From assembly GCF_013201705.1 (NCBI RefSeq), contig NZ_CP053837.1, positions 2,232,001 to 2,296,000 on the forward strand: a DNA stretch of 64,000 nt, read 5' to 3'. This document shows, in pieces, positions 1 to 64,000 of this stretch. Numbering within the stretch: position 1 is the first letter of the stretch; the number at the start of each line of letters is the position of its first letter. A program made the translations under genes and the position numbers. The DNA is from Aliarcobacter faecis. GTDB lineage: Bacteria > Campylobacterota > Campylobacteria > Campylobacterales > Arcobacteraceae. The notes under the pieces are model-generated. The model did no database searches, was not told the origin of the DNA, and saw nothing but the letters and a program-made list of their open reading frames with translations.

Positions 1-1
1 T

Positions 2-1189
2 GGTTTTTGTGAACCTACTTGTCCATCAAATGAACTTACATTAACTCCAAGACAAAGAATTGTAATAAATAGAGAGATTTCAAGACTTGAAAATATGGGA
101 AATACAAAAGAGGCAAAAGAGTATAAAGCTTTATACCAATATGATGGAATAGAAACTTGTGCAACATGTAGTTTATGTTCAACTGCCTGTCCTGTAAAAA
201 TAGATACAGGAAATTTAACAAAACATTTAAGAGCTGAACAATTAACTTCAAAAGATAAGAGTATTGCAAATTTTGTAGCAAATAATTTTAGTACAACATT
301 AAAAGGTGTCAGATTTGGACTAAAAAGTGCAAATCTTATGCATAAAGTTTTAGGCACTTCTAACATGCAAAAATTTACTAAAACTTTGAGAACTATAAGT
401 AAAAACAAAGTTCCAAAATGGTCAATAACTATGCCAAAAGCTATAAGTATAAACTTAAACTTTGAACAAAAACAAAGAGATAAAAAAGTAGTTTATTTCC
501 CATCTTGCTTAAATAGAACTATGGGATTAAACTCTATATCAAAAGAAGATAAGGAGCTTTTTGATGTTACAGTTGAATTATTACAAAAAGCCAATTATCA
601 AATAATTTTCCCAAATAATTTATCAAATCTTTGTTGTGGTATGCCATTTAGTTCAAAAGGGTTTAATGAAGCATCTAGTACAAAATCCTTGCAACTAGAA
701 GAGTCTCTTTTAAATGCAAGTGAATTTGGAGAGTATCCAATTTTATGTGATACAAGTCCCTGTACTAAAAAAATGATAGAGAGTTTTTCACATAAATTAT
801 CAATTTATGAACCAATAGATTTTACTTTGGAGTTTTTAACAAAAGAGTTAGATTTTACTCCTATTGATGAACCAATAACTATTCATACAACTTGTAGTTC
901 AAGAAAAATGAACTTAGAAGATAAATTCAAAACATTAGCACAATTATGTTCAACAACTGTAATTATCCCATCAGATGTTAAATGTTGTGGATTTGCAGGA
1001 GATAGAGGGTTCAATTTTCCAGAATTAAATAGTTCAGCTTTAAGATATTTAAAAGAGCAAACAGCTAATGCTAAAATGGCATTTTCTACAAGTAAAACTT
1101 GTGAAATAGGATTAAGTGAAAGTTCTGGACTTGATTATAACTCTATTTTTTATCTAGTAAATCAAGTTACAAAAGTTAAAAGTTCATAA
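2..1189 (+). CDS. D-lactate dehydrogenase/FAD-linked oxidase, C-terminal part (5' truncated)
   Basis: The frame is open from the first bases of the window, so this is the C-terminal part of a larger protein. It opens with a Cys-rich motif (GFCEPTCPS) and has a second Fe-S motif (CATCSLCSTACP) about 45 residues later, the two-cluster pattern of Fe-S flavoprotein D-lactate or glycolate dehydrogenases. Two CCG-type motifs follow (LCCGMPFSSKG and KCCGFAGDRGF). The missing N-terminus should carry the FAD-binding domain. Such enzymes oxidise D-lactate at the membrane and feed electrons to quinone or cytochrome. The first in-frame ATG, at 95, is internal to the domain and is not the true start. Substrate assignment is from family resemblance only. 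Confidence 0.8.
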   Translation, partial: GFCEPTCPSNELTLTPRQRIVINREISRLENMGNTKEAKEYKALYQYDGIETCATCSLCSTACPVKIDTGNLTKHLRAEQLTSKDKSIANFVANNFSTTLKGVRFGLKSANLMHKVLGTSNMQKFTKTLRTISKNKVPKWSITMPKAISINLNFEQKQRDKKVVYFPSCLNRTMGLNSISKEDKELFDVTVELLQKANYQIIFPNNLSNLCCGMPFSSKGFNEASSTKSLQLEESLLNASEFGEYPILCDTSPCTKKMIESFSHKLSIYEPIDFTLEFLTKELDFTPIDEPITIHTTCSSRKMNLEDKFKTLAQLCSTTVIIPSDVKCCGFAGDRGFNFPELNSSALRYLKEQTANAKMAFSTSKTCEIGLSESSGLDYNSIFYLVNQVTKVKSS

Positions 1190-1263
1190 TATTTACTCCT
1201 TTCAAACCTGATATTTACATTTTTTTTGATAAAATATCTACTTTATGTAAAGAAAGGACTATT

Positions 1264-2085
1264 ATGAAGAAACTTCTATTATCACTATTTATTGGCTCTA
1301 GCTTATTATATGCAGCACAAAATGGTATTGCAATTATTGTAAATGATGAGCCAATCACAATTTATGATATTGAAAAAACAATCTCTGTAAATAAAATCTC
1401 AAAAAATGAGGCTGTTAGTTATCTAATAGATAAAGCACTTTATGATCAACAAGTTGAAAAATACAATATTACAGCAGATATTTTTGAAATAAATGACTAT
1501 ATTGAAAAACTTGCAAACTCAAATGGTATGGATATTTATACATTTAAATCTATTGTAAAACAAGAGTATCCAAATTATGAAGTATTTGAAAATGAAGCAA
1601 AAAATGCTGTAATTAGACAAAAACTAATTCAACAAATTATAAAAGGGCAATTAGCAGTTGCAACAGATGAAGATATGGAGTTGTATTATGAAAAAAATAA
1701 AAACAAATACACAAGTGCAAAAAACTTTGAGGTAATTCAATACATTTCAAAAAATAAAAATAGCTTAAATCAAGTTATTCAAAATCCAATGTTAAATTCT
1801 GGTGAAGTTACAAAATCTTCATTAAATTTAGATGCTTCTAATCTTCCTCCACAATTTCAATATATCTTAAATAATACAAAAGATAGCACTTTTACACCAA
1901 TTTTTACTGCTGATAAAAACTTTGTAACAATGTTTATTGTAAAAAGAAGTGGAACAACTACTCAATCTTTTGAAGCAGCAAAAGCAAAAATATTTAATGA
2001 TATTATGATGCAAAGAGAACAATCATTTTTAAAAGAGCATTTTGAAAAACAAAAATTAACAGCAGATATAAAAGTATTAAAATAA
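1264..2085 (+). CDS. SurA-like periplasmic chaperone/peptidyl-prolyl isomerase
   Basis: This 273-residue protein begins with a signal peptide (about residues 1-18, cleavage after LLYAA). A SurA N-terminal domain follows, recognisable by the start [19 protein letters not shown] and a helical region to about residue 150. The last 100 residues resemble a degenerate parvulin-type domain. Family members escort outer-membrane proteins through the periplasm. An AAAGGA ribosome site precedes the ATG. It lies 11 bases upstream of gatB on the same strand, so the two are probably co-transcribed. Whether it has isomerase activity cannot be told from the sequence. Confidence 0.8.
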
Positions 2086-2096
2086 GGATTATAAAT

Positions 2097-3533
2097 ATGT
2101 CAAGTATGTTTGAAACAGTAATTGGTTTAGAAGTTCATGCACAATTAAATACAAAAAGTAAACTATTTTGTTCTTGTGCTACAAGTTTTGGAGAAGAAGC
2201 AAATAGCAATACTTGTCCTACTTGTTTAGCCCTTCCTGGTGGTTTACCTGTATTAAATAAAGAGGCTGTTCATAAAGCAATTATGCTAGGAACTGCTCTA
2301 AATTCAAAAATAAATCAAGTATCAATTTTTAATAGAAAAAACTATTTCTACCCAGATTTACCAACTGGTTATCAAATATCTCAACTAGAGATTCCAGTTG
2401 TTGGATTGGGAGAGTTAATAATAGATTTTCCAGATGGAAGAAGTAAAACTATAGGAGTAACTAGAGCACACCTTGAAAATGATGCAGGAAAAAATATCCA
2501 TAGTGGTAACCACTCACAAGTTGATTTAAATAGAGCTGGAACTCCTCTTTTAGAAATAGTTTCTGAACCTGATATGAGAAGTGCTGAAGAGGCTATTTTA
2601 TATCTAAAAAAACTTCACTCAATTGTAAGATATATAGGAATTAGTGATGCAAATATGCAAGAAGGCTCTTTTAGATGTGATGTGAATGTATCTATTCGTC
2701 CAAAAGGTGATACTAAATTTTACACAAGATGTGAAATAAAAAATATGAACTCATTTAGATTTATCGAAAAAGCTATCACTTATGAAGTAAATAGACAAAT
2801 AGAAGCTTGGGAAGATGGAGTTTATGAAGAGACTATTGTTCAAGAAACAAGACTTTTTGATACAACTACAGGAGAAACAAGATCTATGAGAGGGAAAGAA
2901 GATGCTGCGGATTATAGATATTTCCCAGATCCTGATCTACTTCCTTTAATTATTTCTGATGAAATGTTAAAAGAGTATTCAAAAATTCCAGAACTTCCAG
3001 ATGAAAAAAAAGCTAGATTTGTAAAAGAGTATGGATTAAAAGAGTATGATGCTTCAGTAATCACTTCTAGCTTAGAAATGGCAAACTATTTTGATGATAT
3101 GATGAGTGAAGGAGTTAGTGCAAAGAATGCAGTAACTTGGCTAACTGTTGAACTTCAAGGAAGACTTAAAGAAGGTGTTACAATAGAGCAATCGCCAATT
3201 TGTGCAAAAACTTTAGCTTTAATAGTAAAAAGAATTGAAGATAGTACAATCTCTGGAAAAGCAGCAAAAGAGGTTTTAGATTATTTAATTGAAAACTCTT
3301 CAAATAATGTTGATGAAGCTATTGAAAAATTAGGGCTTAAACAAGTTAGTGATGATGGGGCTTTATTAGCAATAATTGATGAAATTTTAAATGCAAACCA
3401 AGATAAAGTAGCTGAATATAAAGCTGGGAAAGAGAAAATGTTTGCATTTTTTGTAGGTCAAACTATGAAAGCAAGTAAAGGTAGTGCGAATCCAAATAGA
3501 GTAAATGAATTAATAAAAGAGAGATTATCTTAA
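2097..3533 (+). CDS. gatB: Asp-tRNA(Asn)/Glu-tRNA(Gln) amidotransferase subunit B
   Basis: At 478 residues this is a full-length GatB. The N-terminus has the family signature [21 protein letters not shown]. Zinc-site cysteines lie in CSCATSF and CPTCLALPG. The core has the [11 protein letters not shown] and [17 protein letters not shown] motifs, followed by a helical domain and the C-terminal YqeY-like tail. With GatA and GatC it amidates mischarged Glu-tRNA(Gln) and Asp-tRNA(Asn), which is essential where GlnRS or AsnRS is lacking. GatA and GatC are not in this window. The ATG at 2097 has AAGGAT upstream. An in-frame ATG three codons later is an alternative. gpsA follows with no gap. Confidence 0.97.
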
Positions 3534-4430
3534 ATGAAAGAAGGTGCAATTGCCGTTATTGGGGCAGGGAAATGGGGACAAGCTCTCCATTTTGCCCTAA
3601 GCCAAAAACAAGAGTGTTATATTACTTCAAGAACAAAAAGAGAGATTAAAAACTTTGTTGATTTGGATTTTGCACTATCTTGTGAATATTTGGTAATTGC
3701 AATTCCAACTCAAGAAATAAGAGTTTGGCTTGAAGAAAATTTTAAATTTAATAATCAAAAAATATTAGTTGCAAGTAAAGGGATAGAGGCTTCAAGCGGG
3801 GCTTTTTTAAATGATATCTACTCAAATTTTGTACCAAATGAAAATATTGGATTTATCTCTGGTCCTTCATTTGCTACTGAAGTTATAAAAGCACTACCTT
3901 GTGCTTTAGTTATAAACTCTTATTCAAAAAATATTTATGAAGAGTTTAGTAAATTTTTCCCAAATTTTATAAAAACATATTATAGTTCAGATGTAATTGG
4001 TGCTGAAATTGCAGGAGCTTATAAAAATGTTTTAGCAATTGCAAGTGGAATTTGTGAAGGATTAAATCTTGGAAAAAATGCTCAAGCTTCACTAATAGCT
4101 AGAGGTTTAGTTGAAATGCAAAGATTTGGAAAATATTTTGGAGCAAAAAAGATGACTTTTTTAGGGCTTAGTGGCGCTGGAGACCTATTTTTAACTGCAA
4201 ATTCAACTATGAGTAGAAACTTCCGAGTAGGGCTAGGACTTGCTAAAAATCAGACTTTAGATACTATTTTAAAAGAGTTAGGAGAAGTAGCTGAAGGAGT
4301 TAAAACTGCAAATGCAATAGATAAGTTATCAAAGCAATATGAGATTTATACGCCTATTGCAAAAGAGGTAAAACTCATCTTAGATGGTAAAAATCCACAA
4401 GATAGTTTAAAAGATTTACTAAAAAACTAA
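3534..4430 (+). CDS. gpsA: NAD(P)-dependent glycerol-3-phosphate dehydrogenase
   Basis: The 298-residue protein starts with a Rossmann dinucleotide motif (AVIGAGKWGQAL) and contains the GpsA motifs SKGIE, GPSFATEV, AGAYKNVLAIASG (with the catalytic lysine) and LSGAGDLFLT. It reduces dihydroxyacetone phosphate to sn-glycerol-3-phosphate for phospholipid synthesis in the cytoplasm. Its ATG follows the gatB stop directly, so translational coupling is likely. It is slightly shorter than the E. coli enzyme, and all catalytic blocks are present. The gene converges with the HxlR gene, leaving a single base between the two stop codons. Confidence 0.96.
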   Translation: MKEGAIAVIGAGKWGQALHFALSQKQECYITSRTKREIKNFVDLDFALSCEYLVIAIPTQEIRVWLEENFKFNNQKILVASKGIEASSGAFLNDIYSNFVPNENIGFISGPSFATEVIKALPCALVINSYSKNIYEEFSKFFPNFIKTYYSSDVIGAEIAGAYKNVLAIASGICEGLNLGKNAQASLIARGLVEMQRFGKYFGAKKMTFLGLSGAGDLFLTANSTMSRNFRVGLGLAKNQTLDTILKELGEVAEGVKTANAIDKLSKQYEIYTPIAKEVKLILDGKNPQDSLKDLLKN

Positions 4431-4431
4431 A

Positions 4432-4770
4432 CTATCTTTTTTTATGATTATCTCCCCACAAATAAAGCTGTTTAATAATAGGTTTTAAACTTTTTCCATA
4501 TTCAGTCAATGAATACTCAACTTTTGGTGGAACAATAGGATAAACTTCTCTATGAACTATCTCATCAATTTCCAACTCTCTTAACTTCTGAATTAACATC
4601 TTTTGAGTAGCTTTTGGTAATAATTTTTGTAGTTCATTAAATCTTTTTTTTTCATCTTTTAAATACCAAATTATCAAAATCTTCCATTTTCCTGTCAATA
4701 CATCAATTGCTGTTTCAACTGGACATTTAAACTCTTTATCTATATTAATTTTACTCTTTTTTTTAATCAT
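4432..4770 (-). CDS. HxlR-family winged-helix transcriptional regulator
   Basis: This 112-residue protein has the HxlR pattern: an N-terminal cysteine before the first helix (FKCPVETAIDVLTGKWKILIIWYL), a recognition segment (RFNELQKLLPKATQKMLIQKLRELE), and a beta-wing around VPPKVEYSLTEYGKSL. Cys16 corresponds to the redox- or quinone-sensing cysteine of YodB/HypR-type members; that role is inferred. The gene is divergent from the YhdH-type oxidoreductase at 4881. An inverted repeat lies between them, so it probably controls that gene and itself. Confidence 0.88.
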   Translation of the reverse strand: MIKKKSKINIDKEFKCPVETAIDVLTGKWKILIIWYLKDEKKRFNELQKLLPKATQKMLIQKLRELEIDEIVHREVYPIVPPKVEYSLTEYGKSLKPIIKQLYLWGDNHKKR

Positions 4771-4785
4771 ATTTTACTCCAAAAG

Positions 4786-4818
4786 TATCTTTTTAGTAAG
4801 TACCTTTCTTAAAAGATA
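4786..4818. promoter_or_regulatory. Candidate operator between the divergent HxlR and oxidoreductase genes
   Basis: TATCTTTT at 4786-4793 is the exact reverse complement of AAAAGATA at 4811-4818, with a 17-base spacer. It is centred in the 110-base divergent intergenic region. The position suits an HxlR dimer site. The arms are AT-rich, so chance cannot be excluded. Confidence 0.4.
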
Positions 4819-4880
4819 GTTCTTGCTCTTTTAAAGTATTTTAGCTAAAGTTTTAAATCAAAAAGTTAAAAGGAGAGAAA

Positions 4881-5864
4881 ATGAAAGCTTTTGTTGTAGA
4901 AAAAGATAATAATAATGAAATTATTTCAAATGTAAAAGAGTTTCTAAAACCAATTTGTGATGATAATGAAGTTTTAATAAAAGTAACTTACTCTAGCTTA
5001 AATTATAAAGATGCACTTAGTTCTATTGGTCATGTAGGAGTTACAAAAGTTTTTCCTCATATTACAGGAGTTGATGTTGTTGGAGTTATTGAAGAATCAA
5101 AATCAACAATATTCAAAGTAGGGCAAAGAGTAATAGTTACAGGATATGATTTAGGAATGAATACAAATGGTGGTCATGCTCAATTTGTAAAAGTTCCAGC
5201 TTCTTGGGTTATTAAAACTCCTGATTCTATTAGTGATAAAGAGATTATGGCGTATGGAACAGCTGGATTAACTGCAGCATTAAGTATTCAAGAACTTTTA
5301 AAAAATGGCATAAATCCTGAGGATAGCTCTATTTTAGTTACTGGTTCAACAGGTGGAGTTGGTTCAATATCTATTGCAATTTTAAGTAAACTTGGATTTA
5401 ATGTAGTTGCTATTACAACAAAAAGTGATAAAAGTACCTATTTAAAAAGCCTTGGAGCAAATGAAATAATCCTACTTGAAGATTTTATGCAAAACTCTTC
5501 TAAACCTTTATTAGCTACAAAATATGATGCCATTATAGACACTGTAGGTGGAGATATTTTAGCTCAAGCTTTAAAAACTTTAAAATATGATGGGGTAGCA
5601 ACTTGTTGTGGGCTTACAGCTTCTGCAATTCTAAATACAAATGTTTACCCTTTTATATTAAGAGGTGCTAGACTTATTGGAATTGATAGTGTTGAGTGTA
5701 AATTAGAAAAGAAAGAAGCTGCTTGGGAAAAACTTGCAGGTTATTGGAGTGTAGATTGTTTAGAAAATATCATCAAAGAGATCTCTTTAGATGAGATAAA
5801 AGATGTTTATTCTAAACTTTTAGATGGAAAAGCTAGTGGTAGATATGTAGTAAAAATAGCGTAA
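4881..5864 (+). CDS. YhdH/AcuI-type NADPH-dependent MDR oxidoreductase
   Basis: The 327-residue protein belongs to the zinc-free medium-chain dehydrogenase/reductase superfamily, YhdH/YhfP branch. Features are SSLNYKDALSSIGHVGV near the N-terminus, the PHITGVDVVGVI segment, the nucleotide-binding motif VTGSTGGVGSISIAIL (about residues 155-170) and the end GRYVVKI. Members reduce acrylyl-CoA or quinone-like electrophiles with NADPH. AAAAGGAGAG precedes the ATG. Divergence from an HxlR regulator with a sensor-like cysteine suggests induction by reactive electrophiles or quinones, which is inference. Confidence 0.85.
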   Translation: MKAFVVEKDNNNEIISNVKEFLKPICDDNEVLIKVTYSSLNYKDALSSIGHVGVTKVFPHITGVDVVGVIEESKSTIFKVGQRVIVTGYDLGMNTNGGHAQFVKVPASWVIKTPDSISDKEIMAYGTAGLTAALSIQELLKNGINPEDSSILVTGSTGGVGSISIAILSKLGFNVVAITTKSDKSTYLKSLGANEIILLEDFMQNSSKPLLATKYDAIIDTVGGDILAQALKTLKYDGVATCCGLTASAILNTNVYPFILRGARLIGIDSVECKLEKKEAAWEKLAGYWSVDCLENIIKEISLDEIKDVYSKLLDGKASGRYVVKIA

Positions 5865-5868
5865 GCTA

Positions 5869-6261
5869 TTAAGCTACATTTATCTCTTTATTTTCAACTT
5901 TTTGACTATATATAGTCTCTTCTCCTGAAGCTAAAATTTTTGCTTGCTCTACCCATGAAAATTCTTCTATAGAGTTCTCAGCATTTATTGAAGCTCCAAT
6001 AGTTACACAATCTTCATTTGTCCATTCAGATATTTGTTTAAAGCTATTTATTCCCATTCTATTTAATTCAAATTCAAATTTTGAGTCAATACCCTTAATC
6101 TTTTTTAAATTATCTTTTACTGGCTTCTGAACAGCTAATTTTTTATCTTTATTAGTCTCTTCTTTAGAACTTCTTCCCTTACCTATTATATAACCAATTA
6201 ATATTCCTATAATCAAAGCTATAAAAAGATTTAAAACAATTTGTAAAGCTATTTCAAACAT
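5869..6261 (-). CDS. Membrane-anchored small protein with helix-hairpin-helix-like domain
   Basis: This 130-residue protein has one transmembrane helix (about residues 5-27, ending in GYIIGKG), a Lys-rich linker, and a soluble domain. The domain pattern (LKKIKGIDSKFEFELNRMGINSFKQISEWT) resembles the helix-hairpin-helix proteins annotated as flap-endonuclease-like 5' nucleases. In such proteins the fold is usually a fusion or interaction module with no proven nuclease activity. Its ATG directly follows the stop of the OmpA-like gene, so they share a transcript. Function is unknown; a role in envelope organisation is a guess from the neighbour. Confidence 0.55.
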   Translation of the reverse strand: MFEIALQIVLNLFIALIIGILIGYIIGKGRSSKEETNKDKKLAVQKPVKDNLKKIKGIDSKFEFELNRMGINSFKQISEWTNEDCVTIGASINAENSIEEFSWVEQAKILASGEETIYSQKVENKEINVA

Positions 6262-7248
6262 CTATTTAACTCCTTTCTCTTTTAATAAAATCTCTACTCT
6301 TCTATTCTCTTCAGAAAGACCTAATTCATCTTCTTGTGCAATTGGAAATTTATTCCCATAACCAAATGATTTTATAGAATCTTTATTCACCCCAAATTTA
6401 ATTAAAACATCTTTAACACTAGCAGCTCTTTTATCTGATAATTGCTGATTCAAATTAGGATTTCCTTTTGAATCTGTATGTCCACCAACCTCAATATAGT
6501 AATCATGCCCTTTTAATATATTTGCAATCTCTTCTACTATTTTTATAGATTCTGGTGTTAAATTTGTACTTGCTCTTGCAAATGTAATTTTATTCTCTTT
6601 TAATATACTATTTATTTTATTTTGAACATCAATAATTGTAACAGCTTCTGGAATATCCGTTTTATTTATAGATACATCTTTTTCAACAATACTTTTTATC
6701 TCTTCTATTTGTTTCTCTATTGTTTCTTGATCTTTTACTATAGCTTTTATATTTAAAGAAGCATTTAAATTATTTTTTAAACTAATATTTTCTAACTCTT
6801 GTATAGCCTCTTGACTATTCATATCTGCTATAACTTTTAAACCTTCACTATTATAAATAATTTTAGCACCATTTATAGACTCTTCTTTGAATTTATCAAT
6901 AAAAGGTTTAACTCTTTCTAAAAATGGATAATCAATTACAACTCCATCTTCAAATAATATAGAATTCCCTTCTTGATCAATTCCTAAACTATTTAAAACT
7001 ATTTTCAAATCATTATTATTTGGGAATAATCCATTTAATACTAAAATGTCATTACTCTTTTCTATACTAAAATTAAAGGGTATATTTTTAGACTCTTTTG
7101 AAAAGAAAGAGCTAATCTTCTTATTCATAGATGAAAAAATATTTTCTTTATTACTATTCGTACTTGAATAATCAAAATTATAAATAGTAATTACATTCAA
7201 AATGAGAAAAATTACTAAAAGATAGAGGATTTTCTTAAATAAAGACAC
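6262..7248 (-). CDS. OmpA-family protein with N-terminal membrane anchor
   Basis: The 328-residue protein has an N-terminal hydrophobic helix (about residues 7-25) and a central region of about 150 residues containing BON-like repeats (LVLNGLFPNNNDLKIVLNSLG, GAKIIYNSEGLKVIADM). A C-terminal OmpA peptidoglycan-binding domain follows, with the motif GGHTDSKGNPNLNQQLSDKRA and an ending NRRVEILLKEKG. It probably ties the inner membrane or periplasm to peptidoglycan. The layout resembles mycobacterial ArfA/OmpATb (BON plus OmpA). It sits 12 bases downstream of nrdB on the same strand and is followed directly by the helix-hairpin-helix protein. Confidence 0.8.
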   Translation of the reverse strand: MSLFKKILYLLVIFLILNVITIYNFDYSSTNSNKENIFSSMNKKISSFFSKESKNIPFNFSIEKSNDILVLNGLFPNNNDLKIVLNSLGIDQEGNSILFEDGVVIDYPFLERVKPFIDKFKEESINGAKIIYNSEGLKVIADMNSQEAIQELENISLKNNLNASLNIKAIVKDQETIEKQIEEIKSIVEKDVSINKTDIPEAVTIIDVQNKINSILKENKITFARASTNLTPESIKIVEEIANILKGHDYYIEVGGHTDSKGNPNLNQQLSDKRAASVKDVLIKFGVNKDSIKSFGYGNKFPIAQEDELGLSEENRRVEILLKEKGVK

Positions 7249-7260
7249 TTTAAACTCCTA

Positions 7261-8283
7261 TTAAAAATCATCAAAATCTATACTACCTTTTGAGTAGTTT
7301 ACTACATTTCCTTCAAAAAAATTAGTTCTTTGATCATTAAAACTTGCATATCCATCTACCCATGGAATAGGGTGTTTTACATTATATTCAGATTTATATC
7401 CTACAGCTTCAAGTCTTCTATCTGCAAGATATTCAATATATTGTCTAATAATAGCATCTGTAAAACCTAAAATTTGTCCTTGAGTAATATATGCTCCCCA
7501 AGAAGCTTCCAAATCAACTGCTTTTCTAAACATCTCTCGCACTTTTTTTTCTAAAGTTTCTGTAAAAAGATCTGGTCTCTCTTTTCTCACACTATTTATC
7601 ATATTTTGGAAAAGTATTAAATGAGTAACTTCATCTCTTTGAATAAACCTAATCATTTGAGAGCTTCCTAACATTTTCCCAGATTTTCCAAGAGCATAAA
7701 TTGCTGCAAATCCTGCATAAAAATATAAACCTTCTAAAATTTGGTTTGCAAACATAGCAAGAAGTAATTTTTCATCTGTTAATTCACCATGTGCCAAATT
7801 ATCATAAACACTTGCTATATAAGTATTTTTCTCTTTTAATTTTGTATCATTTTTCCACATATCATAGATTAAATCTGTATTATCAGAGATTGATTCAACC
7901 ATAACTGCATAAGATTTACTATGATTTGCCTCTTCATAAGATTGTCTACTTAAACAAGCATTAATTTCAGGTGCAGTTATATAAGGATTTATATTATCCA
8001 TTAAATTGTTTGTTTGTAAGCTATCCATAAAAATCAATTGGCTTAGAACTAAATCATACATTCTTTTTTCTGCTGGAGTCAAATATTTATAATCTTTTGC
8101 ATCTTGTGTCATTTGAACTTCTCTTGGGAACCAAGTATTGGCTTCCATCATATCCCATAAATTTAAAGCCCATTGATACTTCATTCTTGTAAAGTTTATC
8201 ATTCCATCAGAATCTCCACCAAAAACTCTTCTATCATTTAAACTCTCTTTTGAATCTGGGTTATAAATAATCTTTCTTTCCAT
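7261..8283 (-). CDS. nrdB: Class Ia ribonucleotide reductase, small (beta) subunit
   Basis: The 340-residue subunit carries di-iron ligand motifs EANHSKSYA and [14 protein letters not shown], and a helix with the expected radical-tyrosine context ([14 protein letters not shown]). The C-terminal tail ([12 protein letters not shown]) is the acidic tail that docks on NrdA. It houses the tyrosyl radical used for dNTP synthesis. It lies 30 bases downstream of nrdA on the same strand, forming a purB-nrdA-nrdB run. The start ATG has GGAAAGAGATGG context. Confidence 0.96.
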
Positions 8284-8313
8284 CTCTTTCCTTTATTAAA
8301 TAAAGTGTTTTGG

Positions 8314-10698
8314 TTATTGGCAACCAGCACACTCCATACTTCTATCTTCTACATCATTTTTTGCTTCTGGACTTTGACTTCTTAAATAGTATGTTGATTT
8401 AAGTCCTAGTTTCCAAGCTAATGTATAAATTTCATGAAGATATTTTCCACTCGCTTTATCTAAACTCATAAAAATATTTGTACTTTGACCTTGATCTATC
8501 CATTTTTGTCTAATTGCCGCTGCTTTTATTAAATCTAATTGATCTATTTCAAAGGCAGGAGTATAATACCCCCAAGTTTCTGGACTTAATTTTGGAACAA
8601 CAACAGGAATTAATCCACTTAAGTTCTCTTCAAACCACTTTCTTTTATATACTGGTTCAATTGCTTGAGTAGTTCCAACTAAAATTGAAATTGAAGAAGT
8701 TGGAGCAATAGCCATTAAGTAACCATTTCTCATACCATCTTTTTTCACTTTTTCTCGTAAAAACTCCCAATCACAAGAAGTATCAAATAGATCTTTTTCA
8801 ACCAAAGCATTAACTGCTTGTGGTGCAAAATCATGTGGCATAATACCCTTACTCCAATTTGAACCTTCAAATGTTGGATAAACACCCTTTTGTGTTGCTA
8901 AATCTGAGCTTGAAAGTATTGCATTATATGAAATTACTTCCATAACCTCATCTATTTTCTTGAAATGTTCTTTTGAACCCCAAGATATTTGATAAGTTGC
9001 AAGCATCTCTGCTTCACCCATAACTCCAAGACCTATACTTCTACTTTTTAGATTTGTAGCTTTTACTTTTCTAAGTGGGTAAAAATTTAAATCAATTACA
9101 TTATCAAGCATTCTAATAGCTGTTGGAACTACTCTTTTAATATCTTCTTTTGTATTTATTTTTGACAAGTTTATAGAAGCTAGATTACAAACTGCTGTAT
9201 CACCATCAATTTTCTCTTTTTCAACTATAAAGATTTTTTTACCATTAATACTATCAAGTGCTGTTACTTTATTTGCTTTTTTTGTAAATCCACCATCAAC
9301 AACTACTAAATCCTCTTCTTCAAAAAGTTTTATAGTTCCATCTTCAAACTCTAGTTTAATTCTATAGTGATTTGGATTAGTATTTTGGAAAATTTCTGTA
9401 CATAAATTTGAACTTCTAATATGTCCTACATGAGAATTTGGATTAACTCTATTTGCTGTATCTTTAAAACATAAAAATGGGCTTCCACTTTCAAAATATG
9501 AAGTCAAAATCTTTTTCCATAAATCTTTTGCTTTCATTCTATCTTTTGTTATACTCTCATTTTGCTCATAAGCTATATATTTTGCTTCAAACTCATCTCC
9601 ATAACATTCACTTAAATCTTTTACTTCAACTGGGTCAAAAAGTGTCCAATAAGAGTCTTCTAAAACTCTTTTCATAAATAGATCACTTATCCATAAAGCA
9701 GGGAATAAATCATGAGCTCTTCTTCGCTCTTCTCCAGAATTTTTCTTTAAATCTATAAAATCAGCTATATCCATATGCCAAGGCTCAAGATAAACAGCAA
9801 TTGCCCCTTTTCTTGTCCCTAATTGATCAACAGCAATAGCAATATCATTTGTGATTTTTAAAAATGGAATAGTTCCACCAGCAGCACTTTTATGGCCATC
9901 TATAGCTCCACCAAGACTTCTTATTTGATTCCAATCCCAACCTATACCACCACCATATTTACTTAAAAGTGCCATCTCTTTGTAACCATCAAAAATACCC
10001 TCTATATTATCAGGACTACTTCCTATATAACAAGAGCTTAATTGGTGTCTATTTGTTCTAGCATTACTTAGTGTTGGAGTTGCTAACATAACTTCAAATT
10101 TAGAGATAACATCATAAAACTCTTTTGCTCTTTCTTGTTTATTCTCTTCATTTTGAGCTAAAAACATAGCTATTGCCATAAACATTTGTTGTGGTAACTC
10201 TATTGGTTCACCTTTACTATTTTTTATTAAATATCTATCATATAGAGTTTTTACACCTAAATAATTAAATAAAAAATCTCTTTGCGGTTTTAAATAAGAG
10301 TTTAAATCATCTAAATCATATCCATTTGCCAAATTTGGGATTAATCTTCCTGCATTTATTCCAAACTCAATATATGATTTTAAATGACAATAAGGCTCTC
10401 CTTTAATTCCATGTGTTGCAATACCAACTCTATGATATAAATCATATAAAAATAGCCTTGCTGCAACAAATGTCCAATTTGGAACATCTATATCTATTTT
10501 TTCAACTGCTGTTTTTATCAAAGCATCTTGAATGTCACTTGAACTCATACCATCTATAAACTTTATATGAGAATCTAGTTCTAATTCACTTTGACTTACC
10601 CCTTCTAAACCTTTTGTAGCATCAATAGTCATTTTTTGGATTTTTGTAATGTCCAAAACCTCTCTTCGACCATTTCTTTTTTGAATCATTATTGTCAT
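8314..10698 (-). CDS. nrdA: Class Ia ribonucleotide reductase, large (alpha) subunit
   Basis: The 794-residue catalytic subunit begins with an ATP-cone domain (about residues 1-95, IQKRNGRREVLDITKIQKM), the allosteric activity site. Catalytic-barrel motifs include LSSCYIGS, GGGIGWDW, CNLASINLS (with a catalytic cysteine) and LGVMGEAEML. It ends with the redox pair in MECAGCQ, which passes electrons from thioredoxin or glutaredoxin. It converts ribonucleotides to deoxyribonucleotides. AAGGAC lies upstream of the ATG. purB ends 15 bases upstream, consistent with one transcript. Confidence 0.97.
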   Translation of the reverse strand: MTIMIQKRNGRREVLDITKIQKMTIDATKGLEGVSQSELELDSHIKFIDGMSSSDIQDALIKTAVEKIDIDVPNWTFVAARLFLYDLYHRVGIATHGIKGEPYCHLKSYIEFGINAGRLIPNLANGYDLDDLNSYLKPQRDFLFNYLGVKTLYDRYLIKNSKGEPIELPQQMFMAIAMFLAQNEENKQERAKEFYDVISKFEVMLATPTLSNARTNRHQLSSCYIGSSPDNIEGIFDGYKEMALLSKYGGGIGWDWNQIRSLGGAIDGHKSAAGGTIPFLKITNDIAIAVDQLGTRKGAIAVYLEPWHMDIADFIDLKKNSGEERRRAHDLFPALWISDLFMKRVLEDSYWTLFDPVEVKDLSECYGDEFEAKYIAYEQNESITKDRMKAKDLWKKILTSYFESGSPFLCFKDTANRVNPNSHVGHIRSSNLCTEIFQNTNPNHYRIKLEFEDGTIKLFEEEDLVVVDGGFTKKANKVTALDSINGKKIFIVEKEKIDGDTAVCNLASINLSKINTKEDIKRVVPTAIRMLDNVIDLNFYPLRKVKATNLKSRSIGLGVMGEAEMLATYQISWGSKEHFKKIDEVMEVISYNAILSSSDLATQKGVYPTFEGSNWSKGIMPHDFAPQAVNALVEKDLFDTSCDWEFLREKVKKDGMRNGYLMAIAPTSSISILVGTTQAIEPVYKRKWFEENLSGLIPVVVPKLSPETWGYYTPAFEIDQLDLIKAAAIRQKWIDQGQSTNIFMSLDKASGKYLHEIYTLAWKLGLKSTYYLRSQSPEAKNDVEDRSMECAGCQ

Positions 10699-10713
10699 TT
10701 ACTTGTCCTTAAA

Positions 10714-12042
10714 CTATTTAAAAACTCTATTAAATATTGCATCTACATTTTTTGTATAGTAGTCAAAATTAAAACACTCTCTTATTTGCTCTTGGCTTAA
10801 AGATTTTCCAAGTTCCTCATCAGATAAAAGATATTGAAGATAAAGAGATTCTCCTTTTTCGTTTGTTGTTGATTTTCCTTTTTGTATCTCTTCCCAAACT
10901 CTCATAGCATTTCTTTGAACTATTCTATAAGCATCTTCTCTACTAACACCTTTTAATGGTAACTCTAATAAAACTCTTTGAGAAAATACTAATCCACCCG
11001 TTAAATTTAAATTTTTCATCATATTTTCAGGCATAACTGTAAGATTTGCTATTACACTATTCATTCTATGAAGCATAAAATCTGTTGTTATAAAAGCATC
11101 TGGCAACCAAAATCTCTCTGTTGAAGAGTGACTTATATCTCTTTCATGCCATAAAGCTACATTTTCCATAGCTGGTATACAATAGGCTCTTATCATTCTA
11201 GCTAAACCTGTAATATTCTCTGTTAAAATAGGATTTCTCTTATGTGGCATTGCTGAACTTCCTTTTTGCCCAGCTGCAAAATACTCCTCTGCTTCATAAA
11301 CTTCTGTTCTTTGAAGATGTCTTACTTGTACTGCAAATTTTTCTACACTAGAAGCTAAAAGGGCTAAAGAAGTCGCAAGTCTAGCGTATCTATCTCTATG
11401 AATTACTTGATTACTACAAGGTTCTGGTTTAAGCCCAAGCTCAGCCATTGCATACTCTTCAAGTTCAAGTGGTGCATGTGCAAAATTCCCCATAGCTCCA
11501 CTAATTTGCCCAACTGCAATTACCTCCATAGTCTCTTCAAGGTTTTTAAGATGTCTTTTTACTTCATCATACCAAACTGCAAGTGTAAGTCCAAAAGTTA
11601 TTGGTTCACCATGAATTCCATGGCTTCTTCCTACCATTAAAGTATATTTATGTTCATTCGCTCTTTTTTTGATAGACTCTAAAAGCATTTTCACATCTTC
11701 AATAATAATTATTAAAGAGTCTCTCATTTGTAAGGCAACACCTGTATCAACAGCATCTGAACTTGTCATTCCATAATGAAACCATCTTGACTCTTCCCCT
11801 AAAGATTCAGATACACTAGTATTAAATGCTATTAAATCGTGTTTTGTAATAGCTTCAATCTCTTCAATTCTTTGAACACTAAACTTTGCATTTTTTACTA
11901 TCTTTTCACAATCTTCATCAGGAATAAGCCCTAATTTATTCCAAGCTTTAACAGCTGCTTTTTCAACCTCTAACCAAGCTGCATATCTTGCTTCTTGTGT
12001 CCATTTTGAGCTCATCTGCTCTCTAGCATATCTTTCAACCAT
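10714..12042 (-). CDS. purB: Adenylosuccinate lyase
   Basis: This 442-residue member of the fumarase/aspartase superfamily has the signature GSSAMPHKRNP (about residues 261-271), with the catalytic serine in the flexible loop. Other blocks are TSSDAVDTG and the catalytic-histidine motif VGRSHGIHGEPITFG. It cleaves adenylosuccinate to AMP and SAICAR to AICAR in purine synthesis. It is the first gene of a purB-nrdA-nrdB nucleotide run. The start ATG follows AAGGGAATTT. A pseudouridine synthase gene diverges from it. Confidence 0.96.
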   Translation of the reverse strand: MVERYAREQMSSKWTQEARYAAWLEVEKAAVKAWNKLGLIPDEDCEKIVKNAKFSVQRIEEIEAITKHDLIAFNTSVSESLGEESRWFHYGMTSSDAVDTGVALQMRDSLIIIIEDVKMLLESIKKRANEHKYTLMVGRSHGIHGEPITFGLTLAVWYDEVKRHLKNLEETMEVIAVGQISGAMGNFAHAPLELEEYAMAELGLKPEPCSNQVIHRDRYARLATSLALLASSVEKFAVQVRHLQRTEVYEAEEYFAAGQKGSSAMPHKRNPILTENITGLARMIRAYCIPAMENVALWHERDISHSSTERFWLPDAFITTDFMLHRMNSVIANLTVMPENMMKNLNLTGGLVFSQRVLLELPLKGVSREDAYRIVQRNAMRVWEEIQKGKSTTNEKGESLYLQYLLSDEELGKSLSQEQIRECFNFDYYTKNVDAIFNRVFK

Positions 12043-12152
12043 ATAAATTCCCTTATAATCGTATTTCTATATTTTTTATTATAAAATAGCTTTAAAATTT
12101 AGTTTGTATTGTATCTAAATAATATAAAATCAAACAAAAGTAGGAATATAAT

Positions 12153-13061
12153 TTGCCATTTGTACTTAAGAAATTTCAAGCAATAAAAGATAAAAAAATA
12201 CAGATTTTTTTGACCCATTATTTAAACTATAGCCCAAAAATAGCCCAAAAGTTAATAGGTAAAGGAAGAGTATTTAGAGATGATATGAGTGCTTTTAATC
12301 CTAGTGATATTATTGATTGTGAAGAGATTTTTATTGGAGTTTTTGAAGGTCAAAGTAGGGGATTAAAACCTCTTTTAGAATTTAATGATTTTGCAATATT
12401 TGATAAGCCAACAAACTTAATGGTTCATCCAATTTCTAAACATACACAATACTCTCTTTTAGATGAAATAAGATATTTTTTTGGAGAAGATGCAAATTTA
12501 ATCCACCGAATTGATGCAGAAACGAGTGGCTTAGTAATTGTAGGAAAAAACAAAAAAAGTGAAATAGAACTAAAAGATATGTTTCAAGAGAAAAAATATC
12601 ATAAATCTTATCTTGCTATTGTTTGCGGAAAATTAGAAAAAGAGCTAACTATAAATAAACCTCTTGATAAAGAAGGTCTTTTAATTGGTGTCAAAATGAA
12701 AGTTTGTAATGAAGAAGAGGGTGGGAAAGAGTCAATTACAATTATAAAACCTTTAAAATATAATCAAAATAGAGATTTAACACTTATTGAAGCTATTCCA
12801 CTAACAGGAAGGCAACATCAAATAAGAGTTCATCTTCACTCTATAAATCATACAATTTTGGGAGACCCAATTTATGGTATAGATGATATTAATGCAGAAA
12901 ATTATCTAAATAAAACTTTAAGTAGTAATGATAGATTTACTTTAAGTGGCTCTTCAAGACTTTGGCTTCATGCAAACTATTTGGAATTTTCATATAAAAA
13001 TATTATCTATAAAATATTTTCAAAAAATAGAGATATTTTTAATGAATTTGAAAGATGTTAA
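12153..13061 (+). CDS. RluA-family RNA pseudouridine synthase
   Basis: The 302-residue protein contains the RluA catalytic motif NLIHRIDAETSGLVIVGK with the essential aspartate. Other family blocks are FAIFDKPTNLMVHP, ITGRQHQIRVHLHSI-type sequence (here PLTGRQHQIRVHLHSI) and GDPIYG. A weak S4-like segment sits at the N-terminus. It isomerises uridines in rRNA or tRNA; the exact target is not readable. The start is TTG at 12153, supported by AGGAA about 7 bases upstream and an N-terminus that begins cleanly there. The gene lies divergent from purB. Confidence 0.9.
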   Translation: MPFVLKKFQAIKDKKIQIFLTHYLNYSPKIAQKLIGKGRVFRDDMSAFNPSDIIDCEEIFIGVFEGQSRGLKPLLEFNDFAIFDKPTNLMVHPISKHTQYSLLDEIRYFFGEDANLIHRIDAETSGLVIVGKNKKSEIELKDMFQEKKYHKSYLAIVCGKLEKELTINKPLDKEGLLIGVKMKVCNEEEGGKESITIIKPLKYNQNRDLTLIEAIPLTGRQHQIRVHLHSINHTILGDPIYGIDDINAENYLNKTLSSNDRFTLSGSSRLWLHANYLEFSYKNIIYKIFSKNRDIFNEFERC

Positions 13062-13084
13062 AAGCAAACAAAAGTTTGCCTTTA
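13061..13084. terminator. Bidirectional hairpin terminator
   Basis: GCAAAC (13064-13069), AAAA loop, GTTTGC (13074-13079), flanked by A-runs on the left and T-runs on the right. It lies exactly between two convergent genes, so it can end transcription in both directions. Confidence 0.7.
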
Positions 13085-13087
13085 AGC

Positions 13088-13549
13088 TTATTTTATAATA
13101 TTTGCTAACTCTTCAGTTGTAGAGATTTTCTCAATTTTTACAACTTTTCCATTATCTAAAGAGTAAACAATGATTTTTCCATCTTCTTTTGTGAAATTAT
13201 CTTTATTTGTATCATCTAAAAGTAGAACTGAAAAAGGGTATTTTTTCATCTTTGGTAAAGCAATAAATTTAGATATTAAACTTGGCATTCCTGAAATATC
13301 AGCTACATAAACAGCAGAATTTTTCTCTAAAACATTCTCTTTTTCACTTAATGGTAAAAGATAATCTCTTAATAAATCACTTGTTTTTTTATCACTAGCA
13401 AAAAGAATAGTTTTTATTTTTGCATCAATAATCTTTTCAGCTTCATGTTGGTCTTTAATTTTAATATTTTCAACAACACTATCAACTGCTAAAGGAGCAG
13501 CATTTAAACCTAAAACTAAAAAAGTAGCTAGAAGTAGTTTTTTTAACAT
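13088..13549 (-). CDS. Exported protein of unknown function
   Basis: This 153-residue protein has a clear signal peptide (MLKKLLLATFLVLGLNAAPLA). The mature part is beta/alpha-like (KTILFASDKKTSDLLRDYLLPL, NSAVYVADISGMPSLI, YPFSVLLLDDT), reminiscent of a thioredoxin-like fold, but no CxxC motif is present. I do not recognise a named family. It is probably periplasmic. It is transcribed alone between the pseudouridine synthase and the TelA locus. Confidence 0.6.
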   Translation of the reverse strand: MLKKLLLATFLVLGLNAAPLAVDSVVENIKIKDQHEAEKIIDAKIKTILFASDKKTSDLLRDYLLPLSEKENVLEKNSAVYVADISGMPSLISKFIALPKMKKYPFSVLLLDDTNKDNFTKEDGKIIVYSLDNGKVVKIEKISTTEELANIIK

Positions 13550-13617
13550 ATTTTTTCCTTAAAAAATTTTTATGGATTGTATCTTTTAAAAGTAAACAAA
13601 AAGTTAAATATAAGTTT

Positions 13618-14757
13618 TTATTGCAAACTCTTATTTAATTTATTTAAATATAAAGATATATTTTTTTGTATAGTTTCCAAATTTACTAGTTTTTGTTCAA
13701 CTTGATAGTTCTCTTTTTCACTACTATTTTTTAGATAATCATCTATTTCGCTTATTTGATTATCTACTTTCATTTTATACTCATTCATTAGATTTATAAC
13801 ATCTTTTAAAGGTTTATTAAATTGTGTTTTAATATAAAATGCTAGATATTCAAAATCTATAAAATCTTTATAAATTGATTGTTGAATAATATCTCTTAGA
13901 GTATCTTTACGAGTTAAAATAGTATTTATATTCTCATAAAAAAGATTAAGCTCTTTATCTATTTTATTTCCTAGATTTGAGATTTCTCCATCTTGAAAAT
14001 TATTTATTTTTTGATTTAATATAACATATAACTCATCTAATTTTCTTAATTTATTATCAACTATTGCCATTTCATCTTTTATTCTTAACTCTATTGATTT
14101 ATTAATTTTAAAATATAGATTTATAAAAAATGAGAATATAAAAAATAAGAAAAATCCTAAAATAAAACCTATATAGTAGAATACAAATACACTTATATTA
14201 TAAATAGTTATTAATACGAAACCAATAATAATAGCTCTTATATCATCACCTCTTCCTAAAGAAGAGTAATTTTCTTTTAATTTATTTGATAATTTTTCTC
14301 TTAAAAAAGATATGCTTTGACTTAATTTTGATGGTTTTGATAAATATTCATCAAATAATTTTTCATAATCTAAAAGTAGCTTTTTTAGTTTTTCATCTGT
14401 TTCATAATGGAAAATTTCTTTACCTATTATTAAACCTTTTTTTGTATAAAGAATATTCGTAATTTGTGAAAATTTATAAGTTCTAAAAGATAATTTTCCT
14501 ATTAAATAAATAAAAATTAAACTATAAATAGATATAAACATATATATAAAATATTCATAATTATCTGAAAAATAAGATAAAAACCCAACGCCCATAAAAA
14601 CAATTATAAAAGGAATATTTAAAAAAGTTATAGTTTTTAAATAATCCTTATTTACTGTAAGAAGTAGCTCTTTTAAAGAGATATAGTTATAAATACTAAA
14701 TCCCTTTTTTTCTATCTCTTCTTTTGTTTCGTAGTTTAAATAATCTTTTGTATACAT
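13618..14757 (-). CDS. Membrane protein with coiled coil, partner of the TelA-like gene
   Basis: The 379-residue protein has two pairs of transmembrane helices (about residues 42-90 and 172-212). Its C-terminal half is long and charged, with coiled-coil-like heptads (residues 215-375). I do not recognise it by motif. It begins four bases after the stop of the TelA-like gene, so it shares that transcript. In other bacteria TelA genes often pair with XpaC-type membrane or coiled-coil proteins; analogy with XpaC is inference. Charged soluble parts probably face the cytoplasm, where TelA acts. Confidence 0.5.
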   Translation of the reverse strand: MYTKDYLNYETKEEIEKKGFSIYNYISLKELLLTVNKDYLKTITFLNIPFIIVFMGVGFLSYFSDNYEYFIYMFISIYSLIFIYLIGKLSFRTYKFSQITNILYTKKGLIIGKEIFHYETDEKLKKLLLDYEKLFDEYLSKPSKLSQSISFLREKLSNKLKENYSSLGRGDDIRAIIIGFVLITIYNISVFVFYYIGFILGFFLFFIFSFFINLYFKINKSIELRIKDEMAIVDNKLRKLDELYVILNQKINNFQDGEISNLGNKIDKELNLFYENINTILTRKDTLRDIIQQSIYKDFIDFEYLAFYIKTQFNKPLKDVINLMNEYKMKVDNQISEIDDYLKNSSEKENYQVEQKLVNLETIQKNISLYLNKLNKSLQ

Positions 14758-14761
14758 AGGT

Positions 14762-15802
14762 TTATTTATTTAAAATATCTTCTAATTCATCACTTTGTTG
14801 TTTAGTAAGTAGTTTTATACTTGCTAAACTTTTTCTAGCTTGATCAAAGTTTTCTTGCTCTTTTTTAGCTTCAATAGCAACTTGCTCTCTATAATCTTCT
14901 ATCTCTTCAAAGTGAGTTTTTAATTTACTAACATTCTCTACAAAAACATTTAAAGATAAAACTGGTTTTGAAGATAACTCTTCTGCTTTTTTATTACTTT
15001 TTATAGCTTCATCAGTTAAAGTTGAAGACATTTTATCTATTGTTTTACTCATAGCTTCTATTGTTGCCATTGAAGCATCTATTGCTTTTTGTCCAGATAT
15101 TTCAATAATTGCAGTTGATAAAAGTGTTTTAAATATTGGTTTAGAAGCATTCATTGATAAAGATAATTTTCTAGCAGAATCCAATCTTACAAGTAATCTT
15201 TTTTTTGCCATCTCTAAATTACCTATTAAAACTACTAAATTAGTTTGAAAAAACTCTATACTTTTTACAAAAAGTTTTGTTTTATCATCATCAGAATTTA
15301 CTTGTAAGTTTTGTTTAAACTCTTGTAATTTTATATCTAAATACTCTTTATAATCAACAACTTTTCCTAAATTTTGCTCTATTCCTTCTAAAAAATTGTT
15401 TTGCATATCTATTGAAGTATTTAAAGAGTTATAAGCTTGGTCAAATCCACTAAATATTGTTGAGATTTTTCCATTTATTGATTGGATATTAAAGCTTTGT
15501 TCATCCCATTTCTCATCAAGATATTTTGCTACATTCCCAATAACAGGGATTGATTTAAAAAACTTCATTACTCCACTATCATTATCAATAATCTCATCAT
15601 AAACAACATTCATCTGTTTATTCATAGATTCTAAAACTTTTGATACATCCATAATAGGGTCATTTTCTATTATTTTTGCTGTTTCATCTATAATAGAATC
15701 AATTGGTGCAGTAATTTTTTCACCTAACTCTCTAAAATCTTTTACTTCTTGAAAAGATTTTTCAACTAGCTCTTTTTCTACTACTGTTAAACTATTTTCC
15801 AT
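14762..15802 (-). CDS. TelA-like (toxic anion resistance family) protein
   Basis: This 346-residue, almost wholly helical soluble protein resembles the TelA family. Features are the N-terminal helical stretch followed by MKFFKSIPVIGNVAKYLDEKWDEQ, a region where each unit binds its neighbours (INGKISTIFSGFDQAYNSLN), and a C-terminal LRKLSLSMNASKPIFKTLL-like segment. TelA members have been linked to tellurite and antibiotic tolerance, but no biochemical activity is established. The gene leads a two-gene operon with the coiled-coil membrane protein downstream. Assignment rests on overall pattern. Confidence 0.65.
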   Translation of the reverse strand: MENSLTVVEKELVEKSFQEVKDFRELGEKITAPIDSIIDETAKIIENDPIMDVSKVLESMNKQMNVVYDEIIDNDSGVMKFFKSIPVIGNVAKYLDEKWDEQSFNIQSINGKISTIFSGFDQAYNSLNTSIDMQNNFLEGIEQNLGKVVDYKEYLDIKLQEFKQNLQVNSDDDKTKLFVKSIEFFQTNLVVLIGNLEMAKKRLLVRLDSARKLSLSMNASKPIFKTLLSTAIIEISGQKAIDASMATIEAMSKTIDKMSSTLTDEAIKSNKKAEELSSKPVLSLNVFVENVSKLKTHFEEIEDYREQVAIEAKKEQENFDQARKSLASIKLLTKQQSDELEDILNK

Positions 15803-15865
15803 ATGAATTCCTTATTTAATTATTTATTAAAATTGTATATAAAAATATTTAAATTATAATAAAAA

Positions 15866-16480
15866 TTATTCTTTTAACAAAGTTGGCAAATGCCATTTTT
15901 TGTAGTATGCAAGAACTCTTAAAAGTACACCAAAAATAAAAACTATAATAAGTGATACAAAATTTCTTAATTCAAACAGCTCTAAAATGTAAACAATAGA
16001 AGCAATAATCAGTGCAACTGTTGCATAAAACTCTGAAACTAAAATAAAAGGCATTCTATTTATCAAAACATCTCTTATTGTTCCTCCTCCAACAGCAGTT
16101 ATAAAACCTAAAACTAAAACACTTAAAAAGTTAAAACCACTCTCTATTGCAATTATAGAACCTGTTATTGCAAAAGAAGCCAAACCAATAGCATCTGAAA
16201 TTATAAATGCCCATTTCCCTTCTAAATTTGTAATTTTATGTAGTTTAAAAAGTATTGCTATTAAAACCGTAACAATAACAAGTGAAAGTGGTAAATTTGA
16301 AGTAAAAACATAAGGAGTTCTATCTGCTAAAACATCTCTTATCATTCCACCACCAAAAGCAGTTAAAAATGCAGATATAAAAACTCCCAAAATATCAAGT
16401 CGGCAATGAACTCCTATTAGAAATCCACTTAAAGCAAAAGATATTATTCCTATAATATCAGCAATTTCAAATGCACTCAT
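15866..16480 (-). CDS. TRIC/UPF0126-family membrane channel
   Basis: The 204-residue protein has about seven transmembrane helices in a tandem duplication. The two repeats each carry the family motif: FGGGMIRDVLADRTPYVF (first) and VGGGTIRDVLINRMPFIL (second). This is the prokaryotic trimeric intracellular cation channel family (YicG-like), with GGG-x-RD kinks lining the pore. It may conduct K+ or other small solutes. The ATG overlaps the end of thyX by four bases, so the two are translationally coupled. Confidence 0.9.
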   Translation of the reverse strand: MSAFEIADIIGIISFALSGFLIGVHCRLDILGVFISAFLTAFGGGMIRDVLADRTPYVFTSNLPLSLVIVTVLIAILFKLHKITNLEGKWAFIISDAIGLASFAITGSIIAIESGFNFLSVLVLGFITAVGGGTIRDVLINRMPFILVSEFYATVALIIASIVYILELFELRNFVSLIIVFIFGVLLRVLAYYKKWHLPTLLKE

Positions 16481-17298
16481 TTAAGAAGCTCTTGCATTGC
16501 AAGGGCTGTTTGTCTAATCTCCCATTGAGCGTGAGTATCAAGTCTTAGTTTAAAATAGTTATCAAGCTGTTTTGGCATAAAAGCAGCCCAAATTTGTGTA
16601 TATCCCATTTGTGGAATTACTCTTCTAGCTTCTTGTGGTTTCACACCATTTTCTAATAATTCAAAATATAAATCTTCACTCTGTTTTATTAGCTCTTGTA
16701 CTTTTTCATTCTCTTTTAGTTTCTCACTAACATAGAACTCAAAAGGTACTCTTTTTGCACTTACATATCTTCTACTTAACTCTTGCCAAGATACTCTATG
16801 TCTTACCATTTGACTTCTTGTCGGAAAATCTACTTTAAATAAAAATACTTTGAAATAATCTTTGATAATATCACACTCTTCTTGTGTATTAAAAATAGTT
16901 CTTATATCAAAACTAAATCTATCTTTATCATTTTCAAAATCATAAACTAAAGCTCTATAATTTGTAAGTAAATATCTATCATCTAAAAGCTCTCCAAATT
17001 TTTTAGAGTTTGAATACTCTAAATCTAAAATCTCTTTATGTTTAATATTTTCATAATCAAGTAATACTGGAACAAACTCAAAACTTGAACTAGGAAGTCC
17101 CATACTTTCTGCCATCAGCCTATTATAAAGACTTTCACTTCCCAAAGCTTTTGGATTTTGATAACAAATACTTGCTACTTGAGTAATAGCTAAAATTCTA
17201 TTTTCTTCATTTAAATTAGCTTTTGAAAAATCCCAATTCTCTACAAAAGCAATATTATCTTCAAATATATTCTCTTTTTTATTTATTAAATTTATCAT
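16477..17298 (-). CDS. thyX: FAD-dependent thymidylate synthase
   Basis: The 273-residue protein carries the ThyX motif as MVRHRVSWQELSRRYVSAKR (RHRx7S) and the C-terminal block RLDTHAQWEIRQTALAMQ. It methylates dUMP to dTMP using methylene-tetrahydrofolate and reduced FAD, in place of ThyA. The nearby nrdAB genes act in the same dNTP supply, although they are in a separate run. It is longer than many ThyX proteins because of an N-terminal extension. The downstream TRIC gene overlaps by four bases. Confidence 0.94.
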   Translation of the reverse strand: MINLINKKENIFEDNIAFVENWDFSKANLNEENRILAITQVASICYQNPKALGSESLYNRLMAESMGLPSSSFEFVPVLLDYENIKHKEILDLEYSNSKKFGELLDDRYLLTNYRALVYDFENDKDRFSFDIRTIFNTQEECDIIKDYFKVFLFKVDFPTRSQMVRHRVSWQELSRRYVSAKRVPFEFYVSEKLKENEKVQELIKQSEDLYFELLENGVKPQEARRVIPQMGYTQIWAAFMPKQLDNYFKLRLDTHAQWEIRQTALAMQELLK

Positions 17299-17345
17299 CT
17301 TATCCCTTTTGTAAAAAATTAAGCAAGATTATACAAAATAGTTTG

Positions 17346-19571
17346 TTAAGAATTTATCACAACCTTATTTCTACCTCTATTTTTTGCTTCATACATAGAT
17401 TCATCTGCTCTTTTTACAGTTTTTAAAATATCTTCACCTTTTTCATAAATAGCTCCACCAAAAGAACAAGTTCTTTTTCCTACTTTTGGGAAATTATTTT
17501 CTTCTACTTTTTGCCTTAAATTTTCAAGTATTTTTTCCAAATCACTTTTATGATTTATATTTAAAATCAAAATAAACTCTTCTCCACCCCAACGAATAAA
17601 AATATCATCTTTTCGCAAATTTTGTTTAATTACTTTTACAAAATCAATCAAAACTAAATCCCCAACATCATGTCCAAAAGAATCATTTACATATTTAAAA
17701 TGGTCTATATCTAGCATAGCAATTGCTAGTTTATGATTAAGTTTTTCTGCTTTTTCTATCCAATTTTTGTAGTTTTTCTCAAAATATTCTCTATTATAAG
17801 CATTTGTTAGTATATCTTTAGTTACTCTTATTTCAAGTTTGATTTTTTCTTTTATAGTATTTGAAATATCAGTAAAAGATACTATCTTTACATCATCTTC
17901 AAAACTATTTACTGTAACAAAGAATTTATACTCTTTTAAATCTTTTCCTCTCATAGAGACTACTCTTTTTGAACTATCCAGAGATTTTAACTCTTCAATC
18001 CAAGTCTCTTTATTTACAAAATCTTTTACATAATAAAAACTTTCATTTTTTATAAAAAATTCACAAATACAGTTATGATGTTTTTTGAAATCTGAAAGAT
18101 TAAGAAAACCAAAGAAATCAAAAAACTTACGATTTGCAAATTTTATCTCTTTTATATTTGTTAAAATAATTATATTATCTTGTAAATCTATAAGTTTTTC
18201 TATATTTTTATAAGACTCTTTAAGCCTATTTTCTATCTTTTTCTCTTTTGTAATATCTTTTATTATTGAAAAAAGGATTATTCCACTTGTTGTTTCAATA
18301 GGAGAAGAAGAGACTTCTACTACTTTTACTGCTCCACTTTTTATCTTATGCTCAAAAATAAAAGAGTTCACTTTTAAATGTTCTGCTTCTGTATATTTTT
18401 TGATTATCTCTTCTGCACTAAGTTGGTTAATTTGTTTTATATTCATATTTTTTAATTCATCTAAAGAGTAACCATAAAAATCTACTGCACTTTGATTTGC
18501 ATCTAATATTTGTCCATTTTGTGGGTCTATTAATAACATTATTGAAGAGTGGATTCTAAACATATTTTCAAATCTATTTTTTGCAATTTCAAGTTTTTTT
18601 AATAAGTTCTGCTCATTTTTATAATTTTTTCTCATACTAATAAATGTAATAACACTTGCTACTATAAATAAAATTAGAAAAATAGACTTTGCAATTAAGC
18701 TATTTCTCCAATTTATCATATACTCATCTTGGGAAAGTGAAACTTGAACATAAAAAGGGAATTGTTCCATTACGATAAAACTTGTAAATCTTTTAATACC
18801 ATCTATAGATGTATATTTTATACATCTTTGCTTAACTCCATTTTTTATTAACTCTGTTATACTATTTTCTAAAATAGGTTTGTTTAACAACTCATCTTCT
18901 ACTGAGGGATATCTTGCTAATAAAGTTGTTAAATCCAAATTTCCTAAAAGTGTAAAACCCTCTTTACCAATATTTATAGAGGATAGAGTTTTATTTAAAA
19001 GGTCAATATTTATAATTGCTGCCAAAATTCCTTTAAAATTTTTATTTTTATCTCTTATTGCAATAATTTGTAAAAATGTTCTATTTCCACTTAAACCAGA
19101 AACAATAATCTCTGAAAAACCTCTATTTAAATTAGTATTATTTTTAAATCGCTTAAAATAATCTCGCTGTGAAACATTTATCTTTTTTGAAGAGTTTTTA
19201 ATATCTCCTTCTTTATCTATGAATACAATCTCTTCAATTCCATCAAAATTATTTGCAAAAATTTTCAGTTTATTTAAGATGATTTCTTGTTTATCTTCAA
19301 AATTGCTATCTTTATAGATATCTTTATTCTCTTCTAAAGTTAAAAGTGTATCTTTAGCTAAAACTAAAATATTCTCTACTCTTTCAAAATTATTTTCTAG
19401 CTTTTTTGTAAGTAAAATTGTGAGATTATTTATCTCTTTTTCTATATTTTCAATTGACTTTTGATAATTTACTATCTCTTGAGTTAAAAACAAAAAAATA
19501 ACAACAAATACAGAAACTAAAAACCACTTATGATTATAAGTTTTTGTATTGAAAGTATCTTTAGTATTCAT
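17346..19571 (-). CDS. Sensor diguanylate cyclase (periplasmic sensor-PAS-GGDEF)
   Basis: The 741-residue protein is organised as follows. A transmembrane helix (about residues 16-32) precedes a periplasmic dCache-like sensor domain (about 40-275) and a second helix (SLIAKSIFLILFIVASVITF). A PAS domain follows (FENMFRIHSSIMLLIDPQNGQILDANQSAV cut by family pattern), then a second PAS-like domain and a C-terminal GGDEF domain. The active-site motif is GGEEF, and an inhibitory RxxD site (RKDD) lies five residues before it. It should therefore make cyclic di-GMP with product inhibition, driven by an external small-molecule signal. The ligand is unknown. Confidence 0.9.
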   Translation of the reverse strand: MNTKDTFNTKTYNHKWFLVSVFVVIFLFLTQEIVNYQKSIENIEKEINNLTILLTKKLENNFERVENILVLAKDTLLTLEENKDIYKDSNFEDKQEIILNKLKIFANNFDGIEEIVFIDKEGDIKNSSKKINVSQRDYFKRFKNNTNLNRGFSEIIVSGLSGNRTFLQIIAIRDKNKNFKGILAAIINIDLLNKTLSSINIGKEGFTLLGNLDLTTLLARYPSVEDELLNKPILENSITELIKNGVKQRCIKYTSIDGIKRFTSFIVMEQFPFYVQVSLSQDEYMINWRNSLIAKSIFLILFIVASVITFISMRKNYKNEQNLLKKLEIAKNRFENMFRIHSSIMLLIDPQNGQILDANQSAVDFYGYSLDELKNMNIKQINQLSAEEIIKKYTEAEHLKVNSFIFEHKIKSGAVKVVEVSSSPIETTSGIILFSIIKDITKEKKIENRLKESYKNIEKLIDLQDNIIILTNIKEIKFANRKFFDFFGFLNLSDFKKHHNCICEFFIKNESFYYVKDFVNKETWIEELKSLDSSKRVVSMRGKDLKEYKFFVTVNSFEDDVKIVSFTDISNTIKEKIKLEIRVTKDILTNAYNREYFEKNYKNWIEKAEKLNHKLAIAMLDIDHFKYVNDSFGHDVGDLVLIDFVKVIKQNLRKDDIFIRWGGEEFILILNINHKSDLEKILENLRQKVEENNFPKVGKRTCSFGGAIYEKGEDILKTVKRADESMYEAKNRGRNKVVINS

Positions 19572-19887
19572 AGTTTACCTATTTGTTTTTTTATAATTTT
19601 TGGGCATTCTAAGAAAATTAAAAGTTAGTGTCAATACCGTTAATCAAGATTTATAATGACTAAAAATTATTTTTATCTTTCAAAAATATTTATAACAAGA
19701 TATTATAGACTATTTTTATTTTATATTTTATTATTTCTTATTCAAAAAAAATCTATTTTTAATTTAATTATAGAATTAAACTAAAGATGCTCTTGAAAAA
19801 GAGAAAACTAATAAAATAAAGGTCATTAATTATCTCTTTTTATATATTTCTACAAACAAATAAGTCAAATATATTAATACATATTAT
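19572..19887. other. AT-rich intergenic region, no gene seen
   Basis: This 316-base stretch lies between the diguanylate cyclase and chaN, both on the minus strand. I see no open frame with a ribosome site and no RNA gene. The only structure is a short CTCTT/AAGAG dyad near 19793. It probably holds the cyclase promoter and the chaN 3' end. Confidence 0.5.
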
Positions 19888-20805
19888 TTACTTTTTTTCC
19901 TCTTCATTTACTTCATATATATAAACAAAATCTGCTTTATTTGTATCTATTTTTAAATCTTTCTCTTTTTCTATTTTCTCATTTGAAATAGAGATAAATG
20001 GAAAATTATTCAATCTTGAAAATCTCAAAGGAATTCCTAATTTCTGCTCTATATGTAAAGCTCCTGCAAAAACCAAAAGTTTATCTTTTGGAGTTTTTAT
20101 TACCTCTTTTGCAATTTTTGCTACATTTTGTGCCATATATGTATCCCAAGTTACTTGTACTCTATACATTCTATCCAAGCAAGGCTCTAGACTTGTTTGT
20201 GGCATCTTATCGCAATGTTCTAAATATGGGTAGATAAGTTGTTGATGAGCAGATACTCCTAAATCCAAACTATTATAAAAATTTTTCTCTTCTTGGCTCA
20301 TTTTATCAAACTCTTTTAAAGAGATTTTTGTTCTATCCTCTTTTGATATATTCATACCATAAAGTCTTCCACCATTTTGTTTTACAGCTTCATAAAGTGG
20401 TGCTACATATTCCCATTTATATTTTGAAAATTTATCCCACTCTCTTTTATCTTTTAAAGTGTTTGTATCAAATTTATTATCTGTATAATCTTTTAATAAA
20501 CTATCATGCTCTGGAGTAAACCACTCATTTGCTAAATTTAGCTTGTAACCTTTTTTATCAAGCTCTTTTAAAAAATCTTCAAAAAACTTATGAGTTTTTT
20601 CTGTATTATGATGATCACCAACAAAAATAATAGGATAGTGTTCTACTTCATTAACAAGCTCTTGCATATCTATATTTTTTGCTTGTTTTATAGAGTAAAT
20701 TCCCTCTTTTTTATCCAAATTATGTGTTGGTATAGTTAGATTCTTATTTGTACAGCCAGAAAATATAAAAATTGTAGCTATAAAAGCTATTGAAAGTTTT
20801 AACAT
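19888..20805 (-). CDS. ChaN-family heme-binding lipoprotein
   Basis: The 305-residue protein has a lipoprotein signal ending in the lipobox FSGC (Cys18). A ChaN/Tiki-type domain follows, with family blocks PIIFVGDHHNTEKTHKFFEDFL, NEWFTPEHDSLL and LVFAGALHIEQKLGIPLRF. ChaN of Campylobacter binds heme and sits beside iron-uptake receptors, as here. It lies downstream of the receptor at 20886 on the same strand, separated by a strong RNA hairpin. It probably hands heme from the outer-membrane receptor to the periplasm. The conserved histidines in GDHHN and ALHIE support the call. Confidence 0.82.
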   Translation of the reverse strand: MLKLSIAFIATIFIFSGCTNKNLTIPTHNLDKKEGIYSIKQAKNIDMQELVNEVEHYPIIFVGDHHNTEKTHKFFEDFLKELDKKGYKLNLANEWFTPEHDSLLKDYTDNKFDTNTLKDKREWDKFSKYKWEYVAPLYEAVKQNGGRLYGMNISKEDRTKISLKEFDKMSQEEKNFYNSLDLGVSAHQQLIYPYLEHCDKMPQTSLEPCLDRMYRVQVTWDTYMAQNVAKIAKEVIKTPKDKLLVFAGALHIEQKLGIPLRFSRLNNFPFISISNEKIEKEKDLKIDTNKADFVYIYEVNEEEKK

Positions 20806-20829
20806 TTTTTTACCTTTTTTATAGTTTAA

Positions 20830-20870
20830 GGTCCCATATATAAAGAAAACACAAGAGTATATATGAGACC
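20830..20870 (-). promoter_or_regulatory. Intercistronic hairpin between receptor and chaN
   Basis: The arms at 20830-20842 and 20858-20870 (GGTC, one mismatch, then CATATATA) form a 13-pair stem with one mismatch and a 15-base loop. No T-run follows on the minus strand, so it is more likely an mRNA-stabilising or partial-attenuation element than a full terminator. Confidence 0.5.
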
Positions 20871-20885
20871 CTATTAATTTTTTAA

Positions 20886-22766
20886 TTAGAATTTATAATT
20901 CAATCCAACATAAGCAAATCTTCTTTGTATAGCATAAGGTTCTGCTTCTTCAAAATCTTTATCACCAATATTATCTACACCAATTCTAGCTGCTAAGCCT
21001 TTAGTTATTTCTTTAGAAATTTGAGCATTAAATATTGTATATCCACCAGCCTTATTTGTATTTGCTGAATCAAGATATTGTTCTCCTATATAGTTTGCAC
21101 TTAAATATGAAGAAATTCCCCAACCAAATTTAGAAGTTAATCCAATATTAAATGTATTTTCAGGTTTATATGTCAAATCATTACCAGTTTGTTTATCTTC
21201 TGTTTTAACATAAGTATAGTTTGCATTTAACATATGATTTTCTGTAATATCATAATCAGCACTTAACTCAAAACCTTTTGTTCCTACTTTATAAACATTT
21301 ACATATTTCGATATAGCATTATGTCCTTTTTCTGATTTAATCATATTTTCTAAATCAGTTTTAAATATTGCAGCTTTAAATATAGTATCTTTTCCATAAA
21401 ACTCATAAGCCAATTCATAAGATTCTGAAGTTTCAGCTTTTAAGTCATCATTACCCCAAATACCCATACTACTATATCCGCTTGAACCTTGAAGTAGTGT
21501 CGGAGCTTTAAATCCTTCTCCATAATTTACTTTTAATCTTTGTTGGTCATCTATTTTATAAATTGCACCTATATTTGGAGAAAATTCACTTCCATATTTT
21601 TCATTATCATCATATCTTCCACCAAGAGTCAATATAAAATATTGTCCTAATTCTATCTCATCTTGAAGATAGTAAGCATTAGTTCTAGCTTTATAATCCC
21701 ATTTTGATTGTCCTGTCATTGGATATTCTCTATCATGAGTCTCTTTTGAAGTCTCTGCTCCAATAACAATATAATTATTTTTTAAAGCAGTAACTTTTGA
21801 TTCTCCTTTTATAGAATCATTTGTAAGTTTAGTAATATAGTTCATTGTAGATGATGAACCACCTCTATATGTTGAATCTAATTTTGTTTTGGCATAATCA
21901 ATATCAAAAGATATATTTTCAAAACTTTTTGTATAACCCACATTATATAAATCTCTTTTTAGCTTATACTGTTCAGGATATAGTTCTAACTCTCTTTTCT
22001 CTTCTCCTTTAAGATATGAAGCATATACATTTTGAGTATCATCAAAATTATATTGAAGTTTAATATTTCCACTCTCATTTTTTACTCCTTCTATATAAGT
22101 ATGATCAAATGCTGGTGTTGCTGAACCTATAGTATAGTCTCTATTAAATTTGCTTGCTCCAGCAAATATTAAAAGCTTATCAGAAATATTTCCACCAATA
22201 TTAGCACTTATATTTTCTGCATCTCCACCTTTCTCAGAAGCAGAAAAACCAGCTTGAACATCTATTTCTCCATAGATTTCTTTAACATCTTTTTTAGTAA
22301 TAATATTAATTACTCCTCCTATAGCCTGAGAACCATAAATAGAGCTTTTTGGTCCTTTTATAATCTCTATTCTTTCTATCATATTTATAGGAACCCAAGA
22401 GTATTGGAAATCACTATGTCCAATATAAGCATCAGATTGATTTATTTTTTTACCATCAACTAAAATTAAAGAATAACTTGGGTCTAGTCCTCTAATAGAA
22501 ATTCCCTTTCTTCCATTCATTGGTGATGAATTTACAGTTTCAATAATTCCTGCTTGTTTAACCAAAATATCTTTAATATTTGTTGCATTCATTTTTGCTA
22601 TTTCTTCAGCTGTTATAACTGTAACAGAACTTGATAAATCTTCTATTTTTTTATCTGATTTTGAAGTTATAACTACCTCGTCTAATTTTTGTGATACTTC
22701 ATCTGCTATTACATTTGATGAAAGTATTGCAAGAGCTAAACTTGCAAATATACTTTGCTTATACAT
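20886..22766 (-). CDS. TonB-dependent outer-membrane receptor (heme/iron)
   Basis: The 626-residue protein has a signal peptide (about residues 1-21), a TonB-box-like segment (DEVVITSK), a plug domain (about 45-160; PMNGRKGISIRGLDPSYSLILVDGKK and GPKSSIYGSQAIGGVINIIT), and a 22-strand barrel. The barrel ends in aromatic phenylalanine (YVGLNYKF), the outer-membrane insertion signal. It is similar in size to CirA/ChuA-type receptors. It follows hmuV in a heme gene set and precedes chaN, so heme is the likely cargo. Its promoter carries the same dyad as hugZ. Substrate is inferred from neighbours. Confidence 0.88.
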   Translation of the reverse strand: MYKQSIFASLALAILSSNVIADEVSQKLDEVVITSKSDKKIEDLSSSVTVITAEEIAKMNATNIKDILVKQAGIIETVNSSPMNGRKGISIRGLDPSYSLILVDGKKINQSDAYIGHSDFQYSWVPINMIERIEIIKGPKSSIYGSQAIGGVINIITKKDVKEIYGEIDVQAGFSASEKGGDAENISANIGGNISDKLLIFAGASKFNRDYTIGSATPAFDHTYIEGVKNESGNIKLQYNFDDTQNVYASYLKGEEKRELELYPEQYKLKRDLYNVGYTKSFENISFDIDYAKTKLDSTYRGGSSSTMNYITKLTNDSIKGESKVTALKNNYIVIGAETSKETHDREYPMTGQSKWDYKARTNAYYLQDEIELGQYFILTLGGRYDDNEKYGSEFSPNIGAIYKIDDQQRLKVNYGEGFKAPTLLQGSSGYSSMGIWGNDDLKAETSESYELAYEFYGKDTIFKAAIFKTDLENMIKSEKGHNAISKYVNVYKVGTKGFELSADYDITENHMLNANYTYVKTEDKQTGNDLTYKPENTFNIGLTSKFGWGISSYLSANYIGEQYLDSANTNKAGGYTIFNAQISKEITKGLAARIGVDNIGDKDFEEAEPYAIQRRFAYVGLNYKF

Positions 22767-22794
22767 AATTTTCCTTTTTTAATAATTTTATGGG

Positions 22795-22828
22795 ATTATA
22801 ATAAAAGCGATAACTAATATCAATATTA
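22795..22828 (-). promoter_or_regulatory. Promoter with dyad operator upstream of the heme receptor
   Basis: On the minus strand a TATAAT -10 box lies at 22800-22795. The dyad TAATAT-CA-ATATTA at 22815-22828 covers the expected -35 region. The dyad centre is 24 bases from the -10 centre, exactly as upstream of hugZ. It fits a Fur-like or heme-responsive repressor site. Confidence 0.55.
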
Positions 22829-22880
22829 TTTTATATAGATTGGAATTAATTTTTCTTAAATTGGGTTTTTATAAAATTTA

Positions 22881-23657
22881 TTAAGAAGTAGTAATTAATA
22901 TCTCTTTTTGAAGCTTTTTAGAGTAAACAAATTCTGTTTCAACTTGAAAAATATCATAGATATTTTCATAAGTTAAAATATCTTTTGTAGCTCCAAAATA
23001 TTTTATCTCTCCCTCTTTCATCATAATAATCTCATCTGAATATAAAAAGGCTTGATTTATATCGTGAAGAATTGCACAAACTCCAATATTCAAATCCTTT
23101 TGAAGCTCTTTTGCTAAATCTAAAATTTTGTATTGATAAAAAATATCCAAATTTAAAGTAGGTTCATCTAAAAAAAGATATCTACTTTTATCCTTACTTG
23201 CATATAGTTGAACAACAACTCTTGCAAATTGGATTTTCTGTTTTTCACCTCCAGATAATACTAGATAGTTTTTATCTTTTAAAGGCTCTATATGAAGTTT
23301 TTTTACAACATAATCTAAAATCTCATTTTTTTCCTTTAAGCTTAATTCATAGGCATAAAGCCCCATTTCTACAATCTCAATAGCTTTAAAACTATATGGA
23401 AAAGTAAAAGATTGATTTAAAACAGACCTTTTTAGAGCTAACTCTTTATCACTATAACTTTCAATATTTATATCCTCTAAAGTTATATTTCCCTCTTGAA
23501 TATCTAAGTTTCTATTTATATTTTTAATCAATGTTGATTTACCACAACCATTTGGACCAACAATTGATAAAAAAGTATTAGTTTTTATATCTAAATTTAT
23601 ATTTTTTAATATCTCTTTTTTTTGAATTGTAAAGTTTAAATCTTTTATTTTATACAC
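22881..23657 (-). CDS. hmuV: Heme/iron ABC importer, ATP-binding subunit
   Basis: The 258-residue ATPase has Walker A (GPNGCGKST), signature LSGGEKQKIQFAR, Walker B (YLFLDEPTLNLD) and the switch histidine in ILHDINQAF. It belongs to the FecE/HmuV group that powers import of heme, siderophores or B12. It lies 12 bases downstream of the FecCD permease on the same strand. Heme is favoured over other cargo because hugZ heads the operon and chaN ends it. Confidence 0.87.
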   Translation of the reverse strand: MYKIKDLNFTIQKKEILKNINLDIKTNTFLSIVGPNGCGKSTLIKNINRNLDIQEGNITLEDINIESYSDKELALKRSVLNQSFTFPYSFKAIEIVEMGLYAYELSLKEKNEILDYVVKKLHIEPLKDKNYLVLSGGEKQKIQFARVVVQLYASKDKSRYLFLDEPTLNLDIFYQYKILDLAKELQKDLNIGVCAILHDINQAFLYSDEIIMMKEGEIKYFGATKDILTYENIYDIFQVETEFVYSKKLQKEILITTS

Positions 23658-23669
23658 TTCATATATCCT

Positions 23670-24716
23670 TTAGTTTATTGTGCTTTGTCTATTTCTTATT
23701 AAAAGCCATAAGAAAAACGGTGCTCCAAGTAATGCTGTAATAATCCCAATTGGGAGTTCAGCAGGAGCTATTATTATTCTAGCAATAGAATCAGCCCATA
23801 AAAGAATAAATGCACCTAAAACAGCACTAAGAGGTAGATAAAATTTATGATTTGAACCAACTAATATTCTTGCAATATGGGGAACAACAAGTCCAACAAA
23901 ACCAATAATTCCACAAAAAGCTACACTAACACCAATTGATAAAGATACAAAAAAGATAATTAGTTTTTTTAATCTTTCTGCATTTACACCAGAATTTTTA
24001 GCTTCATCTTCGCCCAAAAGCATAAGATTTAACTCTGTTTTTTTACTTATAGCAAATATATAAGTGAAAACTACCACAGGAATTAGTGTAAAAATAACTT
24101 TTGTATTACCATTTGCTAAGCTTCCCATAGTCCAAAAGGTAAAACTTTTAAGTTCATCTTCTGTACTTACATAAGTAAATAACCCAACTAAAGCTCCAAG
24201 CATTGCATTTATTGCAATTCCAGCTAAAAGCATAACTGTAACAGCTACTTTATTGTAAATAGTTGCTAATTTATATATAGCAAAAATAGTTAAACTTGCA
24301 CCTAAAAAAGCACTCAAAGGAAGAGAAAGATAAGATAAAAATCCACTACTAATTGCTACTGGTAAAAAACTTCCTAAAAGCATAAAAATAACAACTCCTG
24401 CTGAAGCTCCAGCAGATACCCCAATAATAGATGGATCAGCCAATGGGTTTTTAAATAGTGTTTGCATCAAAGCCCCAGAGATTCCAAAAGCAATTCCAAC
24501 AAGAACAGCTAAAAAGATTCGTGGTAATCTAATATCTACCAAAACTTGATAATAGATTTTATTCTCTTGAGAGTTTAATATAGTATTTAGTATATCTTGA
24601 AAGGATATACTAAATGCTCCTATAGTTGTATTTAAAACAACTGATAAAATGACTAAACAAAAAAATATTAAAATAACCGTTTTTTTAAAAGCTAACATTT
24701 TTAAACTTATTTGCAA
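23670..24716 (-). CDS. hmuU: FecCD-family ABC importer permease
   Basis: The 348-residue protein has about ten transmembrane helices and the family motifs PRIFLAVLVGIAFGISGALMQ and GFVGLVVPHIARILVG (BtuC/HmuU coupling region). It moves heme or an iron chelate across the inner membrane with the preceding binding protein and following ATPase. The longest frame starts with TTG at 24716, overlapping the binding-protein gene by ten bases. An ATG at 24698 (MLAFKK) is an equally plausible start. Ribosome sites are weak for both. Confidence 0.87.
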   Translation of the reverse strand: MQISLKMLAFKKTVILIFFCLVILSVVLNTTIGAFSISFQDILNTILNSQENKIYYQVLVDIRLPRIFLAVLVGIAFGISGALMQTLFKNPLADPSIIGVSAGASAGVVIFMLLGSFLPVAISSGFLSYLSLPLSAFLGASLTIFAIYKLATIYNKVAVTVMLLAGIAINAMLGALVGLFTYVSTEDELKSFTFWTMGSLANGNTKVIFTLIPVVVFTYIFAISKKTELNLMLLGEDEAKNSGVNAERLKKLIIFFVSLSIGVSVAFCGIIGFVGLVVPHIARILVGSNHKFYLPLSAVLGAFILLWADSIARIIIAPAELPIGIITALLGAPFFLWLLIRNRQSTIN

Positions 24717-25534
24717 TATGATAATTTCTTATCATTAAACATACAAGATAATTCCTGTAAAGCACTATCTAATCTTACAGTAAATCCAGAAATCAAAAGC
24801 ATATCCATAGAGTAAATTTGCTTATTTTTACCAGCATTTGTTGAAGATATAATAGCTTCATCAATTCCTACATTTCCCATATGTTCTGATGTTATAATTA
24901 CATCTGGATTCATTTGTAAAATAGATTCTGGAGATATTTTTATATACTCTTTAAGAGAAACTACATTTTCACCTCCAGCTAAATCAATCATAACTCCTGC
25001 TTTAGTTTGTGTTCCAGCTGCCATAATTGTTCCTTCTCCTCTTGAAAATAGAAACAATACTTTTGGTTTTTTCTTATCTTTTATCTCTGCTTGCATTTTT
25101 GAAACATTGTTTTCAATTCTAGAGATAATCTCTTGTGCTTTTTTATCTTCTCCTAAAATTTCTCCAACTTGCTTAATCTTTTTTTTAGTAGATTCTATTG
25201 ATGGTTCATCATTTATAATATATGTTTTTATTCCATAATTTGGAAGTTCATTTATAAAATTTTTTGGTTCGGCTTGACTACTTACAATAGCAACTTCTGG
25301 TTTTAAAGATAAAATTCCCTCTTTTGGAAGACTAAGCCAATAACCTACATTTGGAAGTTTTGAAGTAACTTCCTTGGGATAAGCACTTGATAAATCAACA
25401 CCTATTAACTCATCACTATGCCCTAAAGCTACAATAGTTTCAGTAATACTTCCACCTACACTTACAATTTTTGAAGCATAAGTAAAAGTGCTAAAAAGAG
25501 CTAAAGATAAAGATAATTTTAATACTCTAGTCAT
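24707..25534 (-). CDS. hmuT: Heme ABC importer, periplasmic binding protein
   Basis: The 275-residue protein has a signal peptide (LKLSLSLALFSTFTYAS) and a helical-backbone type III binding fold. Motifs are RIVSVGGSITETIVALG-like sequence at the start (KIVSVGGSITETIVALG), LIGVDLSSAYP, and the lobe-two block NPDVIITSEHMG. This matches HmuT/ChuT-type heme or hemin binding proteins. It overlaps hugZ by eight bases and hmuU by ten, so translation is tightly coupled. Its C-terminus carries two cysteines (SCMF, SYCK) that may form a disulfide. Confidence 0.85.
   Translation of the reverse strand: MTRVLKLSLSLALFSTFTYASKIVSVGGSITETIVALGHSDELIGVDLSSAYPKEVTSKLPNVGYWLSLPKEGILSLKPEVAIVSSQAEPKNFINELPNYGIKTYIINDEPSIESTKKKIKQVGEILGEDKKAQEIISRIENNVSKMQAEIKDKKKPKVLFLFSRGEGTIMAAGTQTKAGVMIDLAGGENVVSLKEYIKISPESILQMNPDVIITSEHMGNVGIDEAIISSTNAGKNKQIYSMDMLLISGFTVRLDSALQELSCMFNDKKLSYCK
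24718..24735. promoter_or_regulatory. Perfect hairpin/Fur-box-like palindrome at the hmuT-hmuU junction
   Basis: ATGATAA-TTTC-TTATCAT is a perfect seven-pair inverted repeat inside the last codons of hmuT, just before the hmuU start. It resembles a Fur box half-site pair but could equally act as an mRNA hairpin. No promoter is visible beside it. Confidence 0.35.
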
Positions 25535-26084
25535 CTTTTTTTAATCCTAATTCATGAGTTTCACCATGAGCTTTTCCATTCATAGTATTAAGCTCCTTGA
25601 TATTTTTATTTGTCTCATCTAGCTTATATGCTGCTCCAAAACCAATAACAAAATTTCCTTCACTAGGAGTTAATTTATAAAATCTTGAAGCTGGCATATC
25701 TCTAACAAGTGATGCTTGTTTATCAAATCTTTTTTCAAAAAGTTGTGCAATTTTTTCTGTTCTTTCATCATTTTCATCAAACTTCTCTGCTTTTGCTTTA
25801 AAGTATAATCTTCTTCTTGCATAAATATGTTTTGTATCACTTTCATCTTCAATAAAAAGAAGATGTGCTTTTCCTGTATTATACATATTATGTGAGTGTT
25901 GAACTGATGTACTTATAAATACATAAAAATTTCCATTTTCATCTTGTACAAATGGAGAATAACTAGCAAAAGGCTCTCCATCAGAACTTACAGTTGATAA
26001 TATAACTGTTTTAATATTGTTTAGAAAAACATTCAGCTCCTCTTGAGCCTTATCTTTTTTTATAATTTTTGGTGCATTTTCCAT
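25527..26084 (-). CDS. hugZ: HugZ/ChuZ-family heme oxygenase
   Basis: With the chosen start this is a 185-residue split-barrel protein of the pyridoxamine-phosphate-oxidase superfamily. The HugZ-specific features are ILSTVSSDGEPFASYSPF, FVIGFGAAYKL, and a C-terminal histidine-rich tail (GKAHGETHELG). In Helicobacter and Campylobacter relatives the tail histidine ligates heme. It degrades imported heme to release iron. An in-frame TTG at 26090 is directly against the AAGGA ribosome site, while the ATG at 26084 is correctly spaced, so 26084 is preferred. It leads the hmuTUV operon. Confidence 0.88.
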   Translation of the reverse strand: MENAPKIIKKDKAQEELNVFLNNIKTVILSTVSSDGEPFASYSPFVQDENGNFYVFISTSVQHSHNMYNTGKAHLLFIEDESDTKHIYARRRLYFKAKAEKFDENDERTEKIAQLFEKRFDKQASLVRDMPASRFYKLTPSEGNFVIGFGAAYKLDETNKNIKELNTMNGKAHGETHELGLKKDD

Positions 26085-26140
26085 AATCAATCCTTATTTG
26101 AATAAAAATGTTTATATTGTGATATATAAATCTAATAAAG

Positions 26141-26173
26141 ATTATATTTAATATAAGAATGAATATCAATATT
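26141..26173 (-). promoter_or_regulatory. Promoter with dyad operator upstream of hugZ
   Basis: A minus-strand TATAAT -10 box lies at 26146-26141. AATAT-CA-ATATT at 26162-26173 covers the -35 position, with dyad and -10 centres 24 bases apart. The same element and spacing occur upstream of the heme receptor at 22766. Confidence 0.55.
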
Positions 26174-26200
26174 GTGTTTTCACAAATTGGAAATACTTTT

Positions 26201-27142
26201 TCATAAATTGGACTTTTTTTTGATATCTTTTGGCAAACAGCTATATTTAGCTGAAAAAGCGTATGAAAAACTTCCTTGATTTGTATAACCAACCATTGAA
26301 GAAACCTCTTTTACCGAGTATTTATTTGTTTTCAAATATTTTATAGCCTTTTCAAGTCTTAAATCTTTTAGATACTCATAAATTGTTGTATTAAAAAGTT
26401 CTTTAAACCCTTTTTTTAACTTTGTTTGATTTAAAGCTACCTTCTTTGATAAAAGAGCAATTGTAATATTCTCTTGAAAAGAGTTATCCAAAATCATTTT
26501 TGCTTTTTGAACTCTTTTTATATCTTCATCATCTAAATTATTTAATAAAGAATCCTTTTTCTGGCACTCTTCAAGAATATAGTGGATAACTTGCATTGTT
26601 TTATTTTTAAGATAAATCTTATCAAAACCACTACTATACTCTCTACTAAATAGTTCATCAAACTTCTTTTTTAGATTTGGGTCATAAAACTTTTTACTAA
26701 AATTTTCTTTAAAAATATCAGTAAAATACTCATTCTCATTTAAATACTCTTCATTTAAAGTTATACAAATATATTTTACATGTTCACCCTGTTTATTTAG
26801 TAAAGACTCCTCTATATCTTGCTTATATTCAACACTTATGTCATTTTCATTATATACTATCTTTTCATTTGTAACTTGATCCAATTTTTCAAGCTTTCCT
26901 TGAAGAATTATTCGTATTTGAAGCTGTTTATTCTTTTTAGGAAGCTTTTGAATATAAGATTGTTTTACCTCATTATCAACAATATTTAAATAGATATTAT
27001 CTTCAATCATAGCATTTATAATTTTCAGATTTATATACTGATTATTGACACTTACAATTTGTTTTATAAAAGATTTGCTTTTCTCATCTTTAATTAAAAC
27101 TTTTCCGACTTCATAAAGTTTTGATCTTATAAAATTAGTCAC
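26201..27142 (-). CDS. AraC-family transcriptional regulator
   Basis: The 313-residue protein ends in an AraC/XylS DNA-binding domain (about residues 215-310). It has two helix-turn-helix units, NITIALLSKKVALNQTKLKKGFKELF and YSVKEVSSMVGYTNQGSFSYAFSAKYSCLPKDIKKK. The N-terminal 200 residues resemble the effector domain of PchR/AlcR-type siderophore or heme regulators only loosely. The start is GTG at 27142, with an AAAGAG ribosome site. A Fur-like palindrome lies just upstream. It probably activates neighbouring iron genes when its ligand is present; the ligand is unknown. Confidence 0.82.
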   Translation of the reverse strand: MTNFIRSKLYEVGKVLIKDEKSKSFIKQIVSVNNQYINLKIINAMIEDNIYLNIVDNEVKQSYIQKLPKKNKQLQIRIILQGKLEKLDQVTNEKIVYNENDISVEYKQDIEESLLNKQGEHVKYICITLNEEYLNENEYFTDIFKENFSKKFYDPNLKKKFDELFSREYSSGFDKIYLKNKTMQVIHYILEECQKKDSLLNNLDDEDIKRVQKAKMILDNSFQENITIALLSKKVALNQTKLKKGFKELFNTTIYEYLKDLRLEKAIKYLKTNKYSVKEVSSMVGYTNQGSFSYAFSAKYSCLPKDIKKKSNL

Positions 27143-27154
27143 TTTTATCTCTTT

Positions 27155-27168
27155 GATAATAATTATTA
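27155..27168. promoter_or_regulatory. Fur-box-like palindrome between AraC and ABC exporter genes
   Basis: GATAATAATTATTA includes the 12-base perfect palindrome TAATAATTATTA at 27157-27168, close to the Fur consensus (GATAATGATAATCATTATC). It sits just upstream of the AraC start in a divergent intergenic region of 227 bases. Confidence 0.55.
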
Positions 27169-27334
27169 AAATAGATTTTAGTTGAAAAATACTTTTCTTA
27201 TTCTTAAATTTTTTTATTTAATAGTAAAATATAAGTTATACTTATGAATAATCTGTTTTTTAGCTTTAAAATAGTTTAAATTATCTTTTTTTACCAAAAA
27301 ATTAGATTTACCTTTACTTTGAATAAATTACCTC

Positions 27335-27340
27335 TATAAT
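27335..27340 (+). promoter_or_regulatory. -10 box for the ABC exporter
   Basis: A perfect TATAAT lies 29 bases upstream of the exporter ATG. No clear -35 box is visible 17 bases further up, which is common in Campylobacterota promoters. Confidence 0.5.
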
Positions 27341-27369
27341 AAAATTCAACAAAAAATTAAAGAGTATTT

Positions 27370-29139
27370 ATGAAAAAAATTGATTTAAGATATATTTGGG
27401 AGTTGCTTTTAGAAAATAAAAAACTTCTTATTTTTGGACAACTAATAACAATTATTGCTATTTTGATTAGTGTTCCCATACCTTTAATGCTTCCAGCACT
27501 TGTAGATGAAGTTCTATTAAATAAACCTAACTTTTTTTTAGAAAATATAAATAGCTTATTTGGAAGTGGAAATGCTTTTTATTATATATTTATTGTAACT
27601 ATTGCCGTAGTCTTTTTAAGATTAATCCACTATATTTTATCAGTTATAACTACAAAGATTTTTACAAATATAGCAAAATATGTAACATTTAAAATAAGAG
27701 AGAAATTGATTACTCATTTAAAATATGTCTCTATGAATGAGTATGAAAGCTTAGGAAGTGGTTCTATTGCTGCAAATTTAATCACAGATGTAAATACTCT
27801 TGATAATTTTATTATGTCTGTTGCTAGTAAACTTGTAACTTCTATATTAACTTTAATTGCTGTTGCTATTGTAACTATCACAATTCAACCTATTTTAGGG
27901 ATTCTTATAATAATAATTCAACCATTAGTAATGTTTCTTTCTAGAAAGATTGCAAAAAAAACAGGTGTTTTAAAAAAAGAAGAGAATCAAGCTATTGCAG
28001 AGTTTCAAAATAATATCGGTGAATCTTTAGATATGTTCGGTCAAATTAAAGCTAGTAATAAAGAAGAATATTTCTCTAATATAGCTATATCTAAAGCAAA
28101 AAACATTCAAATAACATCAAATAACTACAACTACAAAAGTGTAGCTTATGAGAGATTTTCATTTACACTATTTTTAATAGTATTTGAAATTTTAAGAGCT
28201 GCTGGTTTACTTATGGTTGCTTATAGTGATTTATCTATTGGTATGATGTTTGCTATGTTTGGTTATATTTGGTTTATTATGACACCAGTTCAAGAGATAT
28301 TATCTATGCAATACTCTTATGAAACTTCAATAGTAGCACTAAGAAGAATAAATAAGATTTTACAACTTACTAAAGAACCAAACGGACAAAAAAGCTTTGA
28401 AACCCTAAAAAATGGAGTTGATATTACTCTAAAAAATATCTATTTTTCTTATAATGAAAATAGAGAACTTTTAAAAGATATAAGTTTAGAGATAAAAGCT
28501 GGTGAAAAAGTAGCTTTTATAGGGGCTAGTGGAAGTGGAAAAACAACTTTAGCACAAATAATTGCAGGTTTTTATAGTAAAAAAAGTGGTGAACTTAGAT
28601 ATAACAATATAAGAATAGAGGATTTAGATAAAAAAAGCTTGAGAAATGAACTCTTTTTGGTTCTTTAAATGCCAATACTATTCAACAATACATTAAGATT
28701 TAATATAACAATGGGAGATGAAAGTGTAAGTGATGAAATTATATATAAAGCCCTAGAAATAGCCCAACTAAAACAAAGTGTATTAGATATGGAAAATAAA
28801 CTTGATACAATTGTTGGAAAAAATGGAGTAAGACTTAGTGGTGGTCAAAGGCAAAGATTATCAATAGCTAGAATGATTGTTGTAAATCCATCAATTGTTA
28901 TTTTTGATGAATCAACTTCTGCTTTAGATGTTCATACAGAAGTAAAACTATTTAATGATTTAGAAGAGATTTTAAAAGATAAAACAGTTATAACAATTGC
29001 TCATAGATTAAGTACAGTAAAAAATGCAAATAAAATTTATGTTCTTGATAATGGGAAAATTGTTCAAAGTGGTAACCACAAAGAGTTGGAAAAAGAGGAA
29101 GGTTGCTATCTTGATTTTGTCAAAAATCAGTTAGTTTAA
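27370..29139 (+). pseudogene. ABC exporter (TM + ATPase half-transporter) interrupted by an in-frame stop
   Basis: The sequence encodes a complete MsbA-like half-exporter of about 589 codons, with six transmembrane helices (residues 1-310) and an ATPase with Walker A (GASGSGKTT). A TAA at 28666-28668 (codon 433) splits it. The reading frame is unchanged after the stop and resumes at once with ATG, then LFNNTL, the signature LSGGQRQRL, Walker B (IVIFDEST) and the switch region AHRLST. In homologues the interrupted codon is the Q-loop glutamine (VLQ-x-x-x-LF), so one CAA-to-TAA change explains it. The product is either inactive, read through, or remade by TAAATG reinitiation. The gene lies in the iron island, so the cargo could be a siderophore or heme. 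Confidence 0.85.
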
Positions 29140-29164
29140 TAGATTTTAATTTAAGGAGATAATT

Positions 29165-29572
29165 ATGGAAAAACATATTGAAGAGATAAATGAAGATATA
29201 GAAAAAGTTGTTGATGGATCAAAATTTGATGAGATAATAGAAGATATCTCAACTTGGGGTAAGATTTTAATGATAAAAATCACACCATCTTTTGTAATTG
29301 AAATAAAAGATTATATGCCAACTGGAACTTATGGACATGGTTACTACAATTTTGATTCAAAAGATAGTTCAATCTCTGGGCATTTAAAAGTAAGTGATAT
29401 TAAAGAAATTGTTTTTGTATCTAAAAAGCATAGAGGAATGTTATCTCATAGTGTTGTTTTTAATGATGTAAATAAGGAGCATATTTTTAAAATCTTTGTA
29501 ACAAGAGATGAGAATAGGGAACTTTTACAAGAACAAGTTAAAAGGTTTGAAAATTTAAGAGATAGTATTTAA
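29165..29572 (+). CDS. hutX: HutX/HuvX-family cytosolic heme carrier
   Basis: The 135-residue protein matches HutX-type heme utilisation carriers. It has GTYGHGYYNFDSKDSSISGHL in the core (family pattern GHGYFN...ISGH), IKEIVFVSKKHRGMLSHSVVFND, and the end FKIFVTRDENRELLQEQV. HutX carries heme from the importer to a degrading enzyme such as HugZ, which is encoded 3 kb away. AAGGAGAT precedes the ATG. It follows the broken ABC exporter by 25 bases and may be on the same transcript. It is about 25-30 residues shorter at the N-terminus than typical members. Confidence 0.78.
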   Translation: MEKHIEEINEDIEKVVDGSKFDEIIEDISTWGKILMIKITPSFVIEIKDYMPTGTYGHGYYNFDSKDSSISGHLKVSDIKEIVFVSKKHRGMLSHSVVFNDVNKEHIFKIFVTRDENRELLQEQVKRFENLRDSI

Positions 29573-29583
29573 GTATAAATAAA

Positions 29584-29618
29584 GCAAAAAAGGTAAAATA
29601 TTTTTGCCCTTTTTTAGC
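29584..29618 (+). terminator. Probable terminator after hutX
   Basis: GC-A6-GG (29584-29593) pairs with CC-T6-A-GC (29608-29618), one bulged base, over a 14-base loop. Six of the T residues are inside the stem, and no separate T-run follows, so termination may be partial. Confidence 0.45.
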
Positions 29619-29660
29619 CTATGTTAATCTTTCATTTACTACAATTTAAAATTATTTAGG

Positions 29661-29724
29661 TTTGCGGTGCAAATAGACATCTTGATTTATACTTTACATT
29701 ACTTTCAAGCCCTGTCTTTTTTTT
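29661..29724 (+). promoter_or_regulatory. Structured leader with terminator-like hairpin upstream of yedE
   Basis: TTTGC-GGT-GCAAA (29661-29673) is directly followed by a second stem. AGACA (29675-29679) and CTTGA (29681-29685) pair with TCAAG (29705-29709) and TGTCT (29713-29717), ending in eight T residues (29717-29724). This is the layout of an intrinsic terminator 28 bases before a start codon, suggesting attenuation or a riboswitch-like control of yedE-yedF. Confidence 0.4.
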
Positions 29725-29751
29725 ATCTTATTTTTTATTGTTAGGAAGAAA

Positions 29752-30945
29752 ATGGAATTTTTACAAAGTTTAAAAGCTTCTCTTTCAAGATTCTGGTCAC
29801 CAATTCCTGCTGTTATAGCTTTAGGAATTTTAAGTGCATATTATTTTGGAATTACTGGAACTTATTGGGCTGTTACAGGAGAGTTTACTAGATGGGGTGG
29901 ACACTTTTTACAACTATTTAATATAGATGTTTCATCTTGGGGTTACTACAAACTTATGAAAATAGAAGGGAATATATTCACAAGAGTAGATGGTGTTATG
30001 ATTATTGGTATGTTTGCAGGTTGTATTGCCGCTGCATTTTGGGGGAATAATGTAAAGTTTAGATTACCTTTAAATAATATAAGAGTTTGGCAAGCACTAA
30101 TAGGTGGGATTATCGCAGGATTTGGTGCAAGACTTGGTATGGGTTGTAACTTAGCAAGTTTTTTTACAGGTATTCCACAGTTTTCATTTCACGCTTGGGT
30201 ATTTACAGCATTTATGATAGTAGGAGTATATTTTGGAGTAAAAGTTGCACTTCATCCATTTTTCCAATCAAAAATAAAAATGCAAAAAGTATCTTGTGCA
30301 AAACCACTTGAACATAATGAAGAAAAAGTTAAAAAGTTTTTTACATTTGGTACTTTTGTATTTATAGCTATTATTATTTGGGCTTTATATCTAATATTTG
30401 TAGCAAATAGTGCAAAACTTGGTATGGCTATACTATTTGGTGCTTCTTTTGGACTTATCATAGCAAAAGCACAAATCTGTTTTACATCTGCATTTAGAGA
30501 TATCTTTACAACTGGAAGAAGTGAATTAGCAAAAGCTATTATTATAGGTATGGTAGTGGCAACTTTAGGTGTATTTGCATTTATTACTATGGGACAACCT
30601 GCAAAAATATTCTGGACTGGTCCAAATGTGGTTATCGGTGGATTACTTTTTGGATTTGGTATTGTTCTTGCTGGTGGATGTGAATGTGGTTGGATGTATA
30701 GAGCTGTTGAAGGACAAGTACATTTTTGGATAGTTGGTATAGGAAATATTATAGGAGCTACCCTTTTAGCATTTGTTTGGGATGATATAAGCCCAGCATT
30801 AGCAACTTCTTGGCCAAAGATAAATCTCCTTGAAAGCTTTGGAAATTATGGTGGATTGATAGCAAATTATGGCTTATTATTACTATTTTTTATTCTAATT
30901 TTAGTTTTAGAAAAAAGATATTTAAGAAAATCAAGAAATAGATAA
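29752..30945 (+). CDS. yedE: YedE/YeeE-family sulfur/selenium transporter
   Basis: The 397-residue membrane protein has about ten or more helices in two inverted halves, with the family's conserved cysteine motifs GARLGMGCNLASFFTGIPQFSFHAW and LAGGCECGWMYRAVEGQVHFW. It belongs to the COG2391 family, which includes thiosulfate importer TsuA and C. jejuni FdhT (needed for selenium-dependent formate dehydrogenase activity). Eleven bases downstream is a YedF/TusA-like gene, the usual partner. It therefore imports a sulfur or selenium species that the partner accepts on its cysteine. Selenium versus thiosulfate cannot be decided here. Confidence 0.85.
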   Translation: MEFLQSLKASLSRFWSPIPAVIALGILSAYYFGITGTYWAVTGEFTRWGGHFLQLFNIDVSSWGYYKLMKIEGNIFTRVDGVMIIGMFAGCIAAAFWGNNVKFRLPLNNIRVWQALIGGIIAGFGARLGMGCNLASFFTGIPQFSFHAWVFTAFMIVGVYFGVKVALHPFFQSKIKMQKVSCAKPLEHNEEKVKKFFTFGTFVFIAIIIWALYLIFVANSAKLGMAILFGASFGLIIAKAQICFTSAFRDIFTTGRSELAKAIIIGMVVATLGVFAFITMGQPAKIFWTGPNVVIGGLLFGFGIVLAGGCECGWMYRAVEGQVHFWIVGIGNIIGATLLAFVWDDISPALATSWPKINLLESFGNYGGLIANYGLLLLFFILILVLEKRYLRKSRNR

Positions 30946-30955
30946 AGGAAAAATT

Positions 30956-31195
30956 ATGGAAAATAAGAAAATAGTTCCAGATTATAGAATAGATATGCAA
31001 GGAGAACCTTGTCCATATCCAGCAATAAATACTCTTGAAGCTATGAAAGAGTTAAAAAGTGGAGAGATTTTAGAAGTTATTAGTGATTGTCCACAAAGTA
31101 TAAACAATATTCCAGCTGATGCAAAGAATCATGGATATAAACTACTTTTAGTAGATAGTGATGGTCCTACTATAAGATATATAATTCAAAAATAG
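30956..31195 (+). CDS. yedF: YedF/TusA-like sulfur-carrier protein
   Basis: This 79-residue protein is a TusA/SirA-fold carrier with the CPxP motif in QGEPCPYPAINTLEAM (Cys19) and the later block ISDCPQSINNIPADAKNHGY. The active-site cysteine should accept a persulfide or perselenide. It follows yedE in the same transcript, as in FdhT/FdhU of Campylobacter. A second cysteine (SDCPQ) is typical of YedF rather than TusA. A hairpin terminator follows. Confidence 0.88.
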   Translation: MENKKIVPDYRIDMQGEPCPYPAINTLEAMKELKSGEILEVISDCPQSINNIPADAKNHGYKLLLVDSDGPTIRYIIQK

Positions 31196-31200
31196 TAGAT

Positions 31201-31221
31201 AAAGAGAGTTTTACTCTCTTT
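31201..31221 (+). terminator. Terminator of yedE-yedF
   Basis: AAAGAGAG-TTTTA-CTCTCTTT is a perfect eight-pair hairpin six bases past the yedF stop. The right arm ends in three T residues. Confidence 0.6.
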
Positions 31222-31233
31222 GAAATAAGATAA

Positions 31234-31274
31234 CAAAGATTTAAAATTAATCCTTTATTTATATAAAATCTTTG
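31234..31274 (-). terminator. Hairpin at the 3' end of the RhuM-PLD gene
   Basis: CAAAGATTT (31234-31242) and AAATCTTTG (31266-31274) are exact inverted repeats with a 23-base loop. They lie immediately downstream of the minus-strand RhuM-PLD gene stop. There is no long T-run. Confidence 0.45.
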
Positions 31275-31276
31275 AT

Positions 31277-32131
31277 TTAAAGTTTTCTCAAAATTTCATC
31301 TATATCCAAACCAATTTTAGAAAAAGCGAACCACTTTTTACCCAAATCTTTTAAACTTGCTCCTATATGGTAAATCTCTTTTTTATCTATAATCAAAAAT
31401 CTATCGTGGCTAGATTTAAAAGTTTTTAACTCTATATTCTTATATTGTGTTTTATATTTTTGAAAATCTAAATTTAATTGCTTTGAAATATTGTTTGTAT
31501 AGATAGTGAAATTTATATTTAAATACTTACTAAACAATGTGAAAACTGTATCATCTATATAATTATCTATTAAGATAACTTCTTTTTGTGCTAATTTTAA
31601 TAATTCATTTATAAAACTATATGAGTCAAATATTTGCCCATCATAAAATATCCCTTGAGTTATTTTTAAACTATTATCTACAATTTTACTTTCTATACTC
31701 AATATTTTATTTTTTAAAACATTTACATCATTTTCAAGATTTACAAATCTTTCATTTGTGATTTTTTCACCATTTATTACATAGCCATTATTGATATATT
31801 CTTTGAGTATAGTAGTTGCCCATTTTCTAAACTTTGTAGCTTTTTTAGAATTAACTCTATATCCAACAGAAATTATCACATCAAGATTATAAAAGTTTAT
31901 TTTTCTTATTCTTCCATCTTTTGCAACCTGTTCCAAAATGGAACAAGTTGAATCTTTTTCCAACTCTTCATCTTTGTAAATATTTCCAATATGTTTTACA
32001 ATAGCTGGTCTATTTACACTAAAAATATATGCAATTTCATCAGCACTTAACCAAATACTATCTTTTTCTACTGAAACTTTAAGTTCCAACTCTCCATCAC
32101 TATACATAACCATATTTGAAAGATTATCCAT
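31277..32131 (-). CDS. RhuM-family protein with C-terminal PLD-like domain
   Basis: The 284-residue protein joins two parts. Residues 1-115 match the RhuM/Fic-associated DNA-binding-like domain: VSVEKDSIWLSADEIAYIFSVNRPAIVKHIGNIYKDEEL and KINFYNLDVIISVGYRVNSKKATKFRKWATTIL. Residues 170-284 look like a phospholipase D/nuclease-type domain, with EVILIDNYIDDTVF and a single HDRFLIIDKKEIYHIGASLKDLG segment (HxK-like as H-x4-IIDKKE). RhuM is linked to virulence and genomic islands, and its function is unknown. Inverted repeats upstream suggest a mobile insertion. Confidence 0.75.
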   Translation of the reverse strand: MDNLSNMVMYSDGELELKVSVEKDSIWLSADEIAYIFSVNRPAIVKHIGNIYKDEELEKDSTCSILEQVAKDGRIRKINFYNLDVIISVGYRVNSKKATKFRKWATTILKEYINNGYVINGEKITNERFVNLENDVNVLKNKILSIESKIVDNSLKITQGIFYDGQIFDSYSFINELLKLAQKEVILIDNYIDDTVFTLFSKYLNINFTIYTNNISKQLNLDFQKYKTQYKNIELKTFKSSHDRFLIIDKKEIYHIGASLKDLGKKWFAFSKIGLDIDEILRKL

Positions 32132-32240
32132 ATCAAATCCTCAACTTCATAATTTTAAAAATTATATCACAAGAAAAGAATTTGATTAAAAAGTATTACA
32201 AAATGAAAGATTATTAAATGATTATTGATTTATTATAAAC

Positions 32241-32338
32241 TTAAGTATGGATTTCAAAGTATAAAAAAGGAGAGATTTTCTAGTTATTATTCGAAATTTT
32301 AATCATAATGAGAAAAATACCTTGAAACCCATACTTAA
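32241..32338. repeat. 98-base imperfect palindromic element upstream of the RhuM-PLD gene
   Basis: A 22-base arm at 32241-32262 matches the reverse complement of 32317-32338 with two mismatches. The internal 54 bases are AT-rich. The size and terminal repeats resemble a miniature inverted-repeat element or a large RNA hairpin. No target-site duplication is obvious. Confidence 0.5.
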
Positions 32339-32348
32339 ACTTATTTTA

Positions 32349-32394
32349 GAACTGGGACTTATGCTTTTAGTACTCTAAAAGAGAGTCCCAGTTC
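32349..32394 (-). terminator. Nested strong hairpin
   Basis: GAACTGGGACT (32349-32359) pairs perfectly with AGTCCCAGTTC (32384-32394). CTTTTAG (32364-32370) and CTAAAAG (32375-32381) form an inner perfect stem. It lies just downstream of the minus-strand gene ending at 32410 and could end that transcript, although no T-run follows. It is unusually GC-rich for this region. Confidence 0.5.
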
Positions 32395-32409
32395 CAATAT
32401 ATTCCATTC

Positions 32410-32751
32410 CTATTCTAAAATCTCAGTTTTACCAACTTCAATACTACTTTTACCATTTGCACTTTGCATCAAGATATAAAAATCATCTTTAGGAATATTC
32501 TCAAAAACAACTTTAGAGCTTTTATCAAACACTTTTTTCTCTAAAACTTCATTATTCTCTACTTTTACCAAGCTTATCTTATTTCCTTTTGCATGAGATC
32601 CATTTGAGTATCCAGAAACACAAACTATACTTTCATTTTTATATTTACAAACTAAAAAAGCAGTTGGTGTAGTACCATGAGAAAAAGCCATTATTGGAAA
32701 AAGAGAGAAAGTTAAAATCAAAGTAAAATATCTTTTAAATTTTATTACCAT
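32410..32751 (-). CDS. Exported small protein of the PepSY/iron locus
   Basis: This 113-residue protein has a signal peptide (FTLILTFSLFPIMAFSHG) and a compact beta-rich mature part (LVCKYKNESIVCVSGYSNGSHAKGNKISLVKV) with two cysteines that may form a disulfide. I do not recognise a family; the beta pattern suggests a carboxypeptidase-regulatory-like domain. It overlaps the preceding DUF3325-like gene by seven bases and is the last gene of the locus, so it likely helps iron or heme handling in the periplasm. Confidence 0.55.
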   Translation of the reverse strand: MVIKFKRYFTLILTFSLFPIMAFSHGTTPTAFLVCKYKNESIVCVSGYSNGSHAKGNKISLVKVENNEVLEKKVFDKSSKVVFENIPKDDFYILMQSANGKSSIEVGKTEILE

Positions 32752-33584
32752 TGTATCTCCAATTTAGCATTTTTAGAGTATTTTTCAAACTCTTCAAAAG
32801 TAGTTTGGAAATTCTCTTTTATATTATAAGTTTTTTGATAAACTTTTTTATCTCTACTTACAACAGTTAAGTATAGTTCACTCTTTTCATCTAAAGAAAA
32901 AGGTATTTGAACACTAGCAATTCTTTCCCAATAATTTCCACCAAAAGGCATACCAAAGTTATTTTGGATAAAAGGTTTATTTATTGTTATAAAAACATCA
33001 TCTATTTTTAAATCACACTCTTCACAAAATCTAATATTAAAAGTCATAAAAGCTATTCCATTATCTGCCATTTCAAACTCTCCACTATCGTGTTCAGCCA
33101 AAACAAACTCAAACTCTCCTATTTTATCTTTGATTACATCATCTCTTAAAACTGATTTTGGTGGAGTATTATTTAAACTATAAATAGCATAAAGAGGAAT
33201 AAGTATCATAAAAAGAAGATAGAGTTTTTTAAATGGTACTTTATCTTTTATCTCTTCTTTACTTTTAGGAACTATATTTTTAACTCTAGCTTTTTTATAA
33301 GCTAAATAAGATATTGGAAATATCACAAACAAAATAGCAAAAGTTAAAATTCCAAAGTACAAAACTATTCCAAAGCTAAATTTCCAAAGATATATACAAA
33401 ATACAAAAGAGATTATTAAAAAAAGAGAACCTAAGGTTTTAAATATAGTTTTCTCTTTCTCTTGTAATTCTCTATTTAGTAAAACTACACCTTCTCTTTT
33501 TCTTGTTATTGCTAAGAGTAAAAAACCAATTATGGCTAAAATAGTTACTAAACCATACCAAAGGATTGAAACATTAGGCATCAT
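32745..33584 (-). CDS. DUF3325-like membrane protein with periplasmic C-terminal domain
   Basis: The 279-residue protein has three or four transmembrane helices in residues 1-95, resembling DUF3325 proteins that accompany PepSY iron-reductase-like genes. A further helix lies near residue 125, and a soluble domain of about 140 residues follows (FEFVLAEHDSGEFEMADNGIAFMTFNIRFCEECDLKID). The CEEC motif could bind metal. It overlaps the DUF3649-like gene by four bases. The fused periplasmic domain is not part of standard DUF3325. Function unknown, probably iron-related by context. Confidence 0.55.
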   Translation of the reverse strand: MMPNVSILWYGLVTILAIIGFLLLAITRKREGVVLLNRELQEKEKTIFKTLGSLFLIISFVFCIYLWKFSFGIVLYFGILTFAILFVIFPISYLAYKKARVKNIVPKSKEEIKDKVPFKKLYLLFMILIPLYAIYSLNNTPPKSVLRDDVIKDKIGEFEFVLAEHDSGEFEMADNGIAFMTFNIRFCEECDLKIDDVFITINKPFIQNNFGMPFGGNYWERIASVQIPFSLDEKSELYLTVVSRDKKVYQKTYNIKENFQTTFEEFEKYSKNAKLEIQW

Positions 33585-33859
33585 AAAACACCTCCTTTAA
33601 GTAAATAGAAACTTAAAGCAAAAAATATTACTGTTAGAGCTATCATATAAAACCAAGCTCTAGCTATATTTTTTGTATAAAAAACCCAAAGAACTATAAA
33701 GATACCTAAAATAAACTCTATTTTTATAGCTTCAACCATCTCTTGAATTTCAGGATTTATCTCTAAAAGAACCAATACAAAAGTAGTAATTGCAGAAGAT
33801 AAAAAGTACATTCCAAAAGTAGAAGCTAATATTCTAAAAAACATATCCATATTTTTCAT
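33581..33859 (-). CDS. DUF3649-like small membrane protein
   Basis: This 92-residue protein has three transmembrane helices (FFRILASTFGMYFLSSAITTFVLVLL, FILGIFIVLWVFY, AWFYMIALTVIFFALSFYLL). Size, topology and position before a PepSY gene match the small DUF3649-type iron-transport-associated proteins. It overlaps PepSY upstream and the DUF3325-like gene downstream by four bases each, so translation of all three is coupled. Its role is unknown. Confidence 0.6.
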   Translation of the reverse strand: MKNMDMFFRILASTFGMYFLSSAITTFVLVLLEINPEIQEMVEAIKIEFILGIFIVLWVFYTKNIARAWFYMIALTVIFFALSFYLLKGGVL

Positions 33860-35463
33860 AATTTCTCTCCTATTAAAACTTCTTTATTTTCATTATCTTC
33901 TTTATCTTTTCTACTCCATTTCTTTTTAAGTCTAAATCCAAGAAAAGCAAAAACTAAAGCAAATAAAAGCATAGTTATATCAACAAAGGCTAATACAAAA
34001 TCTCCTTCTTTTAAAGTAACTCCTAAATGTTTATTAGTTGTAAAATAGTTTAGTATTGGAATAAAAGCTAAAGATATACTAGCTATATATAAACTTTCAA
34101 TCCAAGCTTTTTTAATTGGTCTAAAAAAGGCAAAAGCAATCATAAAAGCCCAAGTTAGAAATAGTATATTTACTTCCCATTCGGCTCTATCTGCCATATT
34201 CACACTAAGAGTTCTATTTGCTATAAAAAAAGCTGAAATTCCTACTAAAAGTCCTACTATCATACCAATATTTAATCTTTCAACTATTTCTAAAACTAGA
34301 CTTTTTTTATCACTCTCTCTTTCAAACTTCTCTTTTCTTTTTACTGTATATAGTATCATCCCTGTTGCTGTCATAATACAAGCTAATACTCCGCAGATAA
34401 AATATAGCCATCTTAATGGGTAAGAAGCAAACCAAGCTTCATGAAGTGAAACCAAACTTCTAAAAAGTTTTGTTCCTGTGCTATATTCGTTTGTAATTTC
34501 TAGTTTTTCTCCACTTACTCCACTAAATCTCATAACTGTATCATCTGATTCACTACGAGTAAGTTCGCTACCAAAAGGTGGTTTTAACTCTATATATAAA
34601 CCTTGTGTATTATTCTTACCAACTTCTATATAAGCTATATTTCCAATACCATATTTTTTTTCAGCTTCTCTTATCATATTTTCTATATTTGCTGTTGGTT
34701 TCTCCATAATAGGAAGAGAACTATTATCTAGTAAAGCTTGTTTCTCATCTTTTCTTTGCTCTTTTTTATCTTCTATCATTTTATAAGGAATAGTTACATA
34801 GTGTGGACTATAATAAACAAGTCCAGTATAAAATATCATCAACACAAAAGGCAAAGTTATAATCCCTGTGATATTATGCATATCTATCCAAGAACGCTGT
34901 TTTTTATTTGCTCTAAAAGTAAAAAAGTCTTTAAACACTTTTTTATGGATTATCACTCCACTTACAACAGCAACCAAAGTAAAAAATGCCAAAAATCCAG
35001 TAAGAATAATCCCTAAAGTTTCATCTATATAATAGAATTTATGATGAAGATTTCTAAAAAGTTCTCCACCCTCTGTTTGTCTAACTTCTATTGGTTTTAT
35101 CTCTTCTAAAGTTAATGGGTTAAAATAGTATTTTTTACTATAATCCAAAGAGCTTCTTGCAACAATTTCTGTTCTACTAGCACTATTATCTGGTTGATTT
35201 TTACTATGTGGAAGTTTTATCTCCCACTTTTTAGCTTCAGGGGCTTCTTTTTGCATAAAATCAAATATTGTATTTAGTTGTTTATCTTGTGGTTGTTGTA
35301 CTAAACTCAGCTCAAGTGGTCGCTCTGGCTCTAACCACCTTGTAAGGTCATACATAAAATAAGATAGAGTTCCAGTAACAAGTATAAAAAATATTGCCCA
35401 GCCTACTATCAAAGATACCCAAGTATGAGTTAAACTCATACTTGTATTAAAATCACTTTTCAT
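33856..35463 (-). CDS. PepSY-associated TM helix protein (PiuB-like)
   Basis: The 535-residue protein begins with a transmembrane helix and has the PepSY-TM layout. There is a first helix at about residues 12-35 (TWVSLIVGWAIFFILVTGTLSYFMYDLTRWLEPERP), a large periplasmic region, a histidine-bearing helix pair (LGIILTGFLAFFTLVAVVSGVIIHKKVF, MHNITGIITLPFVLMIFYTGLVYY), and a second periplasmic part. Several C-terminal helices follow. Conserved histidines suggest heme binding and a ferric-reductase-like role. It is the first gene of the small iron operon and lies downstream of the receptor and a TA module. Confidence 0.78.
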   Translation of the reverse strand: MKSDFNTSMSLTHTWVSLIVGWAIFFILVTGTLSYFMYDLTRWLEPERPLELSLVQQPQDKQLNTIFDFMQKEAPEAKKWEIKLPHSKNQPDNSASRTEIVARSSLDYSKKYYFNPLTLEEIKPIEVRQTEGGELFRNLHHKFYYIDETLGIILTGFLAFFTLVAVVSGVIIHKKVFKDFFTFRANKKQRSWIDMHNITGIITLPFVLMIFYTGLVYYSPHYVTIPYKMIEDKKEQRKDEKQALLDNSSLPIMEKPTANIENMIREAEKKYGIGNIAYIEVGKNNTQGLYIELKPPFGSELTRSESDDTVMRFSGVSGEKLEITNEYSTGTKLFRSLVSLHEAWFASYPLRWLYFICGVLACIMTATGMILYTVKRKEKFERESDKKSLVLEIVERLNIGMIVGLLVGISAFFIANRTLSVNMADRAEWEVNILFLTWAFMIAFAFFRPIKKAWIESLYIASISLAFIPILNYFTTNKHLGVTLKEGDFVLAFVDITMLLFALVFAFLGFRLKKKWSRKDKEDNENKEVLIGEKL

Positions 35464-35539
35464 TAAAATTTACCCTTTCTAGTAAATCTCAACAGTAAAT
35501 AAAGAAAATAAAAATGGAAAGTTTGGAGATATTTAAAAC

Positions 35540-35800
35540 TTAATAAATATCGCCTCTATTATTTGCATCAATCATCAAAACTATCAATTCATCATCAATT
35601 ATCTCATAGATAAATCTATAATTATTAATTCTTAATCTATAAAAAGAAGAGTTTGCTAGTTTTTTAATATCTAGCAATGAGTTTGGATAGGGATTGTTTT
35701 TAAGTATCTTAAGTTTAGAGTTTATATTCTCTCTATCTTTTAGATTTCTTTTTTCAACAAATTTAATAACACTTTTTTTAAGTATTAATCTATAATCCAT
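35540..35800 (-). CDS. RelE/ParE-superfamily toxin
   Basis: The 86-residue protein has the RelE fold pattern: KKSVIKFVEKRNLKDRENINSKLKILKNNP, then SFYRLRINNYRFIYEI and the last strand ELIVLMIDANNRGDIY. RelE toxins cleave mRNA on the ribosome. Its start overlaps the stop of the upstream antitoxin by one base, the usual TA arrangement. It lies between the TonB receptor and the PepSY operon on the same strand. Confidence 0.82.
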   Translation of the reverse strand: MDYRLILKKSVIKFVEKRNLKDRENINSKLKILKNNPYPNSLLDIKKLANSSFYRLRINNYRFIYEIIDDELIVLMIDANNRGDIY

Positions 35801-36027
35801 TAGAACTTATACTCTTCAAAATCTTTTTTATCACCATTTTTATACATAGTTGATGTTTTAGTTAAACTGTCTAAATCTTCTTTTGAAATATAATCAAAAT
35901 CTTGTTTATCCAATCTTGTAACATCAATCTCGTTTACCATTGAAATTTCATTTTTTGAGAAATGACTAATTAACCATTGAAATTTATCAAATACACTATC
36001 ATCAACTTTTAATGTTATAGTTTTCAA
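35800..36027 (-). CDS. Antitoxin of the RelE-type module
   Basis: This 75-residue acidic protein begins with a ribbon-helix-helix-like strand (MKTITLKVDDSVFDKFQWLISHF). It ends in a charged, probably disordered tail (KNGDKKDFEEYKF) that would wrap the toxin. It immediately precedes the RelE-like toxin and probably represses the pair. I do not recognise a specific antitoxin family name. Confidence 0.72.
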   Translation of the reverse strand: MKTITLKVDDSVFDKFQWLISHFSKNEISMVNEIDVTRLDKQDFDYISKEDLDSLTKTSTMYKNGDKKDFEEYKF

Positions 36028-36091
36028 AAGAACTCCTTTGTATTTTTGTTTCTGTTATTATATCATATCTCAAATTTTTCAATTTATCTAT

Positions 36092-38452
36092 TTAAAACTT
36101 AACCGTTACATTAAATGCAACACTTCGTGGGTCGCCTAAATAACTTGTATTCTCCCAATACTTCTCATCTGTTAGATTTGTTGCATAAATTCTAAATGTA
36201 GTATCTAAACCATCTAGTTTTGTCTCATATCTAGCTCCTAAATCAAACAGTGTATAAGCTGGTAATTTTTCAGTATTTATATTGTCTCGCCATTGAGTTC
36301 CAGTATAAAAAACTCCTCCATTTAAGAAAATTTTTGGCTCAATAGGAAGTCTATACTCTGCATACATTTTTGCTTGATACTTTGCTACATTTGTAGCCTC
36401 TTTACCTTCTGTTGCTTTAGTTGTAGCTTTTTCAACTTTTGGTGAAACATAAGTAACCCCACCCATAAGTGTTAAACTATCTATTACTTTTCCTGTTGCT
36501 AAAATTTCAATTCCTTCTCTTACTAACTCTCCATTTTGAGTTAGTTTTTTTCCAAGTGGAGTATTTTCGTCCATATTATTTGGTTTTTCTATTCTAAATA
36601 TTGCAGAACTAAGTAATAACTTTTCATTTACAGAATATTTTGCCCCAATTTCATACTGTTTACTTTTAAGTGGGTCAAAAACTTCCCCAGAGTTTATATA
36701 TGTACTTCCTACAACAGTACCATTTTCAAGTGCTTCCATATATGTAGCATAAGTTGTTAAATTTTCTATTGGTTTATAAATAAGAGATATTGTAGGAGTT
36801 AATGCACTCTCATCATAACTTGCAATTTGTGTTCCATAAGGAGTAAGTGTATTATTTGCATTGTAAGTTTTGTTTTCAACTGAAGCATAATTTACTCCTA
36901 CTAAAGCACTCCATTGCTCCGAAAAAGTAATATTATCTCCTAAAACAATATTTGTATTAAAGTTTTTTCTTTGATTTATTGTTCCATCATATGGTCTTGT
37001 AGAAGTAAAATTCCAATTCATAAAATCATTTTTATCTGTAAATGTTACTCCATCACCAGTCCAAATTCCTAGTTTTCTTTTGTATTGTTCTGTTGATAAA
37101 GAACCTCCAAAAGTTAAAGAGTGATGAACAAACCCTGTATTAAAATCTCCATCTAAATAGGCATAAGCTCCATGATTATAAGTATATTCTTTCCCAAAAT
37201 CCATTAAAGTTCTACTATAAGGTTTTGCATTATTAGAATTGTAATTATTGATTTGTAAAGGTTCATATCTACTTGCTTCTTTATAGATATATGCTGTTCT
37301 AAGTCTTAAACTATCACTAAAATTATAATTTGCTTTTAACTGTACTTTATTTGAATCTTGCTCATTTGAACTCCATGTTGGTGCATAAGCTTTTGAAGTA
37401 TCAAAATCTTTTGCATCTGGCATTTTACCAGTAATACTCCACTGAGTAAATCCACTCTCTTTATATTCTCTATGAGAATAATATAGTCCTAAATCAAGAT
37501 TATCTGTTGGTTTATATGCTAAAGATACACCTAGTAACTTCTCTTTTACTTCATTATTCTCAATTTCTGTATCACCATTTTGATAATTACCATTTACTCT
37601 AATACTTAATTTATCTGTAATATTTTGTGAAGTATCTACACTTGTAAAGTAGTTTTCTCCACCATTATTTCCAAGAGAAATTTCTGTAAATGGTTTATTT
37701 TTAGGATATTTTAAAGCATAGTTTATAGTTCCACCTACATTTCCTGCACCATATAAAAATCCACTAAGCCCACTTATAACTTCTACTCTATCAACCTCTT
37801 TTAGTGAACTTCCATAAAAAGAACCAGGAAGATATATTCCATCTATTAAAGCTTGATTAATACCAAACCCTCTAATATTTGCACCTAAATCTCCATTATA
37901 AGAATTTCCACCAGTATTTTGCATAAGTGGATTTTGCTTTGCAACTTGAGCCATATTTGTTGTAATTGTATTTTGTAAAAAATCATCTGTCATAACACTC
38001 ATAGAGTATGGTGTATCTTGAAGAGATAAATTACCCCAAACTCCTAAGGTTTTTACATCTTCTACTAAATATCCACTTTCAACACTTCCATTTTTACTGC
38101 TTTTACCACTTACAGATACATCATCTAAAACATAAGTTCCATTGCTTAAAACTTTTACAGAAGATACCTCTTTTATAATAATAGTGTTATCTTGGATTAT
38201 CGCTTCAAGATTAGTTCCTTTTAAAACTTCCTTTAAAGCATTTTCAATACCTTCAATATTCTCTATTTTTGGTGATTTTTTACCTGATAAAATTCTTGAA
38301 TCAACCATATATGTCATATTTGACTCTTTTGAAATAGTTTTTATAGCATTTTCAAGAGAACTACTTTCAACAGAAAAACTTTGAGCCAATAGCTGACTAC
38401 TTAGTAAAATAGATAAAGTTGTGCCAAATACAACTTTTCTTGATAAATTCAT
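36092..38452 (-). CDS. TonB-dependent siderophore receptor with N-terminal signalling (STN) domain
   Basis: The 786-residue form begins with a signal peptide (NLSRKVVFGTTLSILLSSQLLA). An STN domain follows (SFSVESSSLENAIKTISKESNMTYMVDSRILSGKKSPKIENIEGIENALKEVLKGT broken here by family pattern), then a TonB-box-like stretch (YVLDDVSVSGK), a plug domain, and a long barrel ending in AFNVTVKF. STN receptors signal to FecR/FecI when loaded, and such a pair is encoded at 39192-40611. An in-frame ATG at 38476 lacks a ribosome site, while AAGGGAGA precedes the ATG at 38452, which I choose. Confidence 0.9.
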   Translation of the reverse strand: MNLSRKVVFGTTLSILLSSQLLAQSFSVESSSLENAIKTISKESNMTYMVDSRILSGKKSPKIENIEGIENALKEVLKGTNLEAIIQDNTIIIKEVSSVKVLSNGTYVLDDVSVSGKSSKNGSVESGYLVEDVKTLGVWGNLSLQDTPYSMSVMTDDFLQNTITTNMAQVAKQNPLMQNTGGNSYNGDLGANIRGFGINQALIDGIYLPGSFYGSSLKEVDRVEVISGLSGFLYGAGNVGGTINYALKYPKNKPFTEISLGNNGGENYFTSVDTSQNITDKLSIRVNGNYQNGDTEIENNEVKEKLLGVSLAYKPTDNLDLGLYYSHREYKESGFTQWSITGKMPDAKDFDTSKAYAPTWSSNEQDSNKVQLKANYNFSDSLRLRTAYIYKEASRYEPLQINNYNSNNAKPYSRTLMDFGKEYTYNHGAYAYLDGDFNTGFVHHSLTFGGSLSTEQYKRKLGIWTGDGVTFTDKNDFMNWNFTSTRPYDGTINQRKNFNTNIVLGDNITFSEQWSALVGVNYASVENKTYNANNTLTPYGTQIASYDESALTPTISLIYKPIENLTTYATYMEALENGTVVGSTYINSGEVFDPLKSKQYEIGAKYSVNEKLLLSSAIFRIEKPNNMDENTPLGKKLTQNGELVREGIEILATGKVIDSLTLMGGVTYVSPKVEKATTKATEGKEATNVAKYQAKMYAEYRLPIEPKIFLNGGVFYTGTQWRDNINTEKLPAYTLFDLGARYETKLDGLDTTFRIYATNLTDEKYWENTSYLGDPRSVAFNVTVKF

Positions 38453-38663
38453 ATTTTCTCCCTTATTTTTAATCATTAATATGAGAATTAATCTCTATAA
38501 GGGAAGTCTTAAAAAATGAAAATTACTGACAAAATATTTGGATAAATTTTGAAATTTATTTAAAAATAGCTATTTTATAGGGATTATAAAGAAAGATTTA
38601 TTGTTTATAATTTTAAAATTATACATTTGATATAATCATCAAAATATCTTTAAAGGAAATAAT

Positions 38664-38897
38664 ATGCTTACATTAAATCAAAAACAATTATTTGAAGAGA
38701 TAGATTTATTGCCATTAGATATGAAAACAAAAATAGTTGATAAAATTCTAAGTAGTCTTAATCCATCTAGTAAATCAATAGATGATTTATGGATAGATGA
38801 GGCAAAAAAAAGAAAAAATGAGTTAGAGTTGAATAGTGAAAAACTCATTTCAGGTGATGAAGTTTTTAAGAAAATTGCCAATAGATTTGGAAAATGA
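38664..38897 (+). CDS. Addiction-module antitoxin (small)
   Basis: The 77-residue protein resembles the putative addiction-module component family, with SLNPSSKSIDDLWIDEAKKRKNELELNSEKLISGDEVFKKI, the DxxWxxEAxxR pattern. AAAGGA precedes the ATG. Its last four bases overlap the toxin start (ATGA). It is inserted on the opposite strand between fecR and the STN receptor gene. Confidence 0.82.
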   Translation: MLTLNQKQLFEEIDLLPLDMKTKIVDKILSSLNPSSKSIDDLWIDEAKKRKNELELNSEKLISGDEVFKKIANRFGK

Positions 38898-39184
38898 AAT
38901 ACTCTTTTCATCTTGAAGCAGAGACAGAATTAAACACTTATATAGATTATTATGAAGAGTGTAAGCAAGGTTTGGGATTAGATTTTGCAAATGAAATCTA
39001 TAAAACTATACAAAGAATTATAGACTTTCCAAAGGCTTGGCAAATTTTAAATGATGATATAAGACGATGTTTGACAAATAGATTTCCTTTTGGGATAATT
39101 TACTATTTAAAAAATGATGAAATCATCATTCTAGCTATAATGCAACTAAATAGAAAACCAAATTACTGGAATAGCAGAAAATAA
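38894..39184 (+). CDS. ParE/RelE-type toxin
   Basis: The 96-residue protein has the ParE pattern: YSFHLEAETELNTYIDYYEECKQGLGLDFANEI, FPKAWQILNDDIRRCLTNRFPFGIIYYLKNDEIIILAIMQLNRKPNYW. It pairs with the upstream antitoxin by a four-base overlap. The stop lies 7 bases from the stop of the convergent fecR gene. ParE members poison DNA gyrase or, in RelE members, cleave mRNA; which applies is not readable. Confidence 0.84.
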   Translation: MKYSFHLEAETELNTYIDYYEECKQGLGLDFANEIYKTIQRIIDFPKAWQILNDDIRRCLTNRFPFGIIYYLKNDEIIILAIMQLNRKPNYWNSRK

Positions 39185-39191
39185 TATATTC

Positions 39192-40139
39192 TTAATTCCT
39201 AAAAACAACTTTTTTATTCCCAATATATTGAACTTTTATAGGATAAATCATAGGTAAAAGTTTGGTGAATTTATCAAAATCATCAATCTCAAACTCTCCT
39301 GTAATTGGAAAATCATCTTTTTTTGTTACAAGGAGTTCAATTTTTTTATCAATATATCTTTGAAATTCATTTAAAACATCAACCAAAGGAGTTTTATCAA
39401 AGATTAATTTACCTTTTTCCCATGAAGCCATATATTCAACTGGTAATTTTTTCAAACTTTTTATTTCACCATTATTATAAACTTCTAAAATATCGCCTTT
39501 TTTTAATTCTGATATTTTAAAATCTTTATAATTTATATCTACAATTCCATCTAAAACAGCAATATTTACTCTATCATTTTTTTGATTTACTTCAAACTTT
39601 GTACCTACAACTTTTATCAAAATATCATTACTTTGTACATAAAATGGTCTCTCTTTATTTGAACTTACTTCAAAGATAGCTTTTCCATATTTTAAAAAAA
39701 CTTCTCTCTTCTCTTTTGTATAGGCAACTTCTATATTTGTTTTTACATCAAGAGTTATTTTTGAATCATCTGGCATTAAAATATTTTGCATTATGCTATT
39801 TTGTGAATATATTTTTTGAGAATAGTCATCTTTAAAATAGAGGATATAGACAAAACCAACTATTAAAAAACAGGCTGCAAGAGTTGAAACTTTTTTGATT
39901 TTACTTAAAAACCTCTCTTTTTTTAACTCTTTTTGAACTTGTTGTGATAATTTTATACTATCTTTTTTTGGAATTTTAGAAAACATCTGTCTAAAAGCTT
40001 TCTCTTCTTCAAATATCTTCTTATTATCTTCTACAGTTATCCAATTTAAAAAACTCTCACTAGAATATATATCTTTTCCTTCTTGTTCACAGCTCAAATA
40101 ATATCTTGCTTTTTCTACAATAGTCTCTTTATTTGTCAT
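39192..40139 (-). CDS. fecR: FecR-family anti-sigma/transmembrane signal transducer
   Basis: The 315-residue protein has an N-terminal cytoplasmic part with the FecR pattern (ARYYLSCEQEGKDIYSSESFLNWI), one transmembrane helix (TLAACFLIVGFVYILYF), and a periplasmic FecR domain (EVSSNKERPFYVQSNDILIKVVGTKFEV). It relays receptor occupancy to the sigma factor. The start is taken as ATG 40139, with GAGAG upstream; GTG at 40145 is the longer alternative. It overlaps the sigma gene by 11 bases. Confidence 0.85.
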   Translation of the reverse strand: MTNKETIVEKARYYLSCEQEGKDIYSSESFLNWITVEDNKKIFEEEKAFRQMFSKIPKKDSIKLSQQVQKELKKERFLSKIKKVSTLAACFLIVGFVYILYFKDDYSQKIYSQNSIMQNILMPDDSKITLDVKTNIEVAYTKEKREVFLKYGKAIFEVSSNKERPFYVQSNDILIKVVGTKFEVNQKNDRVNIAVLDGIVDINYKDFKISELKKGDILEVYNNGEIKSLKKLPVEYMASWEKGKLIFDKTPLVDVLNEFQRYIDKKIELLVTKKDDFPITGEFEIDDFDKFTKLLPMIYPIKVQYIGNKKVVFRN

Positions 40140-40611
40140 TATCACTCTCTTTTTTACCCAAATTCTCTTTTATTTGATTACTTGCTCTACTTATATGTTT
40201 TTCTACTGCATTTATAGTTATATTCATCATTTTTGCGACTTCTTCTCTTGAATAACCATCAATAATATGTAAAGTAAAAGCTTGTCTTCTTTTCGTAGGA
40301 AGATTTTCTACCTCTTTTAATAAAAATGCTGTTTGCTCATCTTCTATCATTGTTACTTCTATATTATCGCTTTCATCTATATGATAATCTTCTTCAAAAC
40401 TTATTTTATCAACTTTATATTTCTCTTTGTATAAATCAAACATAACATTTTTGGCAATTCTATAAAGTAATGCTCTCTCATTTTCTATTACATTTCTATC
40501 TGCACTTTTTATAGCTCTTGTAAAAGTTTCTTGAGTAATATCTTGTGCTACTTCTCTATCTAATACATTTTTCTTAACAAACTGAAAAATCTCATTGTAG
40601 TAAATGGTCAT
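40129..40611 (-). CDS. fecI: FecI-like ECF sigma factor
   Basis: The 160-residue protein has sigma region 2 (EVAQDITQETFTRAIKSADRN, ERALLYRIAKNVMFDLYK) and region 4 (LPTKRRQAFTLHIIDGYSREEVAKMMNITINAVEKHISRA), typical of FecI-type ECF sigma factors. With FecR and the STN receptor it should transcribe iron-chelate uptake genes. It is in one operon with fecR. A perfect inverted repeat lies upstream and may be a Fur site. Confidence 0.88.
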   Translation of the reverse strand: MTIYYNEIFQFVKKNVLDREVAQDITQETFTRAIKSADRNVIENERALLYRIAKNVMFDLYKEKYKVDKISFEEDYHIDESDNIEVTMIEDEQTAFLLKEVENLPTKRRQAFTLHIIDGYSREEVAKMMNITINAVEKHISRASNQIKENLGKKESDNDK

Positions 40612-40636
40612 TTTTTATCTTTTATTTAAATTAATA

Positions 40637-40653
40637 ACAATTATTATAATTGT
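40637..40653. promoter_or_regulatory. Perfect palindrome upstream of fecI, candidate Fur box
   Basis: ACAATTAT-T-ATAATTGT is a perfect 8+1+8 inverted repeat 26 bases upstream of the fecI start. AT-rich Fur-like dyads are expected for iron-regulated ECF genes. Confidence 0.5.
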
Positions 40654-40781
40654 ACAGTTTGGAATTTTAACATACTTTTTACTTTAACTACTAATTTTTT
40701 ACAAAAGATAAATTTTAATATAAATTTACCATTTATTTAACCATATTTTAAGCTATTATAAGAACTTAAGTTTTTTTTAGC

Positions 40782-40787
40782 TATAAT
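40782..40787 (+). promoter_or_regulatory. -10 box for typA
   Basis: TATAAT lies 29 bases upstream of the typA start, preceded by a T-run (TTTTTTTTAGC), the periodic-T pattern of Campylobacterota sigma-70 promoters. Confidence 0.6.
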
Positions 40788-40816
40788 CCGCGAAAATTTT
40801 AAGAAAAAGAAGACAG

Positions 40817-42631
40817 ATGAGAGACATTAGAAATATTGCAGTTATTGCACACGTAGACCACGGAAAAACAACACTAGTAGATCAACTTTTAAAACAAAGT
40901 GGTACATTTTCAGCTCACCAAAATGTAGATGAAAGAGTTATGGATAGCAATGCTATTGAAAAAGAGAGAGGAATTACAATTCTTTCAAAAAACACAGCTA
41001 TTGATTATGAAGGTGTAAGAATTAACATTATCGACACTCCAGGACACGCCGATTTTGGTGGAGAAGTTGAGAGGGTTTTAAAAATGGTTGACTCTGTTTT
41101 ACTTCTTGTAGATGCACAAGAAGGAGTTATGCCACAAACTAAGTTTGTTGTTAAAAAAGCACTATCTTTAGGGCATAGACCAATCGTTGTTGTAAATAAA
41201 ATAGACAAACCAGCAGCAGAGCCAGATAGAGTTGTAGATGAAGTTTTTGACCTTTTTGCACAAATGGATGCAACAGAAGAACAACTAGAATTCCCAGTTA
41301 TTTATGCAGCAGCAAGAGATGGTTATGCAAGATATGATGCAACTGATGGAAATATGGATTTCAAACCACTTTATGACACAATCTTAAAAGAAGTTCCAAA
41401 ACCTCAAGGTGCTGATGAAAATGGTCTTCAACTTCAAGTATTTACTTTGGATTATGATAACTTCATAGGGAAAATAGGTATTGCTAGAATTTTCAATGGT
41501 ACAATTAGCCATGGAGAAACAGTACTTTTATGTAAAGCAGATGGTGAAAAAGTAAAAGGAAGAGTAACTAAACTTATTGGTTTTAAAGGGCTTGATAGAA
41601 TTGATATAAAAACAGCTGGTTCTGGTGATATTATTGCCGTTGCTGGATTTGAAACTATTGATGTTGGAGATAGTTTATGCGATCCTGCAAACCCAATGCC
41701 ACTTGATCCTATGCATATAGAAGAGCCTACATTATCTGTTACTTTTTCAGTAAATGATTCTCCATTAGCAGGAACTGAAGGTAAATATGTAACTTCAAAT
41801 AAAATAGATGAAAGATTAAAAGCAGAGATGAATACTAATATTGCTATGAATTATGAGCAAATTGGTGAGGGTAAATTTAAAGTAAACGGAAGAGGTGAGC
41901 TTCAAATTACTATCTTAGCTGAAAATATGAGAAGAGAAGGTTTTGAGTTTTGTATTGGAAGACCTGAAGTTATTATTAGAGAAGAGAATGGGGTTAAAAT
42001 GGAACCATTTGAACATTTAGTAATTGATACTCCAGATGAATATAGTGGAGCAATTATAGAAAAATTAGGTAGAAGAAAAGCTGTTATGACAAATATGGTT
42101 CCTATGGGTGAAGGATCTACAAGATTAGAGTTTGAGATTCCTGCACGAGGACTTATTGGTATTAGAACAGAGTTTTTAACAGATACAAGAGGAGAGGGTG
42201 TTATGAATCACTCTTTCTTAGAATTTAGACCATATTCTGGAACAGTTGAAAGTAGAAAATATGGAGCTTTAGTTTCTATGGAAAATGGAGAAGCTCTTGC
42301 ATACTCTATTTTTAATCTACAAGATAGAGGAGTTATGTTTGTAAAACCTCAAGATAAAGTGTATATTGGAATGGTAGTTGGACAACATGCAAAAGATAAT
42401 GATTTAGATGTAAATCCTATTAAAGGGAAACAACAATCAAATGTAAGATCTAGTGGTGCTGATGAAGCTATCAAACTTATTCCACCAAAAATAATGTCTT
42501 TAGAAAATGCTTTAGAGTGGATAGAAGAAGATGAATCAGTTGAAGTTACTCCTATTTCTATTAGAGTTAGAAAAAGAGAACTTGACCCAACTGTTAGAAA
42601 ACGAACAGCTAAGAAAGAGAAAAACTCATAA
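40817..42631 (+). CDS. typA: Ribosome-associated GTPase BipA/TypA
   Basis: The 604-residue translational GTPase has the G1 motif [10 protein letters not shown]2 near RGITI, G3 [11 protein letters not shown], and G4 NKID. EF-G-like domains follow, then the BipA-specific C-terminal region ending with [16 protein letters not shown]. It binds ribosomes and helps assembly and stress or cold adaptation. It stands alone, with its own promoter and a strong terminator, between the iron and sulfur regions. Confidence 0.97.
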
Positions 42632-42647
42632 TATTTCAAGTTTTATT

Positions 42648-42684
42648 AAAAAAGGGAAGGAGTTTTTACTTCTTCCCTTTTTTT
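42648..42684 (+). terminator. Rho-independent terminator of typA
   Basis: AAAAAAGGGAAG (42648-42659) pairs with CTTCCC and seven T residues (42672-42684). It has a GC core and a T-run, so it is a standard terminator. Confidence 0.85.
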
Positions 42685-42687
42685 ATC

Positions 42688-42738
42688 TTGACACAAAAAT
42701 AAAAATCAAATATAATTTATCAATTAGGTAGGTAATAA
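42688..42738 (+). promoter_or_regulatory. Promoter and operator-like region of the Rrf2 regulator
   Basis: A perfect TTGACA (42688-42693) and TATAAT (42711-42716) are separated by 17 bases. The bases 42717-42738 (TTATCAATTAGGTA then GGTAATAA) resemble the start-site inverted repeats of the two sulfur operons. This suggests autorepression by the encoded regulator. Confidence 0.65.
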
Positions 42739-43197
42739 ATGAAAGTATCAAAAAAGACAGATTATGCTTTAAGAGCACTATTTGCAATAGCAGAAGCGGA
42801 TAATTTAATATCAATAAGAGAGTTATCAGAACAAGTTGATGTTCCAAGAAGATTTTTAGAAAATATTATGCTTGAGATGAATAGAGCAGGTTGGGTAAAA
42901 AGTATCCCTGGACGATATGGTGGATATGTTTTAGCAAAAGGTGCAAATGAGATAACAATGGGTGAAGTTATTCGATATTTTGAAGGTATGATTGCTATGA
43001 TCTCTTGTGTTTCAGTTTCTAGCTATGAGCCTTGTAGTCAAGAGGGGAAATGCTACTTTAGAAGAGTGTTTTTGAATATTAGAAATCTAACTGCACAAAT
43101 TTTAGATAAAACTACTATTGCATCTTGTCTAGGACAAGCCCCTGTTACAAAAGAGGATGTTTTAAAAGAGGAATTTGTTGGTGGTTTAGGAATTTAG
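42739..43197 (+). CDS. Rrf2-family (IscR-like) regulator of the sulfur genes
   Basis: The 152-residue protein has the Rrf2 winged helix (KVSKKTDYALRALFAIAE, ELSEQVDVPRRFLENIMLEMNRAGWVKSIPGRYGGYVLAK split by pattern) and three cysteines at 90, 99 and 105. These match the spacing zone of the IscR [2Fe-2S] ligands (92, 98, 104). It may therefore sense Fe-S, redox or sulfur status. It lies immediately upstream of the first sulfur operon. Similar dyads at its own promoter and at both sulfur operon promoters suggest it controls all three. The role is inferred. Confidence 0.85.
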   Translation: MKVSKKTDYALRALFAIAEADNLISIRELSEQVDVPRRFLENIMLEMNRAGWVKSIPGRYGGYVLAKGANEITMGEVIRYFEGMIAMISCVSVSSYEPCSQEGKCYFRRVFLNIRNLTAQILDKTTIASCLGQAPVTKEDVLKEEFVGGLGI

Positions 43198-43256
43198 TTT
43201 TTAAACCACTAAAATAGCCTTTTTCAAATAAATTAAAAATCTTATATAAGTTATTA

Positions 43257-43306
43257 TTGACAAATATAAAAAAACTTATTATAATTTCACCAATTTAGTA
43301 GATGAT
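43257..43306 (+). promoter_or_regulatory. Promoter and start-site operator of the organosulfur operon
   Basis: TTGACA (43257-43262) and TATAAT (43280-43285) have a 17-base spacer. Directly after lies TTCACC-AATTTAGTA-GATGAT (43286-43306), an imperfect inverted repeat at the expected start site. The same layout recurs at 54373-54422. Confidence 0.75.
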
Positions 43307-43337
43307 AGATTATTTATCATAAAAGAAAGGATAAAAA

Positions 43338-43385
43338 ATGATGTGTGATATGTGTAAATATTTAGAAAAAGAAGAGTTAATTTAA
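43338..43385 (+). CDS. Cys/Met-rich leader peptide 1 (MMCDMCK type)
   Basis: ATG at 43338, spaced six bases from an AAAGGA ribosome site, opens a 15-residue frame, MMCDMCKYLEKEELI. The first seven residues are identical to the leader at 54467. The two differ by two synonymous changes (TGT/TGC, GAT/GAC), evidence of selection on the peptide. Its position between promoter and ssuA suggests a cysteine- or methionine-responsive attenuator. It could also be a small metal or persulfide-binding peptide, because it has a CxxC motif. Confidence 0.75.
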   Translation: MMCDMCKYLEKEELI

Positions 43386-43393
43386 TAAGATTT

Positions 43394-43446
43394 GGTGAGA
43401 TTTTTTAAAATCTTTTAATTATTATACATTTAGTGTATATTATATA
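43394..43446 (+). promoter_or_regulatory. Conserved post-leader block with terminator-like hairpin and ACA-N5-TGT dyad
   Basis: The block starts GGTGAGATTTTTTAAAATCT, a dyad (AGATTTT/AAAATCT at 43398-43413) followed by T-rich sequence. It ends with the perfect dyad TATACA-TTTAG-TGTATA (43423-43439). Nearly the same block follows the second leader at 54511. Confidence 0.6.
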
Positions 43447-43460
43447 TTTAGGTGAAAATT

Positions 43461-44411
43461 ATGAGAAAAATATTTAAAAATTTATTAGGAATACTTACAA
43501 TTATTCCAGTATTGAGTTTTGGAGCTTCAAAAGCTGAGCAATTAAGAATAGGGTATCAAAAATCAGACCCAGGGTTTATTTTATTAAAAGAGTCTGGTGA
43601 ATTAGAGAAAAAATTAGAACCACTTGGAGTAAAAGTATCTTGGATAGAGTTTCCAGCAGGTCCTCAACTACTTGAAGGATTAAATGTAGGAAGTATTGAT
43701 TTAGGAACAGTTGGAGAAACACCACCAATTTTTGCACAAGCAGCAAATGCAAAAATCAAATATATAGCTTACAAAACAGGTTTTCCAAAATCTGAAGCAA
43801 TTTTAGTTCAAAAAGATTCACCTATTAAAACAGTTGCAGATTTAAAAGGTAAAAAAGTTGCTTTAAACAAAGGTTCAAATGTTCATTATCTATTAGTAAA
43901 AGCTTTGGAAGAAGCTGGTTTAAAATATAGTGATATTCAAACAATATTTTTACCACCAGCAGATGCAAGAGCAGCTTTTGAAAAAGGAAGTGTTGATGCT
44001 TGGGTAATTTGGGATCCATTTTTTGCAGCAGCAGAGTTAAAAATAGGTGCTAAGAACTTAAGAGATGGTGTGAATATAGTAAATAACTATCAGTTTTACT
44101 TAGTTGAAGAGAGTTATATTAAAAATAAAGAGGTTATTGATATAGTTTTTGATGAGATAAAAAAAGTTGATGAATATCTTACAAAAGAGCCTTTAAAAAC
44201 AGCAAAAACTCTTTCAGCTATAAATGGTTTAGATGTTGAAGCACTTGAACTTGCACATAAAAGAGCTGTATTTACAACACAATATTTAACTCCTAAAGTT
44301 ATAAAAGATCAACAAGAAATAGCTGATACATTTTATGATTTAAAACTTATTCCAAAGAAATTAGATATTAAAAGTGTAGTTTGGATACCTGAAACTAAAA
44401 AAGGAAAATAA
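43461..44411 (+). CDS. ssuA: Aliphatic sulfonate ABC importer, binding protein 1
   Basis: With the ATG at 43461 this is a 316-residue SsuA-type protein with a signal peptide (MRKIFKNLLGILTIIPVLSFGA). Conserved blocks are LRIGYQK, GPQLLEGLNVGSIDLGTVGETPPIFAQAA and DAWVIWDPFFAAAE. It delivers sulfonates to SsuCB. AGGTGA at 43450-43455 is well spaced for this ATG; an in-frame GTG at 43452 overlaps that site and is rejected. A second copy is at 47972. Confidence 0.92.
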   Translation: MRKIFKNLLGILTIIPVLSFGASKAEQLRIGYQKSDPGFILLKESGELEKKLEPLGVKVSWIEFPAGPQLLEGLNVGSIDLGTVGETPPIFAQAANAKIKYIAYKTGFPKSEAILVQKDSPIKTVADLKGKKVALNKGSNVHYLLVKALEEAGLKYSDIQTIFLPPADARAAFEKGSVDAWVIWDPFFAAAELKIGAKNLRDGVNIVNNYQFYLVEESYIKNKEVIDIVFDEIKKVDEYLTKEPLKTAKTLSAINGLDVEALELAHKRAVFTTQYLTPKVIKDQQEIADTFYDLKLIPKKLDIKSVVWIPETKKGK

Positions 44412-44454
44412 ATGGCACTAGATATATTTTGGTTTATACCTACATTTGGAGATA
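44379..44454 (+). repeat. Direct repeat copy 1 (76 bases, ssuA-ssuD junction)
   Basis: These 76 bases, covering the last codons of ssuA and the first codons of ssuD, are identical by eye to 48893-48968. The copies are 4,514 bases apart. This points to recent duplication or gene conversion. Confidence 0.85.
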
Positions 44455-45557
44455 GTCAGTATATAGGCGGAAAAACTGGTGCAAGAGCAATAGATTTTAA
44501 TTACTCAAAACAAATAGCAGTTGCTGCTGATAATTTAGGATTTGATGGAGTTTTAATTCCTACTGGAAGATTGTGCGAAGACCCTTGGGTTGTTGCTTCA
44601 AGTTTAATAGATGCTACACAAAACTTAAAGTTTTTAGTAGCACTAAGACCTGGTTTAGTGCAACCATCATTAGCTGCTAGAATGACAGCAACTCTTGATA
44701 GATTTTCAAATGGAAGAGTAGCTATAAATTTGGTTGCTGGTGGTGACCAAACAGAATTAGAGGGTGATGGTTTATATCAAAATCCTAAAGAGAGATATGA
44801 AGCAGCATCAGAGTTTGTAGATGTATGGAAAGATATTTTAAAAGCAAGTTATGAAAAAGAGCTTGTAAATTTTGATGGAAAACATTATAAAACAACAAAT
44901 GCAAAACTTTTATATCCTCCTATTCAAAGACCACATCCACCACTATTTTTTGGTGGTTCATCAAATGAAGCAAGAGAGTTAGCAGCACAAAAAGTTGATT
45001 TATATATAACTTGGGGAGAAAGACCACAAGATGTAAAGGAGAAAATTGAAGACCTTAAAAAAAGAGCTTCAAAATATGGAAGAACTCTAAAGTTTGGGGT
45101 TAGACTTCATGTAATTGTAAGAGAAACGCAAGAAGAGGCTTGGGAAGTAGCCCAAAAACTAATAAGTAAACTAGATGATGAAACAATAGAGCAACATCAC
45201 AAAGTTTTAGAAAAAAGAGAGTCTATTGGGCAAAAAAGAATGACAGCTTTAACAAATGGTGGAAAAGCAAGAACTAGAGAAGAATTAGAAATAAGCCCAA
45301 ATTTATGGGCTGGGATTGGACTTGCTAGAGAAGGTTGTGCAACTGCACTTGTTGGAAGCCCCGAAATTATAGTTGAAAGAATAAATGAATATGTTGATAT
45401 GGGAGTTGATACTTTTGTATTTTCTGGTTATCCACATCTTGAAGAAGCTTATAAATTTGCAGAGTTAGTTTTCCCTCTGTTGCCAGATAAAGTTAAAAAG
45501 AAGTTATCAGAACCAACACAATTTGGAGGAGTTTTAAATTATGAAACTCATAGATAA
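44412..45557 (+). CDS. ssuD: FMNH2-dependent alkanesulfonate monooxygenase 1
   Basis: The 381-residue luciferase-like (LLM) monooxygenase closely follows SsuD. It has [11 protein letters not shown] at the start, [10 protein letters not shown] with the conserved cysteine (Cys55), [37 protein letters not shown] and RLHVIVRE. It cleaves the C-S bond of alkanesulfonates to release sulfite. The second copy keeps GRSCED, while here the serine before the cysteine is leucine. Its ATG follows the ssuA stop. The flavin reductase partner SsuE is absent from the window. Confidence 0.95.
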
Positions 45558-46326
45558 AATATATAAAAGTTTGGTTGATAATTTTATAGTTTGGTTAATT
45601 CCTTTTTTAATTTTAGTTATTTGGCAAATTGTAGTACAAAATGGTTGGTTATCTTCAAGGGTTATGCCTGCACCACTTGATGTTATAAGTGCAGGATTTA
45701 CTCTTACAGCAAATGGGGAGTTAATTCATCACTTTTTGATTAGTTTACAAAGAGCCATATTAGGATTACTTATTGGTGGAAGTATTGGTTTTATTTTAGG
45801 ATTTATTACAGGTTTATCAAGGTTAGCAGAAAATTTACTTGATTCAACTATACAAATGATTAGAACAATTCCTCTTTTAGCTTTAGTTCCATTGGTTATT
45901 TTATGGTTTGGTATTGGAGAGTTTAGTAAAATTTTTTTACTATCTTTAGCTGTTTTCTTTCCAATATATTTAAACACTTTTCATGGACTTAGAAGTGTTG
46001 ATAAAGATTTGATAGAGATGGGAAGAGTTTATGGTTTAACTCCTTATGGATTATTTAAGAATGTTATTTTACCAGGAGCAATGCCATATATTTTAGTTGG
46101 ACTTAGAATGTCTTTAGGATTTATGTGGCTTTATTTAATTGTAGCTGAAACAATAGCTTCAAGTGCAGGAATAGGTTATATGACAATGAATGCAAGGGAG
46201 TTTTTACAAACAGATATTATGGTATTAGGAATTTTATTATATGCAGTTTTAGGAAAAATTTCAGATGTTTTAGCTTCTATCTTAGAAAAAAGGTATTTAA
46301 AATGGCATAAAGGTTATCAAAAATGA
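45541..46326 (+). CDS. ssuC: Sulfonate ABC importer, permease
   Basis: The 261-residue membrane protein has six helices and the importer coupling region ([35 protein letters not shown] cut by family pattern; EAA-like loop). It overlaps the end of ssuD by 17 bases and ssuB by four (ATGA). It forms the pore for SsuA-delivered sulfonates. Length and topology are normal. Confidence 0.93.
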
Positions 46327-47060
46327 GTGATTTAACAGGAATAGAAATAAGAACTGATAACTTAATAAAAAGCTTTGGAAATAGAGTAGTATTAAGTAAT
46401 TTTAATTTAAAAGTTAATTCTGGTGAATTTGTATCAATTGTAGGAAGAAGTGGCTGTGGTAAAAGTACATTTTTAAGATTGGTTGGTGGACTTGAAAAAT
46501 TAAGTTCAGGAAAACTTCTTTTAAATGATGAAGATGTTGTAGGTGTAAATAGCAACACAAGAATAATGTTTCAAGATTCAAGGTTACTTCCTTGGAAAAC
46601 TGTAATAGAAAATGTAGCTTTAGGTTTACCAAAAGAGTCGTATACTTTAGCATTTAATGCTTTAAAAGAGGTAGGACTTGATACAAGAGCAAATGAGTGG
46701 CCATCAAATTTATCTGGTGGTCAAAAACAAAGAGTGGCACTGGCACGTGCTTTGGTTCATAAACCAAAATTATTGCTTCTCGATGAGCCTTTAGGAGCTT
46801 TAGATGCATTAACAAGAATTGAGATGCAAACATTAATAGAAAGAATTTGGCAAGAGCATAAATTTACTGTTTTACTTGTAACACATGATGTTAGTGAAGC
46901 AGTTATTTTAGGTGATAGAGTTGTATTGATAGAAGATGGAAAAATTACACTTGATTTAAAAATAGATTTACCAAGACCGCGAGAGCGAGGAACACAAGAT
47001 TTTGCTAAATTAGAAGCAAATATTTTATCAAGAGTTCTTGGTAATATGTACTATATTTAA
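46323..47060 (+). CDS. ssuB: Sulfonate ABC importer, ATPase
   Basis: The 245-residue ATPase has Walker A (GRSGCGKST), Q-loop [13 protein letters not shown], signature [15 protein letters not shown], Walker [13 protein letters not shown] and the switch THDVSEA. The block [10 protein letters not shown] is typical of the SsuB/TauB/nitrate group. It is translationally coupled to ssuC. It serves SsuA1 and possibly SsuA2, because the second ssuA-ssuD pair has no ssuCB of its own. Confidence 0.94.
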
Positions 47061-47073
47061 AAAAGGAGAAAAA

Positions 47074-47928
47074 TTGAGTTATAGTAAAGAAATTATAGAC
47101 TTTAGGAGCAGACCTGCATTATTGGGGGAATTTTATGGTTCAACTCCAAATACAAAAGGTTATGAAACAGCAAAATGGTTAAATAGAAGAGTTGGGTCAA
47201 AAGATGATGAGCATTTTACTAAATCTTTTACCCTAGATGGTTATATAAAAGAGATTAGAGATAGTGGAATAACAAATGCTGTTGTAATAGGTAGAGATAC
47301 ACCTGATTTATCAATACCAAATGATGTAATAAAAGATATAACAGCTCCATATAAAGAGCTTATTGGAATTGCATCTGTTGATCCACAAACAAAAGGTATA
47401 GCTCAAACTTTTGAAGAGATACATAGAGTAACAAATATTTTAGATTTAAAAGGGATAAATGTTGAACCAACTTTTGGAAAGCCAGCAGTCTATTTTGATG
47501 ACAAAGATTTTTTACCTGTATATGATTTGTGTCAAAGTTTAGGTATTCCAATATTTATAATGAGTGGTCCAACAACCCCAAATTTAGAGCATACAAATCC
47601 AGCAGCTATTGGAAGAGTTGCTAGAGAGTTTCCAAATTTGAAAATAGTAGTTTGCCATGGTTGTTATCCTTATGTAAATGAAATGATAGGTATTGCATTT
47701 AGATATGAAAATGTTTTTGTAGTTCCTGATATGTATCTATTTCAAGCAGGAAGTAAACTTTTTGTAGAAGCAGCAAATGGTTTTTTTAAAGATCAGTTAT
47801 TGTTTGGAACTTCATATCCATTTAGACCAATGAAACAAACAATAGAAGATTTTTTAGAATTAGGTTTTAAAGATGAAATTTTGGATAATTTATTTTATAA
47901 AAATGCCAAAAGAGTTTTAAATATATAA
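47074..47928 (+). CDS. Amidohydrolase-like (TIM-barrel) protein of the ssu operon
   Basis: The protein starts with TTG at 47074, supported by AAGGAG five bases upstream, giving 284 residues. It resembles amidohydrolase-2/ACMSD-type barrels: GINVEPTFGKPAVYFDDKDFLPVYDLCQSLGIPIFIMSG, PNLKIVVCHGCYPYVNE and DQLLFGTSYPF. The usual N-terminal HxH metal motif appears as DFRSRP, so metal binding is doubtful. It sits between ssuB and the second ssuA, in the operon. It may process a sulfonate-derived product; the substrate is unknown. Confidence 0.7.
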   Translation: MSYSKEIIDFRSRPALLGEFYGSTPNTKGYETAKWLNRRVGSKDDEHFTKSFTLDGYIKEIRDSGITNAVVIGRDTPDLSIPNDVIKDITAPYKELIGIASVDPQTKGIAQTFEEIHRVTNILDLKGINVEPTFGKPAVYFDDKDFLPVYDLCQSLGIPIFIMSGPTTPNLEHTNPAAIGRVAREFPNLKIVVCHGCYPYVNEMIGIAFRYENVFVVPDMYLFQAGSKLFVEAANGFFKDQLLFGTSYPFRPMKQTIEDFLELGFKDEILDNLFYKNAKRVLNI

Positions 47929-47933
47929 TATTC

Positions 47934-47948
47934 ATACATTTAGTGTAT
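47934..47948 (+). promoter_or_regulatory. ACA-N5-TGT dyad upstream of the second ssuA
   Basis: ATACA-TTTAG-TGTAT is the same dyad as at 43424-43438 and lies 23 bases before the ssuA2 ATG. No -35/-10 pair is clear in this 43-base gap. Confidence 0.55.
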
Positions 47949-47971
47949 ATTTTATTTTTCAAGGAAAAAAA

Positions 47972-48925
47972 ATGAGAAATTTAGTTAAAAAGGTTTTAAT
48001 ATTATTAGCAATTATTCCTATTTTAGGGTTTAGTTCAGATAAAAAAGATGATGTTTTAAGAATTGGTTTTCAAAAGTATGGAACTTTGATTTTATTAAAA
48101 GCTAGTGGTAATTTAGAAAAAAGATTAGCTCCACTTGGTGTAAAAGTAACTTGGAATGAGTTTGCAGCAGGTCCTCAACTACTTGAAGGATTAAATGTAG
48201 GAAGTATAGATTTTGGAACAGTAGGAGAAACTCCACCAATTTTTGCACAAGCAGCAAACGCTAAAATCAAATATATTGGATATGAGCCACCTGCTCCAAA
48301 AGGTGAAGCTATTATCGTTCCAAAGAATTCAACTATAGATACAGTTACAGATTTAAAAGGTAAAAAAGTTGTTCTAAATAAAGGTTCAAATGTTCACTAT
48401 TTATTAGTTAGAGCTTTAGAAAATGCTGGACTAAAATATAGTGATGTAGAAACAATATTTTTAGCTCCAGCAGATGCAAGAGCAGCTTTTGAAAAAGGTA
48501 GTCTTGATGCTTGGGTAATTTGGGATCCATTTTATGCAGCAGCACAAACCTCTTTAAATGCAAAACTTGTAAAAGATGGAACAAATACAGTAAATAACCA
48601 TCAATTCTATCTATCAGAAGAGAGTTATGCTGCTAGAAGACCTGATGTTATTGCTATTATTTTTGATGAGTTAAAAAAAGTAAATGATTGGGCAATCTCA
48701 AAACCAAATGAAGTTGCAGCTGCTTTATCTCCATTAACTGGTTTAGATTTAGCTACTTTGGAAAAAGCACTAGCTAGAGGTAGTTATGGAATAAATTACT
48801 TAAATGATGAGGTTATCAAAGAGCAACAAAAAATTGCAGATACATTTTATGATTTAAAACTAATTCCTAAAAAACTTGATATTAGAAGTGTTGTTTGGAT
48901 ACCTGAAACTAAAAAAGGAAAATAA
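47972..48925 (+). CDS. ssuA: Aliphatic sulfonate ABC importer, binding protein 2
   Basis: The 317-residue SsuA paralogue has a signal peptide (RNLVKKVLILLAIIPILGFSS) and shares long stretches with SsuA1 (GPQLLEGLNVGSIDFGTVGE, KGKKVVLNKGSNVHYLLVRALENAGLKYS region, DAWVIWDPFYAAAQ). AAGGA precedes the ATG. The paired substrates may differ, since residues around the ligand cleft vary (PKGEAIIVPKN versus PKSEAILVQKD). It is followed directly by ssuD2. Confidence 0.9.
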   Translation: MRNLVKKVLILLAIIPILGFSSDKKDDVLRIGFQKYGTLILLKASGNLEKRLAPLGVKVTWNEFAAGPQLLEGLNVGSIDFGTVGETPPIFAQAANAKIKYIGYEPPAPKGEAIIVPKNSTIDTVTDLKGKKVVLNKGSNVHYLLVRALENAGLKYSDVETIFLAPADARAAFEKGSLDAWVIWDPFYAAAQTSLNAKLVKDGTNTVNNHQFYLSEESYAARRPDVIAIIFDELKKVNDWAISKPNEVAAALSPLTGLDLATLEKALARGSYGINYLNDEVIKEQQKIADTFYDLKLIPKKLDIRSVVWIPETKKGK

Positions 48926-48968
48926 ATGGCACTAGATATATTTTGGTTTATACCTACATTTGGAGATA
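48893..48968 (+). repeat. Direct repeat copy 2 (76 bases, ssuA-ssuD junction)
   Basis: Identical by eye to 44379-44454, covering the end of ssuA2 and the start of ssuD2. Recombination between copies would delete ssuD1-ssuCB, the amidohydrolase-like gene and ssuA2. Confidence 0.85.
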
Positions 48969-50083
48969 ACAGATATTTAGGTTCAAAAGAGCAATTAAGA
49001 GTATCTGATTTTGATTATGTAAAACAAGTGGCAATTGCTGTTGATACTTTGGGATATGATGGAGTTTTAATTCCAACTGGAAGATCTTGTGAAGACCCTT
49101 TTGTTGTAGCTTCAAGTTTAATAGGTTTTACACAAAACTTAAAATTCTTAGTTGCACTTAGACCAGGTCTTTTACAACCTGCATTAGCAGCAAGAATATC
49201 TTCAACACTAGATAGATTTTCAAATGGAAGAGTTGCTTTTAATTTAGTTGCTGGTGGAGATAAAGATGAACTAGAAGGTGATGGACTATTTCAAGATTCA
49301 GATGAGAGATATGAAGTAGCAACTGAATTTATAGATTTGTGGAAAGATATTTTAAAAGCTAGTTACGAAAAAGAGCTTGTAAATTTTGATGGAAAACATT
49401 ATAAAACAAGAAATTCAAAACTTCTATATTCACCTATTCAAAGACCACATCCTCCACTATTTTTTGGTGGAAGTTCACAAAAAGCTCATGAATTAGCTGC
49501 ACAAAAAGTTGATTTATATATAACTTGGGGTGAAACTCCAAAAGCAGTTAAAGCAAAAATTGATGATGTAAAAGAGAAAGCTTTAAAGTATGGAAGAACT
49601 CTAAAATTTGGAATTAGACTTCATGTAATTGTAAGAGAGAGTGAAGAAGAAGCTTGGGAAGCAGCCCAAAAACTAATAAGTAAACTTGATGATGAAAAAA
49701 TCAATGCTTCCCAAAATGCTTTACAAAAACTAGACTCTGAAGGTCAAAGATTAATGACTGCTTTAACAAATGGTGGAAAAGCAAGAACAAGAGAAGAGCT
49801 TGAGATTAGTCCAAACTTATGGGCAGGAATTGGTTTAGTTCGTGGTGGTTGTGCAACTGCCTTAGTTGGAAGTGCTGAAATTGTAGCCCAAAGGATACAA
49901 GAGTATGTAGATTTAGGAATAGATACTTTTGTATTTTCTGGTTATCCACACCTTGAAGAGTCTTTTAGATTTGCTGAACTTGTGTTTCCATTATTACCAA
50001 ATAAAACAAAAGAGAAACTATCAGGACTTGTACAATCAGGACCATTTGGTAGTGTAACAACTGAAGATTCAAAGGAACTATAA
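48926..50083 (+). CDS. ssuD: FMNH2-dependent alkanesulfonate monooxygenase 2
   Basis: The 385-residue SsuD paralogue keeps the canonical [10 protein letters not shown] cysteine motif, [37 protein letters not shown] and RLHVIVRE. It differs from SsuD1 in its central helices and C-terminal tail. The stop overlaps the next ATG by one base (TAATG). Two SsuD copies with different SsuA partners suggest a widened sulfonate range. Confidence 0.94.
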
Positions 50084-51243
50084 TGGACAGAAGAGATTTT
50101 ATAAAACAAGCCTCTTTATTTTCACTCACAGCAGCATTACACTCTGGTTTGAATTTAAGAGCAGATGATGGTAAATATTTTGATGAAACTGTTAGGATAG
50201 GTTATTTACCTATTACAGATGCAAATTCTCTACTAATAGCTCATGAGATAGGTTTATTTAAAGAAGAGGGGTTAAAATCTGAAAAACCTGCTTTAATAAG
50301 AGGTTGGTCTCCTTTAGTTGAATCTTTTACTGCAAAAAAATTCAATGTAGTACACTTACTTAAACCTATACCAATTTGGATGAAATTTGCTAATAATATA
50401 CCAGTTAAAATTCCTGCTTGGGCTCATACAAATGGTTCAGCTCTTGTAGTTGGAAATCATAAAAATGCAACTAGTATAAAAGATTTAGGTGGTACTAATT
50501 TTGCTGTACCATATTGGTATTCCGTACACAATATAATCTTACAAAAATTATTGAAAGAGAATGGTTTAATTCCTATTATCCAAGATAGAGCAATTCCGCT
50601 TAAACCAAATGAAGTAAATCTACAAATATTACCGCCTTCAGAGATGCCTTTAGCCTTAGTTGCTAAAAAAATTGATGGTTATATTGTGGCTGAACCTTTT
50701 AATGCTTTTGGAGAATTAAAAGCAAATGCTACAATTCTTAGATTTACAGGTGATGTTTGGAAAAATCATCCTTGTTGTGTTGTAACAATGCATGAAGATA
50801 TACTAAATGAACAACAAGAATGGAGTCAAAAAGTTATCAATGCAATTGTAAAAGCAGAAATCTTTATTTCTGAAAATAGAGTAGAGACAGCTAAAATATT
50901 ATCTAAAGAGAAATCAGGTCTATTACCATTTGAGTTTAATGTTATTGATAGAGCAATGAATTTTTATGATAATCCAATTTATGCTCAAATTGGTGCTAAT
51001 AGAAATAAAGATAGCTGGAATAACAATAGAATAGATTTTGACCCATACCCATATCCAAGTGCAACAGAATATCTAATAGAAGCTATGAAAGATACTCTAG
51101 TAGAAGGTAATTTGAAATTTCTGGATAATATAGACCCAAAAGTAGCAGTTAATGAGATTATAGATTATCGATATGTTACAAATGCAATAAATAAGTTTCA
51201 TAAAACACCAAAATTTTCAAGAGAAGAAGAGATAAATTTTTAA
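50083..51243 (+). CDS. NMT1/ABC-type substrate-binding protein with Tat-like signal
   Basis: The 386-residue protein starts with a twin-arginine-like signal ([19 protein letters not shown]). A periplasmic binding fold of the NMT1/NrtA-like group follows: VRIGYLPITDANSLLIAHEIGLFKEEGLK, LGGTNFAVPYWYSVHN and YIVAEPFNAFGELKA. Export by Tat suggests folding or cofactor loading before export. It begins an importer set with the next two genes and probably brings in an organosulfur compound, to judge from the operon. The ligand is not identified. Confidence 0.82.
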   Translation: MDRRDFIKQASLFSLTAALHSGLNLRADDGKYFDETVRIGYLPITDANSLLIAHEIGLFKEEGLKSEKPALIRGWSPLVESFTAKKFNVVHLLKPIPIWMKFANNIPVKIPAWAHTNGSALVVGNHKNATSIKDLGGTNFAVPYWYSVHNIILQKLLKENGLIPIIQDRAIPLKPNEVNLQILPPSEMPLALVAKKIDGYIVAEPFNAFGELKANATILRFTGDVWKNHPCCVVTMHEDILNEQQEWSQKVINAIVKAEIFISENRVETAKILSKEKSGLLPFEFNVIDRAMNFYDNPIYAQIGANRNKDSWNNNRIDFDPYPYPSATEYLIEAMKDTLVEGNLKFLDNIDPKVAVNEIIDYRYVTNAINKFHKTPKFSREEEINF

Positions 51244-51244
51244 T

Positions 51245-51997
51245 ATGAGAAAAAATATAGAATATAGTTTATTCGGAATTGTTACTCTAATATTTATTTG
51301 GCAAGTATTAGTAATGATAGGAACTGCCGTAAATGACAATTATGTATATACTCAAATTACACCAATAAAGGCAATAAAAGCACTATGGGAATTGCTTTTT
51401 GAGACATCATTTTATGAACATATTTTTGCAAGTTTTTATAGAATTTTTTATGCACTATTTTTGGCATTATTAATAGGAATACCTCTAGGGTTGCTTTATT
51501 CTAGTAATGAAAAGATAAAAAAAGTATTTTATCTACCATTTCAAATATTAAGAATGATTTCTCCCTTATCATGGATGCCTATTGCAGTTTTAGTATATGA
51601 TAGTTGGGATGGAGCAATTATTTTCTTAATAGTTATGGCTGCTATATGGCCAATTATCTTCAATCTAACACAAGGTATGGCAAAAATTGACATAGGATGG
51701 ATATATGTTGCTAAAAGCTTTCAAGCCAATTTATTTAATCAATTAAGATATGCAATTATTCCAGCAATTGCCCAAGATTTAATAACAGGATTAAGATTAG
51801 CATTAGGAGTATCGTGGGTTATTATTGTACCAGCTGAATATTTAGGGGTAACTTCTGGTTTAGGTTATGCAATTAATGATGCAAGAGATACTTTAGATTA
51901 TTCTAAATTAGCAGCATTGATACTTGCAATAGGATTAATAGGATTTGCTATAGATTCTTTCTTACAAAGTTTAAATAATAAATTTAAATGGAATTAA
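51245..51997 (+). CDS. ABC importer permease (nitrate/sulfonate/taurine family)
   Basis: The 250-residue protein has six transmembrane helices and the BPD-type coupling region GWIYVAKSFQANLFNQLRYAIIPAIAQDLITGLRLALG broken by pattern (EAA-like loop). It follows the Tat-signal binding protein by one base and precedes the ATPase by 17. It is more diverged from SsuC than a simple duplicate would be. Substrate unknown, likely organosulfur. Confidence 0.85.
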   Translation: MRKNIEYSLFGIVTLIFIWQVLVMIGTAVNDNYVYTQITPIKAIKALWELLFETSFYEHIFASFYRIFYALFLALLIGIPLGLLYSSNEKIKKVFYLPFQILRMISPLSWMPIAVLVYDSWDGAIIFLIVMAAIWPIIFNLTQGMAKIDIGWIYVAKSFQANLFNQLRYAIIPAIAQDLITGLRLALGVSWVIIVPAEYLGVTSGLGYAINDARDTLDYSKLAALILAIGLIGFAIDSFLQSLNNKFKWN

Positions 51998-52014
51998 ATA
52001 AAAGGAATAAATAA

Positions 52015-52686
52015 ATGGTAGAAAAACAAGTTATTTTAGGTTCAAAAAAGCTTTATTATCAATATAAGAATTCTAAAGAACCCATTATTAATAATCTTAA
52101 CTTTGAATTATATGCACAAAGTAAAAGTGCAATAATTGGTCAAAGTGGTTGTGGAAAATCTACATTACTTAAACTAATAGCACCACTTATTCAACCAAAT
52201 TCAGGTGAAGTGTTTAATAACTCAAAAACAATAGGGTATATGTTTCAAGATGCTTATCTTTATCCTTGGTTAAATGTATATCAAAATGTTGTGATTGGTC
52301 TTAAAATATTAAAAAAACCTATTATTAAAGAAGAGATTATAAAACTACTTACTTGGCTTGGTTTAGAAGATCATATAAATAAAAAAACTATTGAACTGTC
52401 TGGTGGTCAAAGACAAAGAGTTTCACTAGCTAGAACATTGGCAATCTCTCCAGAAGTACTATTATTGGATGAGCCTTTTTCTAGCTTAGACCCTGATACT
52501 ACTAGGATATTGTGTAAAGATATTAATGAATATTGTGCAAAAAACAAAGCAACTTTATTAATAGTAACTCACAATTATGAAGAGGCAAAAATTTTAGCTG
52601 ATGATATTTATAGATTTGAAAAAACTCCTTTTGGAGTAACATATTTAGAATCTGTAAATAAAGAGTCTTTGACTTATATAATATAA
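52015..52686 (+). CDS. ABC importer ATPase (second organosulfur system)
   Basis: The 223-residue ATPase has Walker A (GQSGCGKST), a Q-loop MFQDAYLYPWLNV, signature LSGGQRQRVSLARTL, Walker B VLLLDEPFSSLD and switch THNYEEAKI. It is shorter than SsuB and close to the SsuB/TauB group. It completes the importer with the preceding two genes. The switch region ends in a histidine as required, so it should be active. Confidence 0.87.
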   Translation: MVEKQVILGSKKLYYQYKNSKEPIINNLNFELYAQSKSAIIGQSGCGKSTLLKLIAPLIQPNSGEVFNNSKTIGYMFQDAYLYPWLNVYQNVVIGLKILKKPIIKEEIIKLLTWLGLEDHINKKTIELSGGQRQRVSLARTLAISPEVLLLDEPFSSLDPDTTRILCKDINEYCAKNKATLLIVTHNYEEAKILADDIYRFEKTPFGVTYLESVNKESLTYII

Positions 52687-52707
52687 ATTAAAAAAAAGGA
52701 ATAAAAA

Positions 52708-53217
52708 ATGGCATATAAAAAAATAGATTTAGAGGGATTAAAAGAGTTACAAGTTAAAAGTAGAAATACTACAAATCCAATAAAAACACTTCAATGTAGA
52801 ACAGTTGCTGTTGAAAAATATAGACATGAAAACTATATAAGAAATTTAGATGCACATATAATTGATGAACCACCTGTATTATTAGGTGATGATACTGCTC
52901 CAAATCCAAGTGAAGCTGTACTTGCTGCTTTGGGTAGTTGTATCGCTGTAGGAATACAAGCTAATTTAGTAAATAGAGGAATTAATTTTACAAAAATTGA
53001 AATAAAACTAGAAGGTGATATTGATATTAGTGCGGTATGGGGAACTGGTGAATTATTGGATAAAACAATTGGTTTTACTCATATTAGAGTTAAGGTTGAT
53101 TTGGAATCTGATTTAGATGATAAACAAAGAGATGAATTAATTGAGCATGTCTTAAATTACTCTCCTGTTACTGGTACTATGAGAAATCCTGTAGAGGTTA
53201 AATATGTCTTACAATAA
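52708..53217 (+). CDS. OsmC-family protein
   Basis: The 169-residue protein has the OsmC pattern NPSEAVLAALGSCIAVGIQANLVNRGINFTKIEIKLEGDID (first catalytic cysteine in SCIAVG) and the C-terminal SPVTGTMRNPVEVKY. Typical OsmC/Ohr proteins reduce hydroperoxides with two cysteines; here the second motif CPVS is SPVTG, so the resolving cysteine is missing. It may thus handle organic sulfur or persulfide rather than peroxide. It overlaps the flavoprotein gene by 14 bases. Confidence 0.8.
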   Translation: MAYKKIDLEGLKELQVKSRNTTNPIKTLQCRTVAVEKYRHENYIRNLDAHIIDEPPVLLGDDTAPNPSEAVLAALGSCIAVGIQANLVNRGINFTKIEIKLEGDIDISAVWGTGELLDKTIGFTHIRVKVDLESDLDDKQRDELIEHVLNYSPVTGTMRNPVEVKYVLQ

Positions 53218-54268
53218 TTTAAATCTTGATAATTTATTAGCAAAATTAGAAAAACAAGTTTCCGATATTGATATTAAAGGTATTTATCCAGAAGAGATAA
53301 TTAGAGAATTTGCAAAATTAGATGCTTATAAATTAATTGATGAGAATGGAGTATTTAATTTTGAGTATGTAATTAATCTACAATCTCATGTGGCTTCTGT
53401 ATGTTTGAATACTGCTTTTTGTATGTGGTGTCAAAGTGCTTGTATTTGGTATTTAATAAATAGTGAAAATAGTTATTTAAAAGAGAATTTTTTAAAAGAT
53501 ATAATAGATGGGAAAGTCCTTGCTGGAACAGGACTTTCCAATGCTATGAAAGCTTTTGCTAATTTTGAAGAAGTAAAATTAAAAGCAGTTAAAACTGATG
53601 GTGGATATATAGTTAATGGTTCATTACCATTTGTTTCAAATGTCCAAAAAGGTCACTATTTTGGAGCATTAATTCAAATAGATAATGGTTATATAGTTGG
53701 ATTTATGGATACAAATAATGAAGCTATGTCAATACAAAATATTGATAATTTCTTTGCACTTAATGGTTCTGCTACAGTTAAAACAACTTTCAAAGATTAT
53801 TTTTTAGAAGAAAAATTTTTAATAAGTGATAATGGACAACAATTTATAGAAAAAATTAGACCTGGTTTTATTCTTTTACAATTAGCAATGGCATTGGGAA
53901 ATATTGATGCTTGTATAGATATTATTAAAAAAGAAGTAAAAAGAAAAGAGTATTTAAATAATGCGATTTTTGGAGATAAAGTAAGCTTATTTGAAAAGAA
54001 AAAAGAAGAGCTTTACTTTGGTTTAGACAAATATTTTACTAAGCCTTATACAAATCAAGTAAAAGAGTTAAAAGAGATTCTAAAAGCTAGATTAGAGGGA
54101 GCTTTATTATCACAAGAAGTTAGTAATGAAGCATTATTATGTAGTGGTGGAAGTCGTGGGTATTTTGAAAAATCAAATGCGTTTCGTAAACTAAAAGAGA
54201 GTTATTTTGTTGCTGTTGTAACACCTTCAATTAAACATCTAAAAATACTACTCTCTACTTTAAAGTAG
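53204..54268 (+). CDS. DszC/SfnB-like acyl-CoA-dehydrogenase-fold flavoprotein
   Basis: The 354-residue protein has the acyl-CoA dehydrogenase fold: LQSHVASVCLNTAFCMWCQSACIW in the N-terminal helical domain, VLAGTGLSNAMKAFANFEEVKLKAV in the beta domain, and CSGGSRGYFEKSNAFRKLKESYFVAVVTPSIKHL at the C-terminus. It resembles DszC/SfnB-type flavin enzymes that act on organosulfur compounds. Together with the importer and OsmC gene it suggests uptake and oxidation of a thioether, sulfone or related compound. It lacks a dedicated flavin reductase nearby. The substrate is unknown. Confidence 0.75.
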   Translation: MSYNNLNLDNLLAKLEKQVSDIDIKGIYPEEIIREFAKLDAYKLIDENGVFNFEYVINLQSHVASVCLNTAFCMWCQSACIWYLINSENSYLKENFLKDIIDGKVLAGTGLSNAMKAFANFEEVKLKAVKTDGGYIVNGSLPFVSNVQKGHYFGALIQIDNGYIVGFMDTNNEAMSIQNIDNFFALNGSATVKTTFKDYFLEEKFLISDNGQQFIEKIRPGFILLQLAMALGNIDACIDIIKKEVKRKEYLNNAIFGDKVSLFEKKKEELYFGLDKYFTKPYTNQVKELKEILKARLEGALLSQEVSNEALLCSGGSRGYFEKSNAFRKLKESYFVAVVTPSIKHLKILLSTLK

Positions 54269-54372
54269 ATTTTTATAACAAAAAAGAGGAAATAAAATTA
54301 AAAATCCATATAAAGACAAAGCCCTATTTATCGTTATTTCATAGAGAAATTAAAAAATATTTGATAAAACTA
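54269..54372. other. 3' region of the organosulfur operon
   Basis: This AT-rich stretch follows the flavoprotein gene and precedes the second sulfur promoter. I see no strong terminator and no gene in it, so read-through into the next operon is possible. Confidence 0.4.
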
Positions 54373-54422
54373 TTGACAAAAATATTTTTTATTACTATAA
54401 TTTCACCAGTTTAGTAGGTGAT
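54373..54422 (+). promoter_or_regulatory. Promoter and start-site operator of the cysteine/encapsulin operon
   Basis: TTGACA (54373-54378) and TATAAT (54396-54401) have a 17-base spacer. TTCACC-AGTTTAGTA-GGTGAT follows (54402-54422), an inverted repeat with TCACC/GGTGA arms at the expected start site. The promoter core and operator match those at 43257-43306 closely. Confidence 0.78.
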
Positions 54423-54447
54423 AGATGAAATATGCAAAAAATCACCT
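54416..54447 (+). promoter_or_regulatory. 5' leader hairpin with an alternative pairing partner
   Basis: AGGTGAT (54416-54422) pairs with ATCACCT (54441-54447). TCACCT (54442-54447) could instead pair with AGGTGA at 54510-54515, which covers the leader stop codon. Mutually exclusive pairings of this kind fit an attenuator, although this is by-eye structure. Confidence 0.45.
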
Positions 54448-54466
54448 AAGTTTGAAAGGATAAAAA

Positions 54467-54511
54467 ATGATGTGCGACATGTGTAAAATAAATAAGTACA
54501 AAAGAAAATAG
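54467..54511 (+). CDS. Cys/Met-rich leader peptide 2 (MMCDMCK type)
   Basis: ATG at 54467, six bases after AAAGGA, opens a 14-residue frame, MMCDMCKINKYKRK. It shares MMCDMCK with the leader at 43338 through synonymous codon differences, and the downstream residues diverge. It lies between the promoter and the sulfate-binding protein gene. Ribosome stalling at its cysteine or methionine codons could set operon expression; that mechanism is inferred. Confidence 0.75.
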   Translation: MMCDMCKINKYKRK

Positions 54512-54566
54512 GTGAGATTTTTTAAAAATCTTTAATTATTACACATTAGGTGTATTTTATATTGAA
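54511..54566 (+). promoter_or_regulatory. Conserved post-leader block, second copy
   Basis: GGTGAGATTTTTTAAAAATCT forms a dyad (54515-54531) with T-rich sequence after it. The dyad TACAC-ATTAG-GTGTA (54540-54554) follows, sharing the ACA-N5-TGT core with the sites upstream of both ssuA genes. Confidence 0.6.
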
Positions 54567-54579
54567 AGAGAAAAATAAC

Positions 54580-55653
54580 ATGATAAAAAATTTAAAAAAT
54601 ATAGCATTAGCAACATTACTAGTATCAACATTAGGTTTTGCGGACAATTATGATTATAAAGCAGAAGCTGCAAAGAAATCTATAGAGATTTTAAATGTCT
54701 CTTATGACCCAACAAGAGAGCTTTATGAGGAGTACAATAAAAACTTTTCAAAATATTGGAAAGATAAAACAGGACAAGATGTAACAATAAAACAGTCTCA
54801 TGGTGGTGCTGGAAAACAAGCTCGTGCTGTAATTGATGGATTAAAAGCAGATGTTGTTACTTTAGCACTTGCATATGATATTGATGCTATTAGCGAAAAA
54901 GCAAAGCTATTTCCAAAAGATTGGCAAAAAAAATTAGAGTTTAACTCATCGCCATATACTTCAACTATTGTATTTTTAGTTAGAAAAGGAAATCCAAAAG
55001 GTATTAAAGATTGGAATGATTTAATAAAAGATGGTGTCGAAGTTATTACTCCAAATCCAAAAACTTCAGGTGGTGCTAGATGGAACTATTTAGCTGCTTA
55101 TACTTATGGATTAAAACAAGAGCTAGGAAGTTTAGACAAAATTGATTTTAACTCTAGTGCTTATAAAAAAGCAGATGAAAAAGCAAAAGAGTTTGTTACA
55201 AAACTTTTAAAACATGTTCCTGTTCTTGATTCTGGTGCTAGAGGAGCAACTAATACATTTGTACAAAGAAAAATTGGAGATGTACTTTTAGCATGGGAAA
55301 ATGAAGCATTTTTAGCAATAAATGAACTTGGTAAAGATCAATTTGAAATCATTATTCCTTCTATTTCAATTTTAGCAGAACCACCAGTAACTGTTGTAGA
55401 TGAAAATGCTAAACAAAAAGGAACTTTAAATGTTTCAACAGAGTATTTAAAATATCTATATTCAAAAGATGGGCAAGAAATAGCAGCTAAAAACTATTAT
55501 AGACCAAGTCTTCCTGAACTTGTAGATAAAAAATATTTAGAGATTTTCCCAAAACTTGAGTTATTTAAAATTGATGATGTTTTTGGATCTTGGGCAAATG
55601 CACAAAAAACACACTTTGATGATGGTGGAACATTTGATTTAATTTATAAATAG
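54580..55653 (+). CDS. Sulfate/thiosulfate ABC importer, binding protein
   Basis: The 357-residue protein has a signal peptide ([20 protein letters not shown]) and the Sbp/CysP pattern: [63 protein letters not shown]. It binds sulfate or thiosulfate in the periplasm. ATG 54580 is preferred over the in-frame GTG at 54550, because it gives a clean signal peptide with AAAGAGA upstream. No cysT, cysW or cysA genes are in the window, so its permease is elsewhere. Confidence 0.9.
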
Positions 55654-55674
55654 TATAAATTAAAAGGAAACAAA

Positions 55675-56586
55675 GTGGCAAATAATACAATTTTAGATCT
55701 AGTTGGAAATACGCCACTAATAAAACTAAATAACTTAACAAAAGATTTAGATGGCGTAACTATCTATGCTAAGGCTGAATATTTAAACCCTAGTGGCTCT
55801 GTAAAAGATAGAGCGGCTAAGGGAATAATTTTAGAAGCAATAAAATCAAAAAAGCTTACAGATGAGAAGATTTTACTAGATAGTACAAGTGGAAATACAG
55901 GGATTGCTTATGCAATGTTTGGTGCAAATTTGGGATACAAAGTTACTGTAACTTTACCTAAAAATGCAAATTTTGAGAGAAAAAAGATTTTAAAAGCTTT
56001 TGGTGCAACTATTATAGAGACTGACCCTCTTTTAAGTTCAGATGGGGCATTAATTGAAGCAAAAAAATTAGCAAAAGAGAATCCAGAACTCTATTACTAT
56101 ACAAATCAGTATAACAATGAAGAGAATTGGAAAGCTCACTATAATGGAACTGCTTTAGAAATCTGGGAACAAAGTAAAAAACAAGTTACACATTTTATTA
56201 CAGGAATGGGAACTTCTGGAACTTTTGTGGGTACTTCAAAAAGGCTAAAAGAGTTAAACCCCCAAATAAAAACTATTGCTATGCAACCATCTTCACCATT
56301 TCATGGACTTGAAGGTATGAAGCATATGGCAACAACTATAGTTCCAGAAATTTATGATAGTTCACTAATTGATGAAACAATAGAAATTGATACAGAAGAT
56401 GCAAGAAGAACTGCTTTAGAGCTTATAAGAAAAGAGGGGCTTTTTGTAGGAATATCTTCAGGAGCAAATGTTTATGCAGCATTAAAATTGGCTAAAACTC
56501 TACCAAAAGGAAGTGTAGTTGTAACAATTCTATGTGATAGTGGTTTTAAATATTTAAGCGATAGCTTGTGGGAAGAAGATTTATGA
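55675..56586 (+). CDS. cysM: Cysteine synthase, CysM (sulfur-carrier-dependent type)
   Basis: The 303-residue PLP enzyme has the catalytic lysine in NPSGSVKDRAA (Lys44), STSGNTGIAYA, GMGTSGTFVGTSKRLKE and the end DSGFKYLSD. Together with adjacent CysO-like, JAMM and MoeZ-like genes it matches the CysM branch that uses a protein thiocarboxylate as sulfur donor and O-acetyl- or O-phosphoserine as acceptor. The start is GTG at 55675 with AAGGAA upstream. It overlaps the JAMM gene by four bases. Confidence 0.9.
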   Translation: MANNTILDLVGNTPLIKLNNLTKDLDGVTIYAKAEYLNPSGSVKDRAAKGIILEAIKSKKLTDEKILLDSTSGNTGIAYAMFGANLGYKVTVTLPKNANFERKKILKAFGATIIETDPLLSSDGALIEAKKLAKENPELYYYTNQYNNEENWKAHYNGTALEIWEQSKKQVTHFITGMGTSGTFVGTSKRLKELNPQIKTIAMQPSSPFHGLEGMKHMATTIVPEIYDSSLIDETIEIDTEDARRTALELIRKEGLFVGISSGANVYAALKLAKTLPKGSVVVTILCDSGFKYLSDSLWEEDL

Positions 56587-57005
56587 TAGAAATTAGTAAA
56601 AATCTTATGGATAAAATAAATGAACATGCCAAAATTGATTATCCATATGAGTGTTGTGGAATTCTTTTAGGTAAGTTTGAAAATGGTCAAAAAAGTGTTA
56701 GTGAAGTTATTGAGATATCAAATGAAAGAGAAGACGAAAACAAGCATAATAGATACCTAATCCCTTCAAAAAAGGTTTTAGAAGCAGAACTTTATGCTAT
56801 AAAAAATGGTTTAGATATAGTAGGTTTTTACCACTCTCATCCAAATCATAGTGCAACTCCATCACAATTTGATATAGATCATGCTCTTCCAGTTTACACA
56901 TATTTAATAGTGTCAGTTTATGACAAAGAAGTGGTTGATTATACTGTTTCAGTATTATCAAATGATAGATTAAAATTTGAAAAAGAAGAGATAAAAGGAG
57001 TTTAA
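56583..57005 (+). CDS. JAMM/MPN metallopeptidase (Mec-like)
   Basis: With ATG 56583 (ATGA overlap with cysM) this is 140 residues. It carries the full JAMM motif: a glutamate in YPYECCGILLG (Glu23), then HSHPNHSATPSQFD with His84, His86 and Asp97 as zinc ligands. Mec of mycobacteria releases cysteine from the CysO-Cys adduct. Here the neighbouring carrier ends in Gly-Gly-Leu, so this enzyme may also trim that leucine. An in-frame GTG at 56568 is an alternative start. Confidence 0.87.
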   Translation: MIEISKNLMDKINEHAKIDYPYECCGILLGKFENGQKSVSEVIEISNEREDENKHNRYLIPSKKVLEAELYAIKNGLDIVGFYHSHPNHSATPSQFDIDHALPVYTYLIVSVYDKEVVDYTVSVLSNDRLKFEKEEIKGV

Positions 57006-57006
57006 A

Positions 57007-57282
57007 ATGGCAAAAGTTTATATACCAACAGCCTTAAGACTATTTACAAATGGGCAATTTGAAATATCTTTACAAGGCGAAAATATAAAAGATATTGTAG
57101 GAAATTTAGTAGATGAGCATCAAGATTTGAAAACTCATCTATTTACAAATGAAGGAAAATTAAGAAGTTTTGTAAATATCTATCTAAATGAAGAGGATAT
57201 TAGAGGTTTAGATAATCTTGATACAAAAGTTTATGATGATGACAAAATTATTTTAGTTCCATCTATTGCAGGTGGTTTGTAA
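57007..57282 (+). CDS. cysO: CysO/MoaD/ThiS-family sulfur-carrier protein with C-terminal GGL
   Basis: The 91-residue ubiquitin-fold protein has strand motifs AKVYIPTALRLFTNGQ, LRSFVNIYLNEEDIRGLDNLDTKV and DDKIILVPSIAGGL. The double glycycl end is followed by one leucine, unlike mature CysO or ThiS, which end in Gly-Gly. That extra residue must be removed before adenylation; the JAMM gene just upstream is the likely protease. It then carries sulfur as a thiocarboxylate to CysM. One base separates it from the JAMM gene. Confidence 0.88.
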   Translation: MAKVYIPTALRLFTNGQFEISLQGENIKDIVGNLVDEHQDLKTHLFTNEGKLRSFVNIYLNEEDIRGLDNLDTKVYDDDKIILVPSIAGGL

Positions 57283-57284
57283 TT

Positions 57285-58454
57285 ATGGCAAAAGATGATA
57301 AGAGTGAGAAATATGAAAAGCTCTCACAAGAAGAGATAAGTAGATATAGTAGACATCTTATCTTACCTGAAGTGGGACTTGAAGGGCAACTAAAAATAAA
57401 AAATGCAAAAGTTTTAGTTGTAGGAACTGGTGGGCTTGGTGCTCCTGTTATTTTATACCTAGCTGCTGCTGGAGTTGGAACTATTGGTTTGATTGATTTT
57501 GATACTGTTGATGAATCAAATCTACAAAGACAGATTATTCATACAACAAAAGATATAGGGCGACCTAAAATATCTTCAGCAAATGACAGAATAAAAGGGA
57601 TAAACCCAAATGTTAAAGTTGTTTCATACAATGATAAATTAACAAGTAAAAACTCTTTAGAGATTATTAAAAACTTTGATATTGTTGTAGATGGAACAGA
57701 TAATTTTCAAACAAGATATTTAATAAATGACTCTTGTGTGATTTTAAATAAACCATTTGTTTATGGATCTATTTTTAGATTTGAAGGACAAGTAAGCGTT
57801 TTTAATGCAAATAGTAAAGCTTGTTATAGATGTTTATATCCCGAACCACCACCAGTTGGACTAGTTCCATCTTGTGCAGAGGGTGGTGTTATTGGTGTTT
57901 TACCAGGAGTTATAGGAACAATTCAAGCAAATGAGACAATCAAATTAATCTTAGGAATAGGAGAGGTTTTAAGTGGAAGACTTCTAATCTTTGATGCACT
58001 AAAAATGCAGTTCAAAGAGCTAAAAATAAGAAAAGATGAGAGTTGTCCAGTTTGTGGAAAAAATCCAACAATAACTGAACTTATTGATTATGAAGAGTTT
58101 TGTGGTTTAAAAAGCCCAGATGAAAGAGTTGAAGTTGAAGAGATAAGTGCAATAGATTTAAAAAATTTAATAAACGAAAAACGACCTTTTCAACTAATAG
58201 ATATTAGACAACCTCATGAGTTACAAATAGGAAAAATCGAAGGCTCAAAAGGGATACCTTTTGGACAATTAGTAAGAAGAAAAGATGAACTTGATACGAC
58301 AAGAAAAGTAGTAGTAATTTGTAAAATAGGACTTTTAAGTGCTGAAGTTATCAGACAATTAAAAGAAGCTGGTTATACAGGTGAGATATATAGTTTAAAA
58401 GGTGGTATTACATCTTGGGCAAACGATATAGATTACACAATGGCAAGATATTAA
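57285..58454 (+). CDS. MoeZ/ThiF-like adenylyltransferase with rhodanese domain
   Basis: The 389-residue protein has an E1-like ATP domain (VVGTGGLGAPVILYLAAAGVGTIGLIDFDTVDESNLQRQ pattern, residues 40-80), catalytic cysteine in SCAEGGV, and zinc pairs CYRCLYP and CPVCG. It ends in a rhodanese domain (about residues 285-385; VVVICKIGLLSAEV with its active-site cysteine). It activates the carrier C-terminus with ATP and passes sulfur to it. It lies between cysO and the encapsulin gene. Confidence 0.92.
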   Translation: MAKDDKSEKYEKLSQEEISRYSRHLILPEVGLEGQLKIKNAKVLVVGTGGLGAPVILYLAAAGVGTIGLIDFDTVDESNLQRQIIHTTKDIGRPKISSANDRIKGINPNVKVVSYNDKLTSKNSLEIIKNFDIVVDGTDNFQTRYLINDSCVILNKPFVYGSIFRFEGQVSVFNANSKACYRCLYPEPPPVGLVPSCAEGGVIGVLPGVIGTIQANETIKLILGIGEVLSGRLLIFDALKMQFKELKIRKDESCPVCGKNPTITELIDYEEFCGLKSPDERVEVEEISAIDLKNLINEKRPFQLIDIRQPHELQIGKIEGSKGIPFGQLVRRKDELDTTRKVVVICKIGLLSAEVIRQLKEAGYTGEIYSLKGGITSWANDIDYTMARY

Positions 58455-58486
58455 CAAAATATTAAATTAAAAAAAAGGGATACAAA

Positions 58487-59431
58487 ATGGCAGAGGAAAA
58501 TAAAATAGTAAGTTTAAGTGCAAAAGCAGCTTATAATTTGGCAGATGTTGCAAAAACAACACCAGTCTTTGATTCATTAACTCCAAGATGGGTTACAAGA
58601 CTGCTTGATTGGAAATCTTTAGATAGTGGGATTTTTAGACTAAACAAAGTAAAAGAGGGAGATACTCCACTTGATACTTTATGTTCACAAAAAATTCATA
58701 ATAAAATTCCAGAAGGGTTTGTGGATTATGAAGAAAATCCAAGAGAGTATCAATTAAACTCTATTCAGACAATTATAAATGTAAATACAAAAGTATCAGA
58801 TTTATATAGTTCTCCAACCCAACAAATTCAAGAGCAATTAAAACTTGCTATTGAAAGTTTAAAAGAGAGACAAGAGAGTGAGCTATTTAACAATGATGAT
58901 TATGGATTGTTAAATAATATTGATGATTCTCAAAGAGTTCAAAGCAGAACTGGAAGTCCAACACCTGATGATTTAGATGAGTTATTAACAAAAGTTTGGA
59001 AAGAGCCATCATTTTTCCTAGCACATCCAAGAGCAATAGCTGCATTTGGAAGAGAAGCTACAAGAAGAGGAGTTCCACCAGTAACTATAAATCTATTTGG
59101 AACATCATTTTTAAGTTGGAGAGGAGTGCCTATTATTCCTACAAATAAACTATTTGTTGATGGATTAAAAGAGCCAAAATCAAAAGCTGGAAAGACAAAT
59201 ATTTTGCTTGTTAGAACTGGTTTTGAAAAACAAGGTGTTGTTGGATTATTCCAAAATAATCTACCAAATGAACAATCACGAGGTTTATCTGTAAAATTTA
59301 GAGGAATAGATAACAACGGTGTTGGTTCATATCTTCTATCTTTATATTGTTCAGCAGTTATTTTATCAAAAGATGCAATAGCAGTTTTAGAAGATGTAGA
59401 TGTAGGAAACTACTATGATTACGCACAATAA
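58487..59431 (+). CDS. srpI: Family 2A encapsulin shell protein
   Basis: The 314-residue protein matches Family 2A encapsulins (SrpI of Synechococcus). It has the N-terminal arm and LTPRWVTRLLDWKSLDSGIFRLNKV, the SRTGSPTPDDLDELLTKVWKEPSFFLAHPRAIAAFGREATRRGVPP region (about 153-195), and RGVPIIPTNKLF followed by FEKQGVVGLFQNNLP. Its gene precedes the desulfurase with a 17-base overlap, the usual shell-cargo order. It should self-assemble into an HK97-fold compartment. The identification is from sequence memory and should be checked by a profile search. Confidence 0.92.
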   Translation: MAEENKIVSLSAKAAYNLADVAKTTPVFDSLTPRWVTRLLDWKSLDSGIFRLNKVKEGDTPLDTLCSQKIHNKIPEGFVDYEENPREYQLNSIQTIINVNTKVSDLYSSPTQQIQEQLKLAIESLKERQESELFNNDDYGLLNNIDDSQRVQSRTGSPTPDDLDELLTKVWKEPSFFLAHPRAIAAFGREATRRGVPPVTINLFGTSFLSWRGVPIIPTNKLFVDGLKEPKSKAGKTNILLVRTGFEKQGVVGLFQNNLPNEQSRGLSVKFRGIDNNGVGSYLLSLYCSAVILSKDAIAVLEDVDVGNYYDYAQ

Positions 59432-60887
59432 TTTACCAAGCTTTGATGAAGAGTTTTACAAAAATCAGATAGAAATTTTGGCAAATCAAGCATTTCCTGA
59501 GTTTAATAAAAATAATTTAGATGACTTTGCTAGTGATTTTGCCAAAGATTTTGATTATGAAAAAGTTATACAAACAAATTTTTATGAAACTAAAGAAGTA
59601 TCAAATTTTGAAACTTTTTCAAATATAAAAATAGTTCCACAAAATAGTAACTCTTATGAGATATTTGATGTAGAAGCGATAAGAAGAGATTTTCCAGTTT
59701 TAAATCAAAAAGTAAATGGCAATTATCCACTTATTTGGTTGGATAATGCAGCAACTACACAAAAACCAAAAAGTGTGATTGATAGAATTATCCACTTTTA
59801 TGAGTATGAAAATTCAAATATTCATAGAGGGGCTCATACTTTAGCAGCAAGGGCAACAGATGCTTATGAAGAGGCTAGAAAAAAAGTAGCAAAATTTATA
59901 AATGCACCTAGCCAAAACAATATTATTTTTGTAAGAGGTGCAACAGAAGCTATAAATTTAATAGCTCATAGTTTTGGAAAAATCCATATACAAAAAGATG
60001 ATGAGATAATAGTTTCAAATTTAGAACATCATGCAAATATCGTACCTTGGCAGATTTTAAGTAGCCAAACTGGGGCTAAATTAAAAGTTATTCCAGTTGA
60101 TAATGATGGGCAAATTTTACTAAATGAGTTTGAAAGACTTATAACTCCTAAAACAAAAATAGTATCTATTACTCATGTATCAAATGCCTTAGGAACAATA
60201 GTTCCAATAAAACAAGTAATTGAAATTGCTCATAGATATGGAGTGAAAGTTCTAATAGATGGAGCGCAAGGAGTATCACATATAAAAACTGATGTTCAAG
60301 AGCTTGATTGTGATTTTTATATTTTTTCAGGACATAAAGTATTTGCTCCAACTGGAATTGGTGCAATTTATGCTAAAAAAGAGCTTTTAAATATTATGCA
60401 ACCATATCAAGCTGGTGGAAATATGATAGCTGATGTTACTTTTGAAAAAACAGTTTATCAAGAAGCCCCAAATAAGTTCGAAGCAGGTACAGGAAATATT
60501 GCAGATGCAGTTGGATTGGGTGCTGCTCTTGATTATGTTAGTAAAATTGGAATAGAAAATATTTACAATTATGAACATAAACTTTTAGAGTATGCAATAG
60601 CTAAAATGGGTGAGATTACAGGGCTTAGATTTATAGGAACTGCAAAAGAGAAAACAAGTGTTTTATCATTTGTTCTTGATGGATATGATACTACAAAAGT
60701 GGGAGAGTATCTTACAAGCAAAGGTATAGCTTTGAGATTTGGACACCATTGTGCACAACCTATATTAAGAAGATTTGGAGTTGAAGCAACAGTTCGACCA
60801 TCTATTGCTTTTTACAATACAAAAGAAGAGATAGATTTTTTAGTACAAACTATAAAAGAGTTTAAGAATAGTAGTTTAGGAAGGTAA
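59415..60887 (+). CDS. Cysteine desulfurase, probable encapsulin cargo
   Basis: The 490-residue protein has a PLP desulfurase domain from about residue 84: WLDNAATTQKPK, EHHANIVPW, the lysine in FSGHKVFAPTGIG (Lys308) and the active-site cysteine in RFGHHCAQPILRRFG (Cys446). That is SufS-type. Residues 1-80 are an acidic, Phe- and Asn-rich extension (PSFDEEFYKNQIE, DDFASDFAKDFDYEK) absent from housekeeping SufS. Family 2A cargo enzymes carry such disordered targeting tails. It converts cysteine to alanine and sulfane sulfur, so it may load S0 into the shell. Confidence 0.93.
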   Translation: MITHNNLPSFDEEFYKNQIEILANQAFPEFNKNNLDDFASDFAKDFDYEKVIQTNFYETKEVSNFETFSNIKIVPQNSNSYEIFDVEAIRRDFPVLNQKVNGNYPLIWLDNAATTQKPKSVIDRIIHFYEYENSNIHRGAHTLAARATDAYEEARKKVAKFINAPSQNNIIFVRGATEAINLIAHSFGKIHIQKDDEIIVSNLEHHANIVPWQILSSQTGAKLKVIPVDNDGQILLNEFERLITPKTKIVSITHVSNALGTIVPIKQVIEIAHRYGVKVLIDGAQGVSHIKTDVQELDCDFYIFSGHKVFAPTGIGAIYAKKELLNIMQPYQAGGNMIADVTFEKTVYQEAPNKFEAGTGNIADAVGLGAALDYVSKIGIENIYNYEHKLLEYAIAKMGEITGLRFIGTAKEKTSVLSFVLDGYDTTKVGEYLTSKGIALRFGHHCAQPILRRFGVEATVRPSIAFYNTKEEIDFLVQTIKEFKNSSLGR

Positions 60888-60889
60888 TT

Positions 60890-62224
60890 ATGAATAGAAG
60901 AGATTTATTAAAATTAGGAACATTAGTTACAGCAGTAACTGCAACATCTGTTTTTGGAGCAACTCAAGTAAAAGAGGAGCCAAAAAAAGAGGAAAAAATT
61001 ATAAAACCACTAAATAATGGTGATAGAGTAATCATCATTGGTGGAGGATTTGCAGGTTTAACTGTTGCAAAAAATATAAAATTAAATAATGCTAAAGCAG
61101 AAGTTATAGTTTTTGAGTCAAAGAATATATTTGCATCTTGTCCATATAGCAATTTATGGTTTGGTGGAGTTAAAAATGTTGATTATAATAACTTAGTTTT
61201 TTCACCTTTAAAACCTGCTTCAAACTATGATTTTGACATTATAAATGATAAAGTTGTATCAATAAATAGAGATAAAAAATTAGTTACTACTTTAAATGGA
61301 AGCTATGAATACTCTTTATTAGTTATATCAACAGGAATAGAGTATGATTATTCAACTTTTGGATTAGATGAAAAAGAGGCAAGAAAAGCTTACTCAAAAT
61401 TTCCAGCTAGTTATAATGGTGGATTTGAGCAATTATCTCTAAAAGAAAATATTGAGAACTTTAAAGGTGGAGTTTTTGTTATAACAGTACCAAAAGGTAT
61501 CTATAGATGTCCACCTGCTCCTTACGAAAGAGCCTCTTTAGTTGCTGATTATTTTAAATCTAAAAAGATAAATGCAAAAGTTGTTGTATTAGATCCAAGA
61601 GAGAAACCAGCAGCTAAAGCAAAAGGATTTTTAGAAGCATTTAATACTTTATATAAAGATTATTTAGAGTATATTCCAAATGCAAATATTACAAAAATCG
61701 ATGTAGATAAAAAAACTATCTTTTATGATAAAACAAATCTAAAAGAAGCAGAAACTACAAAAGAGAGTCTAGTTTTTGATGATGCAAATATTATTCCTAG
61801 CAATAAAGCTTCTAAACTTTTAGCAAATAGTGGTTTAGAATTAACACCAGAAGGGTGGGGAAGAGTAAAAACACCAACATTTAGAAGTTTAAATGATGAT
61901 AGTGTATATTTAGTTGGAGATGTTCTAGGAGAGTATCCTTTCCCAAAAAGTGCTCAAATGGCACACTCTTGTGGAATTATTCTTGGTGAACAAATAGCAA
62001 AAAGATTAAATAAAGAAGACCCAAAAGAGGGTAGTGTATATCCACAAAATGTATGTTACTCTTTAGTAAGTCAAAATAGTGGAATTTATGTAACTCATAA
62101 AGCATATTTAGATACAGATGGAAAAGTAAAAGTTAAAACTGAGCTTTTTGAAGATATAGAAAAAGAGACATTTGATTCAACAAAAGCTTGGTATGCTGGT
62201 ATTACTTCAAATATTTTTGAGTAA
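60890..62224 (+). CDS. Sulfide dehydrogenase flavoprotein (FCSD/SoxF-like), Tat-exported
   Basis: The 444-residue protein begins with a Tat signal (MNRRDLLKLGTLVTAVTATSVFG) and an FAD motif (VIIIGGGFAGLTVAKNI). FCSD features are FASCPYSNLWFGG, IYRCPPAPYERASLVADYF and VGDVLGEYPFPKSAQMA. Cys207 and Cys389 correspond in spacing to the redox disulfide pair of flavocytochrome c sulfide dehydrogenase; Cys84 is an extra. It oxidises sulfide to polysulfide or sulfur in the periplasm. No cytochrome subunit is adjacent. It is two bases from the desulfurase stop. Confidence 0.88.
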   Translation: MNRRDLLKLGTLVTAVTATSVFGATQVKEEPKKEEKIIKPLNNGDRVIIIGGGFAGLTVAKNIKLNNAKAEVIVFESKNIFASCPYSNLWFGGVKNVDYNNLVFSPLKPASNYDFDIINDKVVSINRDKKLVTTLNGSYEYSLLVISTGIEYDYSTFGLDEKEARKAYSKFPASYNGGFEQLSLKENIENFKGGVFVITVPKGIYRCPPAPYERASLVADYFKSKKINAKVVVLDPREKPAAKAKGFLEAFNTLYKDYLEYIPNANITKIDVDKKTIFYDKTNLKEAETTKESLVFDDANIIPSNKASKLLANSGLELTPEGWGRVKTPTFRSLNDDSVYLVGDVLGEYPFPKSAQMAHSCGIILGEQIAKRLNKEDPKEGSVYPQNVCYSLVSQNSGIYVTHKAYLDTDGKVKVKTELFEDIEKETFDSTKAWYAGITSNIFE

Positions 62225-62246
62225 AGGGTTTTAAACCCTTTATTTT
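62223..62246 (+). terminator. Terminator-like hairpin inside the operon
   Basis: AAAGGGTTT-T-AAACCCTTT (62223-62241) is a perfect stem ending in TATTTT. It lies between the flavoprotein and EAL genes, so it may reduce expression of the EAL-cysE end. Confidence 0.6.
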
Positions 62247-62259
62247 AATAAGGGTTAAA

Positions 62260-63480
62260 ATGATAGATAAAGAGAATGAAGAGAATAGAATAAATCTTCC
62301 AAATAGAAAAGTTTTTATTAAAGACAACAAAGATAACAAATTCAATAAAGTTGCAATCTTTGATATAAATGGATTTGGAAATATAAACCACTATTATGGA
62401 TATGAGTTTGGGGAAAAGGTTTTAAAAATAATATCTTTGAGATTGGTAGAGAAATTTTTAAATAGTAATATTTACTATTTAGGAGGAGATATTTTTGCTG
62501 CTACTTCAAGTAGTGATATTTCAAAAGATAGATTTATTCAAACTGTAAAAGCTATTATTTGGTATTTTGGATACTCTCCCATTGAACTTGATGGTTATAA
62601 AGTATATATACCTTTAAGAGCTGGAGTTGCTATAAATTATACAGAACTTCTTTTTAGTGCAGAATTTGCACTAAAACAAACAAGAGTTGTAAAACATAAT
62701 TTAGTTATTTATGATAGCGAGCAACACGATATTTGTCATCCAACCTCTTCAACTATAGAACAAGATTTATATTGGGAAACACAAATTATTCAAGCTATAA
62801 AAAAAGATAAATTTGAGATTTTTGCTCAATCAATTAATAATCAGAATGAAAAAAAATATGAGATTTTAGTAAGAATGAAAGACTCAAAAGGAAAAATTGT
62901 CTCTCCTTATTTTTTTATAGATAGGTCAAAAAAGATAAATTTATATAGCGAAATTACAAAAAAAGTAATTCAAAAATCTTTTGAGTTTTTTGAAAATAGA
63001 TCTATTCAGTTTAGTATAAATCTATCAATTAGTGATATTTTAGAGAAAGATGTTATTGATTTTTTAATTCAAAAAATATATGAGTTTGATATTGGAGATT
63101 TTTTAACTATTGAAATAACAGAGAGTGAAGGGATAGAAAGTCTTGAAGAGGTAATCTCTTTTATAAAAATAGTTAAAAACTTAGGAGTAAAAATTGCAAT
63201 AGATGATTTTGGTACAGGTTACTCAAATTTTTCATATTTAGTAAAACTCCAAGCAGATTTTATAAAAATTGATGGCTCTATAATTCAAGATATAAATAGA
63301 TCAAAAACAGCAAAGGCTGTAATTGAAGCAATAGTATTTTTTGCACAAAAAGTAGGTATGAAAACTATCGCTGAATTTGTCTCTTCAAAAGAGATTTATG
63401 AAAGTTGTAAAGAGTTAAATATCGACTATTTTCAAGGGTATTGGTTTGATGAACCAAAAAATGTTAAAGATTTAAAATAG
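62260..63480 (+). CDS. Degenerate GGDEF plus EAL-domain protein
   Basis: The 406-residue protein has an N-terminal GGDEF-like domain with a decayed active site (YLGGDIFAATSS in place of GGDEF) at about residues 1-160. An EAL domain follows (about 165-400). Its motif reads YEILVRM, and DDFGTGYSNFSYL, the KIDGS lysine and QGYWF are present, so hydrolysis of cyclic di-GMP is plausible. No transmembrane segment or sensor domain is seen. Its location inside a sulfur operon is unusual. Confidence 0.85.
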   Translation: MIDKENEENRINLPNRKVFIKDNKDNKFNKVAIFDINGFGNINHYYGYEFGEKVLKIISLRLVEKFLNSNIYYLGGDIFAATSSSDISKDRFIQTVKAIIWYFGYSPIELDGYKVYIPLRAGVAINYTELLFSAEFALKQTRVVKHNLVIYDSEQHDICHPTSSTIEQDLYWETQIIQAIKKDKFEIFAQSINNQNEKKYEILVRMKDSKGKIVSPYFFIDRSKKINLYSEITKKVIQKSFEFFENRSIQFSINLSISDILEKDVIDFLIQKIYEFDIGDFLTIEITESEGIESLEEVISFIKIVKNLGVKIAIDDFGTGYSNFSYLVKLQADFIKIDGSIIQDINRSKTAKAVIEAIVFFAQKVGMKTIAEFVSSKEIYESCKELNIDYFQGYWFDEPKNVKDLK

Positions 63481-63495
63481 GTAAGGATTACTTAA

Positions 63496-64000
63496 ATGGG
63501 AATAAGTAAAAATGGAAAAATAAAATTATTTGAACAGATAAAAGAGGATTTTAATCTTCCAAAAAATAATGATCCTGCATTAAATTCAAGATTAGAAATT
63601 TTTTTTAATTACCCTGGTGTTTGGGCAATAATAAATTATAGAGTGGCAAATAAATTCTATTTAAAAGGCTTTAAAAGATTAGCGAGAGTTTATAGTGGGA
63701 TTAGTCAATTTCTAACAAATACTGATATTCATCCAGCAGCAACTATTGGAAGAAGAGTTTTTATTGACCATGGAATTGGTGTTGTTATTGGCGAAACTAC
63801 AATTATTGAAGATGATGTTTTAATTTATCAAGGTGTTACTCTTGGAGGTGTTAGTTTAAATAAAGGCAAAAGACATCCAACCATTAAATCAAATAGTGTT
63901 ATTGGAAGTGGTGCAAAAGTTTTAGGTAATATTACTGTTGGTTCTAATAGCAAAATTGGTGCAAATTCAGTTGTAATAAATGATATTCCTGATTATTCAA
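63496..64000 (+). CDS. cysE: Serine O-acetyltransferase, partial (runs off the window)
   Basis: The frame opens at ATG 63496, seven bases after AAGGAT, and stays open to the window end. It shows the SAT pattern: [20 protein letters not shown], then left-handed beta-helix repeats ([42 protein letters not shown]). It acetylates serine to O-acetylserine, the acceptor for CysM. The C-terminus, including the cysteine-feedback tail if present, is outside the window. Confidence 0.94.

What the first reader, a model, noticed from the sequence alone, without database searches (positions are those of the whole stretch)
54373..64000. Family 2A encapsulin/cysteine-desulfurase operon joined to thiocarboxylate cysteine synthesis
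The sequence shows, in one direction with gaps of 0-35 bases, genes for a sulfate-binding protein, CysM, a JAMM peptidase, a CysO-like carrier, a MoeZ-like activator, an encapsulin shell, a cysteine desulfurase, a sulfide dehydrogenase, an EAL protein and CysE. Family 2A shells with desulfurase cargo are known, from Synechococcus SrpI and others. The combination with a CysO/JAMM route and a periplasmic sulfide dehydrogenase in a Campylobacterota genome is, as far as I know, not described. A consistent reading is a sulfur economy: make cysteine from sulfide, then desulfurate it inside a shell to store S0.
Basis: partly seen in the sequence, partly recalled or inferred. Interest (0 to 1): 0.95.

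Follow-up and report, generated by a model that had tools for sequence, protein, structure and literature searches.

The report
Encapsulin operon with ubiquitin-like sulfur carrier
This bacterial operon makes a protein nanocompartment that pulls sulfur off cysteine, next to a ubiquitin-like carrier system that can rebuild cysteine from such sulfur; the pairing turns out to be a recurring module in several bacterial phyla, which suggests how sulfur might get back out of the compartment.

Summary
The genes are real and correctly named: 58487-59431 is a family 2A encapsulin shell (NF041162, 494.9 bits, cut-off 380) and 59415-60887 its desulfurase cargo (NF041166, 819.9, cut-off 800). Upstream lie a cysteine synthase, JAMM peptidase, CysO-like carrier and E1-rhodanese. 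This is no oddity of one genome: of 51 related shell loci with enough flank, 46 carry E1, carrier and JAMM. All 84 shells with an E1-rhodanese nearby fall in one clade (SH-aLRT 100); the 29 sampled shells outside it with enough flank have none. In 50 of 80 loci the carrier is fused to the E1; separate intact carriers all have residues after GG (32 of 32 rows), so the carrier is a pro-protein and the JAMM its likely protease. The sulfide dehydrogenase and EAL gene were not found in shell loci outside the genus. Upstream are a perfect sigma-70 promoter and a conserved MMCDMC leader ORF, hinting at induction by cysteine shortage. Best reading: an encapsulated sulfur store with its own withdrawal route (store, E1 rhodanese, carrier, CysM, cysteine). 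The module is shown; the sulfur flow is inferred. New variant of a known kind.

The parts
54373..54401 (+). sigma-70-type promoter TTGACA-17-TATAAT
   Evidence: 12 of 12 matches, the only 12-of-12 site in 54200-64000; TTGACA in 19 of 24 aligned leaders
54401..54423 (+). palindrome-like TTTCACC-AGTTTAGTA-GGTGATA at the promoter, candidate Rrf2-type operator (inference)
   Evidence: recognisable in 19 of 24 leaders; same element at 43285-43307
54467..54511 (+). short leader ORF MMCDMCKINKYKRK with two Cys codons
   Evidence: second copy at 43338 upstream of ssuA, 0.03 matches expected by chance in the window at up to 3 mismatches; 24 of 26 family matches lie upstream of sbp or ssuA homologues; codon counts
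54580..55653 (+). sulfate ABC transporter substrate-binding protein (resident sulfate operon)
   Evidence: NF008022 495 bits
55675..56586 (+). CysM-like cysteine synthase, first gene of the module
   Evidence: PF00291; TIGR01138 338 bits, below cut-off 394; matches CysM 2bht and 3dwg_A
56583..57005 (+). JAMM/Mov34 metallopeptidase (HSHP..S..D motif)
   Evidence: PF14464 77 bits; matches 2kcq; motif in 70 of 71 module JAMMs
57007..57282 (+). CysO-like carrier ending ...SIAGGL, one residue beyond GG
   Evidence: PF02597; matches 3dwg_C (recorded as cfp10A, which is CysO by recall), whose chain ends at GG
57285..58454 (+). MoeZ-like E1 with C-terminal rhodanese domain (CKIGLLS loop, two CxxC)
   Evidence: PF00899 290 bits, PF00581 53.6 bits; motifs
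58487..59431 (+). family 2A encapsulin shell protein
   Evidence: NF041162 494.9 bits, PF19307 324.7 bits; SrpI 6x8m E 1.1e-112
59415..60887 (+). encapsulin cargo cysteine desulfurase with short N-terminal region (motif IEILANQAFPEF)
   Evidence: NF041166 819.9 bits, cut-off 800
60890..62224 (+). flavocytochrome c sulfide dehydrogenase flavoprotein with a Tat-like N-terminus (by eye); resident gene
   Evidence: PF21706 96.8 bits; 3vrd_B, both redox Cys regions aligned
62260..63480 (+). EAL protein with weak GGDEF region (resident gene)
   Evidence: PF00563 177 bits; beside MoeZ in 6 of 10 shell-less genus loci
63496..64000 (+). serine O-acetyltransferase CysE, cut by window end
   Evidence: TIGR01172 221.5 bits; complete in L002
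42739..43197 (+). Rrf2-family regulator, likely controller of this sulfur region (inference)
   Evidence: PF02082 117.9 bits; a stretch ending GGLGI-stop like its C-terminus directly precedes the leader in 5 of 24 leader loci

Best explanation
This is a thiocarboxylate-linked form of the family 2A encapsulin/cysteine desulfurase system. The cargo desulfurase, held in the shell by its N-terminal motif, converts cysteine to alanine and leaves sulfane sulfur in the shell (published for relatives; not shown here). The withdrawal route is encoded alongside. The JAMM peptidase trims the pro-carrier after its GG (here it removes one Leu; in more than half of the related loci it would cut the carrier off a carrier-E1 fusion). 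The E1 adenylates the carrier, and its rhodanese domain takes sulfane sulfur from the shell or its cargo and makes the carrier thiocarboxylate. CysM adds this to O-acetylserine from CysE (or O-phosphoserine), and the JAMM releases free cysteine. The pair works as a sulfur buffer that can be filled and emptied. In this Aliarcobacter relative it sits in the sulfate-uptake operon, under a promoter with a Cys-codon leader peptide and probably an Rrf2 regulator, so it is expressed when cysteine is short. Shown: gene identities, recurring module, one shell clade, encoded residues after GG, promoter and leader. Inferred: sulfur flow between shell and E1, JAMM as the maturation protease, regulation.
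For: Families and catalytic motifs. Module: of the 80 nearest shell loci 70 have the E1, 69 a carrier, 63 JAMM, 78 CD; 46 of 51 with enough flank have E1, carrier and JAMM. All 84 shells with an E1-rhodanese within 9 kb are in one SH-aLRT 100 clade of 95 rows; 29 sampled shells outside with at least 1.5 kb upstream have none. Carrier fused to E1 in 50 of 80; separate intact carriers have residues after GG in 32 of 32 rows; one JAMM-carrier ORF. Correlated divergence, 0 of 500 permutations each: carrier-E1 r 0.91, shell-CD 0.90, CD-E1 0.75, shell-E1 0.60. In the genus, JAMM of this score and size only in shell carriers. In print: the sulfur source for CysO loading by MoeZR 'so far remains unknown' and a desulfurase was suggested (PMC3227635, passages); JAB was predicted to free fused carriers (PMC1779556, passages); the shell may store sulfur (PMC8049743, passages).
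Against: No biochemical data. Cysteine to store to cysteine is futile unless the two halves run at different times. G005 has shell, carrier (GGI) and E1 but no PF14464 match in its genome and no CysM at the locus, so JAMM is not strictly needed or that copy is decaying. A second shell in G116 has an E1 but no carrier or JAMM on its 6.7-kb contig. In the clade of 95, 6 shells lack the E1. A CysM/K-type synthase is within 9 kb in only 37 of 80 loci. Shell-JAMM divergence correlates weakly (r 0.27). One fused carrier (L084) has AGE in place of GG. Classic operons do without this route (0 of 16 shells in one phylum sample, 12 of them 2A-like). The window CysM is below the cysM cut-off, and its use of a carrier is untested. 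The leader RNA shows no compensatory changes.
Confidence: 0.5

Rival explanations
1. One reading: one-way sulfur economy. Sulfide enters through CysO/CysM and CysK, surplus cysteine is desulfurated in the shell and stored as S0; carrier and E1 serve synthesis only, and the periplasmic sulfide dehydrogenase takes part.
For: Sulfate uptake genes and NMT1-type uptake plus flavin monooxygenase genes surround the operon, PAPS-reductase-family and sulfite-reductase-family genes are in the genome, and such shells are published as sulfur stores (PMC10960027, passages). CysE and CysK are in the operon. In G013 the sulfide dehydrogenase lies directly after CysE of the module.
Against: The rhodanese domain implies a sulfane, not sulfide, donor; free sulfide is already served by CysK. 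FCSD was not found in the 80 nearest shell loci, nor at the loci of G012 and G005 in the genus (G030: on another contig). A Cys-codon leader would switch the operon on when cysteine is scarce.
Confidence: 0.25
2. The genes are only neighbours in a sulfur regulon; shell and thiocarboxylate route share regulation but no sulfur atoms.
For: In this genus the block lies in a long sulfur-uptake region with a shared leader and promoter type. CysE and rhodanese are the commonest neighbours of family 2A operons (PMC8346489, section 8 part 1). Shell-cargo and carrier-E1 diverge more tightly within than between the two halves.
Against: The order carrier-E1-shell-CD with short gaps recurs across phyla, and the E1 was seen only in one shell clade of the sample.
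Confidence: 0.15
3. Carrier, E1 and JAMM form a ubiquitin-like conjugation system (as in sampylation or urmylation) that tags the shell or the desulfurase and so controls assembly or loading; cysteine synthesis is secondary.
For: The JAMM best matches a desampylase model (67 bits, below its 130 cut-off) and the carrier a SAMP1 model (53.6, below 60). Conjugation roles for E1-JAB operons were proposed in PMC1779556 (passages).
Against: A cysteine synthase is part of the block here and in 37 of 80 relatives; the E1 has a rhodanese domain; no E2-like gene was noticed (no E2 profile was run).
Confidence: 0.08

Closest known systems
Family 2A encapsulin with cysteine desulfurase cargo (SrpI/CyD, Synechococcus elongatus pANL)
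   Same: Shell 54% identical, adjacent desulfurase, CysE and CysK nearby; starvation-linked (PMC8049743, passages, and its section 10)
   Different: pANL has a lone rhodanese and no carrier, E1 or JAMM within 8 kb; the clade of this shell has an 8-9 residue insertion VDGLKxPKSxxGKTN, and its cargos mostly an FP-type motif and seldom the YYFL motif
CysO-CysM-Mec+-MoeZR cysteine pathway of mycobacteria
   Same: Carrier, cysteine synthase, JAMM peptidase and E1-rhodanese of the same families (PMC3227635 passages)
   Different: The solved mycobacterial carrier ends at GG; here the carrier has an extra residue or is fused to E1, and the set is tied to an encapsulin and desulfurase
Operon class 4c of Iyer and colleagues 2006 (ThiS/MoaD-like, E1-rhodanese, JAB, cysteine synthase)
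   Same: The same four genes (PMC1779556 passages)
   Different: No encapsulin or desulfurase in that class in the passages seen
Wolinella HcyS/HcyD/HcyF/MetY methionine route (recalled, no paper on it held)
   Same: Carrier with one extra C-terminal residue removed by a JAMM protease; Campylobacterota
   Different: Makes homocysteine with MetY; E1 without rhodanese; no encapsulin

Membership tests
Family 2A encapsulin shell | passes the family 2A model and lacks a cNMP-binding domain | tested here: met
   NF041162 494.9 bits, cut-off 380; Pfam finds only PF19307 in 314 aa
Family 2A encapsulin shell | assembles into an icosahedral compartment | not testable with these tools
   needs electron microscopy; homology to 6x8m only
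Family 2A desulfurase cargo | passes cargo model, catalytic Cys and PLP Lys | tested here: met
   NF041166 819.9, cut-off 800; RxGxHCA-type in 77 of 79 and GHK-type Lys in 79 of 79 module cargos
Family 2A desulfurase cargo | N-terminal motif like LARLANEFFS | tested here: met
   IEILANQAFPEF in the window, by eye; by regular expression an FP-type motif in 68 of 91 clade cargo rows and 0 of 30 others, a looser L..LAN-like string in 68 of 91 and 25 of 30
Family 2A desulfurase cargo | second motif like AASPYYFLDG | tested here: not met
   absent in the window; YYFL-type string in 2 of 91 clade rows, 14 of 30 others; in the published work a fragment with this motif was not sufficient for loading
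CysO/CysM/Mec+/MoeZ pathway | CysO-type carrier, JAMM peptidase and E1-rhodanese together with a cysteine synthase | tested here: met
CysO/CysM/Mec+/MoeZ pathway | carrier ends in free GG | tested here: not met
   encoded tail is GGL; 32 of 32 intact separate carrier rows have residues after GG
CysO/CysM/Mec+/MoeZ pathway | cysteine synthase accepts the carrier thiocarboxylate and O-phosphoserine | not tested
   cysM model 338 bits, below cut-off 394; residues for substrate choice not compared
Flavocytochrome c sulfide dehydrogenase | flavoprotein with both redox Cys | tested here: met
   CPPAPYERA and QNVCYS regions align to 3vrd_B; that these are the redox Cys is recalled
Flavocytochrome c sulfide dehydrogenase | partner cytochrome c subunit adjacent | tested here: not met
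   neighbours are CD and EAL; the rest of the genome was not searched for it

The most novel reading that the evidence does not exclude
A further operon type of encapsulin in which a ubiquitin-like carrier, its E1 and a JAMM peptidase form the unloading gear of a protein-walled sulfur store. The E1's rhodanese draws sulfane sulfur from the filled shell, a processed pro-carrier takes it as thiocarboxylate, and cysteine is rebuilt. This would supply the unknown sulfur source of CysO-type carriers and a missing exit path of sulfur encapsulins, in several phyla.
Probability: 0.4. Interest if true: 0.88.

Novelty: new variant of a known kind. Interest (0 to 1): 0.68.

Why it matters
Two open questions meet here. 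What becomes of the sulfur that a desulfurase encapsulin takes off cysteine (left open between handing on and storage in PMC8049743, passages), and what loads CysO-type carriers in cells (source unknown, PMC3227635, passages)? A recurring gene module, including translational fusion of the carrier to its E1, links the two and makes both testable with one set of five or six purified proteins. It also marks out a separate shell clade with its own cargo motif, and shows an apparent ubiquitin-like pro-protein tied to a virus-derived compartment.

Tried and rejected
Module as an oddity of this genome: rejected. FCSD and EAL as parts of the system: rejected; blastp with the window proteins found neither in L007-L086. 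EAL sits beside MoeZ in 6 of 10 shell-less genus loci and follows sbp in four further shell-less loci; FCSD follows sbp in one shell-less locus (L254) but is in none of the 10, so its resident status rests on less. Simple insertion of a foreign cassette into a resident operon that already had CysO and MoeZ: weakened, because the resident MoeZ copies nest among the genus module copies in a midpoint-rooted tree (nesting support 92/85) and their carriers have lost GG (6 loci, one more), so they look like reduced copies of the module. A frameshift hiding the GG: looked for by eye and not found. RNA attenuator structure in the leader: no compensatory change in 10 predicted pairs, so only the leader ORF, promoter and palindromes are claimed. 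Rfam: no match at gathering threshold. A first carrier profile picked up wrong ORFs and was rebuilt. MoeZ-ENC single ORF in L047: set aside as a probable lost stop, since an RBS-like GGAGG and ATG lie at the junction. No structure prediction was run. For one search, L148 (lone rhodanese) and L223 (rhodanese fragment 5 kb away) hit the MoeZ profile and were set by hand to 'none'.

Literature limits: one search listed 40 of 132 papers with two or more of the terms encapsulin, thiocarboxylate, JAMM, CysO, MoeZ, sulfur carrier protein; one of the 40 held 'encapsulin' (PMC11131023, one mention each of two terms, not opened). One search was swamped (23,359 papers, one listed) because 'ThiS' matched 'this'. 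Searches searched encapsulin with other terms. In the main texts of the two key encapsulin papers, JAMM, MoaD, ThiF, MoeB and thiocarboxyl occur 0 times (PMC8346489; PMC8049743). Supplements, subscription papers and Benisch 2024 were not seen, so absence from print is not shown.
Full report
What is in the window. Ten + strand genes run from a perfect sigma-70 promoter match at 54373-54401 to the window end: sulfate-binding protein, cysteine synthase (CysM-like), JAMM peptidase, CysO-like carrier, E1 with rhodanese domain, family 2A encapsulin shell, its desulfurase cargo, flavocytochrome c sulfide dehydrogenase flavoprotein, EAL protein and CysE. The genome continues the same way with the rest of CysE, CysK, a small ORF, a FadL-type porin and the permease genes CysT-CysW-CysA. 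Upstream (42739-54268) are an Rrf2 regulator, NMT1-type substrate-binding genes with ABC permease and ATPase genes that look like sulfonate uptake, and two luciferase-type monooxygenases. The genome also has two strong PF01507 (PAPS reductase family) and one strong PF01077 (sulfite/nitrite reductase) match.

Shell and cargo. The shell passes the family 2A model by a wide margin and matches the solved SrpI shell over nearly its whole length. The cargo passes the family 2A cargo model (819.9 bits, cut-off 800). It has a short N-terminal region with IEILANQAFPEF, like the published targeting motif LARLANEFFS, but lacks the second published motif.

The carrier system. The carrier matches 3dwg_C, recorded as cfp10A and recalled to be mycobacterial CysO, from an entry whose chain A is cysteine synthase B; the JAMM matches 2kcq. 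The solved carrier ends in GG; here the encoded tail is GGL. HcyS-Ala of Wolinella, which is trimmed by its JAMM, is recalled, not seen.

How general it is. A scan of one genome per species with the window shell gave 480 relatives, of which the best 80 were kept; this set is biased to shells like this one. Within 9 kb on the same strand, 78 of 80 have the desulfurase, 70 the E1, 69 a carrier, 63 a JAMM, 48 CysE and 37 a CysM/CysK-type synthase. Of 51 with at least 4 kb before and 3 kb after the shell, 48 have the E1, 46 have E1, carrier and JAMM, and 27 have these and a synthase. A full-length E1-rhodanese (over 75% of the profile) was taken for 82 of 83 labelled first shells. By record labels the 80 lie in ten phyla, and nine of these have loci with all three genes; many records are MAGs. 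In 50 of 80 the carrier is fused to the N-terminus of the E1 as ...AIAGG-linker-E1. Separate carriers have 1-20 residues after IAGG: 32 of 32 intact rows (tail of L235 read), two partial ORFs dropped; three of the 32 (L117, L165, L166) repeat contigs already counted, and L120 and L146 encode identical shells. One locus has JAMM and carrier in one ORF (L049). So the carrier looks like a pro-protein, and the JAMM beside it is the natural candidate to free its GG, as Iyer and colleagues suggested for fused carriers (PMC1779556, passages).

A sample less tied to this shell. PF19307 was searched in evenly drawn genomes of four phyla. Campylobacterota: 10 of 397 genomes, all 10 with E1, carrier and JAMM within about 9 kb of a shell, in one (G435) 6-7 kb away rather than adjacent. 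The phylum of an Enterobacter locus: 17 of 398, 16 without the centre, 0 of 16 with the module; four of the 16 are family 2B-like. The phylum of a Planctomycetota locus: 12 of 246, 11 without the centre with 12 shells, 2 of 12; several contigs are short. Classic loci on plasmids, read for contrast, are Azospirillum ENC-CD-CysE, Synechococcus CysK-CysE-SrpI-CyD-rhodanese and Variovorax rhodanese-CysE-ENC-CD, without carrier, E1 or JAMM. The module is therefore one operon type among several.

One clade. Shells were labelled by an E1 (MoeZ profile) hit within 9 kb on the same strand; two lone-rhodanese cases were set to none by hand. In a tree of 128 shells all 84 labelled ones fall in one clade of 95 rows (SH-aLRT 100) with 6 lacking it and 5 with under 1.5 kb upstream; outside it are 29 without and 4 with too little flank (quick method, no bootstrap; L008 enters twice and some rows repeat a contig). 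The label needs 6 changes against a shuffled mean of 36.4. The rows of that clade share an insertion of about 8-9 residues, VDGLKxPKSxxGKTN, which the classic 2A shells outside lack; some rows outside, mostly 2B-like, have other or shorter residues there. Pairwise distances of the module proteins correlate (0 of 500 permutations reached the value in each case): carrier-E1 0.91, shell-cargo 0.90, cargo-E1 0.75, carrier-cargo 0.71, carrier-JAMM 0.71, JAMM-E1 0.71, shell-E1 0.60, carrier-shell 0.54, JAMM-cargo 0.47, shell-JAMM 0.27. The two halves are tighter within than between, so re-pairing may have happened.

History in the genus. The shell is in 5 of 104 family genomes, all one genus. Four of the five have a JAMM of 77-83 bits in a 146-aa ORF; of the 26 shell-less genomes five have other PF14464 matches of 36-47 bits and none of that type. 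The exception, G005, lacks JAMM and, at the locus, CysM. A. cibarius carries the set on a mobilizable plasmid, with IS elements inside the region. Shell-less relatives keep a sulfate operon: in the ten loci read, the sulfate-binding gene in seven, a carrier in six, EAL in six. The six carriers, and a seventh in G003, have no GG. Two shell carriers hold a second MoeZ copy with FCSD and EAL beside it. These resident MoeZ copies nest among the genus module copies in a midpoint-rooted tree (nesting support 92/85), so they may be reduced copies of the module.

Control. Between promoter and first gene lies an ORF that reads MMCDMCKINKYKRK. A second copy precedes ssuA at 43338; two such matches did not occur in any of 100 shuffles of the window. 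In the family 22 of 104 genomes match the 22-base pattern with up to 2 mismatches, the reversed control in none; 19 of the 22 are in the genus, 19 of its 31 genomes. Of 26 sites, 24 are followed, 112-156 bases after the leader ATG, by an alignment to the sulfate-binding protein (19) or an SsuA-type protein (5); two sites are not. 20 of 24 keep MMCDMC; the first Cys codon is TGC in 20 and TGT in 2, Asp GAC in 17 and GAT in 6. Campylobacter jejuni has a candidate Met-codon leader, MMYQMR, before a methionine transporter gene (PMC11955535, passages). Folding of the alignment gives no compensatory changes, so an RNA switch is not claimed. The likely meaning is induction when charged Cys-tRNA is low; in S. 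elongatus the shell rises on sulfate deprivation (PMC8049743, passages).

Mechanism. What is shown is a recurring, clade-bound module with intact catalytic motifs in what was tested: JAMM motif 70 of 71, rhodanese loop 80 of 82, cargo Cys motif 77 of 79, GG in 78 of 78 (a fused carrier outside that set, in L084, reads AGE there). What is inferred is the sulfur path: cysteine to store by the cargo, store to rhodanese, rhodanese to carrier thiocarboxylate, carrier to cysteine by CysM, release by JAMM. The reading explains why a rhodanese (alone in classic loci, as an E1 domain here) goes with these shells, and gives a donor for CysO-type carriers, which the mycobacterial work left open (PMC3227635, passages). 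It does not by itself explain why a cell would cycle cysteine; filling in plenty and emptying in need would.

Novelty. Shell, cargo and the four-gene carrier operon are each known. Their recurring union as one operon type, the carrier-E1 fusions within it and the matching shell clade were not met in the papers seen: one search listed 40 of 132 papers, and the main texts of the two key encapsulin papers never mention JAMM, MoaD, ThiF, MoeB or thiocarboxylates. Supplements and subscription papers could not be seen, and the large encapsulin survey reports CysE and rhodaneses as the most enriched accessory genes (PMC8346489, section 8 part 1), which may include E1-rhodanese proteins.

Noticed in passing
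window 54467-54511 and 43338-43385: Conserved Cys-codon leader ORF MMCDMC(K/R/N) upstream of sulfate and sulfonate-type operons, matched in 19 of 31 genus genomes; looks like a cysteine-sensing leader peptide that I have not seen described.
   Followed up: partly
L122-L125, L127, L128 and L244 carriers: Shell-less genus members keep a CysO-like gene whose product has lost the GG tail; the MoeZ copies read from such genomes keep E1 and rhodanese motifs; role unknown.
   Followed up: partly
L047:8639-10942: Carrier-E1 ORF runs in frame into the encapsulin ORF (768 aa); an RBS-like GGAGG and ATG at the junction suggest a lost stop, but a real fusion is not excluded.
   Followed up: no
L049:8074-8796: JAMM peptidase and carrier in one 241-aa ORF in a Treponema MAG.
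   Followed up: no
L146 (A. cibarius plasmid pACIB) 8930-13979: IS110 and IS5 elements sit inside the module; a lone rhodanese piece remains before the shell.
   Followed up: no
L008:8333-10288: Two encapsulin shell genes in tandem behind one carrier-E1 fusion in a Lentisphaerae MAG.
   Followed up: no
window 36092-40611: By eye a TonB receptor with a secretin-like N-terminus, a FecR-like and a sigma-factor-like gene, a FecI/FecR/FecA-type set (not profiled).
   Followed up: no
window 54401-54423, 43285-43307: Palindromic TTTCACC..GATGATA/GGTGATA overlapping both promoters; candidate operator of the Rrf2 protein at 42739-43197.
   Followed up: no
G116, L131 and L133: One Campylobacterales genome has two family 2A-type shells; the second has an E1-rhodanese but no carrier or JAMM found on its short contig.
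   Followed up: no
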